DNA of 45,744 nt from a virus, in IMG/VR virus record IMGVR_UViG_3300029955_000049, positions 1-45,744 of that record; one strand, given 5' to 3'. The position numbers were made by a program, and so were the translations under genes. Shown piece by piece: positions 1 through 45,744 of this stretch. The first letter of the stretch is position 1, and every line of letters begins with the position of its first letter. The notes beneath the pieces were generated by a model. The model did no database searches. It saw only the letters and a list, made by a program, of their open reading frames with translations, and was not told the DNA's origin.

Positions 1-3000
1 GCCTCACAGATTAATGCTATTGGGGTACGTATGTCTCATGGAGACGCCCTTAAGTTTGAGAGTGCCTTAGCGCACGAACTAACCCATGGGATGATTAATC
101 GTGCGGAGAGTATTGCGGCGGGATACAACAAGGGTAGTTCTATCGCTCAGGATATTGCCGCGAGAATGGTGGCGTTGAAAAACTTCACGGATGCAATGAC
201 TCCGATAGAGAAGCAAGCCCTACTAGCAGAACACCTCCAAGCAATGTATCCTGAGGCTACAGCAGAGTTCATTCACCAGTTGGTTGTACGTGGGGGTACT
301 GTGGATGGAGAGTTCCTCCCGATCTACTTTCAAGGTACCCTCCACGCTTTGATGTCCGGTGATGCGAAAGTGGGGAACTTTTATAAAGAATCTCCTTCGG
401 TGTTTAGAGGGGCTATCCGTGCAGTGAGTTCGTTTATTCAACATGCCTTTCAGGTGTTACGGGATTTTTATAATAAGAGTGGATTGTTTGGTCATGACGG
501 AGAATTCCCCCTTAGTGGGGTTAAGGCCAAGATCGATGAAGCGGTAAAAGGGATTATTAATGGGGAGCGAGCGGTACAAGCGGCCATGGCTCAAGCACAT
601 GTGGTAGAGTCGAGACTTAGTCCGGAAGCACTGATGGAGACCTACCGTGATAACCCTATAGTGGTAACTGGAGACTTAAACTCTGAGATGCAAGCCTTGA
701 GTTTCAAGGACATGAAGGACTTCGGGGATTCTGTTATTGAGAAGCTCTTTAGTCCCTTCGGTTGGATCTCCTCTAACTTCGACGGATTCCAGCAACTAGC
801 GAATAGTAATCGGTCGTTACTTCAGATTGCTAGACAAGTTAGGATGTATAGAACTATAGCCCATGATGGATTGGTGCGTTCCTCTATGCATTTCCCTACG
901 AGGTATAAGGATGGTAAAATGGTGGAGGATACGGGGCTGAGCTGGGTCAGTGATATTAATGGGTCTAAGACACTCGGTGGGCCGGATGGTCACTTGTCGG
1001 ATCTCCTGCGCTGGCAGAATGAAAACGAGTCAGAAGAACATCTCGGAGAAGAGGCTTGGCTTAACAGTCCTGAAAAGATTCAAAGTGGAGGGTGGACAAA
1101 AGGGGCTACCTTATCCCCTAGAGATCGTGATTTGTTAGCCACTGCATCGAACCATCTGGTGTTGATGCATCGTAACCTAGCTAAGCAGAGGATTGAATCG
1201 TTGTATGTTGATCTCCAAACCAACCTCGGGCATATGTTGATTTCGGATGCTACGGTGGGGCCGGAAATTAAAGACTTTAATAGCGTCATGGCTCTAACTG
1301 ACAAGATTGTAGAGTTATCGAAAGCGAAACTAGACCCTTCAAAGGCATCCTTAGTACCTCTACTAGAGCAGCAACTTCGGGGTGTTATTGGGGAGAAGCC
1401 TCCACAAAGTATTGGTAACATGCTAAAGGTTGCGGATACTATAGTTCCGAAAATTGGTGGTATAGCGGTTAAGTTGTTAGGCCCTACTCTTCAAGGTAAG
1501 GGAGCCTACACACCAGAAACCCGACCGGGACAGTTCCTTGTTAGGTATACTACGAATGATGGCAAAACACAAGTTAGTGGTGCACAGGGATTTGAGTCTA
1601 AAAGTGCAGCGGAGAAAGCCGCGAAGAGTATGCGGGAGGAGGGCAAGTTAAACGTTCAAGTTCAGGACAAGGGAATGTTTAGACAGAATCAGGTTTCTCC
1701 TTCCCAGTTAGACATGATCTCTCAACATGAAGAGGCGGCGTTTCAGGAACTCCAAAAGATAATGTCTCCGGAAGAATTTGAAAAAGTTCAGTCGGTGTTT
1801 CAACCCCTCCGTGCTACTAGGGAAGCTATGACCAAAGGTCTTGAAGCGAACCTAATGCAGAGAAAACTAGCACCGGGTAGAGAGACCCTTGACATGCTTC
1901 AGAATAGTATTAATAGTGGAAGTAATAGTGTGTTTTTGATTGCTCAGAAGATAGTGGCATCTAGGTCAGGAATCGCCCTGAGAGACCCTCTGCTTAAGAG
2001 CGATGCTGATTTGTGGCAGCGGGCTACAGACCAAGTGAAGAATACATTGTACCACCCTAAAAACTGGAGTGCTTTTAATAAAGCTACTAATTTGTACTAC
2101 TGTGGATACAACCTCTCCACTACGTTTGTGGAGCTAATGCAGGGAGCACAGTTAGTGCCTGCCTTCTTTACCGAACGAGGTTCTGGGATTCTTGAATCGT
2201 TTGGGCATTTAGGTGCAGGGTACAAATTCGCTATCGATCACGCTAGTGGGGTGTATAATAAGTCAGAGGAACAACTAGCACGGATGCAACAGACCATGTC
2301 AGCAAAGGATTGGAGGGAGTATACACGTAATAAGGTACTCTCCGAGATGGCGGCTAAGATGGGACTAACCGTTGCATCTAAAATTGGTACCCTCGCAGAT
2401 GAGCGTTCCTTTAGAATAGCGAACTTGAAAAATGTTCTAGATGGTAAACGCCCCCTAGAGTCGATTCAAAGCATGGGGACTAACGCGGGTAGAATGTTAG
2501 TTCGTGGTGCAGAGAAGTTCCATGACATCTCACAGTATGTTAACAATCTCCACTCCCTCGGAGCGTCCATATCATTTCTTGATAAGCACCCTGAGCAGGC
2601 AGGCAAACGTTCTAAGTCTCAATTGACTCATGAGGACTATTTAAACTGGGCAGAGCAAGTTAAAGCTAGTACACAGAGTGCAGGTGGTCCCGGAGACACT
2701 CCTGGAATTATGACTAACAGTGGTAAGTTCTGGCCTGTCCTTTCCTCTATGAGGGTACTACAGGGATATGCTACCTCTATGATTGGTACCACAGCGAGAC
2801 TCTTCAAAGAAAGTATTAATGAGAATTACGGTACGGGGGTGGAACGAGGTCAGGCTATGAAAGCTCTGGGTACACTCGTGGCTACGCAAGTAGCTTTGAG
2901 CGGTGTGTTTGGTATCCAACCTACTGCCGCCCTCGTGGGTATTACTCAGGCCATCCTAGGTAAAGACTACGACCTACAGACTATGATGCGGGAAACGTTC

Positions 3001-3915
3001 ATGAAGATCTTCGGAGAAGAGGAAGATACGGGGTCGTTCCTTACCGACGTAGCTATGAAAGGTCTACCTACTACCCTAAGTCCTGTTGACGTATCGGGAC
3101 GTTTAGGAATGGGTCAAATCTTTGGAGTGGACGCCTCAGGGGATATGCGACTGAGTAATATCTTAGGTGCTGGTAGCTCTATGGTGGATCAGGTTTATTC
3201 TAACCTACGCTCTGCAGGAGAAGACTTAGCACAGGGTAATCCTACGGCGGCCTTAGAGCACACAGGTAGAGCCATGCCGAACGCCCTACGAAATAAATGG
3301 GGAGCCCTTTTCGACGATGGGAATGTTCGTGGAACAGATGGTAAGATTGTAGGCCAACTCTCCGACACGGAGAAGGGACTTGTCGCTCTTGGCTTTCAAC
3401 CGAACAGTATAAGCAATTCCAGAGACTTGGAGCGTGGAGCTAAAGCTGCGGAGAACCTTAAGAGAGATTCCCTAAAACAGTTGTACAACCAAGCTGCCAA
3501 CCTCGTAGGGAGTGGGGATAGTGGTGGTGCCCAGCAGTTGTTACAGGAGTATGCTAGAACCAATCCGGGGTTTGATATCAAGGAGGGTATCCGTGGAGTG
3601 GTACAAGCGATACAGAATCGTAACGTACCACAGAATCCCCTCAACGCATTGGGCAAACAGAGTGCCCCACAAGCACATGAATTAGCTAGAGCGTACGGTA
3701 CTCCCCCACAGCAGAGTGAGGTGGAGCGGTTAAAGAAACAGGATCAATTAGTACAGACACTTGGGATTCAAGGCATTCCGCCTACCTCTGCACAGCAGTT
3801 CTTCAAAGCACAGAGGATGGATAATATGCTGCAGGCGAACCCCGGAATGACGAAAGCAGAGGCTTGGGATAGGATAAGGCAGCAGCATGGAAGCGAAGCC
3901 CCGATGCTACAATGA
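1..3915 (+). CDS. Giant polyvalent-type virion protein, C-terminal two thirds (continues from 42557-45744)
   Basis: This is the 3' part of a gene that begins at 42557. Base 45605 and base 1 are the same codon position, so joining the circle gives one 2320-residue protein. An HELTHG zinc-metallopeptidase motif (HExxH) lies at bases 73-90, about residue 1041 of the whole protein; an acidic helix with AEFIHQ about 60 residues later could give the third ligand. Long helical stretches follow, then a hydrophobic segment near bases 2860-2960. The C-terminal region resembles the LPD38-type region of large polyvalent phage proteins, with a late LxxYxxAxxxGD-like pattern. Known relatives are packed in the capsid and enter the cell with the DNA. 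Entry role and peptidase activity here are inference. The ATG at 31 is internal. The last gene of the late set, it converges on 3950. Confidence 0.85.
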   Translation, partial: ASQINAIGVRMSHGDALKFESALAHELTHGMINRAESIAAGYNKGSSIAQDIAARMVALKNFTDAMTPIEKQALLAEHLQAMYPEATAEFIHQLVVRGGTVDGEFLPIYFQGTLHALMSGDAKVGNFYKESPSVFRGAIRAVSSFIQHAFQVLRDFYNKSGLFGHDGEFPLSGVKAKIDEAVKGIINGERAVQAAMAQAHVVESRLSPEALMETYRDNPIVVTGDLNSEMQALSFKDMKDFGDSVIEKLFSPFGWISSNFDGFQQLANSNRSLLQIARQVRMYRTIAHDGLVRSSMHFPTRYKDGKMVEDTGLSWVSDINGSKTLGGPDGHLSDLLRWQNENESEEHLGEEAWLNSPEKIQSGGWTKGATLSPRDRDLLATASNHLVLMHRNLAKQRIESLYVDLQTNLGHMLISDATVGPEIKDFNSVMALTDKIVELSKAKLDPSKASLVPLLEQQLRGVIGEKPPQSIGNMLKVADTIVPKIGGIAVKLLGPTLQGKGAYTPETRPGQFLVRYTTNDGKTQVSGAQGFESKSAAEKAAKSMREEGKLNVQVQDKGMFRQNQVSPSQLDMISQHEEAAFQELQKIMSPEEFEKVQSVFQPLRATREAMTKGLEANLMQRKLAPGRETLDMLQNSINSGSNSVFLIAQKIVASRSGIALRDPLLKSDADLWQRATDQVKNTLYHPKNWSAFNKATNLYYCGYNLSTTFVELMQGAQLVPAFFTERGSGILESFGHLGAGYKFAIDHASGVYNKSEEQLARMQQTMSAKDWREYTRNKVLSEMAAKMGLTVASKIGTLADERSFRIANLKNVLDGKRPLESIQSMGTNAGRMLVRGAEKFHDISQYVNNLHSLGASISFLDKHPEQAGKRSKSQLTHEDYLNWAEQVKASTQSAGGPGDTPGIMTNSGKFWPVLSSMRVLQGYATSMIGTTARLFKESINENYGTGVERGQAMKALGTLVATQVALSGVFGIQPTAALVGITQAILGKDYDLQTMMRETFMKIFGEEEDTGSFLTDVAMKGLPTTLSPVDVSGRLGMGQIFGVDASGDMRLSNILGAGSSMVDQVYSNLRSAGEDLAQGNPTAALEHTGRAMPNALRNKWGALFDDGNVRGTDGKIVGQLSDTEKGLVALGFQPNSISNSRDLERGAKAAENLKRDSLKQLYNQAANLVGSGDSGGAQQLLQEYARTNPGFDIKEGIRGVVQAIQNRNVPQNPLNALGKQSAPQAHELARAYGTPPQQSEVERLKKQDQLVQTLGIQGIPPTSAQQFFKAQRMDNMLQANPGMTKAEAWDRIRQQHGSEAPMLQ

Positions 3916-3949
3916 TCTTTGTAGGCATCTTTTTTCCTCCCTAATATGA

Positions 3950-5119
3950 TCATGGCCCTATCAGCCTTAGCACGACCTTCCCAGTAACCGTGTCCGTTAA
4001 CCTCTCCAACCGTTCCGTTTTCTGCAGGTGATAAATTATCTTAGCGAGTTCGTCGGAGTTTGCCTCACGATACAACGCGCTGAGAATCACCTTCTCTGGG
4101 ACAGGGCCTTTGTTCATCTCTATAAGGTTGAGGATTTTGGTGGAGATCCCAGAGAGTTCGTTTCGTCCCACGCCCTCAAACACCTTGGTGAGGTTTTTCT
4201 CTATACGTTCAAGTAGGGCCAGAGACAATAACAGGTAGGGTTTGGTTATCGTTAAGTCCATGGAGCTACTCTCTGCTAGAGTTACTAACATGGTGAGCTT
4301 TAATAGTTGGATGTGCTTGGAGCGGTAATACCCTACAGTGGTTTCCTCCGTGGGGGTGATGAGTTTCTCGTACCAACTTTTGTACCACTCCTTAGCTTCA
4401 GGCTCCCACTCGAACTGTCCACACACTTCCTGCAACGCCTTAGCACGAAGAATCATGCGCTCCCAAGCTTGGTGTTGCTCAGGGGTAATCTCTGGGAACG
4501 CTATTCTTTTATCCTCCTCGTATTCGTATATGAACAAGGCGCGTCGGGAGAACCCCCCACTGATCACATCATCCTTCATACGAGCGGAGATCCATGAGGG
4601 GGTAGTACACCCCAACATAGTAAGGAACGGGCCAACGATCAGTTGGTTTCCCTTATTCTTAGTTTTGTATTCGTAGAAGTCCTGATCGTAAACGGTGGTT
4701 AGGAAGTCCACCATGTGGAGTCCGCCTGCGCCTACGAACTGGGAGAACTCCGTGACGAACACCGTGTTCGGAGAGTATACGACAGGTGGTTGTGAAGGAT
4801 TTTTAGGGTCGATGTACGAACGCTCATTCCCCGCAATCTCAAGTACAAGAGCTTCTTTGGTAATACAGTCCGCTCCGAAGGGAATCGTTTTGAGTTCTCG
4901 GATAAGCTGCTTCGCAATAGACATTGCACTTGTCTTTCTATTGCCTGGGGGTCCAACCAGAATTGTGTATAGATTTGGGTATACTCTAAAGTGTCCTTGA
5001 TCAACAAATACTCTTCTTGAAACAATCGCTGAGAGAGCAGTGATACAGCTCCACAAATGGTAGTTTTCACAGGCCTCAGAGTTGGTGGTGTAGAATTGAT
5101 AGTCTTGTAAAAATGACAT
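3950..5119 (-). CDS. DUF3987-like P-loop ATPase (helicase/primase-associated type)
   Basis: A 389-residue protein with a Walker A motif GPPGNRKTS near residues 56-64 and a hydrophobic strand VFVTEF near residue 123 that could serve as Walker B. The layout is like the DUF3987 family of phage and plasmid ATPases often found with replication proteins. I see no primase domain. The C-terminal part (after about residue 310) looks like a small winged-helix region. The ATG lies 4 bases after the ligase stop, and the gene is the last of the leftward operon. It may be the replicative helicase or loader, since no DnaB-like gene is recognisable, but this is inference. Confidence 0.7.
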   Translation of the reverse strand: MSFLQDYQFYTTNSEACENYHLWSCITALSAIVSRRVFVDQGHFRVYPNLYTILVGPPGNRKTSAMSIAKQLIRELKTIPFGADCITKEALVLEIAGNERSYIDPKNPSQPPVVYSPNTVFVTEFSQFVGAGGLHMVDFLTTVYDQDFYEYKTKNKGNQLIVGPFLTMLGCTTPSWISARMKDDVISGGFSRRALFIYEYEEDKRIAFPEITPEQHQAWERMILRAKALQEVCGQFEWEPEAKEWYKSWYEKLITPTEETTVGYYRSKHIQLLKLTMLVTLAESSSMDLTITKPYLLLSLALLERIEKNLTKVFEGVGRNELSGISTKILNLIEMNKGPVPEKVILSALYREANSDELAKIIYHLQKTERLERLTDTVTGKVVLRLIGP

Positions 5120-5123
5120 GACA

Positions 5124-5927
5124 TTAAAACTCCATTAGAAAGTTTGGATGGCGAGGAATCCCATCATTGGTTAAGCACTGATAGCTAATACGGATTACTT
5201 TTCCAGTGACATTCTGTTGCCAGTATTTCTCCCGCTGGAAATCCGTAAATCCCCCACCAACATTGAAGGTGGCTCCAGAGGGTGTGCGGCAGACTAATCC
5301 ACCTAATCGCCCAGCGTGCTTTCCTTCCCCTTCGTATTTGTCGAACACCATATACTCTCCGTCTAGAAAGTCTTTTAGTTTGAGTAACCTCCAGCTCCTC
5401 GTAGACTCATATCCAATGTCTTGGTTGTGTACCATGGTTCCTTCATACCCTAGTATTTTTTGTTCTTGATGGTAGGATACTAGTTGTTCTTGGTTCTTAA
5501 TTTGTGTAGGGTAGACTACATGAAAGCCCATCCATTGGATTGTGTAGAGACGGTTCACGTATCTTTTTTGAAAGTCAATATACGGTTGAACTACATCAAA
5601 AACATAATATCCGATTTGTTTAGTTTCTTCTGTGGGCTTTATACGCTTTACTGCAATAGCACTATTGATCTCTTGAAGTTTCTTGGTGTGACAATAAAAC
5701 TCCCCATCTAAGGGGAGAGCAAAATCTGGTTTACCCGGAAGGGTTGTTTCCGAAGTCCCCTTATAGATGTGTTGAACTACTGCATCGTTCCAAACTTTGT
5801 TGTCCCTTGAGTAGAATTTTCCCTTAAAGTATCGCGCTCGAATCCCATCTAGTTTGGGAAGTGCCCAACACGGGTAGGCTAGTTTATCAAAATCTAACAC
5901 ATGTGCGAGCATACATTCTTGAATCAT
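5124..5927 (-). CDS. ATP-dependent DNA ligase
   Basis: Seals nicks in DNA using ATP. The adenylation motif KLDGIR places the reactive lysine at residue 25. Further nucleotidyltransferase motifs follow: LDGEFY (motif III), EGTMVHN (motif IV) and LKLKD (motif V). A small OB-fold region with a KVIRISY strand ends the protein. At 267 residues it is a minimal phage-type ligase without extra DNA-binding domains. I chose the ATG at 5927, which overlaps the polymerase stop as ATGA and follows AGAAGGA. An upstream in-frame ATG at 5954 lies inside the polymerase gene. It acts with the polymerase next to it in replication and repair. Confidence 0.9.
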   Translation of the reverse strand: MIQECMLAHVLDFDKLAYPCWALPKLDGIRARYFKGKFYSRDNKVWNDAVVQHIYKGTSETTLPGKPDFALPLDGEFYCHTKKLQEINSAIAVKRIKPTEETKQIGYYVFDVVQPYIDFQKRYVNRLYTIQWMGFHVVYPTQIKNQEQLVSYHQEQKILGYEGTMVHNQDIGYESTRSWRLLKLKDFLDGEYMVFDKYEGEGKHAGRLGGLVCRTPSGATFNVGGGFTDFQREKYWQQNVTGKVIRISYQCLTNDGIPRHPNFLMEF

Positions 5928-8296
5928 ATTTTTCCTTCTTTTAAGTTTCCCCAACTGGTACCATAGGCACCTTCAAAGGGGATGGTTATTTCTTGGTTGG
6001 CAATCACTAAGGGGTTCTGGAAACACATTTGAATAAGTTTTACACAATAGTGAGTATCTCCCTTTTTGAACTGCCCTAAAACTGCATCGTGAACTTGATG
6101 CAGGGGTTCGACAAAGAATCTACCATCAGGTCTTCTATTAAGCTTGGAGTGCCAGAGGTTAAACACAGCCAAGTTTGTTGCATAGGTGGTATTTTCTTGA
6201 GGCTCACTGGAGTACGCAGCTTTAAGTGTTCCATGATCGCTCGCCCTACCAAAAAATACTCGCTGGTGTCCAGAAGCAGAGGTGAGCACAGGTCGTACAG
6301 CAAGATCTCTAGCGATTCGCTGGTGCCATTTTTCGAGACCTGGATATCTAATCTTATATAACTGTTGGAGTCGTTCGGCTTCTCTAGGAGAAATTGTAAC
6401 GTCCCCTTCAGATGTCTTGAAGATAGTGTCCGACAAAAGGTTCTTGCCCATTCCATAATTTGTACCATGTTGACAACATTTGGCCCCAAAGTAAATTGGA
6501 TCTGTCTTATCGATTGTGTTTGTGAGTTCGTATAGTTCCTTTCGTGGGAGTTGACTAACTTGCGGGCCTTTAAGAAACATTAAGGCAATAACTTTGGCTA
6601 CTTTAATTCCGAATTGGAGGTCTTCAAGCATGGCGGGATCACCGAGGAACTTACACCATGCGGCAACTGTCCATCCGTCTGCCCCGCTAAGATCGCACTG
6701 GAAGAACCAGTATTCTGGATCAGCAAGGAACAGGTCACGGTCGTATTCGGGTATTGTTTGTAGATTGTATCCGCTACCTGTTGGCGAAGTGTAGCAAGAA
6801 AGTCTGCCAGTTTCGGTCCCAACAAGGTTGTATCCACACCGAATTCTATTATCAGTGTCGGTTTGTATCTGCAGCATACTGATTCTGGTTCTAATGCGTA
6901 TGCTTTCGATAAGGATTTTGAGGACTGGGTGTTTGCTGGACTTATACAGTTTGATAATAGCTTCGTCATCAGTGGTTGTTTTTCCTGTGGATCTTTTAAC
7001 TTGTGGGGGAAGCTTCAAAAACTTGTAGAGAAAGTCTTGCTTCTGCTTCCATGATTTTACATTAAGGGGCTGGCCATACACCCTAGTGATTTCTTCATTG
7101 AGAACACTAAGTTTTTGTTCCAACTCCACCACACGTGCACATGCTTTTTTATAGTCATACAAGATACCTTTGCATTCCATATAGAGGAGTGGACGCAGCA
7201 TTGAGACATTAAATTGGTAGTGTCGTAAGGAAGCTCCCGTAAGTTCTTTTTCCAATACCTCATTGATCTCGAACGTAACAGCAGAGTCTTTGCAGCAGTA
7301 TGTAAACATCGTGGACATATCTCCTCCACGTTCGTTTTTGTAGTAAGGTTCCCGTGTGTAGATAGACGTTTGGAAAGCCAAGGACTTTTCGAGCTCAGAG
7401 TATAACTCCCAGTGTTTAAGCATGGTGTCATGCCGAACGTTTGTGATGAAAATACGATGCGTCCAGAAGAGTACGAAAGAATCATAAAGGGAATTTTGGA
7501 GGATTTTGGGTACCTTGGGATTGGAGCACATGGAGGAGAATGCACGCCATATCTCTACTTCGTCTTCCTCCGACCAATAGTGTCCTCCGTATCCGATCAT
7601 AGGGATTAGGAAACAATCGGCTGCAGACGTGGCTATGGATACGCAGGTTAGGCCTGTGTGTACCCACCCTTCTATGTCCATTGCTATGGGGGTTTGCTTT
7701 TGTTGAATCGCTTGTAGGTTCCATATGATTTCTTCCTTGGTGAGGTTAATGGTTAGTTGTCGGTAAGGGTGTATAACCGTTTTAGTTGTGGACTCTTCTT
7801 TGAGTCGGTGGAGGTCGAAGCGTATAATGGGGACATACTCATACATTCGTAAAGCATCCCTTGGATGGTAGGTGGCCAAGCACTTAAACCCAAGAATGGA
7901 ACTGGTGAAGAGAGTTCCCCTGTAATTGGATAGGCTGTGGTGGACTCCAGCTGCACGCAGAGCGCAGGGGCCCAACAATAAAACAATGTTTGGGTTGAAG
8001 ACCTGCAGATCATACCGTAGTTTGGCCACCTCTTCGGAACATACTGAAGTTCCTTCAGCGCAAACATGAGGGTGTACATGCCCACGAAAACACATTGAAA
8101 GAGTGATGCCTTCTTTGTGTAGTAACGACGATAGGAATGCTCCCCATGGGCCATTAAAGGGAGTTTGAAGTTCCATGTCTTGGCTGGACGGAGCGTCACT
8201 AATAATGGCAATACGGTAATCGGTGGTATCATATTTGGGGTATGAGTTGGGGCATTCCTTTATTGGGATGTCTAGGGGTATACTAAGTAGGTTCAT
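5924..8296 (-). CDS. Family A DNA polymerase with N-terminal uracil-DNA-glycosylase-like domain
   Basis: Replicative polymerase of 790 residues in three parts. Residues 27-165 resemble family 4/5 uracil-DNA glycosylases (SDAPSSQD, PFNGPWG, NPNIVLLLG, TYHPR). Residues 203-350 form a 3'-5' exonuclease with DIE at 207-209, NSLYD near 268 and YxxxD ending at D337, so proofreading looks intact. The polymerase part has motif A around CDLSGAD (D535), motif B KCCQHGTNYG near 606-615 and motif C QVHDA (D737). The usual HDE of motif C is HDA. A UDG-like domain fused to a polymerase is known in SPO1-type phages. The canonical asparagine motif of active UDGs is not evident, so glycosylase activity is doubtful. 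The start overlaps the gene upstream by 14 bases. Confidence 0.92.
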   Translation of the reverse strand: MNLLSIPLDIPIKECPNSYPKYDTTDYRIAIISDAPSSQDMELQTPFNGPWGAFLSSLLHKEGITLSMCFRGHVHPHVCAEGTSVCSEEVAKLRYDLQVFNPNIVLLLGPCALRAAGVHHSLSNYRGTLFTSSILGFKCLATYHPRDALRMYEYVPIIRFDLHRLKEESTTKTVIHPYRQLTINLTKEEIIWNLQAIQQKQTPIAMDIEGWVHTGLTCVSIATSAADCFLIPMIGYGGHYWSEEDEVEIWRAFSSMCSNPKVPKILQNSLYDSFVLFWTHRIFITNVRHDTMLKHWELYSELEKSLAFQTSIYTREPYYKNERGGDMSTMFTYCCKDSAVTFEINEVLEKELTGASLRHYQFNVSMLRPLLYMECKGILYDYKKACARVVELEQKLSVLNEEITRVYGQPLNVKSWKQKQDFLYKFLKLPPQVKRSTGKTTTDDEAIIKLYKSSKHPVLKILIESIRIRTRISMLQIQTDTDNRIRCGYNLVGTETGRLSCYTSPTGSGYNLQTIPEYDRDLFLADPEYWFFQCDLSGADGWTVAAWCKFLGDPAMLEDLQFGIKVAKVIALMFLKGPQVSQLPRKELYELTNTIDKTDPIYFGAKCCQHGTNYGMGKNLLSDTIFKTSEGDVTISPREAERLQQLYKIRYPGLEKWHQRIARDLAVRPVLTSASGHQRVFFGRASDHGTLKAAYSSEPQENTTYATNLAVFNLWHSKLNRRPDGRFFVEPLHQVHDAVLGQFKKGDTHYCVKLIQMCFQNPLVIANQEITIPFEGAYGTSWGNLKEGKI

Positions 8297-8483
8297 CTGG
8301 GGTGTCGTCTAATATTTGGTTAACAATACGATTTTTTAATTCAGGGGTGCATTCCTCAAAGGCTATAACGAAACCTCTACCACAACAATTACGTTCATAG
8401 ATGGTTAGGTCAATGGGAACATAATCCTCATGGATTATTTCTAGGATGTCACCCCTCCACGGTAGATAACTTCGTATACTCAT
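8283..8483 (-). CDS. Small hypothetical protein
   Basis: A 66-residue ORF between the methyltransferase and the polymerase. It overlaps the methyltransferase end by 35 bases and the polymerase start by 14, the tight packing seen elsewhere in this operon. It has a CCGRG cysteine pair near the middle and an acidic C-terminus (LDDTPDEP). No family is recognised. It is kept as a gene because it fills an otherwise empty stretch on the operon strand. Confidence 0.6.
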   Translation of the reverse strand: MSIRSYLPWRGDILEIIHEDYVPIDLTIYERNCCGRGFVIAFEECTPELKNRIVNQILDDTPDEPT

Positions 8484-9822
8484 TGCGTATGTGTTCTAGT
8501 TGACGGTTATAAAACTCCTCATTGATTTCTAACGCAATAGGTTTAAGGCCGAGTTGAAGAGCTGCTAGAGTACTACTTCCCACACCACTAAATGGGTCGA
8601 GTACGGTTTGCCCGGAAATGGCTACACTGTTGTACAGCCATTCCCACACAGCATAGGGTTTAACGAACAAGTGATCCATCCTGGCTTTACCACAGTTGCC
8701 TGCCATGAAGAAGTTTTTACCCTGAGGACGCACCAACGTAGGACTACCCTTTCTAAGGACAGCCACAAACTCTACCGCCTTGGTGAAATTACAAAAGGCG
8801 GAGTTGTTAAGGCAAGTGTGAGTCTTGCACCATACTAGTGGCCATCGTTGAATGGAGAACCCGACACTTTGTGCAGCGGTGCAGAGGGCCATCCAGAACT
8901 CTGGATCACACCAGACGAGGGCATACCCATTATCCTTGAGGCAATTGTAAAATCCTCTGACCATGGGAAGAGTGTTTCCTTTAACTTGTTCTGGTTCGTG
9001 GGTTTGTTCGAGTTCTTGCAGGGTTGTGTTTTCATATTTGTTTCTTTGGTATAGATTAATAAGGTCTTGTCCATAAGGAGGGTCGGTTATGATGTGGTCA
9101 GCACACGCTGGGTGGGACATCATCCAGTCGAAGGCGTCGGTAAGGGTGACACAATCAGGAACCTTACTTGGGGTGGGGCTTACCTCAGATACTATAAGTT
9201 GGGTGGATTCCTCATCTAGGTTTATATCAGGGATTGATGCACACTCTTCCTTTTGATTGTTAACAAAAGTAACCAAACGTTGCATAGCCTCTTTCTCTTT
9301 ACGAGCAGAGAAAACCTTCAATGCATCGGTAAGGGTGGCACACACCTTAATCTGTTCATCTCCCTTTTCAATTGCTTTGCTAATTTGTAACGCATAGGAC
9401 ACGTTAGCTTGAGCAACTCCCAAGAGATCTCCGGTGTGGGATTGTCCCCATTCTGTAAAGGAGAGGGCACTTTGTTTACACTTGAGGGCGTGAATTTTCG
9501 CGATAGCGGAACAGCGTTCTTGCCATGTAAGGTCTTTTCGTTTAACATTTTCTTCTAGTTCTAGTTCTGCTCGTTCATCTTCGGTTAGGGCACCACGGTG
9601 GAGGAAATGTACTCCTTGGATGAGGTTTTCCATTCCGAGTATTTGTAATGCTCTAAGCCTATGCCCACCAGCAATGAGGGTACCTTCCTCATCAAGGATG
9701 ATGGGTTGAAGAAGCCCGTGGAGTTTAATGGATTCGGACAATTGAACTGCATGTTCTTCGTCTGTTTCACGTTGACGATTACCAATTTTGATGTCCTTAA
9801 TGTGGATGACCAGTGGTGTCAT
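8449..9822 (-). CDS. ParB-like nuclease domain fused to beta-class DNA methyltransferase
   Basis: A 457-residue fusion. Residues 4-130 are a ParB/Srx-like N-terminal domain with AGGHRLRALQ at 51-60, followed by a region like the ParB helix-turn-helix (about 120-190). Residues 220-457 are an SAM-dependent DNA amino-methyltransferase with TDPPYG at 245-250 (motif IV) and DPFSGVGSST at 408-417 (motif I). The order IV before I marks the beta class, and DPPY fits N6-adenine or N4-cytosine methylation. No cognate restriction enzyme is nearby, so it is probably an orphan that marks phage DNA against host restriction or for timing. ParB-MTase fusions are known in phages. The target sequence is unknown. 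Confidence 0.9.
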   Translation of the reverse strand: MTPLVIHIKDIKIGNRQRETDEEHAVQLSESIKLHGLLQPIILDEEGTLIAGGHRLRALQILGMENLIQGVHFLHRGALTEDERAELELEENVKRKDLTWQERCSAIAKIHALKCKQSALSFTEWGQSHTGDLLGVAQANVSYALQISKAIEKGDEQIKVCATLTDALKVFSARKEKEAMQRLVTFVNNQKEECASIPDINLDEESTQLIVSEVSPTPSKVPDCVTLTDAFDWMMSHPACADHIITDPPYGQDLINLYQRNKYENTTLQELEQTHEPEQVKGNTLPMVRGFYNCLKDNGYALVWCDPEFWMALCTAAQSVGFSIQRWPLVWCKTHTCLNNSAFCNFTKAVEFVAVLRKGSPTLVRPQGKNFFMAGNCGKARMDHLFVKPYAVWEWLYNSVAISGQTVLDPFSGVGSSTLAALQLGLKPIALEINEEFYNRQLEHIRNEYTKLSTVEG

Positions 9823-9840
9823 ATTGTAATATTGTAAAAA

Positions 9841-10047
9841 TTAATTGTTCCAACTTCTACTCCAGCTTCTACTCCAACTTCTGCTCCGGCCCCTACTCCA
9901 ACTTCTACTCCAGCTCCAGCTCGCGCTTCTGCTTCCACTCCCGCTCCAGACCCTGATCTCGCTCCTACTCCAGCTCCAGCTATTGCTCCAGTTCCAACTT
10001 CTGCTCTTTGACAAGATCCAGCTAGCATTTAATTGAGTAGCTTTCAT
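9841..10047 (-). CDS. Ser-X repeat small protein, array member G
   Basis: A 68-residue ORF that starts MKATQLNASW and then alternates serine with W, R, N, G or A to the end. It is the last (downstream) member of the array and is separated from the others by the conserved gene 10095-10445. I chose the ATG at 10047 because the first ten residues match the header of the other members; a longer in-frame reading upstream to 10089 has no such match. Repeat serines are AGC or AGT. Function unknown. All six frames are open across much of the repeat, so the header is the main argument for this frame. Confidence 0.55.
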   Translation of the reverse strand: MKATQLNASWILSKSRSWNWSNSWSWSRSEIRVWSGSGSRSASWSWSRSWSRGRSRSWSRSWSRSWNN

Positions 10048-10094
10048 TTGGAGGTTTGAGGGCAAGAGAATAGTTTCCCCTGCCCCCATTTTGA

Positions 10095-10445
10095 TTATTT
10101 CGAAGGCTTAACTTGTCGAGGCACAGCAGGAATCTGCGTGCCGTCAATGAAGCCGCCCCGTCCAACGAAAACCTCCTGCCCATCGGGAAATGGTTCAACC
10201 TCGTCGAACACTCCAGTTTTTACCGCGATATTGAATCGCCCATCGTCCGCAATCCACGCTGCATCGACAAGCACAAACTCGGCGGGAGTGACTTTGATCA
10301 GAATCCCCGTAAAGTGGTGTGTCACTGTACGTATAAAGTACGGCTTTCCAATTTCCCAGTGTGAATCGTCCTGGGGCGTTGGCCCACCGCCCAAAAGGGC
10401 CTGAATTTGTTTGAGTTGTCCTAACGTTAGTTCATCAATGTTCAT
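10095..10445 (-). CDS. Conserved phage protein of unknown function
   Basis: A 116-residue protein beginning MNIDELTLGQLKQIQALLGG, then a compact beta-rich region with IRTVTHHFTG, VDAAWIADDGRF, FPDGQEVFVGRGG. I recognise this as a type of small protein common in podovirus and siphovirus early regions, with no known function. It interrupts the Ser-X array and has no repeat tract of its own. The leader just before its ATG is A/C-rich with CAAA-like runs (10446-10470) instead of a Shine-Dalgarno site. Confidence 0.8.
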   Translation of the reverse strand: MNIDELTLGQLKQIQALLGGGPTPQDDSHWEIGKPYFIRTVTHHFTGILIKVTPAEFVLVDAAWIADDGRFNIAVKTGVFDEVEPFPDGQEVFVGRGGFIDGTQIPAVPRQVKPSK

Positions 10446-10481
10446 ATTTGTTTTTTGTTTGTTTTTTGATTTACTGACAAA

Positions 10482-10682
10482 TTAATTGCTACTACTCCCC
10501 CTCCCGCTCCGGCTCCAGTTCCAACTCCAACTCCAGCTCTCGCTATAGCTCCTGCTCCCACTCCAGCTCCTGCTCCAGCTCCCGCAACCGCTCTCGCTCT
10601 CGCTCTCGCTATACCGATCGCTTCTACTCACGCTACAACTTCTGGCATAGTGCCAGCCAGTATATAATTGAGTTGCTTTCAT
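10482..10682 (-). CDS. Ser-X repeat small protein, array member F
   Basis: A 66-residue ORF with header MKATQLYTGW, a short mixed stretch (HYARSCSVSRSDRY), then an SESESES run and SW/SR/SG dipeptides, ending SSSN. Its ATG directly follows the TAA of member E, so translation is probably coupled. The tail is built from a six-base DNA repeat of the form AGCNGG, which gives serine at every second residue. No family is recognised. Confidence 0.6.
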   Translation of the reverse strand: MKATQLYTGWHYARSCSVSRSDRYSESESESGCGSWSRSWSGSRSYSESWSWSWNWSRSGRGSSSN

Positions 10683-10883
10683 TTAATAGCTCCAGCTCCA
10701 ACTTCTGCTGCGGCTACGGCTCCAGCTACTACCACTCTCGCTCCCGCTCTCTCTCCAGCTCCTGCTACCACTCCAACTCCAGCTCCAGCTCCAACTTCTG
10801 CTCCTGTTACTACCACTCCCGCTCCAGCTACGACTCCAGCTCTTTGAAAAGAAGCAGCCAGTATATAATTGAGTTGCTTTCAT
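10683..10883 (-). CDS. Ser-X repeat small protein, array member E
   Basis: A 66-residue ORF with header MKATQLYTGC and a linker FFSKSW, then alternating serine with W, R, G or E, including SWSWSWSWSG and SRSRSRSWSWSY. I start it at 10883 from the header; an ATG at 10907 lies in frame but belongs to the repeat tract of member D. The stop TAA touches the ATG of member F. The SR dipeptides recall RS domains of RNA-binding proteins, but this likeness is only compositional. Confidence 0.6.
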   Translation of the reverse strand: MKATQLYTGCFFSKSWSRSWSGSGSNRSRSWSWSWSWSGSRSWRESGSESGSSWSRSRSRSWSWSY

Positions 10884-10885
10884 AT

Positions 10886-10999
10886 TTAGTTTCCACTCCC
10901 GCTCCAACTTCTGTTCCTGCTACCACTCCAGCTACGACTCCAGCTTCTGCTCCAGCTCTTTGACAATAGCCAGCCTCTGTGTAATATTGCTGCTTTCAT
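10886..10999 (-). CDS. Ser-X repeat small protein, array member D (shortest)
   Basis: A 37-residue ORF with header MKAAILHRGW, linker LLSKSW and a short tail ending SWSGSGN. Header and linker are close to those of member C next to it (MKAAILYRGW, LLSKSW), so C and D look like a recent duplication with loss or gain of repeat units. The ATG directly follows the TAA of member C, and its own stop lies two bases before the ATG of member E. Confidence 0.55.
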   Translation of the reverse strand: MKAAILHRGWLLSKSWSRSWSRSWSGSRNRSWSGSGN

Positions 11000-11314
11000 T
11001 TAATTGCTCCAGCTCCAACTTCTGTTCCTGCTACGGCTCCAGTTACGGCTCCAGCTACTACCACTCTCGCTCGCGCTCCCACTCCAGCTCCGGCTCCCAC
11101 TCCAGCTCCAGCTCCAACTTCTGTTCCTGCTCCTGTTACTACCACTCTCGCTCCAGCTTCTACTCCAACTTCTGCCCCAGCTACGGCTCCAGCTCCAACT
11201 TCTGCTTCCACTCCCGCTCCAACTTTCGCTCCGGCTCCGGCTCCAGCTACGACTACAGCTATTGCTCCAACTCTTTGACAAGAGCCATCCTCTGTATAAT
11301 ATTGCTGCTTTCAT
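11000..11314 (-). CDS. Ser-X repeat small protein, array member C (longest)
   Basis: A 104-residue ORF with header MKAAILYRGW and linker LLSKSW, then about 85 residues in which nearly every second residue is serine, with W, R, G, E and N between. It is the longest member, about three times the length of D, with the same start. It sits TAA-to-ATG against both neighbours. Trp and Arg are unusually frequent for a phage protein of this size. The alternation would put serines on one face and W/R on the other face of a beta strand. This is inference. Confidence 0.6.
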   Translation of the reverse strand: MKAAILYRGWLLSKSWSNSCSRSWSRSRSESWSGSGSRSWSWSRSWGRSWSRSWSESGSNRSRNRSWSWSWSGSRSWSGSASESGSSWSRNWSRSRNRSWSWSN

Positions 11315-11479
11315 TTAATTTCTCCAGCTGCAACTTCTGCTCCGGCTCCTGCTACCACTCCAGCTACGACTCCAGTTCCAACTTCTGCTCGCGCTCCAAC
11401 TTCTGCAATAGTTCCTGCCATAGGTCGCGCTATAGCTTATGACCAAGACCCAGCCAATATATAATTGAGTCGCGTTCAT
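11315..11479 (-). CDS. Ser-X repeat small protein, array member B
   Basis: A 54-residue ORF with header MNATQLYIGW and a longer non-repeat linker (VLVISYSATYGRNYCRSW) before the Ser-X tail ending SCSWRN. The stop TAA at 11315-11317 touches the ATG of member C. The linker shows that header and tail need not be joined directly. Confidence 0.55.
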   Translation of the reverse strand: MNATQLYIGWVLVISYSATYGRNYCRSWSASRSWNWSRSWSGSRSRSRSCSWRN

Positions 11480-11692
11480 TTAATTGCTCCAACTTCTGCA
11501 TGTGCTTCTACCTCTGCTCCTACTCGTGCTCTTGCACCATTTCTTGTTCCAGCTACAGCTACGGCTCCAGCTCCAGCTCCGGATCCTGTTTCTGATCGAG
11601 CTTCCGCTTCCGCTTCCGCTCCTGCTCCATGATCCCGTTTCTGTCCCGCTCCAACTCGAGTGCCAGCCTGCATGTAGTTGAGTTGCGTTCAT
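11480..11692 (-). CDS. Ser-X repeat small protein, array member A (first)
   Basis: A 70-residue ORF, the first of the array in the direction of transcription, with header MNATQLHAGW. The tail is less regular than in other members and includes NKKWCKSTSRSRGRS and three cysteines, and it has a few TCN serines. This suggests an older or more diverged copy. Its ATG directly follows the stop of the gene at 11693-11893. Confidence 0.55.
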   Translation of the reverse strand: MNATQLHAGWHSSWSGTETGSWSRSGSGSGSSIRNRIRSWSWSRSCSWNKKWCKSTSRSRGRSTCRSWSN

Positions 11693-11893
11693 TTACAAAT
11701 GGATGTTGGAGAAGGCTAAATTTCTTCTATCTAACTCTTCAAGAAAAGCTAATAGGTGATCGGTGATTAGGTTTATTTCACAAGAGTCAAAACCACTTTC
11801 ATGGCATAAATGAGTCTCGAACCCATGTACGATGTCTAGTGGAGTTAGTTTTTGGGGCTCATCCTTCGGTTGTCGTTTACAGTATATATTCAT
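11693..11893 (-). CDS. Small hypothetical protein
   Basis: A 66-residue ORF directly upstream of the Ser-X array; its TAA touches the ATG of array member A. The N-terminal part has a CKRQP stretch, the C-terminal half is helical and acidic (NLITDHLLAFLEELDRR). No family recognised. Normal amino-acid composition sets it apart from the array, and its position suggests it leads the translationally coupled series. Confidence 0.6.
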   Translation of the reverse strand: MNIYCKRQPKDEPQKLTPLDIVHGFETHLCHESGFDSCEINLITDHLLAFLEELDRRNLAFSNIHL

Positions 11894-11900
11894 AAAATAC

Positions 11901-11924
11901 TGGTGGTTTTTAAGGAGACCACCA
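11901..11924. terminator. Hairpin between SSB-like gene and array
   Basis: TGGTGGT at 11901-11907 pairs with ACCACCA at 11918-11924 (7-bp stem, 10-base loop). On the minus strand it lies just after the stop of the DUF669-like gene and is followed by GTATTTT before the next ATG. It could be a weak terminator or an RNA-processing site that lowers expression of the array. Confidence 0.35.
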
Positions 11925-11934
11925 ACTCCACAGG

Positions 11935-12381
11935 TTAGTCTTTCTTAACGTACTGACCAATCTCATTGGTATCAGGGTATTGATCCGTGCTATCGTGCCG
12001 AATCTTTACCTTAGCAGTGAGTTTACAACCGATGTAGAGTTCAGTATCAAACTTAGCAGTGCGCTTGCCGATAGCGTCTTGAAACATTGCTAAGCGTTTG
12101 ATTGAACTAGCCGCATCAAGGGGTTTACCCTCCTTACTCATTGCTCCCGCTTTAGGGAAGAAGATACGGTCATAGACAGGGAACCCTACATTAATAGGGT
12201 TGCCTTTAATGTCCGTAGCATTTTCGTCCAAAGCAAGTTTAATGTTCAACATAGAACCATTACCTGATTCTGTGTCTTTAGAGGTAATTTCTACAACACT
12301 AAAGTCATACATCCCCACCGCGAGAATGGGAAAGTTTGTGTCAACGTTTGTTAAGTCTTGTCCGATATCTAATATTGCCAT
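11935..12381 (-). CDS. DUF669-like single-strand-binding-type protein
   Basis: A 148-residue beta-rich protein (MLNIKLALDE, GFPVYDRIFF, FDTELYIGCKLTAKVKI) that resembles the DUF669 family. These proteins sit next to phage Sak4/RecA-like ATPases and probably act as single-strand DNA-binding partners. The usual OB-fold-like pattern and the YPDTNEIGQYVKK tail fit this. The neighbour upstream is the RecA-like ATPase, which supports a recombination or replication role. Its leader holds six TTTG units (CAAA on the coding strand). Confidence 0.65.
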   Translation of the reverse strand: MAILDIGQDLTNVDTNFPILAVGMYDFSVVEITSKDTESGNGSMLNIKLALDENATDIKGNPINVGFPVYDRIFFPKAGAMSKEGKPLDAASSIKRLAMFQDAIGKRTAKFDTELYIGCKLTAKVKIRHDSTDQYPDTNEIGQYVKKD

Positions 12382-12385
12382 ATGT

Positions 12386-12409
12386 TTTGTTTGTTTGTTT
12401 GTTTGTTTG
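12386..12409. repeat. (TTTG)6 microsatellite in a gene leader
   Basis: Six perfect TTTG units lie between the small acidic ORF and the DUF669-like gene. On the coding strand this is a CAAA run ending four bases before the ATG at 12381, with no Shine-Dalgarno sequence. It probably keeps the ribosome-landing site unstructured; slippage could change its length. Confidence 0.8.
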
Positions 12410-12429
12410 TTTACTGTTCACTGTCAAAT

Positions 12430-12579
12430 TTACTCATCCTCTTCGTCCTCATCTTCAAGATCGTCCCAGTCAGTTATTTGTACTTCTGGAAACCTGCTTG
12501 CGAGGAATTCTTCGATTTCTTGTCTAATGGTTACGCAGTCTATTTCTATACTTTCGAACTTGATTTCAATAATATGCAT
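12430..12579 (-). CDS. Small acidic protein
   Basis: A 49-residue ORF that starts MHIIEIKFESIEIDC and ends in a highly acidic tail (WDDLEDEDEEDE). It overlaps the end of the RecA-like ATPase gene by 34 bases and is followed by the SSB-like gene. Acidic tails like this occur in SSB-type proteins and DNA mimics, but no family is recognised. Confidence 0.5.
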   Translation of the reverse strand: MHIIEIKFESIEIDCVTIRQEIEEFLASRFPEVQITDWDDLEDEDEEDE

Positions 12580-13316
12580 GATTTATCTGTTAGTTTTGTT
12601 GATTGCAGTTTTGTTGGTTGCAGTTTTGTTTTCAATCTGTCCCAAGACAGTTCGAAAGTGGTAGGTAGGCCAAGGGAGTTACCTAAGGCCATACGAGGAG
12701 TGGGCATAGTCCTAACGATGTATTTGTACTTGTCTCCTCCAGATTGTTCACACTCACATCGCCACACATCAGAGAAGTAGGCACCGATGGTATCTGCTAA
12801 CTGACCGGGAAAGTTTACCCGATAGAGTAACACACCGGAAATTTCATCCTTGTCGTACTTTTCATGCCCCGTGAATATAATTAGTTTCCCGCTACTTCGG
12901 AGCCATACAATAAATTTACTCGCTAGGTCTTTAAGGGTTCCATAGTCCTGAATACGCATCTGTGGAATGTTTTGCTTCCGCAAGATGTGTGCGATAATGT
13001 AGTCCCCTACCATGGTGAGGGAATCGACCACAATGGTTTGCACATCTGGATTGTTAGCGGCGGCTTTACAACACTGTAAAAGGCGCTCATAACGAAAACC
13101 TTCAGGTACCTCCTTTCCTTCATCATCAATGTTGATGGTGTCGTAGTAGAAGGTTTTATCTCCACATCTATTCACAGCACTACTAAGATTGTTATCACAA
13201 TCAGCAAAGTAGGGGTTTGGAAATATCATGGCAGCATTGGTTTTACCACTCTTGGGTGGCCCAAGTAGAAGTAACCCAAAGGATTGATTACTTTGATATT
13301 GTTCGTTTGTTTTCAT
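12546..13316 (-). CDS. RecA/Sak4-like recombination ATPase
   Basis: A 256-residue P-loop protein with GPPKSGKT at residues 19-26 (Walker A) and TIVVDSLT in the Walker B position. It looks like the AAA_24/Sak4 type of phage single-strand annealing ATPases, which work with an SSB-like partner. Here DUF669-like protein and a Cas4/RecB-like nuclease flank it, which gives a complete recombination set. The last residues are repetitive (KLQPTKLQSTKL). Confidence 0.8.
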   Translation of the reverse strand: MKTNEQYQSNQSFGLLLLGPPKSGKTNAAMIFPNPYFADCDNNLSSAVNRCGDKTFYYDTINIDDEGKEVPEGFRYERLLQCCKAAANNPDVQTIVVDSLTMVGDYIIAHILRKQNIPQMRIQDYGTLKDLASKFIVWLRSSGKLIIFTGHEKYDKDEISGVLLYRVNFPGQLADTIGAYFSDVWRCECEQSGGDKYKYIVRTMPTPRMALGNSLGLPTTFELSWDRLKTKLQPTKLQSTKLTDKSCILLKSSSKV

Positions 13317-13495
13317 TTTTGATATATAATGTTCATTTTGATGTCCCGAATAGTGGTGTGTTTTCTACCTAACGTTAGATAGTAGATACCGTTCATTCTA
13401 AGCACTTCAATTAGTTTCTTTCCAGATTCTGAACTGAAGAACTCATCAGCGAAATTTACTACGCGTGGGTCTGCAGGCTTGATAGTGCGTTCCAT
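13313..13495 (-). CDS. Small hypothetical protein
   Basis: A 60-residue basic ORF (MERTIKPADPRVVNFADEFF start) between the nuclease and the RecA-like ATPase, overlapping the first by 37 bases and the second by 4 (ATGA type). The gene order suggests a small accessory factor of the recombination set. No family recognised. Confidence 0.55.
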   Translation of the reverse strand: MERTIKPADPRVVNFADEFFSSESGKKLIEVLRMNGIYYLTLGRKHTTIRDIKMNIIYQK

Positions 13496-14478
13496 GAGGT
13501 TTTTTCGTAGAGGTTAGTGTTTAACATGGTAAGACGTTGAGATTGCGGGAGTGTACACACATCGTAATACTGACAACGTCCGTATTTCCCCACACATTGT
13601 TTAGTATGCATTGGGAAATAGTTTTGAGCCCAGTACCTTAGGAGGTCTCCTATAACATACAGTGTGTTGTTACGCCACTCTACTAGGTTTTCTGGAGTGA
13701 TGTACACATGCATACGTTCAAACTCAATACCTTTACCAGTTTTGGTAGGCTTGCGAAGAGCGATAGCGTTTATGAGGACACCATTAATTTCCCTTCCTAG
13801 TAGGTGAGAAGCGGCCCACGTATACCCCATCATTTGACTTGAGATGTTGAACTCCTCAAAGTAGGATGGTCCCATCATGGTGGTGGTTTTGTGGTCTAAA
13901 ACACGGTAGAGGTCCCTGTCTCCAATAATAGCGTCGATTCGGCCCGTCCACACTACAGGTACTTCAAGGGAACCAGCATAAACCACACCAAGAGGGATGG
14001 CAAATTCCTTCTCGACAAAACCGTCAACGACTTCGAATGTTTCCACAGGGTATTTCGCCTGATACTTATCCCAGACTTCTATTAAGTAGTCGGGGGTACG
14101 GAAGTCTTCGGGATCGATAGCGGAATCTTTGAGGATGTCCAGACCAGCCTGTAAGCACAACTTCGGATCTTCTCCTAGTAGAGGGTTGGTACCCCGTAGG
14201 TACCGTTGCTCTAGGATTTTGTGGACTGCTCCACCGAATCCAAGGGCAGCTTTCTTTCTACTGATTGTTCGCTTGAGACCCAGTTGGTAGAATGCGGCTC
14301 TTGGGCAGGTTGTGAAGGTTTCAAGAGTACTGTTATCGATGAACAAGGAGTTGTCGATAAGGATTGATTGAAGGTTTGGGAAATGTTCATGGGTGTGGTC
14401 TGATAAAGGGGGTGGTGCTGGGATGAAGCTTCCCGCACAGGGAGTGGCTCCGACTGGAATAGTTGGGGTAACATGCAT
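13459..14478 (-). CDS. PD-(D/E)XK nuclease, Cas4/RecB-like with Fe-S cysteines
   Basis: A 339-residue nuclease. The core has GAVHKILEQRY (conserved His), GRIDAIIGD and VLDHKTT, the D...DxK pattern of the PD-(D/E)XK fold. One cysteine at residue 58 (TTCPRA) and three near the C-terminus (C-x6-C-x5-C before TLPQSQR) match the four-cysteine iron-sulphur staple of Cas4/AddB-type nucleases. It probably resects DNA ends for the annealing ATPase downstream. The first 45 residues are proline-rich and overlap the previous gene; no later ATG precedes the conserved part, so 14478 is kept. Confidence 0.82.
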   Translation of the reverse strand: MHVTPTIPVGATPCAGSFIPAPPPLSDHTHEHFPNLQSILIDNSLFIDNSTLETFTTCPRAAFYQLGLKRTISRKKAALGFGGAVHKILEQRYLRGTNPLLGEDPKLCLQAGLDILKDSAIDPEDFRTPDYLIEVWDKYQAKYPVETFEVVDGFVEKEFAIPLGVVYAGSLEVPVVWTGRIDAIIGDRDLYRVLDHKTTTMMGPSYFEEFNISSQMMGYTWAASHLLGREINGVLINAIALRKPTKTGKGIEFERMHVYITPENLVEWRNNTLYVIGDLLRYWAQNYFPMHTKQCVGKYGRCQYYDVCTLPQSQRLTMLNTNLYEKTSWNALSSLQTHA

Positions 14479-14789
14479 TGTAGTGTTGTTTCTAGTAGGA
14501 TTAAGTTGTTAGCTGCCGAGTAGGGGATAAAAGCTAGGATGTCGTTTTCGTTTGGCGCGTAGATAGCTCTTAGTTTCTGGTGATTTTTTTCTCTAATACC
14601 TTGTTGTGTTTTTTCCGGCAAAGTGTTTAGGTATCTATGTATGTAGGCTACGTTGTGTATGTAGTTCGGAATAGGCTGATCACCGAAAATGGGGTGGATG
14701 CCGTACCATTCTCCCGTTGGGACTAGGTTCTGGTATGGTTCATAACCTTCCAACTTTGCAAGCTGAAGGCACATCTCTAGTGGGGTCAT
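14211..14789 (-). CDS. Hypothetical protein, possibly ABA-sandwich type
   Basis: A 192-residue ORF whose first half (WYGIHPIFGD, YIHNVAYIHRYLNTL) has the feel of the small phage ABA-sandwich domain. The second half is low in conservation and shares 268 bases with the start of the nuclease gene in another frame. The ATG overlaps the stop of the upstream gene as ATGA, which supports the start. The true functional part probably ends near residue 110. Confidence 0.6.
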   Translation of the reverse strand: MTPLEMCLQLAKLEGYEPYQNLVPTGEWYGIHPIFGDQPIPNYIHNVAYIHRYLNTLPEKTQQGIREKNHQKLRAIYAPNENDILAFIPYSAANNLILLETTLQCMLPQLFQSEPLPVREASSQHHPLYQTTPMNISQTFNQSLSTTPCSSITVLLKPSQPAQEPHSTNWVSSEQSVERKLPLDSVEQSTKS

Positions 14790-15028
14790 TGGAGAAGAGA
14801 ATTAAGTATTGCGTCTTGTTGAATCTTTGTGGCACTGAGAGTTTTAGGTTTCTTCTCTTTGACGATCTTTGCACGAAGGGTGGTGGGACTAGTGCGGATT
14901 TGTCTAAGGTGTAGGACAAATGATCGGAGTTGTTCCTCCGTCATGGTGTCGAGAGGTTGATCCAGTAGACTCCATACTGGTTCGTCTTCCCATAAACCGA
15001 GTGTATTCTTCGAGAGTGGTAGTTCCAT
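14786..15028 (-). CDS. Small conserved-type phage protein
   Basis: An 80-residue ORF. The part from residue 29 (MTEEQLRSFVLHLRQIRTSP, then TLRAK) resembles a short helical protein found in many phages, of unknown role. A start at 14944 (52 residues) would reduce the 125-base overlap with the gene upstream and fits the conserved part better than the ATG at 15028; I give the longer form. Confidence 0.55.
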   Translation of the reverse strand: MELPLSKNTLGLWEDEPVWSLLDQPLDTMTEEQLRSFVLHLRQIRTSPTTLRAKIVKEKKPKTLSATKIQQDAILNSLLQ

Positions 15029-15209
15029 AGGTGGTAATGTTGTGTTGTTTTAGATGTTGAACTAAGGAGAATATCAACCCGCTAATGGTGGTAGTGAGGA
15101 TTCCATGATATGGCAAAACGCTATTGAGATACGCGTGGTGTTCGGAGGATATGTCCACACTAACACGCACCTTTGATGAAGCTCTGAGATAGGGGTTAGT
15201 GGGGAGCAT
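14904..15209 (-). CDS. Small phage protein, RHH-like start
   Basis: A 101-residue ORF. Residues 12-55 (VRVSVDISSEHHAYLNSVLP and on through a GLIFSLVQHL helix) follow a strand-helix-helix plan like short ribbon-helix-helix proteins seen in phage genomes; DNA binding is possible. The C-terminal third is Ser/Thr-rich and overlaps the next gene in another frame. The ATG lies four bases after the upstream stop. Confidence 0.55.
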   Translation of the reverse strand: MLPTNPYLRASSKVRVSVDISSEHHAYLNSVLPYHGILTTTISGLIFSLVQHLKQHNITTYGTTTLEEYTRFMGRRTSMESTGSTSRHHDGGTTPIICPTP

Positions 15210-15213
15210 ACAT

Positions 15214-15735
15214 TTACAGGATGGTTAAACGATTACCGTCAACACGATAGGCGATATCGTGGTTGGCTTGGAGAGCGTGAACTAGGTTGAGGATCTCCTT
15301 CTCTGGCTTGGTGATTAGTACCTCAGTAAAGATTCGTTTGGAGAGGAGGGTGACTAGTGCTCGGAGGGTGTCCTCATCACAGGTTTCCATAGTCCACTTA
15401 GTCTTGTCGGAGACAGAGAAGGTGGTTTTCGCATTGAGTTCTTTAGTTTTAGCCTTCGGCCCAACATAGATGGTGGAGTCTTCCAACACACGAACACAGA
15501 GGGAGTCTTCCTTCCTTAGTTGAAGGAATTTCTCCATGTTGAGGGCAGTTTCCCAGTGGTTAGTCTCTAGGGATGTCATAGCGTCTCGAAGACGGCATGA
15601 GACGGTTTCAGGAGACATGTCATTACAGGTTATGTGGACACTCTTAGGGTACATATCCACTGCGTCGGCTATGATACGTTCGTACCGACGAAAGGATGCT
15701 TCTTTGAACCTATAGGGCAATTGGGTCGTTTGCAT
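15214..15735 (-). CDS. Hypothetical protein
   Basis: A 173-residue alpha/beta protein of normal composition (YPKSVHITCNDMSPETVSCR, DSTIYVGPKAKT, YRVDGNRLTIL end). It overlaps the upstream gene by 26 bases. No family recognised. Length and clean coding frame make it a likely gene of the early region. Confidence 0.7.
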   Translation of the reverse strand: MQTTQLPYRFKEASFRRYERIIADAVDMYPKSVHITCNDMSPETVSCRLRDAMTSLETNHWETALNMEKFLQLRKEDSLCVRVLEDSTIYVGPKAKTKELNAKTTFSVSDKTKWTMETCDEDTLRALVTLLSKRIFTEVLITKPEKEILNLVHALQANHDIAYRVDGNRLTIL

Positions 15736-15904
15736 ATGATGTGGCTTGTTCTTGTTCTTCTAGGGTTAAAAAAATGAGTTCTTTGTCAGCGGTTTTACCT
15801 TCGGAAAAGGCGAAGTATTGTTTAGTTTCAGAGTCGTAAATGCAGCGGACGGTTATGGTTCTTTCTACGATCATTTCAACTTCGGTGTAGACGACCATTT
15901 TCAT
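15710..15904 (-). CDS. Small hypothetical protein
   Basis: A 64-residue ORF, mostly beta strands at the start (VEMIVERTITVRCIYDSETK) with an acidic helix at the end. Its ATG overlaps the previous stop as ATGA, which argues for translational coupling and a real gene. Confidence 0.6.
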   Translation of the reverse strand: MKMVVYTEVEMIVERTITVRCIYDSETKQYFAFSEGKTADKELIFLTLEEQEQATSYANDPIAL

Positions 15905-16173
15905 GATAACAGATATTCAAGGTGTTTTTTAATTTCACTAGGACTAGAAGTCTTAGTCTTTTGTTGGGCAGTGGCTTTTGCCCACCGTGAGGGGCGGAAA
16001 AAGGCGTTGTCGTAGTAGCCTGCCTCTGCATACTTCCGAATCTTTGCATCGGTTAGTTTTCCCAATTTGATTCGGGATGCGTAGTCCGTACAGGAAGGAA
16101 AACGTGCTTTGGTATTCATAGTGATCCATTCAAGGTGACGTTTTCTGGCTGGTTCGTATGTTAGTGTTTGCAT
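15901..16173 (-). CDS. Small basic hypothetical protein
   Basis: A 90-residue basic protein (RKRHLEWITMNTKARFPS, AKIRKYAEAGYYDNAFFRPS). The YAxAGYYDNAFF part looks folded and specific, but I do not recognise it. It starts a coupled series of small genes after the 16258-16286 hairpin. Confidence 0.6.
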   Translation of the reverse strand: MQTLTYEPARKRHLEWITMNTKARFPSCTDYASRIKLGKLTDAKIRKYAEAGYYDNAFFRPSRWAKATAQQKTKTSSPSEIKKHLEYLLS

Positions 16174-16257
16174 ATTTTAGGTTTCGTGTTGGGGCTTCAG
16201 ACCATAATCAAAATAGCGGATGACACGGTTCACATGAAGACTAGCGTCATGGTAGAG

Positions 16258-16286
16258 ACACTAGGGTGGTTGGAACACCCTAGTGT
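16258..16286. terminator. Strong hairpin, 11-bp perfect stem
   Basis: ACACTAGGGTG at 16258-16268 pairs fully with CACCCTAGTGT at 16276-16286 around a 7-base loop. It lies ten bases after the stop of 16296-16886 in the leftward direction. There is no T run on either side, so it may be a factor-dependent terminator or an RNA-processing/stability element. Confidence 0.55.
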
Positions 16287-16295
16287 AGTGGAGGG

Positions 16296-16886
16296 TTAGC
16301 TCAACAAGGCGAGGGTTGCCGCTTCTGAGCGTGCAACGTCTTCCGCAATGGCCTTGGCCAACTCTTCGAGTGATCCGCCCACAGGATGTCCGAGGGACTT
16401 CGCCAGCTTCTGGCTAACATGCCCAACGGCCTTCTCACCCTTGTCGATAATCGCCTGAGCAATGGCGAGCCATTTCTTATTGGTTTTCTTGGGGGTGGGA
16501 GCTTTCCGTTCACGAGCGGAAGCATCGAAGACAATGGAGGTACTGATTGCGTCAGCAATCTTCTGAACCTCTTCAATTGTGATCAGGCCAGTGGCCATCA
16601 CACGTTTGACATATTGTTGTTCCGTTTCCGTGTACTTCACTACGGGATCCCCATCTCGGTCTTTCTTATCGGTATTAACCGATGTACGAATGATTTCGGT
16701 AGCTTCTTCCAGTTTGGACACCAGAGCTTCGCGAAATTCTGCGAGGCAGGTGCGGTACGCGATGTTGTCGATCGCTTCATCGAGAACGGCACCAGCACGC
16801 TTAGCGGACTGGTCAAACTCTTCGATGGTTTCTGGCACGTTGAAACGTGCGACTACGCCTACACTGTTATATTCTTTAATCTTCAT
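16296..16886 (-). CDS. Hypothetical early protein
   Basis: A 196-residue, mostly helical, charged protein. The middle has ATEIIRTSVNTDKKDRDG, and a lysine-rich linker (APTPKKTNKK) leads to an alanine-rich helical C-terminus. No family recognised. It stands alone between two hairpins (16258-16286 and 16979-16998), so it may be its own transcription unit. The leader before ATG is A/C-rich (AACCAAAACAACTA). Confidence 0.65.
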   Translation of the reverse strand: MKIKEYNSVGVVARFNVPETIEEFDQSAKRAGAVLDEAIDNIAYRTCLAEFREALVSKLEEATEIIRTSVNTDKKDRDGDPVVKYTETEQQYVKRVMATGLITIEEVQKIADAISTSIVFDASARERKAPTPKKTNKKWLAIAQAIIDKGEKAVGHVSQKLAKSLGHPVGGSLEELAKAIAEDVARSEAATLALLS

Positions 16887-16978
16887 TAGTTGTTTTGGTT
16901 AGTGAATGGGAACCGCCCAATCGTCGGAAGGGAATTTTTCCCATAGGGGATAGCGGGAGGCGGTAGCAGGATGGTACT

Positions 16979-16998
16979 ATCCCCTCATTTGAGGGGAT
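16979..16998. terminator. Hairpin, 9-bp perfect stem
   Basis: ATCCCCTCA (16979-16987) and TGAGGGGAT (16990-16998) are perfectly complementary around TT. On the minus strand the hairpin covers the stop codon of a 23-residue ORF at 16985-17056. It may be a terminator or attenuator ahead of the gene at 16886. Confidence 0.5.
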
Positions 16999-17056
16999 TG
17001 GCCCATGCTAGAGTGCATATCAATAATTGATCTGCACCAAGGCGTTCTGTTTTCAT
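16985..17056 (-). CDS. Possible 23-residue leader peptide
   Basis: A short ORF (starts MKTERLGADQ, ends AWANPLK) with the same A/C-rich start context (AACCAACCAACATG) as neighbouring genes. Its TGA lies in a perfect hairpin, an arrangement like translation-sensitive attenuators. It could also be a decayed gene start; the next gene up, 17822, also begins MKTE. Confidence 0.35.
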   Translation of the reverse strand: MKTERLGADQLLICTLAWANPLK

Positions 17057-17065
17057 GTTGGTTGG

Positions 17066-17263
17066 TTAGTTACGTCGGCCTAGGAAGGCCCCTGTTTCTA
17101 GTGTCATGGTTATGGCACAATCGGAATGCCCCATTCGGGGCAAGCTTTCCCCGATGGAGCGAAGTTGGGCAAACTCCCTACGCCGAAACTCTACTTCCGA
17201 GGTAGAGAGGGGGCGATCTTGAGGTTCAAGGGTAACGGAGGGTGGTGGTGGTATTTTGTTCAT
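17066..17263 (-). CDS. Small hypothetical protein
   Basis: A 65-residue ORF with a proline-rich start (MNKIPPPPSV) and an Arg/Glu-rich middle (EVEFRRREFAQLRS). The ATG follows the upstream stop by three bases in the same direction. Its coding sequence holds short GC-rich hairpins (for instance TGCCCC/GGGGCA at 17127-17142). No family recognised. Confidence 0.5.
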   Translation of the reverse strand: MNKIPPPPSVTLEPQDRPLSTSEVEFRRREFAQLRSIGESLPRMGHSDCAITMTLETGAFLGRRN

Positions 17264-17266
17264 AGG

Positions 17267-17503
17267 TTAGTAGGTTTCTGTGGGCTCGACCGCGAGTCGA
17301 GTGAATTGTGGGCAGTAGGTTTGGACGGCAGTTGGCCGCATGTGCCGAAGGCATCCACGTGTGGAACCTTTTAGATCAATGCGCATATCCCGATAGCGGA
17401 TTTTTCGGAGATATATGCAATTTTGACAGCATATATCTCCCGGACGAAGGGGGCGTTCGATTTTCATATCCGTGCCGAGGGGGTTCCTATTGGTGGTATT
17501 CAT
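17267..17503 (-). CDS. Small cysteine-cluster protein (Zn-binding type)
   Basis: A 78-residue ORF. The pattern CCQNCIYLR, then about 20 residues, GCLRHMRPT and YCPQFTRL matches small phage proteins with CxxC...C-x2-R-xx-P...WCGxF spacing that probably bind zinc or another metal. The ATG at 17503 overlaps the upstream gene by 17 bases; ATG at 17467 would give 66 residues. A longer in-frame reading to 17644 is only the shadow of the cysteine-repeat gene. Role unknown. Confidence 0.6.
   Translation of the reverse strand: MNTTNRNPLGTDMKIERPLRPGDICCQNCIYLRKIRYRDMRIDLKGSTRGCLRHMRPTAVQTYCPQFTRLAVEPTETY
17464..17488. repeat. 25-base direct repeat, copy 1
   Basis: An exact copy of the 25 bases at 17895-17919, starting TCATATCCGTGCC. 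This copy lies over the end of the cysteine-repeat gene and the start of the next; the other copy covers the end of the 172-residue gene. Placing at gene borders suggests gene shuffling through short identity. Confidence 0.85.
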
Positions 17504-17822
17504 TTTTGCAGTCGACACAGCTCGTGCAGCCGACGCACTTGACGCAGTCAGTGCTGTCGATGCAAGAAATGGAGTGTTTGCAGTCGACACACTTGACACA
17601 GTCAGTGCCGTTGGCACATCGTGCACAGTACCTACACTGGACACAGTACCAGCAATCGACGCAGTCCCGACAGGCGATGCAGTCAGAGCAGTCCCGACAA
17701 TTCCAGCATCCTATGTTCCCCTCATCGTGTGAGGGTAGGTCCCGGGCGTGGGACACCCCGTTGATGGTTTTGTCCGGACGGTTAACGAATTCCTCATATG
17801 AGGCAAATAGTTCGGTTTTCAT
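17487..17822 (-). CDS. Cysteine-repeat protein (Cys every third residue)
   Basis: A 111-residue protein. The first 37 residues are ordinary; the rest has 20 cysteines in about 70 residues, mostly in unbroken CxxCxxC series (CRDCSDCIACRDCVDC, CVQCRYCARC), with two short breaks at SIS and DST. Every third residue being cysteine suggests a metal- or Fe-S-rich solenoid or a heavily cross-linked rod. The DNA shows matching nine-base periodicity. Similar CxxC-repeat proteins are seen in phages, but no activity is known to me. The Cys-cluster gene follows with a 17-base overlap. Confidence 0.65.
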   Translation of the reverse strand: MKTELFASYEEFVNRPDKTINGVSHARDLPSHDEGNIGCWNCRDCSDCIACRDCVDCWYCVQCRYCARCANGTDCVKCVDCKHSISCIDSTDCVKCVGCTSCVDCKNEYHQ

Positions 17823-17894
17823 GTGTTGGTTTTAGTTTTTCCTATTGGTGTCCGATGTCCGATAAGGACTGAATGCCGAAAGGCAATGGAGACC

Positions 17895-17919
17895 TCATAT
17901 CCGTGCCGAGGGGGTTCCT
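17895..17919. repeat. 25-base direct repeat, copy 2
   Basis: Identical to 17464-17488. Just beyond it two short hairpins can form: CCGAGG/CCTCGG around GGGTT, and GGCCC/GGGCC around GTGA. It holds the stop codon of the gene at 17895-18413. Confidence 0.85.
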
Positions 17920-18413
17920 CGGCCCGTGAGGGCCGTGTAGGTGCAGTGAGATATGGTTTCGCCCGTGTCCCCAAATCGGTCCATGCGGGCAATGGAACCA
18001 TCGCCCCTGAGGGCGAAGTTCCGCTCGGCCATTGCCGAGCTATACCCCCCATTGCCAGTAATTACCACGCCGTCCCGCTCGAGCTGGTCGACGAACCAGC
18101 TCTGGAAGGTGGGTTTCTCCAGAGTTAGGGCTCCCGTCCCTTCGATGGGTGTGAGTTTTTCTCTGGCCTTCGCGGCCAGTTCAAGTCGTCGCTCCCGAGT
18201 GGATTCTTCCCACCCCGGGAGGTGAATGAAAAATGGCACCATCCTTCCGGTGACTCGTACGGAGAGGGTCCGCCGAGAAAATCCGGTGGTACCCATGAGG
18301 GTACCATTCCAGTCCGCGACGCTGTGGTCGCGGGGGTGCCTATCCCATTCGAGGCAGACAACCTCCCTCTGCAAGATCGCTTCGATCACATTTCCAGTTA
18401 TTCTATATTTCAT
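17895..18413 (-). CDS. Hypothetical early protein
   Basis: A 172-residue protein (start MKYRITGNVIEAILQREVVC) with a WDRHPRD motif, strand-rich middle (SVRVTGRMVPFFIHLPGW) and a helical Arg/Glu-rich stretch. No family recognised. The leader AACACAACAAAT before ATG is G-free like those of its neighbours. Another ORF in this region (17819-18052, same strand, other frame) is judged a shadow. Confidence 0.6.
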   Translation of the reverse strand: MKYRITGNVIEAILQREVVCLEWDRHPRDHSVADWNGTLMGTTGFSRRTLSVRVTGRMVPFFIHLPGWEESTRERRLELAAKAREKLTPIEGTGALTLEKPTFQSWFVDQLERDGVVITGNGGYSSAMAERNFALRGDGSIARMDRFGDTGETISHCTYTALTGRGTPSARI

Positions 18414-18440
18414 ATTTGTTGTGTTGATGTGTTGGTTTGT

Positions 18441-18578
18441 TCAATCGAACAATAGTTCATCGAAGACGGCAAGGGTTAGCAAGAGACTAACCGCTTCTAT
18501 GGTGTCCATCTCACAGAGTTTTAAGAGCGCGATGTCATCACTGAGGATGTTTTCACTTAGTTGTTGTATTGGTTTCAT
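18441..18578 (-). CDS. Small hypothetical protein
   Basis: A 45-residue ORF starting MKPIQQLSEN and ending AVFDELLFD, helical and acidic. The start context AACCAACACATG is the same as for the cysteine-repeat gene, which supports it. Function unknown. Confidence 0.5.
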   Translation of the reverse strand: MKPIQQLSENILSDDIALLKLCEMDTIEAVSLLLTLAVFDELLFD

Positions 18579-18687
18579 GTGTTGGTTTGTTGGTGAGCCG
18601 AAGGGCTCAAGGCTTAGCGGAATGCGGCGGCAGAATTTGCCTATGGGGCAAAATGTGCCGGAATGTGCCGGAATGGGAAGAAATGTG

Positions 18688-18710
18688 TTGGTCGAGTGTC
18701 ACGTGTCGTG
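18688..18710. repeat. Inverted repeat arm 1 (TTGGTCGAGTGTCACGTGTC...)
   Basis: 23 bases that match the reverse complement of 18953-18975 with one difference. Each arm holds the palindrome CACGTG. The 242-base space between arms contains the tandem dyads, so the pair could be paired protein-binding sites that loop the region. Confidence 0.8.
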
Positions 18711-18735
18711 CCTTTGCTGGGCATGAAGCTGGTGC

Positions 18736-18780
18736 TTTCCAGACGGAAAAGGGAAATTTGGTGTTTCCAGACGGAAAATG
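18736..18780. promoter_or_regulatory. Tandem operator-like dyads TTTCC-AGAC-GGAAA
   Basis: Two copies of TTTCCAGACGGAAAA followed by GGGAAATT, beginning at 18736 and 18764. Each has the perfect dyad TTTCC/GGAAA. A spacing of 28 bases is near three helical turns, as expected for cooperative binding of a dimeric regulator. No regulator gene is identified. Confidence 0.6.
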
Positions 18781-18952
18781 GGAAATTGAGTTTTATACTC
18801 TAAGACGAGGTTTCCTATACCCTTATAAAAAAAAAAAAATTTTAAGTATATAGGGCCAAAAGCACCCCCCCTAGTTTGGAGGAAAATCGCATATTTTTAG
18901 TCCAAAAAATTGTTTCCTCTCATACTCGCCTAAAATCACTGGCCAAAAAATT

Positions 18953-18975
18953 CACGACACGTGACATTCGACCAA
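18953..18975. repeat. Inverted repeat arm 2
   Basis: Partner of 18688-18710 (22 of 23 bases complementary). It lies just left of an A/T-rich stretch. Confidence 0.8.
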
Positions 18976-19049
18976 TAAATATTGCTACAAGGGAAGAAAA
19001 ATAGGCCAATATTCCCTACAAGGAATATGACTACTCCCACGTGAAAGGG

Positions 19050-19115
19050 CATCTGAGGAGTATGCATCACATATTGATCCACACTCCTCAGATGAATGGG
19101 GTCGAACCATTCATC
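19050..19115. terminator. Two overlapping hairpins after 19125-19421
   Basis: CATCTGAGGAGT (19050-19061) pairs with ACTCCTCAGATG (19083-19094), and GATGAATGG (19091-19099) pairs with CCATTCATC (19107-19115). The two share GATG and so partly exclude each other. They follow the stop of the leftward gene 19125-19421. A terminator or a switch between two RNA forms are both possible. Confidence 0.5.
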
Positions 19116-19124
19116 CGGGCAGGG

Positions 19125-19421
19125 CTACTCAAGCAAGGCAGCCTCTTTTTCTTCGGGATCTACCACACATCCCGCTTTTCTCAGCATTTGGGTGTGCTGG
19201 CTAAAGTTCAGCCAGCCAACACCGACTGTGCCCAAAAACTTTGATACGTCCTTCTTAAATGCCTCGTCCACCAAGCCTGCCTCGACGAGACAGTAGGCTA
19301 GGAAATAAGCCCCGGCCGATTGGTCAAAGCCGTTGATTTTTACATATTCTGAATTTTTCCCCGTGCTCAGCCACTCCCCGTACGCTTTAATCACTAATTC
19401 TTTTGTCATATTATTCTCCAT
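19125..19421 (-). CDS. Small hypothetical early protein
   Basis: A 98-residue protein (starts MENNMTKELVIKAYGEWLS) with a helical fold feel and ending EKEAALLE. It is the first leftward gene and therefore may be expressed first. A second ATG four codons on (19409) is possible. An inverted repeat TTCCGC/GCGGAA (19425-19449) lies just upstream of the start and could mask it or bind a regulator. Confidence 0.6.
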   Translation of the reverse strand: MENNMTKELVIKAYGEWLSTGKNSEYVKINGFDQSAGAYFLAYCLVEAGLVDEAFKKDVSKFLGTVGVGWLNFSQHTQMLRKAGCVVDPEEKEAALLE

Positions 19422-19868
19422 GTTTTCCGCCTCAGAATTGAAGCGGAAGAAGCCATCCTCTCAACTCAGGCTGGCTTCCTCCACCTCTATCTGTTCAGGG
19501 AACGTCATGACGCTCTTCGGTTCTCGCCCCATAGGGAGGTTCTGGCACTCTCCCGGCTTCGATTGCTTCCCCCCGTGGCATTCGTGGGAAGCTGTCAATG
19601 AACTTCTAACAACTTCTAGCACATAGCGGTCTGGAGATGAAGTGTCGTGGGTGTGGATTATTCACATGTGTGGATTATTCACAAAAGGGTACCTTGCCCA
19701 GCGGGGGAGGCGGCGTGGCTTAGGTCCCCTTTTCGGTAAATTTGAATTTGAGATCCTACAATAGGAGATTTCGGATTGGCAGCATAATCACAGCGGCCCT
19801 TGCCTAGCGGCCCTTTGTAGCCCACTACAAACCCCACAACCCTCCACTACCGCCTTTCCCTCATCCAC
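19422..19868. promoter_or_regulatory. Divergent noncoding region with DnaA-box-like repeats
   Basis: No convincing gene. Features seen: hairpin TTCCGC/GCGGAA at 19425-19449; tandem TGTGGATTATTCACA at 19652 and 19669; AGCGGCCCT at 19792 and 19806 (again at 19925); a TACAAT hexamer at 19757 without a clear -35. Being between the leftward and rightward halves, it is the natural place for late promoters and possibly an origin or packaging start. Confidence 0.55.
19652..19683 (+). promoter_or_regulatory. Tandem DnaA-box-like sites
   Basis: Two exact copies of TGTGGATTATTCACA, 17 bases apart. Each includes TTATTCACA (19658-19666 and 19675-19683), which fits the DnaA box consensus TTWTNCACA, and forms a partial dyad (TGTG...CACA). 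They may attract host DnaA, or be operators of a phage regulator. Confidence 0.5.
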
Positions 19869-20024
19869 ATGGGCAATCCTCCAACCATCTCTACCCACAC
19901 GCCAACCACCTACCCCTCTACCGTAGCGGCCCTAATCAACACCACCAACGCGAAGAGAAGTGTTAAGGTGGTTTCCGCTGGAGGGGAGAAGCCCACCACC
20001 AAGACAGCGTGTGAAAAAGTTTAA
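19869..20024 (+). CDS. Possible small Pro/Thr-rich protein before terminase
   Basis: A 51-residue ORF (starts MGNPPTISTH, ends KTACEKV) that opens the rightward set and overlaps the start of the small terminase. The stretch is C-rich with few G on the plus strand. It could also be an untranslated or packaging-related region; coding status is uncertain. Confidence 0.3.
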   Translation: MGNPPTISTHTPTTYPSTVAALINTTNAKRSVKVVSAGGEKPTTKTACEKV

Positions 20025-20562
20025 CAAACAGTTGTTTGAAAACTCTCCTCTGTCCGGATCAGCTATTGATCAGGACTATTCGAGAGACCCTGACCGCCTT
20101 TATGGTGATCTTGATTCGCAGAGTCCGAATCTCGCCATACTTAAGGAGAAGCCGGAACACCGGATGATTGTATATCTCAAGGCGCAGGGTCTCTCTAATA
20201 ATGAGATTGCAGAACGTACTGGGTACACCTACCCCTGGGTGAGTCAGATCACTCGGCAACCGTGGTTCAAGCAACGGCTCGTTGCGGAAATGAAGGAGAG
20301 TGGTAGGGACAGCATTCAGGACATGTTGAAGGTTACTGCAGCTGACAGTGTCCAGACGCTCATCGAACTCCGAGACACAAGTGATAGTCCTGCAGTCCGT
20401 AAGGCTGCTGCCTCTGATCTGCTAGATCGCTACCTCGGTAAACCCACTATGCGGGTGGAGAGTACCAACAGCAACAAGGTTACGTACGAAGATGTTACTG
20501 GAATTGATAAGGAACTCCTTAAGGTTAATGAGGAACTTAAACGCTTAAGCGGACATGTCTGA
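19960..20562 (+). CDS. terS: Terminase small subunit
   Basis: A 200-residue protein that recognises phage DNA for packaging. Residues 67-95 form a helix-turn-helix (LKAQGLSNNEIAERTGYTYP and following WVSQI), followed by a helical oligomerisation region and a C-terminal tail. The listed start is GTG at 19960; GTG at 20011 (183 residues) would avoid most overlap with the small ORF upstream. The large subunit follows with an 8-base overlap. Confidence 0.85.
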   Translation: MLRWFPLEGRSPPPRQRVKKFNKQLFENSPLSGSAIDQDYSRDPDRLYGDLDSQSPNLAILKEKPEHRMIVYLKAQGLSNNEIAERTGYTYPWVSQITRQPWFKQRLVAEMKESGRDSIQDMLKVTAADSVQTLIELRDTSDSPAVRKAAASDLLDRYLGKPTMRVESTNSNKVTYEDVTGIDKELLKVNEELKRLSGHV

Positions 20563-22033
20563 GGAAGATACAGAGCTTTATATTCTAAAGCAAAGAGAGC
20601 TTACGTTGAAGTTACGTAAGCTAGAAATGGTTAAACAGAACCGTCTTGCATTCTATGAACCCCATCCAAAGCAACAACAGTTCCACAGTGCTGCCGAGTT
20701 TAAACAGCGGATGTTTCGTGCGGGCAACCGTTCTGGCAAGAGCCATATGGGATGTGCAGAAGACTGTGCTTGGCTCCTTGGAGAGCGCACATGGTATGAT
20801 GCTGCGAGCCCACTCCGTAAACTCGGTATACCGGACCACCCCGTTAAGCTCCTTGTTATCACTACCGACTGGGATAAGGTCGATGAAATTTTCACAAGTC
20901 AAAAAGGGGAAGGTGGTAAGTTATGGCAGTTCCTTCCTAAAGGGTGTGTCAAGTCACACAAGCGAAACCATTCCGGAGTTATCGATCAACTGGAGTTGAA
21001 CAATGGTTCCACTATTAGATTCGATACTGTCCGTAGTTGGATGTCGAACCCACAAGGTTCAGAATCCAGTGACTGGGATGCAATCCATGTCGACGAACCA
21101 TGTCCTGAGGAAATGTTTAAGGCTAGTGCCCGTGGACTCATTGACCGAGATGGTTCCAGTTGGTTCACCCTCACCCCACTTAGTGAGCCGTGGATACAGG
21201 ATTTGTTCTTCCCTAAGGGTAGGAACCAGACCGAGCACATACAGATTAATAACGGACGAAAGCAAACGTGGAGTATTACTGGGAGTACCTTTGATAATCC
21301 ACACAATCCTAAACAGAGCATTGAAGCGTACGGAGAGTCACTTACGGATGATGAGAAACAGTGTCGCCTTATGGGAATTCCGCTATTCCTTAGTGGCTTG
21401 GTTTATAAAGAGTTTGACCCGAGTAGGCACGTTCTTACTCAGGTTCCGCGCGGGTGGAAATCCTACAACGAACCACCGGATGATTACACAATTTACTTCG
21501 CGATTGATCCGCATCCTCAAACTCCCCATGCCGTACTATTCTGCGCGGTGAGTCCTCAGGGTTACAAATTCTTCTACGATGAAATCTTTCATCATTGCAC
21601 CATCGAGGATCTCTCACATCGTATTAACAATAAGACTGCTGGTAGGTTTGTTGGTGGTGGGAGGTGCGATCCTTTGGCATACATCCATGATCCTATTTCA
21701 GATGGTTGTATGGCGGATGCATTCTTCCAACATGGGGTGTTCTTTGAGAAGGCCACGAAAGACCTTAGTGGGGGGATACTGAAAACCAAAGAGGAACTGT
21801 TGAAAGCCAACAACCTATATGTGTGTCCCACCATGACACGGTTTCTTTGGGAGGTTAATCGCTACTCGTGGGACAAAGATAACAAACCAGTAGATAAAGA
21901 TGATCACATGATGGAATGTTTTTATCGTTTGAACCTTGAAGACCTACGGTTCCTTGGAGACTTCACTAAAGACAACACTTCGATTAACGATATCGAAATA
22001 CCAATAAGCACTCTCTATGGCAATGATTTTTGA
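20555..22033 (+). CDS. terL: Terminase large subunit
   Basis: The packaging motor and nuclease, 492 residues. Walker A RAGNRSGKS lies at residues 55-63, Walker B AIHVDE at 176-181, a TLTP coupling motif at 205-208, and the RNase H-like nuclease begins with FAIDPHP near 315-321. Further acidic residues near 370-380 and 450 fit the nuclease site. Length is normal for the family. It directly follows the small subunit. Confidence 0.95.
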   Translation: MSEEDTELYILKQRELTLKLRKLEMVKQNRLAFYEPHPKQQQFHSAAEFKQRMFRAGNRSGKSHMGCAEDCAWLLGERTWYDAASPLRKLGIPDHPVKLLVITTDWDKVDEIFTSQKGEGGKLWQFLPKGCVKSHKRNHSGVIDQLELNNGSTIRFDTVRSWMSNPQGSESSDWDAIHVDEPCPEEMFKASARGLIDRDGSSWFTLTPLSEPWIQDLFFPKGRNQTEHIQINNGRKQTWSITGSTFDNPHNPKQSIEAYGESLTDDEKQCRLMGIPLFLSGLVYKEFDPSRHVLTQVPRGWKSYNEPPDDYTIYFAIDPHPQTPHAVLFCAVSPQGYKFFYDEIFHHCTIEDLSHRINNKTAGRFVGGGRCDPLAYIHDPISDGCMADAFFQHGVFFEKATKDLSGGILKTKEELLKANNLYVCPTMTRFLWEVNRYSWDKDNKPVDKDDHMMECFYRLNLEDLRFLGDFTKDNTSINDIEIPISTLYGNDF

Positions 22034-22373
22034 TCAATCTCGGTACAACTTCGGTACCGTTTCAAGTGGAGGAGTTTCCACCGATATTGTACGTACGTCT
22101 GGTCAGATACTGCATGCGTTACAATTGGTGGTGACGGGGTATTCTGCTCCGATGTCGGTTCTCTTGCAGGGGAGCTTAGACAATCCGACTCAGACCGGAG
22201 CCCCGTTCAAATCTTTCGTTCCGACTAATTTCTTCACCATGGGTACAGCATCCATCACCGCTAATGGTGTGTATGTTATTACCTATACTGGTATTGCGGA
22301 CTATGTCCGGGTATCCTATCCTTCAGGTACGGGCACACTAAATGCTCGGTATGCTTTAGGACATTATCAATGA
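22017..22373 (+). CDS. Small beta-rich structural protein
   Basis: A 118-residue protein with strand-rich sequence (TSGQILHALQLVVTGYSAP, VYVITYTGIADYVRVSYPSG). The fold resembles the C-terminal domain of the fibre-like protein downstream (strands ending in a WARVYNVTAGT-type motif). Likely a virion or fibre-attached protein. It overlaps the terminase stop by 17 bases and the next gene by 4. Confidence 0.65.
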   Translation: MAMIFDQSRYNFGTVSSGGVSTDIVRTSGQILHALQLVVTGYSAPMSVLLQGSLDNPTQTGAPFKSFVPTNFFTMGTASITANGVYVITYTGIADYVRVSYPSGTGTLNARYALGHYQ

Positions 22374-24634
22374 ATCAGTTTGAAACACTACAGTACCTCC
22401 CTTGGGGGTTGCAGGCTTGTGGGTATATTGACTTCATTCCGAAGTTGATGAACCATGGGGACACCATTACTATTAACGGTACAGATGTTTATACCTACGG
22501 TAAGGATTTTGCCGACATCGGGCATCAAGTAAACTCTCTCACTGATAGCTTTGCAGCAGTTATCAATACGGATATTTCGATGCTTCCTACCAACACTAAG
22601 TCAAATGTGTTGGGAGTGTGTAGAGGGTATGCGGCGCAGGCTCAAGGGGCTAGGGTTTATATTTATGCATCCGAGCCCGGTTTACCCGGCAACACTATCA
22701 CTCTCGCTACGAGTAACCTTACTGGTGGTATTGTGGTTAGCGGACCTACTCTTACAGGTGGAGCGGCTGCGGCTGGGACGGTTCTTGAAGTTACTGGCCC
22801 AGACCTTGACGATACCCCTATCTCTATCAATAGGCCCGTGCTTGTTGGTGGGAGTATTTATACGGTCAGTTCCACTGTTCCCGTCGTTCGAGATATCTCC
22901 GTCACCCCTAATGGGGAGTTGTACCTCCCTACGTTATACACAGATATTTCTAACGACCTTCAGGTGGTTAATCTTTCAATCACGGCGGTTAACAATTCCA
23001 TCACTAGTGTTAATACTTCCCTCACGAACATCAACACTTCGATCACGAATGTTAATACCTCCCTCACGAATGTTAATACCTCCCTCACGAACGTTAACAC
23101 TTCGATTACTAATCTCAACACGTCCATTACTAATCTCAACACTTCTAATAGTGCGGGATTGTCTAATGTGGTGAATAATATCACCAACACGAATGCTTGG
23201 CTTTCTAATGTTAATGCGCTGACTTCCAATATTAATGTCTTCACAACGAACATTAATTCTAGTCTCACTAATGTTAACGCCTTCACAACGAACATTAATT
23301 CTAGTCTAACGAACGTTAATGCACTCACCACTAACATTAATGCGAGTCTAACGAACGTTAATGCGCTCACCTCCAACATTAACGCTCTAATGTCTAGCGT
23401 TAATGCTAGTGTCTCTAATGATGCAACACTAGGACAACATACCATGGCGACGAGTCGTCCTGTGGTTATCGCCTCTGACCAGACACCGATTGCTGATGCG
23501 GTTCAAGTGGTTAATGCTGGCACTATCACCACACAGAATTTGAACCCTGCTACGGGTGTACCCACAGCGGGTAGCTATGTTAGTGTTACTACTACTGGGC
23601 GTACTGTTCTCGCTATTCAGGTTACGGGAGTGTATACGGGAGCCTTGACAGCGCGCCTAACTCTCGACGGGGTAAATAGGGTTGCCCTTGCTAACTGTTT
23701 TATTAGTGGAATGAACTCTGTGAGTAGTACGATTGGTACTGGATCTGTAGGGTTCTGGTGGATAGTGGTTGAGGGCGGCGGAACCTTCTATTTGAATGCA
23801 GAGGCAGCAGTAACGGGTACCGCTACTGTTACCATCACGGCTTGTTCTGGTGGTGGGTTCACTGGTGGTGTGGCTGCTAATATGGCGTATATTGGGGGTG
23901 GTACTCCTTCTACCGTTTCAGGAGGTGGAGCTACGTCAAAAGACATGGGGGTATTCCTCGGGAATGGTTTTTCTAATGTGGACTACAACGCTCAGTCGTG
24001 GGCGGCGGCAAGTGGTAGTGGTTCTACGATAGCGGTGGATAGTGGTGGGTATGTGGGGTACCTTGTTGCTCTTACTGCTTGGACAGCTGGCTCTTCTACA
24101 GGTATTGATATTTACGAGCAATACAGTCCGGATTCTAATACCTGGTATGATGTGTGGCAATGTGAACGCTTAAGTAGTGTTACTAGTATTTTCATTCCCG
24201 CACATCCGCTTAAGGGACGTCGGCGGTTCCGCTGGGTGAATGCGGGTGGGGCGGCAACTACTGCCACGGTCACTATCACAGCAATTTGTTTGAGTGTGGC
24301 TGTTCCCCTCGAACTCCAGTTCTTTGATAGGACAACTAACTTACTAAATGGTACGTTAAATGCTTCTAGTGTCGCTTATGACGTTAGTGGGATTAAAAAT
24401 CTTAATGTGGTGTTTCAGAATGGTGCAATCACTACTGGTGGATTTTACCAGATACAAACCTCGATTGACAATTCGTCATGGGCACCAGCTTCTCCAATAA
24501 TCCAAGTACAAGCTTCAAGTACACAGGTGCTACAGTGGTATGCAGGTACGACGGCACGGTGGGCTAGGGTGTATAATGTAACGGCTGGTACTACTCAAAC
24601 TATTAATTACGTAGGCTTCTACGGCACAGCTTAA
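22370..24634 (+). CDS. Fibre-like protein with Asn/Thr/Ser coiled repeats
   Basis: A 754-residue protein. After an N-terminal domain (about residues 1-195), residues 200-355 hold more than a dozen seven-residue repeats (NTSLTNV, NTSITNL, NASLTNV), typical of a trimeric fibre shaft. The rest is made of beta domains rich in G, T and S; the final one (SIDNSSWAPASPI, WARVYNVTAGT) looks like a host-binding or tip domain. It is probably a tail fibre or spike, though its place next to the terminase is distant from the tail genes. Confidence 0.7.
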   Translation: MNQFETLQYLPWGLQACGYIDFIPKLMNHGDTITINGTDVYTYGKDFADIGHQVNSLTDSFAAVINTDISMLPTNTKSNVLGVCRGYAAQAQGARVYIYASEPGLPGNTITLATSNLTGGIVVSGPTLTGGAAAAGTVLEVTGPDLDDTPISINRPVLVGGSIYTVSSTVPVVRDISVTPNGELYLPTLYTDISNDLQVVNLSITAVNNSITSVNTSLTNINTSITNVNTSLTNVNTSLTNVNTSITNLNTSITNLNTSNSAGLSNVVNNITNTNAWLSNVNALTSNINVFTTNINSSLTNVNAFTTNINSSLTNVNALTTNINASLTNVNALTSNINALMSSVNASVSNDATLGQHTMATSRPVVIASDQTPIADAVQVVNAGTITTQNLNPATGVPTAGSYVSVTTTGRTVLAIQVTGVYTGALTARLTLDGVNRVALANCFISGMNSVSSTIGTGSVGFWWIVVEGGGTFYLNAEAAVTGTATVTITACSGGGFTGGVAANMAYIGGGTPSTVSGGGATSKDMGVFLGNGFSNVDYNAQSWAAASGSGSTIAVDSGGYVGYLVALTAWTAGSSTGIDIYEQYSPDSNTWYDVWQCERLSSVTSIFIPAHPLKGRRRFRWVNAGGAATTATVTITAICLSVAVPLELQFFDRTTNLLNGTLNASSVAYDVSGIKNLNVVFQNGAITTGGFYQIQTSIDNSSWAPASPIIQVQASSTQVLQWYAGTTARWARVYNVTAGTTQTINYVGFYGTA

Positions 24635-24638
24635 TTTT

Positions 24639-25025
24639 ATGGACTATATTTTTAGTGGTAATGGGAATATCACCACCCGAACGGTGTATGGGCCGACTGC
24701 TCTAGAGAGTAGTAATTATGGTTCCCAGTTTGTGTGTACGGAAAAGAGCACTACAGTTAGTAGTATTACTAATCCGTTAACTGTTCAAACTAATCTCGCG
24801 GCTAATGTTAACCGTAAGAGGGTGTTTATTCAGAACTGCCTAGCGTCTGTTCCCCTCTATGTTAAGTTGGGGGCTGCTTGCTCTACTACCAACTACTCTT
24901 TTATTCTCCCCGCGTGTAACGTTAATGATGATGGTACTGGTGGGTTCTGGACGGATGATGAGTATACAGGGCAGATATCCTACTACGGTACGTCGTATCG
25001 CTATAACCACTGGGAACGCTCATGA
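24639..25025 (+). CDS. Small structural protein
   Basis: A 128-residue beta-rich protein (KRVFIQNCLASVPLYVKLGA in the middle, ending NHWERS). The IQN...LYVKLG pattern is common in small head or fibre-decorating proteins. It starts five bases after the fibre-like gene and overlaps the next by 4. Role inferred from context. Confidence 0.6.
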   Translation: MDYIFSGNGNITTRTVYGPTALESSNYGSQFVCTEKSTTVSSITNPLTVQTNLAANVNRKRVFIQNCLASVPLYVKLGAACSTTNYSFILPACNVNDDGTGGFWTDDEYTGQISYYGTSYRYNHWERS

Positions 25026-26146
25026 GTGTATTTATAGGACCATTAAATGGTGCGGGAAACACCGTTCAAACCAATGTGGTGGTGGGCCAAACGGTTGTCC
25101 AAAACAACACGTTTAGTGCTGGGCAGGTAGTACGGTTTGACCCCGCTTCAGATGAGTTTGTTTTGGCACAGGCGGACACAGCAGAGGATAGTGAATGGGT
25201 AGGAATGGTGTATCAAGCTACTGGAACGAGCTTCACGCTCATCATTAATGGTTGGATTGATCTTTCCACTAGTGGGCTTAGTTTTCTTCCCGGTAACTGT
25301 TATTATCTTTCGGACACCGTCCCCGGAGCCCTCCAGCCATTAGAACCCAACAGTCCTAGTTTGAGTGCTCCTGTGTTTATTTCCATCACCCCTACGGCAG
25401 GGATCATTCGGAATCATCGAGTGGTGCAACCCACACCGAGTACGGCGCAGTATCAGTCCCCCACTATAGATGTGGTGGGTGGTATTGGGTATGGAGTTAG
25501 TGTTATTACTGCGAGTCAAACTCTCAATAATGGGGCCACTACGTGGTTGGTAGATGCTACGCTAGGACCGGTGACGGTCACGCTTCCTTCGAGTGTTACG
25601 GGTATTAGGGAAGTATTCAACATCAAAAAGATTGATGCTACGAATAATGTGGTTACTATTGCTACCACTGGTAGTGACCTTCTTGATGGTGAGCCTTCCC
25701 TTAGTTTGTGGATACAGAATCAAGGATATACGATTCAAGCCGTATCTTCCTACTCTGCGTGGGTTACGTTGAACAAACCACAGTATGGGAAGTTCCAAGT
25801 TTTAGTTACCGGGTTGAACTTTAACACAACCATCGACCAAGCTATCAACATTCCCATTCGGAGTTATATTGTTAGGAGGGTTACGGTTAAGAACGCTAGT
25901 GTGTCTCTCACTACGGCAGCTGGGGGAATCTACACTGGGGCAAGTAAAACTGGCCAAGCGTTGGTAGATGCGGGACAGACCTATAGTACACTAATTACTA
26001 GTGCCTACTATAAAGACCTCACGCTAGATGCAGCCTTAGCTTATAGTATTTTAACTGCCCAACAAGTATTTTTGAGTTTAACGGCGGCTCAGGGTTCGGC
26101 AGCAACTGCAGATGTGATAATCGATGGGGATGTAGTTTTATATTAA
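25022..26146 (+). CDS. Fibre-associated structural protein
   Basis: A 374-residue protein. The N-terminal part (QVVRFDPASDEFVLAQAD, EWVGMVYQATG) resembles a carbohydrate or fibre-attachment fold. Residues 160-250 form a domain of the type ATLGPVTVTLPSS...FNIKKIDATNNVVTI...YTIQAVSSYSAWV, common in phage fibre proteins, and the C-terminus is a beta sandwich. It belongs to the fibre set and shares domain type with the next gene. Confidence 0.65.
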   Translation: MSVFIGPLNGAGNTVQTNVVVGQTVVQNNTFSAGQVVRFDPASDEFVLAQADTAEDSEWVGMVYQATGTSFTLIINGWIDLSTSGLSFLPGNCYYLSDTVPGALQPLEPNSPSLSAPVFISITPTAGIIRNHRVVQPTPSTAQYQSPTIDVVGGIGYGVSVITASQTLNNGATTWLVDATLGPVTVTLPSSVTGIREVFNIKKIDATNNVVTIATTGSDLLDGEPSLSLWIQNQGYTIQAVSSYSAWVTLNKPQYGKFQVLVTGLNFNTTIDQAINIPIRSYIVRRVTVKNASVSLTTAAGGIYTGASKTGQALVDAGQTYSTLITSAYYKDLTLDAALAYSILTAQQVFLSLTAAQGSAATADVIIDGDVVLY

Positions 26147-26158
26147 ACGGAGAAATTA

Positions 26159-27490
26159 ATGAGTGTAAGTACCAGTATCGGATTAAATACTAAAATATAC
26201 CTGCCCGGTTTACCGGCTTTTAGCGGTGCTCCTGTATTCGCTAGCGACTTGATGTTGTATTATAGTAGCGCAGGGACAAATAACGAGTCTGTTACACTAA
26301 ACGAACTCGGAAAGATTTTTGAAAATCAAGCCCCTACTAAGGCTATCCCTGTGGCAGCGGATACTATAGGATATTGGGATAGCGTAGGGCTAGTGCCTTC
26401 CACTATGACCATAGGGAATTTGGTTACTTCGGTGGGTAAGTTGGGAGCAAACCTCTATGTTAGTGCTGCCGCCGCTGGTACTACTCAGGGTACGGCTACA
26501 GCGATTACTAACACTAGTGGATATATTAATGTAAGTAGTGGTACGGGTGGTGTGGTTCTCCCGGCTACAGCTGTTAATCAGGCTGTATGCATTGAAAATA
26601 ACACTTCTGCTAATATTAATGTCTATCCCCCGACAAGTAGTGCGATTGATGCTTTGGGTACTAATATCCCATACGTATTAAGTTCAGGGGCAAGTGCTAT
26701 ATTTTTAGGGACGAGTGGTACTACTATTGCAAGTTTTTCTAGAACTATTGGCACTACAGCGTTACCGGGAGGATTTAGTTATGGTACGGTAGCGGCCGCG
26801 GGTATTGTGCAAGGCACTGCTGCAAGCACAGGTTCTTTCACCTATGTAAATATAACTTCAGCTACGGCTGGTAGTGCTACTGGAGTTATTTTACCCGCCA
26901 CTGTACTCAATAAGAACATTGCACTTTCTAACACGACTACTATTCCAGTATTTGTTTACCCTCCAAGTGGTAGTAATATTAATTCACTCGCTGCGAATGC
27001 CGCTTTCTTGCTGGCCTCTGGTGGAGTGGTACAGTTTATTGGAACTAGTGCTACTAACTGGATTTCCTTTAGTACGGGCACTCCCTCTGCGGCAAGTCAG
27101 GTTGTGTCGGTTTATAGTAATACATCAGGACAAGTTATAACGTCTAGCGGAGCACAAATTACTAACTGGACACTGATACAAGATCCAGGGAGTAATTTTA
27201 ACGCGTCTACGGGAGTGTTTACTGCACCAAGAATCGGGAACTGCTTGATTAATGCTACTATAGCTTTTGCAACCGGTGCCTCTGGATCAACAGTTATTAG
27301 AACGTATAAAAATGGTAGTTTGTACCAAACCGCATTCTTAAATGCAACTGGGGTAGCAACAGTTGACATTGATGCTGTTATGGCTTTGAATGCTGGGGAC
27401 ACCATCTATCTTTTTGCGCAGAGCGGTGCTGCTGGGGATACGCTATCAACTGTATCCAACCAATGTCAGATTTCATTTTTAATGGTGTAA
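26159..27490 (+). CDS. Tail-fibre-like protein with duplicated domain and C1q-like tip
   Basis: A 443-residue protein. Two copies of an approximately 90-residue module follow each other (AAAAGTTQGTATAIT..., AAAGIVQGTAASTG...; each with VLPAT, VYPP and FLG/FIGTS). The last 130 residues read like a C1q/TNF-type jelly roll (FNASTGVFTAPRIGNC, AGDTIYLFAQSG), a common trimeric receptor-binding tip. AACGGAGAAATTA before the ATG gives a Shine-Dalgarno-like GGAG. Confidence 0.72.
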   Translation: MSVSTSIGLNTKIYLPGLPAFSGAPVFASDLMLYYSSAGTNNESVTLNELGKIFENQAPTKAIPVAADTIGYWDSVGLVPSTMTIGNLVTSVGKLGANLYVSAAAAGTTQGTATAITNTSGYINVSSGTGGVVLPATAVNQAVCIENNTSANINVYPPTSSAIDALGTNIPYVLSSGASAIFLGTSGTTIASFSRTIGTTALPGGFSYGTVAAAGIVQGTAASTGSFTYVNITSATAGSATGVILPATVLNKNIALSNTTTIPVFVYPPSGSNINSLAANAAFLLASGGVVQFIGTSATNWISFSTGTPSAASQVVSVYSNTSGQVITSSGAQITNWTLIQDPGSNFNASTGVFTAPRIGNCLINATIAFATGASGSTVIRTYKNGSLYQTAFLNATGVATVDIDAVMALNAGDTIYLFAQSGAAGDTLSTVSNQCQISFLMV

Positions 27491-27493
27491 AAA

Positions 27494-27706
27494 ATGAACC
27501 ACCCCATAGCGTCATTTGCGACTATCTCTGTATTCAATTGGTCCGCCTTAGCGATTAATGAATGGTTTATACACTGGAATCCAACTATCGAAGGATTGGT
27601 TTATCTGTGTGCTTTGATCTCCTCAGTGATTACTTTTATACATTGGTTGCGGGTACGTTCAAAACAAAGGAAAGAAAATGTTAGAAATCAAACAACTACA
27701 GACTGA
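27494..27706 (+). CDS. Small membrane protein, holin-like
   Basis: A 70-residue protein with two hydrophobic stretches (SVFNWSALAINEW and GLVYLCALISSVITFI) and a basic C-terminus (RVRSKQRKENVR). Size, topology and place at the head of a lysis block fit a holin, but no family is recognised. The two-membrane protein at 28549 is the other candidate. Confidence 0.55.
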   Translation: MNHPIASFATISVFNWSALAINEWFIHWNPTIEGLVYLCALISSVITFIHWLRVRSKQRKENVRNQTTTD

Positions 27707-27845
27707 TGGGTGTTCTATTGTGATAGGTATGGAACCTTTGGGAACTCCAATAGCTACTATTTTAGTAGCTTACCCTACGACTACGTCAATTGAACAAGTA
27801 AACTTAGAGGATAACTCAAGAATAATTATATGGAACTTAAATTAG
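27678..27845 (+). CDS. Small hypothetical protein in lysis block
   Basis: A 55-residue ORF (MLEIKQLQTDGCSIVIG start, RIIIWNLN end) overlapping the holin-like gene by 29 bases and the spanin gene by 16. The start follows ACAAAGGAAAGAAA. It is mostly beta strands. No family recognised. Confidence 0.5.
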   Translation: MLEIKQLQTDGCSIVIGMEPLGTPIATILVAYPTTTSIEQVNLEDNSRIIIWNLN

Positions 27846-28300
27846 TTGGTTTGATGGGAGTGTTGTTTTGTGTGGCTTTAGTGGGGTGTACCTCGAATCA
27901 CCCCGTAACCCTCATACCAGATATTAGCGTGGGTGGGGTTACGAAGGAGATCGGGAACGCTCAAAGTGCAGATCAGATATTAATAAAGACTGCAAAGGAT
28001 ATTGAAGCTGAAGGTGCCCTAGCCCATAGTAGTACCACCCTCCAGTTGGTGAGCACGACAGCTAAACTCAAGGTGGATCTGGATAATGCTCAGGTTCAAG
28101 TGAATGATCTTCAAACTAAGGTAGATGGGTTAACTAAAAGTGCAGAAACAATGTCTGCACGTTTACAATACCTTGAACCAAAGTACGCAGCAGCTACAGG
28201 GTTGTTGTGGAAGTGGCGGTTGATTGCGGCTGGAATAGGGGCTGCAGTTATTGGATTTTTTATCCTTCGCCAATATCTCCCATTCTTAAAGGTAATATAA
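27830..28300 (+). CDS. Putative unimolecular spanin (lipoprotein with C-terminal membrane anchor)
   Basis: A 156-residue protein. Residues 1-20 form a lipoprotein signal ending VALVGC, with the modified cysteine at 20; aspartate-type retention signals are absent. The middle (about 50-125) is a charged coiled coil, and residues 131-150 (RLIAAGIGAAVIGFFIL) form a transmembrane helix. Lipobox plus C-terminal membrane helix is the plan of u-spanins, which join outer and inner membranes and fuse them at lysis. The neighbouring endolysin supports this. It implies a Gram-negative-type host. Function is inferred. Confidence 0.65.
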   Translation: MELKLVGLMGVLFCVALVGCTSNHPVTLIPDISVGGVTKEIGNAQSADQILIKTAKDIEAEGALAHSSTTLQLVSTTAKLKVDLDNAQVQVNDLQTKVDGLTKSAETMSARLQYLEPKYAAATGLLWKWRLIAAGIGAAVIGFFILRQYLPFLKVI

Positions 28301-28304
28301 ACAT

Positions 28305-28565
28305 ATGTCTAACATCCTCATCAATATTGAAAGTGAGATTGAGCACGACTTTGAAGTTGTGCAGAAAGCAGTCGCACAATTTATCGGACACTTGATCCAT
28401 AATGGACACCCCGTTAATCGGGTTCAGGTGGTCTCTGCTAACCCTGAAAATGTGAAACGCATTGTAGCGGTGCCTTCGGATACGGCGGCAGTAAGTCCTA
28501 CCGCTACGGCTACGGCTGTGGCAAGTAACACTGTTCCAATTGTTAGCAATGCAACCGTATCGTAG
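28305..28565 (+). CDS. Small hypothetical protein
   Basis: An 86-residue protein. The first half (INIESEIEHDFEVVQKAVAQ) is helical and folded; the second half is rich in A, T, V and S (SPTATATAVASNTV), probably unstructured. It sits between spanin and the second membrane protein. No family recognised. Confidence 0.6.
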   Translation: MSNILINIESEIEHDFEVVQKAVAQFIGHLIHNGHPVNRVQVVSANPENVKRIVAVPSDTAAVSPTATATAVASNTVPIVSNATVS

Positions 28566-28869
28566 ACATCCACACGAAACGCCTTGTTTTCTCGAAGACG
28601 CTACCCAACAGTGGGCAGCGATCTTCGTGGGGATGGGGGCGGTGTTAATGCTGTTGAATGGCCTAGGGGTTGTTCATGATGTTACACCCTTCACTCAGTA
28701 CCTCCTCGCTATTGGCACTACGTTTATACTCGGGTCAAGTGGAACGGATGCGATAAGAACTTATCGTAGTGATACCATTTCACAGAGTGTAAGAGCACCT
28801 AAGGACACGACAATTATAGATGTGGCTAAAACGTACGATCCTAAACACTTCGATGACGGAAAGATTTAA
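28549..28869 (+). CDS. Membrane protein, second holin candidate
   Basis: A 106-residue protein with two transmembrane helices (WAAIFVGMGAVLMLLNGLG and QYLLAIGTTFILGSSG) and a charged tail. I start it at ATG 28549, which overlaps the previous stop; TTG three codons earlier is less likely. The endolysin begins inside its last codons. Holin or antiholin role is inferred. Confidence 0.6.
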   Translation: MQPYRRHPHETPCFLEDATQQWAAIFVGMGAVLMLLNGLGVVHDVTPFTQYLLAIGTTFILGSSGTDAIRTYRSDTISQSVRAPKDTTIIDVAKTYDPKHFDDGKI

Positions 28870-29296
28870 AGCCTTCATGCCGTTTATCCTTAAGTGGGAG
28901 TGTGACTACCCTGAGGATAAGACGGGTCAGTTATCCAATGATCCGGATGACCCGGGTGGGGCTACCAAGTGGGGTATTGACAAAGCTTCCCACCCATTGG
29001 TGGATATACCTAGTCTTACCCTAGAGGGAGCTATGGATATTTATAGTTTGGAGTGGGAAGCGGATAAGGCGGAAGATCTGATTCCGAAACTTGGAGAGGC
29101 ATATTTTAATGCATGCGTGAATTGTGGAGTTAGTAGGGCATCTACAATGTTGAAGGGGAATTTGAAGGCCTCTTTATATATAGGGGCTCAAGAGGCCTTC
29201 TATAAGAGGCTTGTAGAGGCTAAACCGCCTCTTTCTAAATATCTTACTGGATGGTTAAACCGTACCAGTGACCTTAGACGGTTTCTAAATGTATGA
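28853..29296 (+). CDS. Endolysin, GH108-type muramidase
   Basis: A 147-residue cell-wall hydrolase. The N-terminus FMPFILKWECDYP has the catalytic glutamate (E16) of the GH108 family, and NDPDDPGGATKWGI at 28-41 is its signature. The usual EGG following the helix is ECD here. The C-terminal part (YFNACVNCGVSRAST) matches the second conserved helix. It cleaves the glycan strands of peptidoglycan at lysis. The ATG at 28853 overlaps the upstream gene by 17 bases. Confidence 0.88.
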   Translation: MTERFKAFMPFILKWECDYPEDKTGQLSNDPDDPGGATKWGIDKASHPLVDIPSLTLEGAMDIYSLEWEADKAEDLIPKLGEAYFNACVNCGVSRASTMLKGNLKASLYIGAQEAFYKRLVEAKPPLSKYLTGWLNRTSDLRRFLNV

Positions 29297-29655
29297 ATCC
29301 TTTCATGGACACAGGTAAGAATCATATGGAGCAGTATCAAACTGCTCCTAATTCTATCGTTGGTCCGTTAGGTGGTCAGCATGACACACCGCCGAAGGCG
29401 AATAAGGCTGGCCCGTTACCCTATGCACACACACCTCATAAGGGAGTTCCCCCGTTAGGTGTAAGAGATGAGAACGTAACTTGGTGGAAGTCTTTCTATC
29501 CCCGTTTTGGGAATATGCTTCCACATAATTTTGCATTAGCAAATCGAATGTATAATATCGATATGCTACGACGTGATGCACATAAAATCAAATCGACGCA
29601 GGACCTTTCGCGCTATAAACGCGCTGATACACCTGAGCATATATTTGCTACATAG
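29293..29655 (+). CDS. Hypothetical late protein
   Basis: A 120-residue protein, proline- and glycine-rich in the first half (AHTPHKGVPPLGVRDE) and helical in the second (PRFGNMLPHNFALANRMYN). It lies between endolysin and a 3D-domain protein and starts four bases inside the endolysin gene. Probably a minor virion component; not recognised. Confidence 0.55.
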   Translation: MNPFMDTGKNHMEQYQTAPNSIVGPLGGQHDTPPKANKAGPLPYAHTPHKGVPPLGVRDENVTWWKSFYPRFGNMLPHNFALANRMYNIDMLRRDAHKIKSTQDLSRYKRADTPEHIFAT

Positions 29656-29656
29656 T

Positions 29657-30379
29657 ATGGCTGATCCCTACACACCTCCAGCGGTGGTTAATCCACCAGT
29701 ACAGTTACCTAATTATGGGGTGACTGGTAATTGGTTTAGTAAACCTACAGGAACAACCTACACACCGGGTGGAGTTAGTCCTACGGTCCCACCTAAGCAG
29801 ATGGGTGGGAGTTCGGTAGAGCAACCTAATATTAGTACCGCTCAGAAGGTATTTGACAATCCAGTAACTAATCAAGGTAGCGCGGTAAAGTACTTTGGCG
29901 GGGACACGGAGAATGTAGAGAATACCCCTAATACTCAGAAAGTCGGGATGAACTATCCTGTTCAGAGTGGTACTAATTCGAATTTACAGACCGCATCGAG
30001 TCCGGGAAATTCGGGGCATTTTCGTGGTACTATGTATGATGGTGCGGACGATCAGTATCATAATCAGACGTCTTCTCCTAACTACCTAGGAGAGAATCGT
30101 GCTATACCGGGTGTTACTGTTGCTACAGACCCGAATGTAATTAAACATGGTACGTGGTTGAAGATCCCTGGTACGGAAGGTATTAGTGCCCATGGGGATG
30201 GTATTTGGCAGGCCCACGATACAGGTTCAGATGTTAAAAGTCAAAAGGCTAGTGGAGGGAAAAGTCCTGTGATTGACTTTTACGCTCCCGGCCACAACCT
30301 TAATGACCCTCAGTATAATAGGGACTTTAAGTACCAACAAGTCCAAGCTCCTTCATGGGCGACTACGAAGAATATATAG
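29657..30379 (+). CDS. 3D-domain (double-psi barrel) protein
   Basis: A 240-residue protein. The first 130 residues are low-complexity and rich in P, T, G and N. Residues 155-225 have the three-aspartate layout of the 3D/RlpA-MltA barrel: VATDPNVIKHGT, LKIPG, AHDTG and PVIDFYAPG. Such domains act on or bind peptidoglycan glycans. As it sits with virion genes it may open the wall during DNA entry. The ATG at 29657 follows the previous stop by one base. Confidence 0.7.
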   Translation: MADPYTPPAVVNPPVQLPNYGVTGNWFSKPTGTTYTPGGVSPTVPPKQMGGSSVEQPNISTAQKVFDNPVTNQGSAVKYFGGDTENVENTPNTQKVGMNYPVQSGTNSNLQTASSPGNSGHFRGTMYDGADDQYHNQTSSPNYLGENRAIPGVTVATDPNVIKHGTWLKIPGTEGISAHGDGIWQAHDTGSDVKSQKASGGKSPVIDFYAPGHNLNDPQYNRDFKYQQVQAPSWATTKNI

Positions 30380-30382
30380 AGT

Positions 30383-30856
30383 ATGAATAATTTTCAACAT
30401 CCACACCACACTGCTCTAAAGCCTAGTCCTAATAGGCCAGTAGGAACGCAGAAGGCTAATGTAGGTCATGCGCACGCTAAGAACAATGCCACCGCTCAGA
30501 GTTTATTTGATCAAATGAACCAAGAGCATATGCGGCAACGACAGATGTCTGAACAGAGTGCCGGGCTCCCCAATGCGGATATGACTATGGCCCCGCCACA
30601 TAGTACAGACATTAATAATGGAGTACCTCCTGAGATGGATGGGAAAATGAGTAAGGAAAAGAGTGGCAAAAGTGGTGAGAAAAGCAAGGGTGGGAAGGGT
30701 GGAAAGAGTAAGGGAATCGCACCAGCTAAGGGGATTAAGAATGTGGGGGTAGGTAAGGATGGTAAGGGTGGGATGGGTTTGAATGAACTCTTTGGGGACG
30801 AAGAGCGCAACGCAATGGCTATGTCAGGAAGTCCGATGCCCAGTATGCATCAATAA
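30383..30856 (+). CDS. Lys/Gly-rich late protein
   Basis: A 157-residue protein with Gln/Met-rich first half (NQEHMRQRQMSEQSAG) and a Lys/Gly/Ser-rich stretch (GEKSKGGKGGKSKGIAP), then NELFGDEERNAM. The basic tract may bind DNA. Just upstream of the portal gene, so a virion role is likely. No family recognised. Confidence 0.55.
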   Translation: MNNFQHPHHTALKPSPNRPVGTQKANVGHAHAKNNATAQSLFDQMNQEHMRQRQMSEQSAGLPNADMTMAPPHSTDINNGVPPEMDGKMSKEKSGKSGEKSKGGKGGKSKGIAPAKGIKNVGVGKDGKGGMGLNELFGDEERNAMAMSGSPMPSMHQ

Positions 30857-30868
30857 CTGATCAGCACT

Positions 30869-32947
30869 ATGGAAGAAGCCGTTTTAGAAGCGTTACAGGA
30901 ACCTGAGGTTACACCAGAACATCTGGCGTTGCTCCAGCACTGTAAACAACTTTCTAGTTTTTCTCGCCGACACATGTCGATTTATTATCCTAAGTGGGAT
31001 AAGTACGATATGATTTATCGAGGGTATAAGTATCGCGATGATGAAGATCGAAAAGCTGCGGATAGGAATGAGCCTGAAAAAATGGTAGTTCCTTTGACGT
31101 TTGCTCAGATCAACACCTTTGTGGCCTTTTGCTACACTCTGTACACTCAAAGGCCCTATTTCTTCGAGATGGTGGGTACGGCAGGGGAGGATGCTAGTGC
31201 AGCGGATATTGCGGAAGCGGTACTGGAACGTGACCTCAATACGTCTAATTTTCGCGGTGCAATTCTCATTAACGCTCTAAGGGATATTGCTAAGTTTGGT
31301 GTGGGTATTATCAAGCATGGGTGGGTTAAAGAGACTCAGATGCAGCCTGTGGAGACTACTATTCCTCCATTGAACTTTCTCGGCATGACGGTAGGAGAGC
31401 CTACTACGGTGACTAGCATCGAACCCGTAACAAAATTTTTGGGGAATCGTTTGTACAACATCTCCCCTTATAGGTTTTTTCCCGATGTCCGGCTACCCCT
31501 AACACGTTTTCAAGAAGGAGAGTTCTGTGCAAGTGAGGATGAATATGCGTACACCGCGCTTAAGCAAATGGAGAAGGATGGTCTTATTGCTGGACTTGAC
31601 TTCGTCAAGGATATGTCTACAGGTGTTGGCACAGGTATTCCAGAAGATCGTAGGTTGTTTTTGTCGAATCTTGCAGGGAGAACAGAAGCAAAACTTACAG
31701 GGAGTCAGACTAAAGGTATGTACCTCATTACAGAGGTGCAAGTCAAGATTGTTCCGAATCAATTCAAGTTTGGTGGCAAGGTGCTGGGAGAAGAAGACTA
31801 TCCTATCATGCACATCGTCTGGATTGCGAATGATCAGCGTATTATCCGTGTCGAACGGATGAACTACCTACACAACCAATTTACTTATGACGTGGGGCAA
31901 TTTGATCCTGATATTACTCTTTTGGTTAATGGAGGTGTGGCGGACGCTTTAGAGGCACTTCAAGACACCGTAACATGGTTCATCAATGCTCATATTATGA
32001 GTGTGAGGAAGGTAATATCTAATTACCTGATTGTTGACCCCACCGGGATTGAAATGAAAGATTTGTCTGACCGTAAACCCGTTATCCGCTTGAAGTCTAG
32101 TGCCGCTAGATCGGGAGTAGATCGGTGGGTTAGACAATTAGCTGTACAAGATGTTACTCAGAAACACATGGCAGATGCGGAGACTCTGAAGGGTTTAGCG
32201 CAAGAAACCACTGGGATAACTGAAAACCTAATGGGACAATATGCAAAAGGTCGTCGTAGTGCCAGTGAATCCAGAAGCGTTAATCAAGGTGCAGCTGGTA
32301 GGGTACAAATGGTCGCCAGTCAGATCTGGTGGAGTATGTTTAAGCCGATGGGAGAGAAGCTCCTTTCTAACCTACGTGACGGACTTGATGAACAGACCCT
32401 TATTAGAGTGCTTGGCCAAAGCGCGATGCCTCAACCACAGCTTGACCCAAACACTGGACAGCCTGCAACAGATCCTCAAACGGGACAACCTGTAACACAG
32501 CCACCGCCGGACGTCACTAAGTTTCTTGATGTAGATAAGGCTGACCTTGTGGGGAATTATGATTTCGTTGTGTTTGATGGAACACTCCCTAGTGAGAAGC
32601 AGTCTATTGCACAGGCCTTACAGGAAATTTTACAGACCATTCTTACTAATCCTGAGGCAGCTAGAATCTTTGGTATTGACGCTAAGAAGCTCCTCAAGAA
32701 GATAATGGAGTTGAAGGGTATTAAAAACCTCGATGATTATGATTTACCACCAGAGATGGTACAGCAAATGTGGAATTTTGCTTATGGACAGTTAATGCCA
32801 CCTCCGCCTCAACCTCCCGGAGTACACCAACCGGGACAAAAACCTAATGACCCACAACAGCATCCAGTAAATGCTGCCCAACAAAATGCACAACAACACC
32901 AAAACGCCAGCGCTGGACAACCTCCTCAATCCAACCCCGGTGGTTAG
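30869..32947 (+). CDS. Portal protein
   Basis: A 692-residue protein forming the ring at the capsid vertex through which DNA passes. N-terminal helices (PKWDKYDMIYRGYKYRDDED), a long alpha/beta body and a C-terminal Pro/Gln-rich tail (MPPPPQPPGVHQ) fit large portals of short-tailed phages. Place before scaffold and capsid gene confirms it. No Shine-Dalgarno site before the ATG. Confidence 0.85.
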   Translation: MEEAVLEALQEPEVTPEHLALLQHCKQLSSFSRRHMSIYYPKWDKYDMIYRGYKYRDDEDRKAADRNEPEKMVVPLTFAQINTFVAFCYTLYTQRPYFFEMVGTAGEDASAADIAEAVLERDLNTSNFRGAILINALRDIAKFGVGIIKHGWVKETQMQPVETTIPPLNFLGMTVGEPTTVTSIEPVTKFLGNRLYNISPYRFFPDVRLPLTRFQEGEFCASEDEYAYTALKQMEKDGLIAGLDFVKDMSTGVGTGIPEDRRLFLSNLAGRTEAKLTGSQTKGMYLITEVQVKIVPNQFKFGGKVLGEEDYPIMHIVWIANDQRIIRVERMNYLHNQFTYDVGQFDPDITLLVNGGVADALEALQDTVTWFINAHIMSVRKVISNYLIVDPTGIEMKDLSDRKPVIRLKSSAARSGVDRWVRQLAVQDVTQKHMADAETLKGLAQETTGITENLMGQYAKGRRSASESRSVNQGAAGRVQMVASQIWWSMFKPMGEKLLSNLRDGLDEQTLIRVLGQSAMPQPQLDPNTGQPATDPQTGQPVTQPPPDVTKFLDVDKADLVGNYDFVVFDGTLPSEKQSIAQALQEILQTILTNPEAARIFGIDAKKLLKKIMELKGIKNLDDYDLPPEMVQQMWNFAYGQLMPPPPQPPGVHQPGQKPNDPQQHPVNAAQQNAQQHQNASAGQPPQSNPGG

Positions 32948-33224
32948 TGAACATGAGAAGCTTAAATATTTGGTTGCTTTGGTAAGTAATCCTGTCTTTT
33001 GTACGTATATTCAAGCTATCCGAGGTAGGCGGGATGAGTCAATTCAATGTTTACTCGATTGGGAAGTAACCGATATTGGTACTGCAGTAACGAGAGAACA
33101 AGTAATTGGTGAGATCCGGGGATTTGATTTTTTAGAAAATGAGATAGAGCAAACTTTGGTGAGTTTGCAACACTCAGAAAAGAAAGGTAAAAAAGATGAA
33201 CAACAAACTGAGACTGCTCTATGA
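32940..33224 (+). CDS. Small hypothetical protein between portal and scaffold
   Basis: A 94-residue acidic, helical protein. I start it at GTG 32940, which overlaps the portal stop; the longer in-frame reading from 32871 lies wholly in the portal gene. Its last 29 bases overlap the scaffold start. Role unknown. Confidence 0.55.
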   Translation: MVSEHEKLKYLVALVSNPVFCTYIQAIRGRRDESIQCLLDWEVTDIGTAVTREQVIGEIRGFDFLENEIEQTLVSLQHSEKKGKKDEQQTETAL

Positions 33225-34023
33225 TGATGGAGCGGGGGACGGTATTGGCGGTGGTGGTAATGATGTAGGGTATTCTGGTGGGGATACTGGATTTGATAGT
33301 ACGATCGAGCCGGGAGCGGACGCCCCGGAACCAGTAGAGGCCCCAAAGCCTAGTTTTACGGCTGATGATTTAGCCAAAGCGGTTAGAGCGGGTGTTAGTG
33401 ACTTGGTGCCGAAACAACAGGCACCTCAAGCACAACCAGAGAGGCCCCTGACTCAAGCTGAGTATGATCGTATCTTTAAGCGTGCTATTGTGACGCAGGA
33501 TGATATGCAGAAGCTCGGGTTACCCCCCGAGGCGGTTAGTACCCTTCAGGCTATCCTTGATAGACAGGCAGCTCATGCGGACACCCTCGCGCAGTATCAA
33601 GCCTACCAACTTAAGAATAATTTGGAGAGTAGGTTTAATACCTTCTACAAGGAGCAGTTTACTCCCATACAGGTGGAGCGGATTCAGGTAGCGGAACAGA
33701 AACTGGAGAAAGACTTCTTCAGTGTTCATGCCGACTTGCAACCATTCCGCCCTCTTTGTGTGGAGGTAAAGAATGCTATGGTAGCGGAAGGTCAGAAATT
33801 TAATGATGCACAAAGTGCATTTAATGCTTTAGCTGGTAGAGTTCGGGGTGTCCTTAAGGCCATCCCCGGTTATGCCGGGAATGCCCAACAAGGTCAACCC
33901 GGGCAAGTAAATGGAACGACAAATCCTCGGAGAATGACCCCGGTTTCGACTGGGGGACAGGTAGGATCAGCTGGTAAGGGTGGGTCAGCTAACACCACGA
34001 CAGCAGCAAATATCTTTGGTTAG
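33196..34023 (+). CDS. Capsid scaffold protein
   Basis: A 275-residue protein with an acidic, Gly-rich start (DDGAGDGIGGGGNDVGYSGG), Pro/Gln linkers, a helical coiled middle (about 100-215) and a Gly/Thr-rich tail, the usual plan of scaffolds. Place directly before the capsid gene supports this. The start follows AAAAGAAAGGTAAAAAAG, a leader form shared by several virion genes. Confidence 0.75.
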   Translation: MNNKLRLLYDDGAGDGIGGGGNDVGYSGGDTGFDSTIEPGADAPEPVEAPKPSFTADDLAKAVRAGVSDLVPKQQAPQAQPERPLTQAEYDRIFKRAIVTQDDMQKLGLPPEAVSTLQAILDRQAAHADTLAQYQAYQLKNNLESRFNTFYKEQFTPIQVERIQVAEQKLEKDFFSVHADLQPFRPLCVEVKNAMVAEGQKFNDAQSAFNALAGRVRGVLKAIPGYAGNAQQGQPGQVNGTTNPRRMTPVSTGGQVGSAGKGGSANTTTAANIFG

Positions 34024-34062
34024 ATGTTTGGATTCTAGGTTCAATAAAAGAAAGACAAAAAT

Positions 34063-35436
34063 ATGGCTATTCTTGGTATGTTAAATACTGAGCAGTTCCA
34101 ATCTCAGAGGTTCAAAAACGTACGTCGCTCCGTTTTTTACTTCTACCCGAATGGTGCTGCTCCGTTGACGGGTCTGTTAAGTATGCTTAAAGAAGAGGAT
34201 ACTGACGACCCGGAATTTCAATGGTATGAGAAACGTTTGAGTAAACAACGTACGGCTACTGTGGCTAATACTGCAGGTGGTCCGTTCGCTACTACCTCCA
34301 ACGTGGATCAGCCAAGTCCGTTTAGTGTGGTTCAGGACAACATCATCCGAGTTGCAGTTGCTGATGCTACGGTTTTTCGTATTGGTCATTCAGTACAAAT
34401 CCGTTCCGTCACTACTAGTGGTACTGCTACTCCGGATGTGTTCGGTGTTGTTACCAATGTGTTGAACGCTCTCACTCCTCAGTTGATTGAGATTCGTATT
34501 CTCACGGCGGTTAGTAACATTCTGAACACCTCTGCGAATATCGCTAATGAAGTGTTCGTTATTGGTAGTGCCTTCCGGCAAGGTATTGTTGATATCTCTA
34601 GTCAGATTTACAACACTCCTGTTAACGTTCCTAACAACTGTCAGATTTTCCGCACTCCCTTTAGTATGACGGGTACGGCCTTGAAGACTAGTGTTAAGTA
34701 CGATGACACCGGAGCGTATAAGGATATGGCTAAGGAGAACTCGGTTTACCACATGATCGAAATGGAGAAGGCTTTCTTGTTCGGACAGCAGACTGAGTCT
34801 GTTGATCCGGCAAGTGGGCTTCCTACTTATACGACAGGAGGTCTTCTGTGGTTTATGAATCAGTGGCAGCTGGGTACGGCTAATGGGGGTATCTACGGGA
34901 ACACGGGTTCTTATTCTAGTGGCTTGGCTGCTGGTAGTGTGGATACTGCTGATGACGCTCGTATCATTGCTAATAGCTCGGGTGTATTGAACGAGAAGAT
35001 CTATGATGGATATCTTGAACGGGCATTTCGCATTACTAACAATGTTGCCAATGAGAAGTTGTGCTTCTGTGGTAGTGGCTTCCTTAATGTGATTAATCAG
35101 TTGTATAAGAGCAAGAGCAACCTTACGGCTGATCTACCTCTGGAAGATACCTACGGAATGAATGTTGTGAAACATCTGACTCCCTTTGGGACGGTGTATT
35201 ACAAGAGTCATCCGTTGTTCTCTCAGAACGATACTCTTCGATATAACGCTCTGTTTGTGGATGTACACAATTTGGTGTATCGCTATGTGCAGGGACGGGA
35301 TACGGAACTCTTGAAGAATCGCCAACCGATGGACGCCGACTTCCGCAAGGATGAGTGGTTGACTGAGGCTGGTATTGAGGTTCGGTTCCCTGAGTCGAAT
35401 ATGTACATTCAGAATGTAAAGGATTACGCACCTTAA
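34063..35436 (+). CDS. Major capsid protein
   Basis: A 457-residue protein of the HK97-like plan by context: it follows the scaffold and precedes small head proteins and the tail adaptor. It has an aromatic start (RRSVFYFYPNGAAPLTG), strand-rich P domain (TVFRIGHSVQIRSV), and conserved late part (TPFGTVYYKSHPLFSQND, YRYVQGRDTELLKN). The leader AATAAAAGAAAGACAAAAAT is A-rich with a weak GAAAG core. Confidence 0.85.
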   Translation: MAILGMLNTEQFQSQRFKNVRRSVFYFYPNGAAPLTGLLSMLKEEDTDDPEFQWYEKRLSKQRTATVANTAGGPFATTSNVDQPSPFSVVQDNIIRVAVADATVFRIGHSVQIRSVTTSGTATPDVFGVVTNVLNALTPQLIEIRILTAVSNILNTSANIANEVFVIGSAFRQGIVDISSQIYNTPVNVPNNCQIFRTPFSMTGTALKTSVKYDDTGAYKDMAKENSVYHMIEMEKAFLFGQQTESVDPASGLPTYTTGGLLWFMNQWQLGTANGGIYGNTGSYSSGLAAGSVDTADDARIIANSSGVLNEKIYDGYLERAFRITNNVANEKLCFCGSGFLNVINQLYKSKSNLTADLPLEDTYGMNVVKHLTPFGTVYYKSHPLFSQNDTLRYNALFVDVHNLVYRYVQGRDTELLKNRQPMDADFRKDEWLTEAGIEVRFPESNMYIQNVKDYAP

Positions 35437-35442
35437 TCTACT

Positions 35443-35766
35443 ATGGCCGATTTAACATCATCTTCTGTGACTATCAATCGCTCTGCAGCGATAGGTAGTA
35501 AGAGTAATAAGCTGGTGGACAATCGGTATTATATGACTGCGGTACTAGCGTCTCACGGGACGCTAGTATCCGGGAATAGAATACCTGCCTCTGCGTTTGG
35601 GATTACTAAAGTTACTCGCGTGTCCAATTTTGTGGATTCGGGTGGAGCTACGGTAATTCCAGCGGGGATTGATCCTACTAGTACTTATGTTATCCTGGGA
35701 GGCGGGGCAGCTAATGCTCTCGCTAACTATACCGGAACATATTCATTTGTCCTTGATGGGCATTAA
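35443..35766 (+). CDS. Small head protein (decoration type)
   Basis: A 107-residue beta-rich protein directly after the capsid gene (GTLVSGNRIPASAFGITKV, PTSTYVILGGG). Context suggests a decoration or vertex protein. The coding sequence has a perfect 10-bp hairpin at 35543-35568 (TACTAGCGTC/GACGCTAGTA, 6-base loop). Confidence 0.6.
   Translation: MADLTSSSVTINRSAAIGSKSNKLVDNRYYMTAVLASHGTLVSGNRIPASAFGITKVTRVSNFVDSGGATVIPAGIDPTSTYVILGGGAANALANYTGTYSFVLDGH
35543..35568. other. Strong hairpin inside the head-protein gene
   Basis: A 10-bp perfect stem with loop TCACGG, about 100 bases into the gene after the capsid gene. It may stabilise or process the capsid mRNA, or be chance. A block to translation is unlikely at this place. 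Confidence 0.5.
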
Positions 35767-35780
35767 AAGAAAGGTAAAAA

Positions 35781-36194
35781 ATGTCAGATGCTGCAAATGT
35801 CTTAAGACAGACACAGTTGTTCGGTTCCTTTGATAGTCAGGGGAACATCAATATTAATCAAGGTCGACAGAACGGTAAGATTATCACGGTTCGTCCTGCC
35901 ACTACTACGCTCGCATTGCCAATCAATGGGAATCTGGTTCAGCTGGACCCGACCACGGTAACTTCTGTTATCGACTTTATTACTAATGCGCCAACCTCAA
36001 ACACTCCTTATGGGATTACTCCCGGAGATACGTTTCAGTTGACGTCATTAACCAGTAATAGTTTTAACCTCACTCCGAGTAGCAATGCTACGTTTGTGTT
36101 GGCTACGGGAGTGTCTAATGCCGTTCTTACATCTAACAAGGTGTATGATGGTGTGGTTTCTCCTGCTGGAGTGGTTATTATTAAAAACTACTAA
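35781..36194 (+). CDS. Small head protein
   Basis: A 137-residue beta-rich protein (KIITVRPATTTLALPINGNL, YGITPGDTFQLTSL). The start follows AAAAGAAAGGTAAAAA, almost the same as for the scaffold gene. Possible decoration or head-completion protein by position; not recognised. Confidence 0.6.
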   Translation: MSDAANVLRQTQLFGSFDSQGNININQGRQNGKIITVRPATTTLALPINGNLVQLDPTTVTSVIDFITNAPTSNTPYGITPGDTFQLTSLTSNSFNLTPSSNATFVLATGVSNAVLTSNKVYDGVVSPAGVVIIKNY

Positions 36195-36207
36195 ACGAAA
36201 GGAAAAT

Positions 36208-36399
36208 ATGTCTAATGTTGTAAAAAATATTCGCAAGTTGGAAGTGGACAGTAATACGGGAAAGAATGCCTGTGATACTAAAGTTACTTCTGGAGAGGCT
36301 AAGATTACTAGTGCGTTCAAAGAGAAGAACTCTACGACGGGTTACTCTACGTCTGGTAAACTCACTGGCCCCTTTGGTGGAATGAACACTAATGACTAA
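36208..36399 (+). CDS. Small basic late protein
   Basis: A 63-residue Lys/Thr/Ser-rich protein (KNIRKLEVDSNTGKNACDTK), ending PFGGMNTND. I start at ATG 36208 after AAACGAAAGGAAAAT; the upstream in-frame reading is a shadow of the previous gene. Role unknown. Confidence 0.6.
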   Translation: MSNVVKNIRKLEVDSNTGKNACDTKVTSGEAKITSAFKEKNSTTGYSTSGKLTGPFGGMNTND

Positions 36400-36401
36400 G
36401 T

Positions 36402-37139
36402 ATGAACCTGGGACAACTAAAGACTAAAGTAGCTGCATATTGCAATAGAGACGTAGCGTCTTTTGTTGTCAATGGGTTCGATGTGCTCACTGACGCGATT
36501 AATCAGGCGCGTCGGTGGGCACAACTTGTTCACGACTTTAACTATTGTCGTGCAAGGGGAGTGTTTAATGTATCTTTTCAGACGGGTGGGGACATTACTT
36601 CTTTAGTGGCTGTGGGCACCACAAACCCTTTAGATGTTAAAAAGATCGAGGGAGCGTATATCCAAGATCCAAACAACATCACGTATTCGTATAGTGGAAT
36701 ACCGATTAAGATCTACTCTCGATGGGTAGATAAGCAGCGTCAAACACGGTTGTATAGGGGAGGTGATCCGTACAGTTATCCGAACGGGACGACCATTCCC
36801 ACGTTGATACAGCAACCTAATGATGTACAGTTGATTATACAGAACACACAAGCTTATCTCACTCCTGGAGTGATAAGTGCGTATCAGTCTTTAAGTTCTC
36901 TCAATATCATCTTAGATGTAATTGCTTTTCAGCCGGATTTAGTTAATGATACGGACCAAGATTTCTTCTGTAATTATTGTAATCCATGGCTTACTCAGGC
37001 TAGCATTAATGGCTTGAATGTGTATTTGAAAGAGGATGAACGTCTTCAACTTCAGGCAGCGGGGTTAGAGAAAATGTGGACTGCTATCTTAGCTTGGGAT
37101 GCAGCACTAGATGGTGAAGATGACGGAGATTTACAGTAA
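36402..37139 (+). CDS. Tail adaptor / tubular protein A-like
   Basis: A 245-residue protein (NAINQARRWAQLVHDFNY-type helix near residues 30-48; C-terminal LYLKEDERLQ-like helix). Size, order (after head genes, before a 611-residue protein) and the early helical pair fit the adaptor or gatekeeper of podoviruses (T7 gp11-like). Its TAA and the next ATG overlap by one base. Confidence 0.7.
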   Translation: MNLGQLKTKVAAYCNRDVASFVVNGFDVLTDAINQARRWAQLVHDFNYCRARGVFNVSFQTGGDITSLVAVGTTNPLDVKKIEGAYIQDPNNITYSYSGIPIKIYSRWVDKQRQTRLYRGGDPYSYPNGTTIPTLIQQPNDVQLIIQNTQAYLTPGVISAYQSLSSLNIILDVIAFQPDLVNDTDQDFFCNYCNPWLTQASINGLNVYLKEDERLQLQAAGLEKMWTAILAWDAALDGEDDGDLQ

Positions 37140-38974
37140 TGCCCTCAGTAAAGAAATACATTGACCATGCCCATGATGTGTTGGGTATGGATCGTTCCGC
37201 AAGCCCTAACATTGCCCCACAGGGGAAGTGGTTTACATGTCAGGATGTCCGAGCTAGAGACATGAGGTTAGAAACCTTTCCGGGTATGTCTATGCGGTTT
37301 AACCAAGGACTTACACTTAATGCGGAATTTTTCGAGGTATCTAACGAGAATGTAGAATCACTCACGTGGTATAATTCTGCTAATGCACAGTATGCGTATA
37401 GCGCTAATCCCGCTGCAGTACTCCCGGCCATTATCATAAACCGGGTAGGGGTTTGGCCTAGTGATGATTCCCAGAATTTTAACCTCTGTGCAGTAAAGTC
37501 AGTAGGGCCTTTAGGTTTTGGCACGACCAATATGATTACCCTAACCGTAGCGGCGGGGAATACCGTTAATGTGTATAATGGGGGTAGCCTTATTGGTAAT
37601 TATGCGATAGCGGCTACTGTAACTGTTGTTATAGGTTCTGCCACTGTGGTGTTTGGGTTTGTCCCTAACCCCTCAGATGATGCGTTTGATAATTTTGTTA
37701 TCGGTACCAGTTTCTATTTTCAACACTCTGTAGGGTTTTTGAATAACTCTCCAGATACTCAAGGGCTTCGTCCCAGCATCTCTAAGTGGGGAAACACCAC
37801 CTTTTTTATTCGAGGGAGCCAACTGTACAAAAGACAGAATAACGTCTACTTACCATTAATGTACAGTATTATGGCAAGTCAGAATTTTCAGTATGCTCTG
37901 TACTCCGAGATCTACCAAAGGCATTTAATTCTAGCGGCGGGACAGAATGGTAGCAGTGTATTCTGGTCAAACCTTAATGACATGGATGACTTCCTTCCGA
38001 CGTTTTTTAATGAGTCGGATGTGTACCCAATACTCGATGTTAGCCGGGTTAATCAAACCCCTCTAAACATTACTGGGGTTAAAAACCTCGGAGTGTATTG
38101 TTATATCTACACCCCTGAAACCATCTGGAGGATGATCTACGTGGGCCTACCCAAGGTTATGTTTCTTCAAGAGGTGGGAACACAGGTGGGTAGTCACTTT
38201 ATGTATGGGTTGGTTAGTGCCGGAGTATCACACTTCTTTATCACCGCCTCAAATTTTTATATGTTTGATGGAACACGTCCACAGGTAATCGGGGACCCCA
38301 TTAAGTTGTTTTTCTTTAGTGATTTGTCTACGGATTTACAGTTACAAAAAAAGGTATGGGGGTATTATAATTATCGCTCCGAAGAGGTTATGTGGTTTTA
38401 TCCCTCTACTAACTCTACCGGAGATATTGACCGCTGTTTGTACTATCATATACCTACCAAGAGTTGGTATTATAGGAATGTTCCTAACGTTAAGTGGGCA
38501 TATGATTTGTTTTTCTCAGATCAGTTAGTTTCTGTTCAAGGCTCTAACCAACCGCTCTCGGGAGACCTCGCTTATATGGTGCCTACGGTAGGAGTAGTCG
38601 CTGATGCGCTCCCCGCAGAAGAAGCTGACCTGTACACAAACTATGCTAAGCAGAACCCAGTTTTGCAGAGCAACACCTTTATTTATGACTCACCACAAGA
38701 TTACAAAGATGTTGACTCAGTGTATTTTGATACTGCTTATACTGGTAACATTCAAGTGGGTTATAGTTTTACTAAGTATATTTCTGACCCAGCTGTTTAT
38801 ACCATAGCTCAAATATGGAACCGTTCGGATTCTACTGGGAGAATCTCCCTGCCTAGGAGTAGTGGTAGGTCTTTTCGTTACGAGTTTGTGTTTTTGCCCG
38901 TGAATGATATTGTTACTAGGTCTAGGATTTACGCGTGGGGTGAGAACGTGTTTGTGACTCAAGCGGATCAGTAA
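37139..38974 (+). CDS. Tail nozzle / tubular protein B-like
   Basis: A 611-residue beta-rich protein (APQGKWFTCQDVRARDM start; repeats of strand pairs; YKDVDSVYFDTAYTG and SGRSFRYEFVFLPVN near the end). It follows the adaptor as in T7-like tails (gp12-like) and has the propeller-like strand pattern of that type. It probably forms the tip tube of the short tail. Confidence 0.75.
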   Translation: MPSVKKYIDHAHDVLGMDRSASPNIAPQGKWFTCQDVRARDMRLETFPGMSMRFNQGLTLNAEFFEVSNENVESLTWYNSANAQYAYSANPAAVLPAIIINRVGVWPSDDSQNFNLCAVKSVGPLGFGTTNMITLTVAAGNTVNVYNGGSLIGNYAIAATVTVVIGSATVVFGFVPNPSDDAFDNFVIGTSFYFQHSVGFLNNSPDTQGLRPSISKWGNTTFFIRGSQLYKRQNNVYLPLMYSIMASQNFQYALYSEIYQRHLILAAGQNGSSVFWSNLNDMDDFLPTFFNESDVYPILDVSRVNQTPLNITGVKNLGVYCYIYTPETIWRMIYVGLPKVMFLQEVGTQVGSHFMYGLVSAGVSHFFITASNFYMFDGTRPQVIGDPIKLFFFSDLSTDLQLQKKVWGYYNYRSEEVMWFYPSTNSTGDIDRCLYYHIPTKSWYYRNVPNVKWAYDLFFSDQLVSVQGSNQPLSGDLAYMVPTVGVVADALPAEEADLYTNYAKQNPVLQSNTFIYDSPQDYKDVDSVYFDTAYTGNIQVGYSFTKYISDPAVYTIAQIWNRSDSTGRISLPRSSGRSFRYEFVFLPVNDIVTRSRIYAWGENVFVTQADQ

Positions 38975-38989
38975 GCATCATATATTGAT

Positions 38990-39235
38990 ATGGACAAGAA
39001 TAGCACACCTACCCTTAGTAAGACTCAGCAGACGGCCTACGTTAACCCGAGTCTTCCCGCTATTGATTGGAGTCAACCTAGTGCAGCTCAGGAAGCCTAC
39101 ACCGAGTTAATGTATCAAGTGCAAGCCCTGTGTGCGTATATCAATAATCTTAATGGTTATAGTGGAAAAACCTCTTTTGTAATTGGAGGACATACCTACA
39201 CCTTCACTAATGGAGTCCTTACCAATGTCGTATAA
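38990..39235 (+). CDS. Small hypothetical tail-region protein
   Basis: An 81-residue protein (YVNPSLPAIDWSQPSAAQEA; ends TYTFTNGVLTNVV). The W-S-Q-P region and YMYQVQALCAYI-like helix are not recognised. It overlaps the next gene by 11 bases. Confidence 0.55.
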   Translation: MDKNSTPTLSKTQQTAYVNPSLPAIDWSQPSAAQEAYTELMYQVQALCAYINNLNGYSGKTSFVIGGHTYTFTNGVLTNVV

Positions 39236-39668
39236 ATTTTGCATCATTAAGAGTATACAGGAACTTCTAACCTACCATGAGTTGATACACTCAGCATTCA
39301 CGGATTTTGAAGATCGTAGGTTACTGGAGGTTACGGAACTAACCTATGTTCAGGCTTTGATGGATTGTGTAGCTAGGCCTGAAGGTGGGTTTGTTTGTAT
39401 CGTAAAGAATAAAAACGATCTGGTGTTAGCTTTGGGAGCGGTTCAATACCTCACCAAGGAGGAAGCACACCTCTATAGTGGTTGGCACAATCAAAAAGAT
39501 CCAAACCTAGTGAAAGTTGTGCTAAGTTGGTTAGATATGTATTTGAGCAAAAGAGGAATCAAGTCATATACTTTTTCGACCCGTAGGTCGTCAGGAGCTG
39601 CGATTAGATGTTTCGAGAAGAAACATGGATTCAAGAAAGACACATTAACGTTTAGGAGAGATTTATGA
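39225..39668 (+). CDS. GNAT-like acetyltransferase
   Basis: A 147-residue protein with the GNAT plan: FVCIVKNKNDLVLALGAVQY strands, WLDMYLSKRGIKSYTF helix-strand, and GAAIRCFEKKHGFKKDTL, the usual A...FyexxGF ending. The R/Q-x-x-G-x-G loop is not clear, so activity is uncertain. Similar proteins sit in the same place in other podoviruses. I start it at ATG 39225. Confidence 0.65.
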   Translation: MSYKFCIIKSIQELLTYHELIHSAFTDFEDRRLLEVTELTYVQALMDCVARPEGGFVCIVKNKNDLVLALGAVQYLTKEEAHLYSGWHNQKDPNLVKVVLSWLDMYLSKRGIKSYTFSTRRSSGAAIRCFEKKHGFKKDTLTFRRDL

Positions 39669-40666
39669 GTTCAATGGGAGCCTTAGCCACAGCTGGACAG
39701 CAGACGATTGCTAATAATGGTTTGACTAATCCGGGTAGTTCCTTTAGTCAAAGTTTACAAGCCTATCCTATTATTGGAGGAAGTAGTTTTCCCGGTTCTG
39801 CTGGGGCCTTTAATCCTTCAGCGGTGGTGGGAAATACACCTAACCAAGGTAGTCAGAATCAGTGGACGTCGGGTGCTGGGCAACAGAGCGCACAAACTAC
39901 TACACAGGACTTAACAGCTAATCAGAACACCAACACGGTTAATGATGCTTTGGGTTTAGGGCCTTTGATACAGTCTAATGCTACGGCTGCAAATGGTGTG
40001 GATGTAGCTAGGAATGCTAACTTGACACCGTTAGCTAATGGTACTGCTCCGTCCTATGCGGCTAACATTGGACAGCAGGTTGACACGGCATTATCTGGCC
40101 CTCAGGCTACTGGTAGTGGCAACATGGCTAATATACGTAGTGCGGGAACTGCCGCTAGTAATGCTAATGCACAGAATGTTCAGAACCAGATTGCTGCGAA
40201 CTCCGCCATGGGGACACAAGCGACTAATGCAGCGGTATCGAATGCTACCCCTTATTTGGGGAGTACCTCCACTGGACTTAACAATGCTCTGTCTACCGGA
40301 TTGGCTAATGCTTTCGATGAAAACTACGCAGTGGGAGAAGGCCCTACCTCAACTACTACACAGTCTAGTGGTGGTGGTGGTAGTTTTATTTGTGCGGCCT
40401 TACTTAAAGATCACTTGATCTCTCCAGAGATGATGTATGCAGGAACCGTTCACAAACTAAAACGCGGCCCTAGAATGTATCGAGGGTATAAGAAGTTTGC
40501 CAAAGTGTGGCTACTCACTATGTATCAAAATGCTTTGGGTAAATGGATGTCTAAAGAATGGAATAAGTATTTGTGTTGGAGATACCTTCACACTAAGAGT
40601 TTTAGTTTAATTGGATGGGTAGAGGATGTGATATTTAGTTCAGTGTGTTATGTAATGGGGGAATAG
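39665..40666 (+). CDS. Internal virion-like protein with C-terminal Cys/aromatic domain
   Basis: A 333-residue protein. Residues 1-230 are Asn/Ala/Thr/Gly/Gln-rich and flexible. After GGGGSFICAALLKDHL a distinct 95-residue domain follows, helical with many aromatics (RMYRGYKKFAKVWLLTMYQN). It resembles the CFITTA-type domain at the end of many phage virion proteins. AGGAGAGA before the ATG is a clear ribosome site. First of the internal-virion series. Confidence 0.65.
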   Translation: MSSMGALATAGQQTIANNGLTNPGSSFSQSLQAYPIIGGSSFPGSAGAFNPSAVVGNTPNQGSQNQWTSGAGQQSAQTTTQDLTANQNTNTVNDALGLGPLIQSNATAANGVDVARNANLTPLANGTAPSYAANIGQQVDTALSGPQATGSGNMANIRSAGTAASNANAQNVQNQIAANSAMGTQATNAAVSNATPYLGSTSTGLNNALSTGLANAFDENYAVGEGPTSTTTQSSGGGGSFICAALLKDHLISPEMMYAGTVHKLKRGPRMYRGYKKFAKVWLLTMYQNALGKWMSKEWNKYLCWRYLHTKSFSLIGWVEDVIFSSVCYVMGE

Positions 40667-40667
40667 T

Positions 40668-40919
40668 ATGGACCCTACTTACATAGCTTCTAACCCAACT
40701 TTGAATCAGGATGCTAATCAGTACACTGCTTTAACCGGACAAATCCCCGGTAGTAGTGGTCAACAACCTCCTGATGGTACGGATAGTGCCATTCAACAAC
40801 GGTTTCAGTCAGATATTACTAAAGGGTCTTTCAAACCTGATAAGATAAATGCTGCATTGAGTATGGCTCCAAACAACGCACAGTCGTTCAATAATCGAAC
40901 GCAACAACAACAAGGATAA
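40668..40919 (+). CDS. Small Gln/Asn-rich late protein
   Basis: An 83-residue protein (GSSGQQPPDGTDSAIQQRFQ; ends NRTQQQQG). One base follows the previous stop, and the next gene starts two bases after its own stop. Not recognised. Confidence 0.5.
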   Translation: MDPTYIASNPTLNQDANQYTALTGQIPGSSGQQPPDGTDSAIQQRFQSDITKGSFKPDKINAALSMAPNNAQSFNNRTQQQQG

Positions 40920-40921
40920 TT

Positions 40922-41311
40922 ATGTTACAACAGCAAAAGAATAATGGGTATGTTAAGATGAAAGAACAACAGCAGATGGGACCGTTAGCAGTTGCTCCTG
41001 TAATAGGTGCTATGGCTTCAGGTGCCGCTGGTGCTGGAGCATCCGGGCTACTGTCAGGGTTGTTTGGTGGTGGGGGAAGTAGCAGTAGCTCTACTTCAGT
41101 TGGTGGTAATGCGGCAGGAGACCTCGGTAATGCCGCTAGCTCTCAACCACTTGCACAACAGAGTCAAGCATTAGCCCAACAGCAACAGGCACAACAAGCG
41201 GCTAACCCCGCTCCACAAAACTCCACAACGGTTAAGCCTACCGGAGGAAACATGAACCAAGCACCAGATCCTCAATTGGAAGCTATGCGTGGTGCCGCTA
41301 TGTGGGGTTAA
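40922..41311 (+). CDS. Glycine-zipper late protein 1
   Basis: A 129-residue protein. Residues 24-52 form a Gly/Ala-rich hydrophobic segment (APVIGAMASGAAGAGASGLL), the rest is Ser/Gln/Ala-rich. With the next three genes it makes a row of proteins with membrane-insertion-prone Gly zippers. Probably ejected with or before DNA; inferred. Confidence 0.6.
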   Translation: MLQQQKNNGYVKMKEQQQMGPLAVAPVIGAMASGAAGAGASGLLSGLFGGGGSSSSSTSVGGNAAGDLGNAASSQPLAQQSQALAQQQQAQQAANPAPQNSTTVKPTGGNMNQAPDPQLEAMRGAAMWG

Positions 41312-41324
41312 CCTAAGGAGTATT

Positions 41325-41819
41325 ATGGATGATTTACAAATGGGGCAGTTGATTGACCCTACATTTCAACCACCAAAGCTTCCTGTAGGAGGTATGGGTG
41401 GAGCCCAACCTCCTCAACCAATGGGGACTCAACAGGGGATTATACAGACCCCTCCACTAAACAATACTGTGACTAATACCCCATTAGCCAATAGTGGGCA
41501 ACAGAGTAGCCCCGGTGGAACTGCTAATGTCCTTGGCGGTAATGCTGACCCTAATGGGTCTGCTAATCCGAATAGTCCCACATGGGGACAAAAAGACCCA
41601 GTGAACACGGCTGGTCAAGCCTCTCAAAACGTAGGACATAATATTGGTCAGGCGGTTACACAAGGAATAGGTAGTTCTCTTGGTGCTGGGATTGGTAAAA
41701 TGATTGCATCGTTCATGCAGAAGAAGCCTAGCATGAGTGGAACCTCCGTGGGAAATGTTAATCCACAAGGTGGTGCCGATGGTGGGATGAACAGTAATCA
41801 ACTCTTAACTTTAAGGTAA
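41325..41819 (+). CDS. Glycine-zipper late protein 2
   Basis: A 164-residue protein, Pro/Asn/Gly-rich with a zipper near residues 102-128 (VTQGIGSSLGAGIGKMIASF) followed by a basic patch. I start at ATG 41325 after CCTAAGGAGTATT, a good Shine-Dalgarno; the upstream in-frame reading is a shadow. The zipper is close to that of the next protein. Confidence 0.62.
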   Translation: MDDLQMGQLIDPTFQPPKLPVGGMGGAQPPQPMGTQQGIIQTPPLNNTVTNTPLANSGQQSSPGGTANVLGGNADPNGSANPNSPTWGQKDPVNTAGQASQNVGHNIGQAVTQGIGSSLGAGIGKMIASFMQKKPSMSGTSVGNVNPQGGADGGMNSNQLLTLR

Positions 41820-41821
41820 AT

Positions 41822-42553
41822 ATGCCAGTACAATTTATTTCTGCTCCCACACCAGGACTTGAGCGTGTAATGCCAGTACATAATGAAGTTCTACAAGACA
41901 ACGCCACTAACCCATTGGCTGTGCTCCTAGGTGCTGTAGGCCATGGACTTAGTAGTGGTATCGGTGCTGGGATTGGCTCCGGTATGGCAAACCTATTCGA
42001 CTCAGATAAGACGAAGTTTAATCAGGATATGATGAATAAGGAGTATGCTCTTAAACAGCAAGAAGCGGCTGATCGTAGACAGTCGGAGGAAAATTCCTTG
42101 GAGGAACATAAAAGAGAATTTGGTCTCACCAGTGATCAGGAAAAACGCAAATTAGACATAGTAGAGGAAGCGAATAAGGATAAATATGGAAATGCTAATA
42201 ATCCAGTACAGGATAGGGTTAAAGCGTTTGCTGAAGCTACAAAACAATCTGACGCAGCTAAGGCAGCAGAAAAGTTAAATGCTAAGGCTGGACCTAATGC
42301 TACGGATCAGAAAGTTAAAAACTTTACTCCGAGTAATCCGAATACTCCTACTAGTACAGAGACGGCCCCTATTGATCGTCCATTCTTTGGGCCGGGTGGA
42401 AGCCAACCACTTCCCAATGGTACTCTTAGACAGGCTGGAGCAGTCTCGGTCGATGCTGCAAGACAGTTTGGTGAGTTTCTTAAGAACCATTTATCTACAA
42501 ATAGTAATCCTCCCGGCTACGTACCCCCACAACCTTCCGGAGATAATGACTAA
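41822..42553 (+). CDS. Glycine-zipper late protein 3
   Basis: A 243-residue protein. Zipper at about residues 42-57 (GLSSGIGAGIGSGMANLF), then a long charged coiled region (EYALKQQEAADRRQSEENSL and on, about 75-165) and a Pro-rich tail. The shape suits an internal virion protein that spans or gates the membrane. It starts two bases after the previous stop. Confidence 0.62.
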   Translation: MPVQFISAPTPGLERVMPVHNEVLQDNATNPLAVLLGAVGHGLSSGIGAGIGSGMANLFDSDKTKFNQDMMNKEYALKQQEAADRRQSEENSLEEHKREFGLTSDQEKRKLDIVEEANKDKYGNANNPVQDRVKAFAEATKQSDAAKAAEKLNAKAGPNATDQKVKNFTPSNPNTPTSTETAPIDRPFFGPGGSQPLPNGTLRQAGAVSVDAARQFGEFLKNHLSTNSNPPGYVPPQPSGDND

Positions 42554-42556
42554 CCT

Positions 42557-45500
42557 ATGTCTACTAATACCTCCTCCTCAATGCCGTATGCAGAACAGGC
42601 CTCTGACTTTGAACGGTTTAAGTCTTTCCTCCCTAAACAGTATCAAGATGTAACCCCTCAAGAGTTTGCCCAAGCTCATGCCCTTAACGGGAATAATGAT
42701 TATCAAGAATTTGGTAAAGGAGATTACAATCCTGTAAGAACTGGACTGGCCACCGCTAACGAGAACATTAATAATTCTGCTTTTGGACAAACCCTAGGGT
42801 CGGTTGGTTCTAAGGTGTATGGGGCCTTTGGTGCAGACCCGGAAAAGGGTAGGCAGTTTGGCCAACAAGGTGCGGCTCAATTAGCTTCGATTGGTGTACC
42901 GGGACTTATTGGGGCAGGTGTAGCATCTTTAGCTGGCCCTGAACTGGCTCCTGCAGGGGCTTACATTGGTACAGGTGGTGGAGCTTTATTAAGCGGGTTG
43001 AGTAAGTATGGAGAGTCCGGTTCTAAAAGGGCGGCTGCTGAAAGTGCTGCAATGGTTCCCCTTATGGGTGGAGTTGCTGGAATGGGTGAGAAAGCGGGGT
43101 TAGGTTGGGCGGCGCAAGCAGCACAGAAACTAAACCTAGATCCAGCCAATCCTTTTGTTAATGCCTTGGGTACTATAACTGGGTTTGGTGCTGGTCAAGG
43201 TGCAATGGCTTTAGGCGGAGAAGCTCAGCACCAACTAGGTGAAGTTATGGCGGGTCATGGTCTTGATACAAATCGTGGTCCGGGGGAGTTAGCCGCTGAG
43301 CAGGTGATGAACATTCTGCCGTTCTCTCCCTTACTAGCCTCACATTTGCCTAGTATGTCTAGAGAGTTCGCTAAAACCGCTTTGCAACAGGAAGAAGCTA
43401 CTAAAGCCAGTAACGACACTCAGGCGAGTAATCCTTCTACTAACATGGCGGATAAAACGGATATTCGGGGTAGTGCTAGCGCTATGGATATTGCAGTTCC
43501 CCCAGAGGAACGATTGAAGGTGTTGGATGAGAAAGTGGGAGTAAACTCTCCAATTAACATACTCCCTCCCAATTTGAATGTAATTATTGCTCATGATGGA
43601 GAAACCGTTGAAAAGAGTGATCCTACAGTAAGCCAAAGAACCGATGTCAAAACTCTTGCAGCAGGTCAGGAGTTTCTAGGTGCCCCTATTCTGAGTGAGG
43701 GTGAACCTAGTGTTGAGTCTATGAAGGGTGGTCTCATTACTCCACATGGTAGTCCCGAAGAATTTTTTGCCCTGAAGGATAATAATGCTAGGTTGGCTAG
43801 ACAGGTAGCTGTTCAGACTGGAGAGGCAGTTGAACCTCTTTTGGTAAAAGTACAGGGGGCAGAAGATGCTCGTAAAGCTGGTGACCCTATGCCTTGGCAA
43901 CAGTTACGGGTAGAGCTTTCTACTAAGTTGTCGGAAGCACAGAAAGCTACTGAAGCACCGCCCTCCCATGAGGAGAGTTTACAGGCCGCACAGAATGCCG
44001 TGAATATTCTTCAGGAGTTAGCTACTCGTCCGATTAGCACTAAGGGTACTGAGATTGTTCAACATCTTCAGGATACGAACACAGGGATTGTTTCCTTAAA
44101 AGATATCTTACAGGGGTTGCTTGTACATGATGGCCCCGGAGGTTGGGATAGTAGTAGTATACAACATTTCACTCAAGACAATGTAACACAGTTACTAAGC
44201 TGGATGAAAGACCAAGGGATGGAGGATCCTAACCATCTGTTTGATAGGCTGGGAGAAGCGGTAAAGTCTAAAGCTCATGATGCTAGTATACATGCCATGA
44301 ACCTCATAAGAGAACTGAATCAAGCGTTTGCAGCACAAAAAGACGTGACGGAGGCTATTGACAAAGAGAATGTAAAAGCTCTAAAGCAAGCGCGTGCGGA
44401 TGACCCCCATGCGCACCTCTCTGACGAGGAGTTTAAGAACCATATCCTTCAAGGGGATGAACCCTCTTGGGTTGAAGAAGTCGATGAGAGTAGGCCCGAT
44501 GCCAATAGAGACTTGGCGCAGTACGATACGAAGGGTAATACTGTTAGACGCTATGCTATGCGTATGGCAGATAAAGCCATGGAGCGTGTTCCGGAGGGTG
44601 AACGTGGTACTGACAAATGGGAGAAACAGTTTAAGGGGGTTTATAGGAATAAGTTAAACCAAGGAAAGATGGCTGCAGAACGGTTACGTACTCGGAGTGG
44701 GGAAAACCTTAGTCAGGGTAGTGCTGAGTATTCCAAAGAAGAACAAACAGAGAATAACCAAGCTAAGGAGATTGGGGAAAAACAGGTAGAAGATTTTCAT
44801 TCTCAGATAGACAAAGATCTTGGGTTAGGGGAACCTTTGAAGTTGGATGACAAGGAATTGTCTAATCCTCAATTAGTGGCTAAGAAGGTTGGATTGATTA
44901 TTCGGGACACCCTAACTAAGTGGATCTCAGATTTTGGTAGTTTCCAAGCTATGGTTAGGAGTAAGGATGTTACTGCTAGGATGAAAGCCTTAGGAGTAAA
45001 CATCCCACACTTTAACACCCATGAAGGTCAGGCCTTTTTACTCGCCATTAAGTACGAACAACAAGGAATTAATGCTAGAGGGAAACAGAAGGAAGCTCCC
45101 GGCCAACCAGCAGTTAGTAAAGAGGTACAGGCCAACATTAAGAATTTTCATGATGAGTTGATAGCGGCTACTATCCGTATTGGGAAACCCATGCAGGATT
45201 TACGTAATGTTACTGGTAGACGGATTGCTGCTTTTGAACGTTTAGATGCTTTGATAAAAGACTCTTTGGCACGGAGTCCGGATCTGCCGGATGGTTTTAA
45301 GTATCGTCTTGGAGATATCTCTCATGCGGAGTTGGGCGGGGGGAAAGAGCTTACACCTATAAGGGTGCCAGACGCCGCCCTAGAGGAACCCACCACTGCA
45401 GGAAAGACCCTAGCCGTACTTGGGGAGATGGCTAAACAATTTGGTAAGGCTATCGGTTGGAGCGATGCAGAGGCACATACGTTTAAGGATTTTTTGCAAC

Positions 45501-45744
45501 GTATGATGGCCCACCTTCCAATTGACTTTCTGAAGAACACAAATCTTCGGGAGTTGGTTGGAGGAGCCGACACCCTTCTGGGAGTTACCCAAGGTCGTAT
45601 GGGTGCCTCACAGATTAATGCTATTGGGGTACGTATGTCTCATGGAGACGCCCTTAAGTTTGAGAGTGCCTTAGCGCACGAACTAACCCATGGGATGATT
45701 AATCGTGCGGAGAGTATTGCGGCGGGATACGACAAGGTTAGTTC
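42557..45744 (+). CDS. Giant polyvalent-type virion protein, N-terminal part (continues at base 1)
   Basis: The start of the 2320-residue protein; the frame is open to the window end and continues at base 1. Residues 113-155 form a Gly/Ala-rich hydrophobic segment (GVPGLIGAGVASLAGPELAP), the fourth zipper in a row. Beyond it are long helical, charged regions (EEFFALKDNNARLARQV; KQVEDFHSQIDKDL) without known motifs. The HELTHG motif falls in the last 140 bases, repeated at the window start. It starts three bases after the previous stop. Confidence 0.85.
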   Translation, partial: MSTNTSSSMPYAEQASDFERFKSFLPKQYQDVTPQEFAQAHALNGNNDYQEFGKGDYNPVRTGLATANENINNSAFGQTLGSVGSKVYGAFGADPEKGRQFGQQGAAQLASIGVPGLIGAGVASLAGPELAPAGAYIGTGGGALLSGLSKYGESGSKRAAAESAAMVPLMGGVAGMGEKAGLGWAAQAAQKLNLDPANPFVNALGTITGFGAGQGAMALGGEAQHQLGEVMAGHGLDTNRGPGELAAEQVMNILPFSPLLASHLPSMSREFAKTALQQEEATKASNDTQASNPSTNMADKTDIRGSASAMDIAVPPEERLKVLDEKVGVNSPINILPPNLNVIIAHDGETVEKSDPTVSQRTDVKTLAAGQEFLGAPILSEGEPSVESMKGGLITPHGSPEEFFALKDNNARLARQVAVQTGEAVEPLLVKVQGAEDARKAGDPMPWQQLRVELSTKLSEAQKATEAPPSHEESLQAAQNAVNILQELATRPISTKGTEIVQHLQDTNTGIVSLKDILQGLLVHDGPGGWDSSSIQHFTQDNVTQLLSWMKDQGMEDPNHLFDRLGEAVKSKAHDASIHAMNLIRELNQAFAAQKDVTEAIDKENVKALKQARADDPHAHLSDEEFKNHILQGDEPSWVEEVDESRPDANRDLAQYDTKGNTVRRYAMRMADKAMERVPEGERGTDKWEKQFKGVYRNKLNQGKMAAERLRTRSGENLSQGSAEYSKEEQTENNQAKEIGEKQVEDFHSQIDKDLGLGEPLKLDDKELSNPQLVAKKVGLIIRDTLTKWISDFGSFQAMVRSKDVTARMKALGVNIPHFNTHEGQAFLLAIKYEQQGINARGKQKEAPGQPAVSKEVQANIKNFHDELIAATIRIGKPMQDLRNVTGRRIAAFERLDALIKDSLARSPDLPDGFKYRLGDISHAELGGGKELTPIRVPDAALEEPTTAGKTLAVLGEMAKQFGKAIGWSDAEAHTFKDFLQRMMAHLPIDFLKNTNLRELVGGADTLLGVTQGRMGASQINAIGVRMSHGDALKFESALAHELTHGMINRAESIAAGYDKVS
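45605..45744. repeat. Terminal overlap with bases 1-140 (circular assembly)
   Basis: These 140 bases equal 1-140 except at positions matching 127 (G here, A there) and 134 (T here, G there). The first 126 are identical. This is best read as an assembly overlap of a circular or permuted genome; the two changes alter Asn-Lys-Gly to Asp-Lys-Val. Confidence 0.9.

Follow-up and report, generated by a model that had tools for sequence, protein, structure and literature searches.

The window, that is, the whole stretch of DNA analysed here (45,744 nt, corresponding to the entire 45.7-kb IMG/VR record IMGVR_UViG_3300029955_000049), contains seven minus-strand genes (A–G), each encoding a 10-residue header followed by an alternating Ser-X tail in which X is Trp, Arg, Gly, Glu or Asn. 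As judged from sequence comparisons, the Ser-X genes belong to a widespread phage protein family and show a conserved pairing with a small partner gene, whose assignment to the Sm fold is well supported by structural models. Tailed-phage genes in the window encode a terminase, portal, major head protein, primase, DNA ligase, Sak4-like annealing protein and exonuclease, and a DNA polymerase I-type gene is also present. The array is located on the minus strand in an early-gene neighbourhood, flanked by the Sak4/exonuclease genes and a ParB-methyltransferase gene:

8449..9822, minus strand: gene for a ParB-N and N6/N4 DNA methyltransferase protein, flanking the module (context)
9841..10047, minus strand: Ser-X unit G, header MKATQLNASW plus tail, 68 aa; next gene downstream of the partner, as in the canonical order
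10095..10445, minus strand: predicted Sm-fold partner gene, type 1, 116 aa, between F and G; HMM E-value 5e-40, the window protein being one of the 41 rows from which the HMM was built
10482..10682, minus strand: Ser-X unit F, header MKATQLYTGW plus tail, 66 aa
10683..10883, minus strand: Ser-X unit E, header MKATQLYTGC plus tail, 66 aa
10886..10999, minus strand: Ser-X unit D, header MKAAILHRGW plus tail, 37 aa
11000..11314, minus strand: Ser-X unit C, header MKAAILYRGW plus tail, 104 aa with 17 Trp, 16 Arg and 42 Ser
11315..11479, minus strand: Ser-X unit B, header MNATQLYIGW plus tail, 54 aa
11480..11692, minus strand: Ser-X unit A, header MNATQLHAGW plus tail, 70 aa, net charge +11
11693..11893, minus strand: 66-aa gene, its TAA abutting the ATG of unit A
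11935-12381, minus strand: gene for a PHROG 2300 protein, flanking early gene (context)
12546-13316, minus strand: gene for a Sak4-like annealing protein, flanking early gene (context)
13459-14478, minus strand: exonuclease gene, flanking early gene (context)

Organization and reading frame of the Ser-X array

The initial annotation had described seven tandem units with a shared header and a Ser-X tail. All seven were found, on the minus strand, but the row is broken by the 116-aa partner gene between units F and G. Five junctions at which TAA is directly followed by ATG had been read correctly (11693 gene-A, A-B, B-C, C-D and E-F), and the D-E junction is TAA-AT-ATG. Six of the seven units lie upstream of the partner gene, which is not the usual order. 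The 66-aa gene next to unit A had no family match and is at most a candidate member of the module.

In all seven units the header of about 10 aa leads in frame, without internal stop, into a Ser-[Trp/Arg/Gly] tail that extends to the stop codon; frame 2 contains 2–11 stops per unit. X is encoded by NGG or NGA (or by a codon with another base). At this position TGG and TGA occurred 59:0, versus 37:33 for AGG+CGG+GGG compared with AGA+CGA+GGA (Fisher p = 2e-11, a descriptive value since some repeat copies share descent). If the frame were irrelevant, TGG would be expected to decay to TGA in the same way as AGG decays to AGA, and the ratio of 59:0 thus shows that the Ser-X frame is under selection and that stop codons are purged from it. 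The Gly/Ala frame, in which TGA is not forbidden, is open only because its second base is nearly always G. Silent changes in the header, from which selection on the protein had been proposed, are present (GCA/GCG/GCT, TTA/CTA and GGC/GGA) but too few to prove it on their own; the proposal itself is borne out by other phages, which encode the same header and Ser-[Trp/Arg/Gly] tail but use different Ser and Arg codons.

The sole match to the MKATQ header type of the window was a 13.2-kb contig of the same virus (L002; IMGVR_UViG_3300031261_000451), which is 100% identical to window positions 10667-23876, and this header type was absent from the genome contigs searched by the same route. The end of the contig lies within the Ser-X array, where repeats would be expected to break the assembly. 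The syntenic phages MW202489, OP947158, Mel-JY34 and Kuura agree with the window in much of their gene order near this locus. As neither the partner nor Ser-X genes were present in the stretches read from these four phages, the module has the appearance of an insertion into a common phage backbone.

The Ser-X family and its partner gene

A tail-based DNA pattern matched at least 120 viral contigs (49 with a stricter pattern), and about 80–86 loci with genuine header plus Ser-[Trp/Arg/Gly] genes remained after filtering. The tail-based scans took AGY serine codons for granted. A DNA scan of IMG/VR with the header alone was therefore added, which used the pattern MNAAx[L/M/I/V]RxG[F/Y/W/L/C][D/E] and was blind to the tails. 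It retrieved 36 header copies in 34 contigs. Header and tail frames, whose agreement in relatives had been suggested as a check, coincided in 32 of these 36 copies found without tail information, with the header leading into an alternating-Ser tail that was mostly Ser-[Trp/Arg/Gly]. Headers resembling those of the window comprise MNAIQLRTGW (L042), MNAAQLRTGF (L061, two tandem copies), MNAAILRTGF (L118) and MNQAILREGF (L262), and MW202573 and MW202825, both from Manatee Spring, also have the Ser-X version. Two or more Ser-X genes were present at 14 of 86 loci, with eight in L267, seven in the window and four in L257. The view that the array represents a multi-copy, length-changing family of protein-coding genes, sited in an early region with recombination genes on one side and methylation genes on the other, is supported.

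Across 108 genes, X was Arg at 970, Gly at 835 and Trp at 807 positions, with all other residues summing to fewer than 200. The order of X residues is near random, and Trp-Trp neighbours are fewer than in shuffled tails (182 vs 229). The dominant Ser codon in the 32 header-only genes was TCG (17 genes), AGC (8), TCA (5), TCT (1) or AGT (1), and Arg is encoded by CGG or AGG. Because the Ser codon changes between phages while the peptide stays, the constraint acts on the protein, and a DNA-motif explanation is excluded for the family. Within a gene a single Ser codon dominates (median 97% of Ser positions), as expected if the tails grow by hexamer slippage, which supports the suggested origin of the tails from a hexamer able to slip in frame. 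The specific hexamer named in the initial annotation, AGCNGG, holds for the window but is one codon solution among several and not a conserved feature; in AGC-type genes, X is encoded by TGG, GGG and, in most cases, either AGG or CGG.

These codon data also bear on a function at the level of nucleic acid, according to which the AGCNGG repeats would be Shine-Dalgarno-like (GGAG) or Chi-like sites, or a neutral microsatellite with by-product peptides. GGAGC does recur every 6 nt in AGC-type tails, the tail ends in the window place GGAG 7–8 nt ahead of the next ATG, and the tails are made of slipping hexamers. We nevertheless regard this explanation as highly improbable, as 17 of the 32 header-only genes use TCG and another six TCA or TCT, so that the peptide is kept and the motif lost, in-frame TGA is purged, and header and partner are conserved. 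The retention of the peptide with loss of the DNA motif in TCG, TCA and TCT genes likewise led to the rejection of ideas based on a Shine-Dalgarno sponge, NGG codons or Chi-like sites.

A tblastn search of phages with the Ser-X proteins gave no match even at E = 10, and none of 600 pattern matches from another search was confirmed, for which low-complexity masking is probably responsible. Such masking most likely hides Ser-X peptides from BLAST, and these nil results do not speak for an absence of Ser-X genes. Some annotated records omit Ser-X-like peptides or call another frame, and peptides of this type are easily missed in searches and annotation.

The stretches ahead of the Ser-X genes showed a conserved small gene, usually directly upstream and most commonly with a 4-nt overlap (26 genes). 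Ser-X genes follow this partner except in the window (six of seven units), L042 and L257, in which they precede it. The partner was located within 1.5 kb at 69 of 80 Ser-X loci versus 0 of 116 bacterial control loci, although statistics over related phages are not independent. At 'control' viral loci, partner matches were few and came mostly from genuine Ser-X or low-complexity loci that the strict filters had failed to catch. Whole-record searches recovered the partner for three further contigs (L044, L114 and L103). It was absent from the stored records of L092, L100 and L271, and the other partnerless loci are cut at contig ends. L092 carries tandem Ser-X genes with the header MTICTKI[FS]EL (10436-11617, minus strand), and neither partner type was found in its 67.9-kb record. 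The partner was found neither in the plasmids searched nor in 398 bacterial genomes (one phylum sample), and the same search does detect it in virus records carrying it. Neighbours of Ser-X loci include RecE-like exonucleases, RecT/Erf/Bet annealing proteins, DNA methyltransferases and helicases.

Predicted fold of the partner and the DUF6948 version

The partners fall into two related types, type 1 (about 110 aa, ...YFIRTVT..TGRL..V..ELVLEDAAWIADTGRF...VIVGRGSIIDA...) and type 2 (about 85 aa), for which hhalign gave 94.6% when compared with each other. The Ser-X partner families had no match in Pfam, PHROGs or NCBIfam; for the window partner, this applies to Pfam and PHROG. An Sm/Hfq-like barrel was proposed from the motif pattern ahead of the fold search. 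AlphaFold2 models reached a pLDDT of 91.4 for the window partner and of 88.5 for type 2. The top Foldseek matches of the window partner were Sm/LSm proteins, with E-values of only about 1e-3 (best 2e-3). In VIA-align, the window partner (type 1) aligned with archaeal SmAP1 at Z 9.6 and rmsd 2.0 over 66 residues, and the type-2 model with the same SmAP1 at Z 10.9 and rmsd 1.6 over 65 residues; all rows listed for the former, and all top PDB rows for the latter, were Sm/LSm proteins. The predicted fold thus resembles archaeal SmAP1 and eukaryotic Sm/LSm proteins (1i8f, LSm2-8) in its N-terminal helix and small beta barrel (Z 9.6–10.9 over ~65 residues). In contrast to these proteins, the partner shares only roughly 7–23% identity with them, has no Pfam LSM match and matched no Sm, LSm or Hfq sequence model among the Pfam or NCBIfam results. 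An Sm2-like Arg-Gly occurs in the window protein (VGRGGFI) and in about half of the type-1 partners (22 of 41), but in none of 16 type-2 partners, and its lack in many partners leaves room for another mode of RNA binding, or for none.

Comparison of type 1 with DUF6948 (Pfam PF22253) by hhalign gave 97.4%, and by this profile comparison the two are remote homologues; the window partner itself had no DUF6948 match at the Pfam gathering score and is linked to the family by profile comparison only. A Vibrio phage protein with the same N-terminal segment as the partner was assigned to DUF6948 (E = 1.6e-30), with a (Gly-[Tyr/Ser/Asp])n peptide encoded after it. The DUF6948 version occurs in Vibrio phage IKEMa6-1, the pair of DUF6948 and Gly-[Tyr/Ser/Asp] peptide is also present in the Pectobacterium phages Koroua and Sabo and in Iodobacter phage PhiPLPE, and related forms were detected in MW202898, CV-1-33 and two faecal contigs. 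Whereas nearly all Ser-X genes derive from metagenomic contigs, the DUF6948 version belongs to phages of named hosts. DUF6948 and the window partner have in common an N-terminal MNINDLT-like helix and an alternating low-complexity peptide encoded after the gene. Unlike the Ser-X partners, DUF6948 is a Pfam family of its own, and its peptide is acidic Gly-[Tyr/Ser/Asp] instead of basic Ser-[Trp/Arg/Gly]. Taken together, the DUF6948 and Ser-X pairs suggest a general rule of a DUF6948-like, predicted Sm-fold protein with an adjacent alternating-dipeptide peptide.

In the gut phages L319 and L322 (MT835900 and MT836871), the gene after DUF6948 has a short Gly-Tyr/Ser/Asp run followed by a longer, apparently folded segment (IKTFNGDKVYIIDD...AHGETL) that matched no relevant Pfam family. 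Annotated Met-Ala/Leu repeats beside a DUF6948-like gene in L318 (4286-4531, CV-1-33 gene25) and at the start of L321 1505-2077 (MW202478) probably result from reading a Gly-Tyr/Ser/Asp-type peptide gene in the wrong frame.

Possible role of the module and relation to known systems

We propose, giving the model an even chance, that the module encodes an Sm-like chaperone of nucleic acids, expressed early, to which a separate gene supplies the disordered tail in trans. The Sm/LSm-fold protein (10095-10445) would assemble into a ring and bind RNA or single-stranded DNA at an early stage of infection, and one or more short disordered peptides (units A–G) would be the second part of the module, with the ~10-residue header probably docking on the Sm-like partner and the Ser-[Trp/Arg/Gly] tail contributing charge and aromatic residues for contact with nucleic acid. 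The disordered tail of the Sm protein would be a separate gene, free to be copied and lengthened, in which in-frame gain or loss of hexamers alters the tail length and selection maintains the Ser-X pattern. The tails may form a condensate, and the DUF6948 sister version would employ an acidic (Gly-[Tyr/Ser/Asp])n tail.

The partners are slightly acidic, at a mean charge of about -3, and the Ser-X tails are basic (mostly +4 to +16); DUF6948 is near neutral and its tails are acidic. Headers carry a mean charge of +0.5 with type-1 and +3.5 with type-2 partners, and the header motif [LMIV]RxG[FYWLC] was present in 32 of 62 headers with type 1 versus 0 of 20 with type 2, although this co-variation of header and partner class may have arisen through shared descent alone. 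The charges, the match of header and partner class and the recombination neighbours favour an early nucleic-acid chaperone with the header as docking segment. The RS-like nucleic-acid binding that the initial annotation had suggested for the tails is better motivated by the predicted RNA-binding-ring fold of the partner; the tails are not Arg-Ser dipeptide repeats as in SR/RS domains, as Ser alternates about equally with Trp, Arg and Gly, and any likeness to such domains would concern the mode of action alone.

The same composition could also point to peptides that act independently as nucleic-acid-binding or condensate scaffolds, with Trp/Arg stickers and Ser/Gly spacers organising replication sites or phage RNA. 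In that case the Sm-like protein would be a separate client and the header would not be a docking motif. The basic and aromatic tail makes up most of the protein, and the tails of the DUF6948 counterpart are Gly/Tyr-rich and resemble known gel-forming low-complexity domains. We consider independent scaffolds unlikely, however, since the strict pairing with one partner fold and the maintenance of the header in many phages argue for a specific contact. Even less likely is a phage-host conflict module, in which the peptide would be a host-directed effector, decoy or membrane-active Trp/Arg peptide, the Sm-like protein its antidote or carrier, and an arms race the cause of copy and length change. 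Its small overlapping gene pair, fast copy and length change (eight, seven and four genes in L267, the window and L257) and cationic Trp/Arg make-up would fit the module, but the acidic Gly-[Tyr/Ser/Asp] version is unlike any membrane-active peptide, the order within the gene pair varies, and the genes are sited among replication and recombination genes instead of lysis genes.

For the chaperone with a tail in trans, bacterial Hfq provides a working analogy, as its Sm core is regulated by a disordered tail that modulates RNA binding (PMC5606850). The Hfq tail is, however, fused and acidic, whereas the Ser-X tail would be separate, multi-copy, mostly basic and aromatic. Borg Sm proteins acquire rapidly evolving tandem-repeat disordered regions (PMC9879509) and thereby resemble the module as Sm proteins of mobile elements; their repeats, in contrast, are fused at the N-terminus, 4–17 residues long and found in archaeal elements, and do not form a separate dipeptide-repeat gene family of phages. 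No paper on Ser-Trp/Arg strings or on DUF6948 was found in the open-access literature searched, and the set of Sm-like protein and Ser-X peptide genes, which is widespread, is apparently undescribed. The initial annotation had missed the partner gene lying amid the units, its predicted Sm/LSm fold and the wide distribution of the family.

A broader proposal, which we put forward tentatively and with less confidence than the chaperone model, is that many tailed phages possess an unrecognised RNP-like system consisting of an Sm-fold ring and a separate, tandemly copied tail-peptide gene, with basic Ser-[Trp/Arg/Gly] and acidic Gly-[Tyr/Ser/Asp] versions, which would build nucleic-acid condensates or chaperone annealing beside the recombination machinery. 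If true, phages would have naturally divided an Sm-like protein and its low-complexity tail between two genes, with the tail evolving through visible changes in copy number and length. Such a system would join low-complexity-domain grammar, Sm-ring biology and phage early genes, provide a first handle on DUF6948, an uncharacterised phage protein family, and be open to study in isolated phages with the DUF6948 version (Vibrio IKEMa6-1, Pectobacterium Koroua/Sabo and Iodobacter PhiPLPE).

Further repeats were observed elsewhere in the window. A 111-aa ORF without Pfam match (17487-17822, minus strand) is rich in C-x-x-C repeats (CWNCRDCSDCIACRDCVDCWYC...). Short tandem repeats, (TTTG)n and a 15-mer, lie at early-gene boundaries (12386-12412 and 12592-12630), and ~21-bp repeats at 22991-23382 encode SLTNVNTSLTNVN-like heptads within a 754-aa protein (22370-24634, plus strand).
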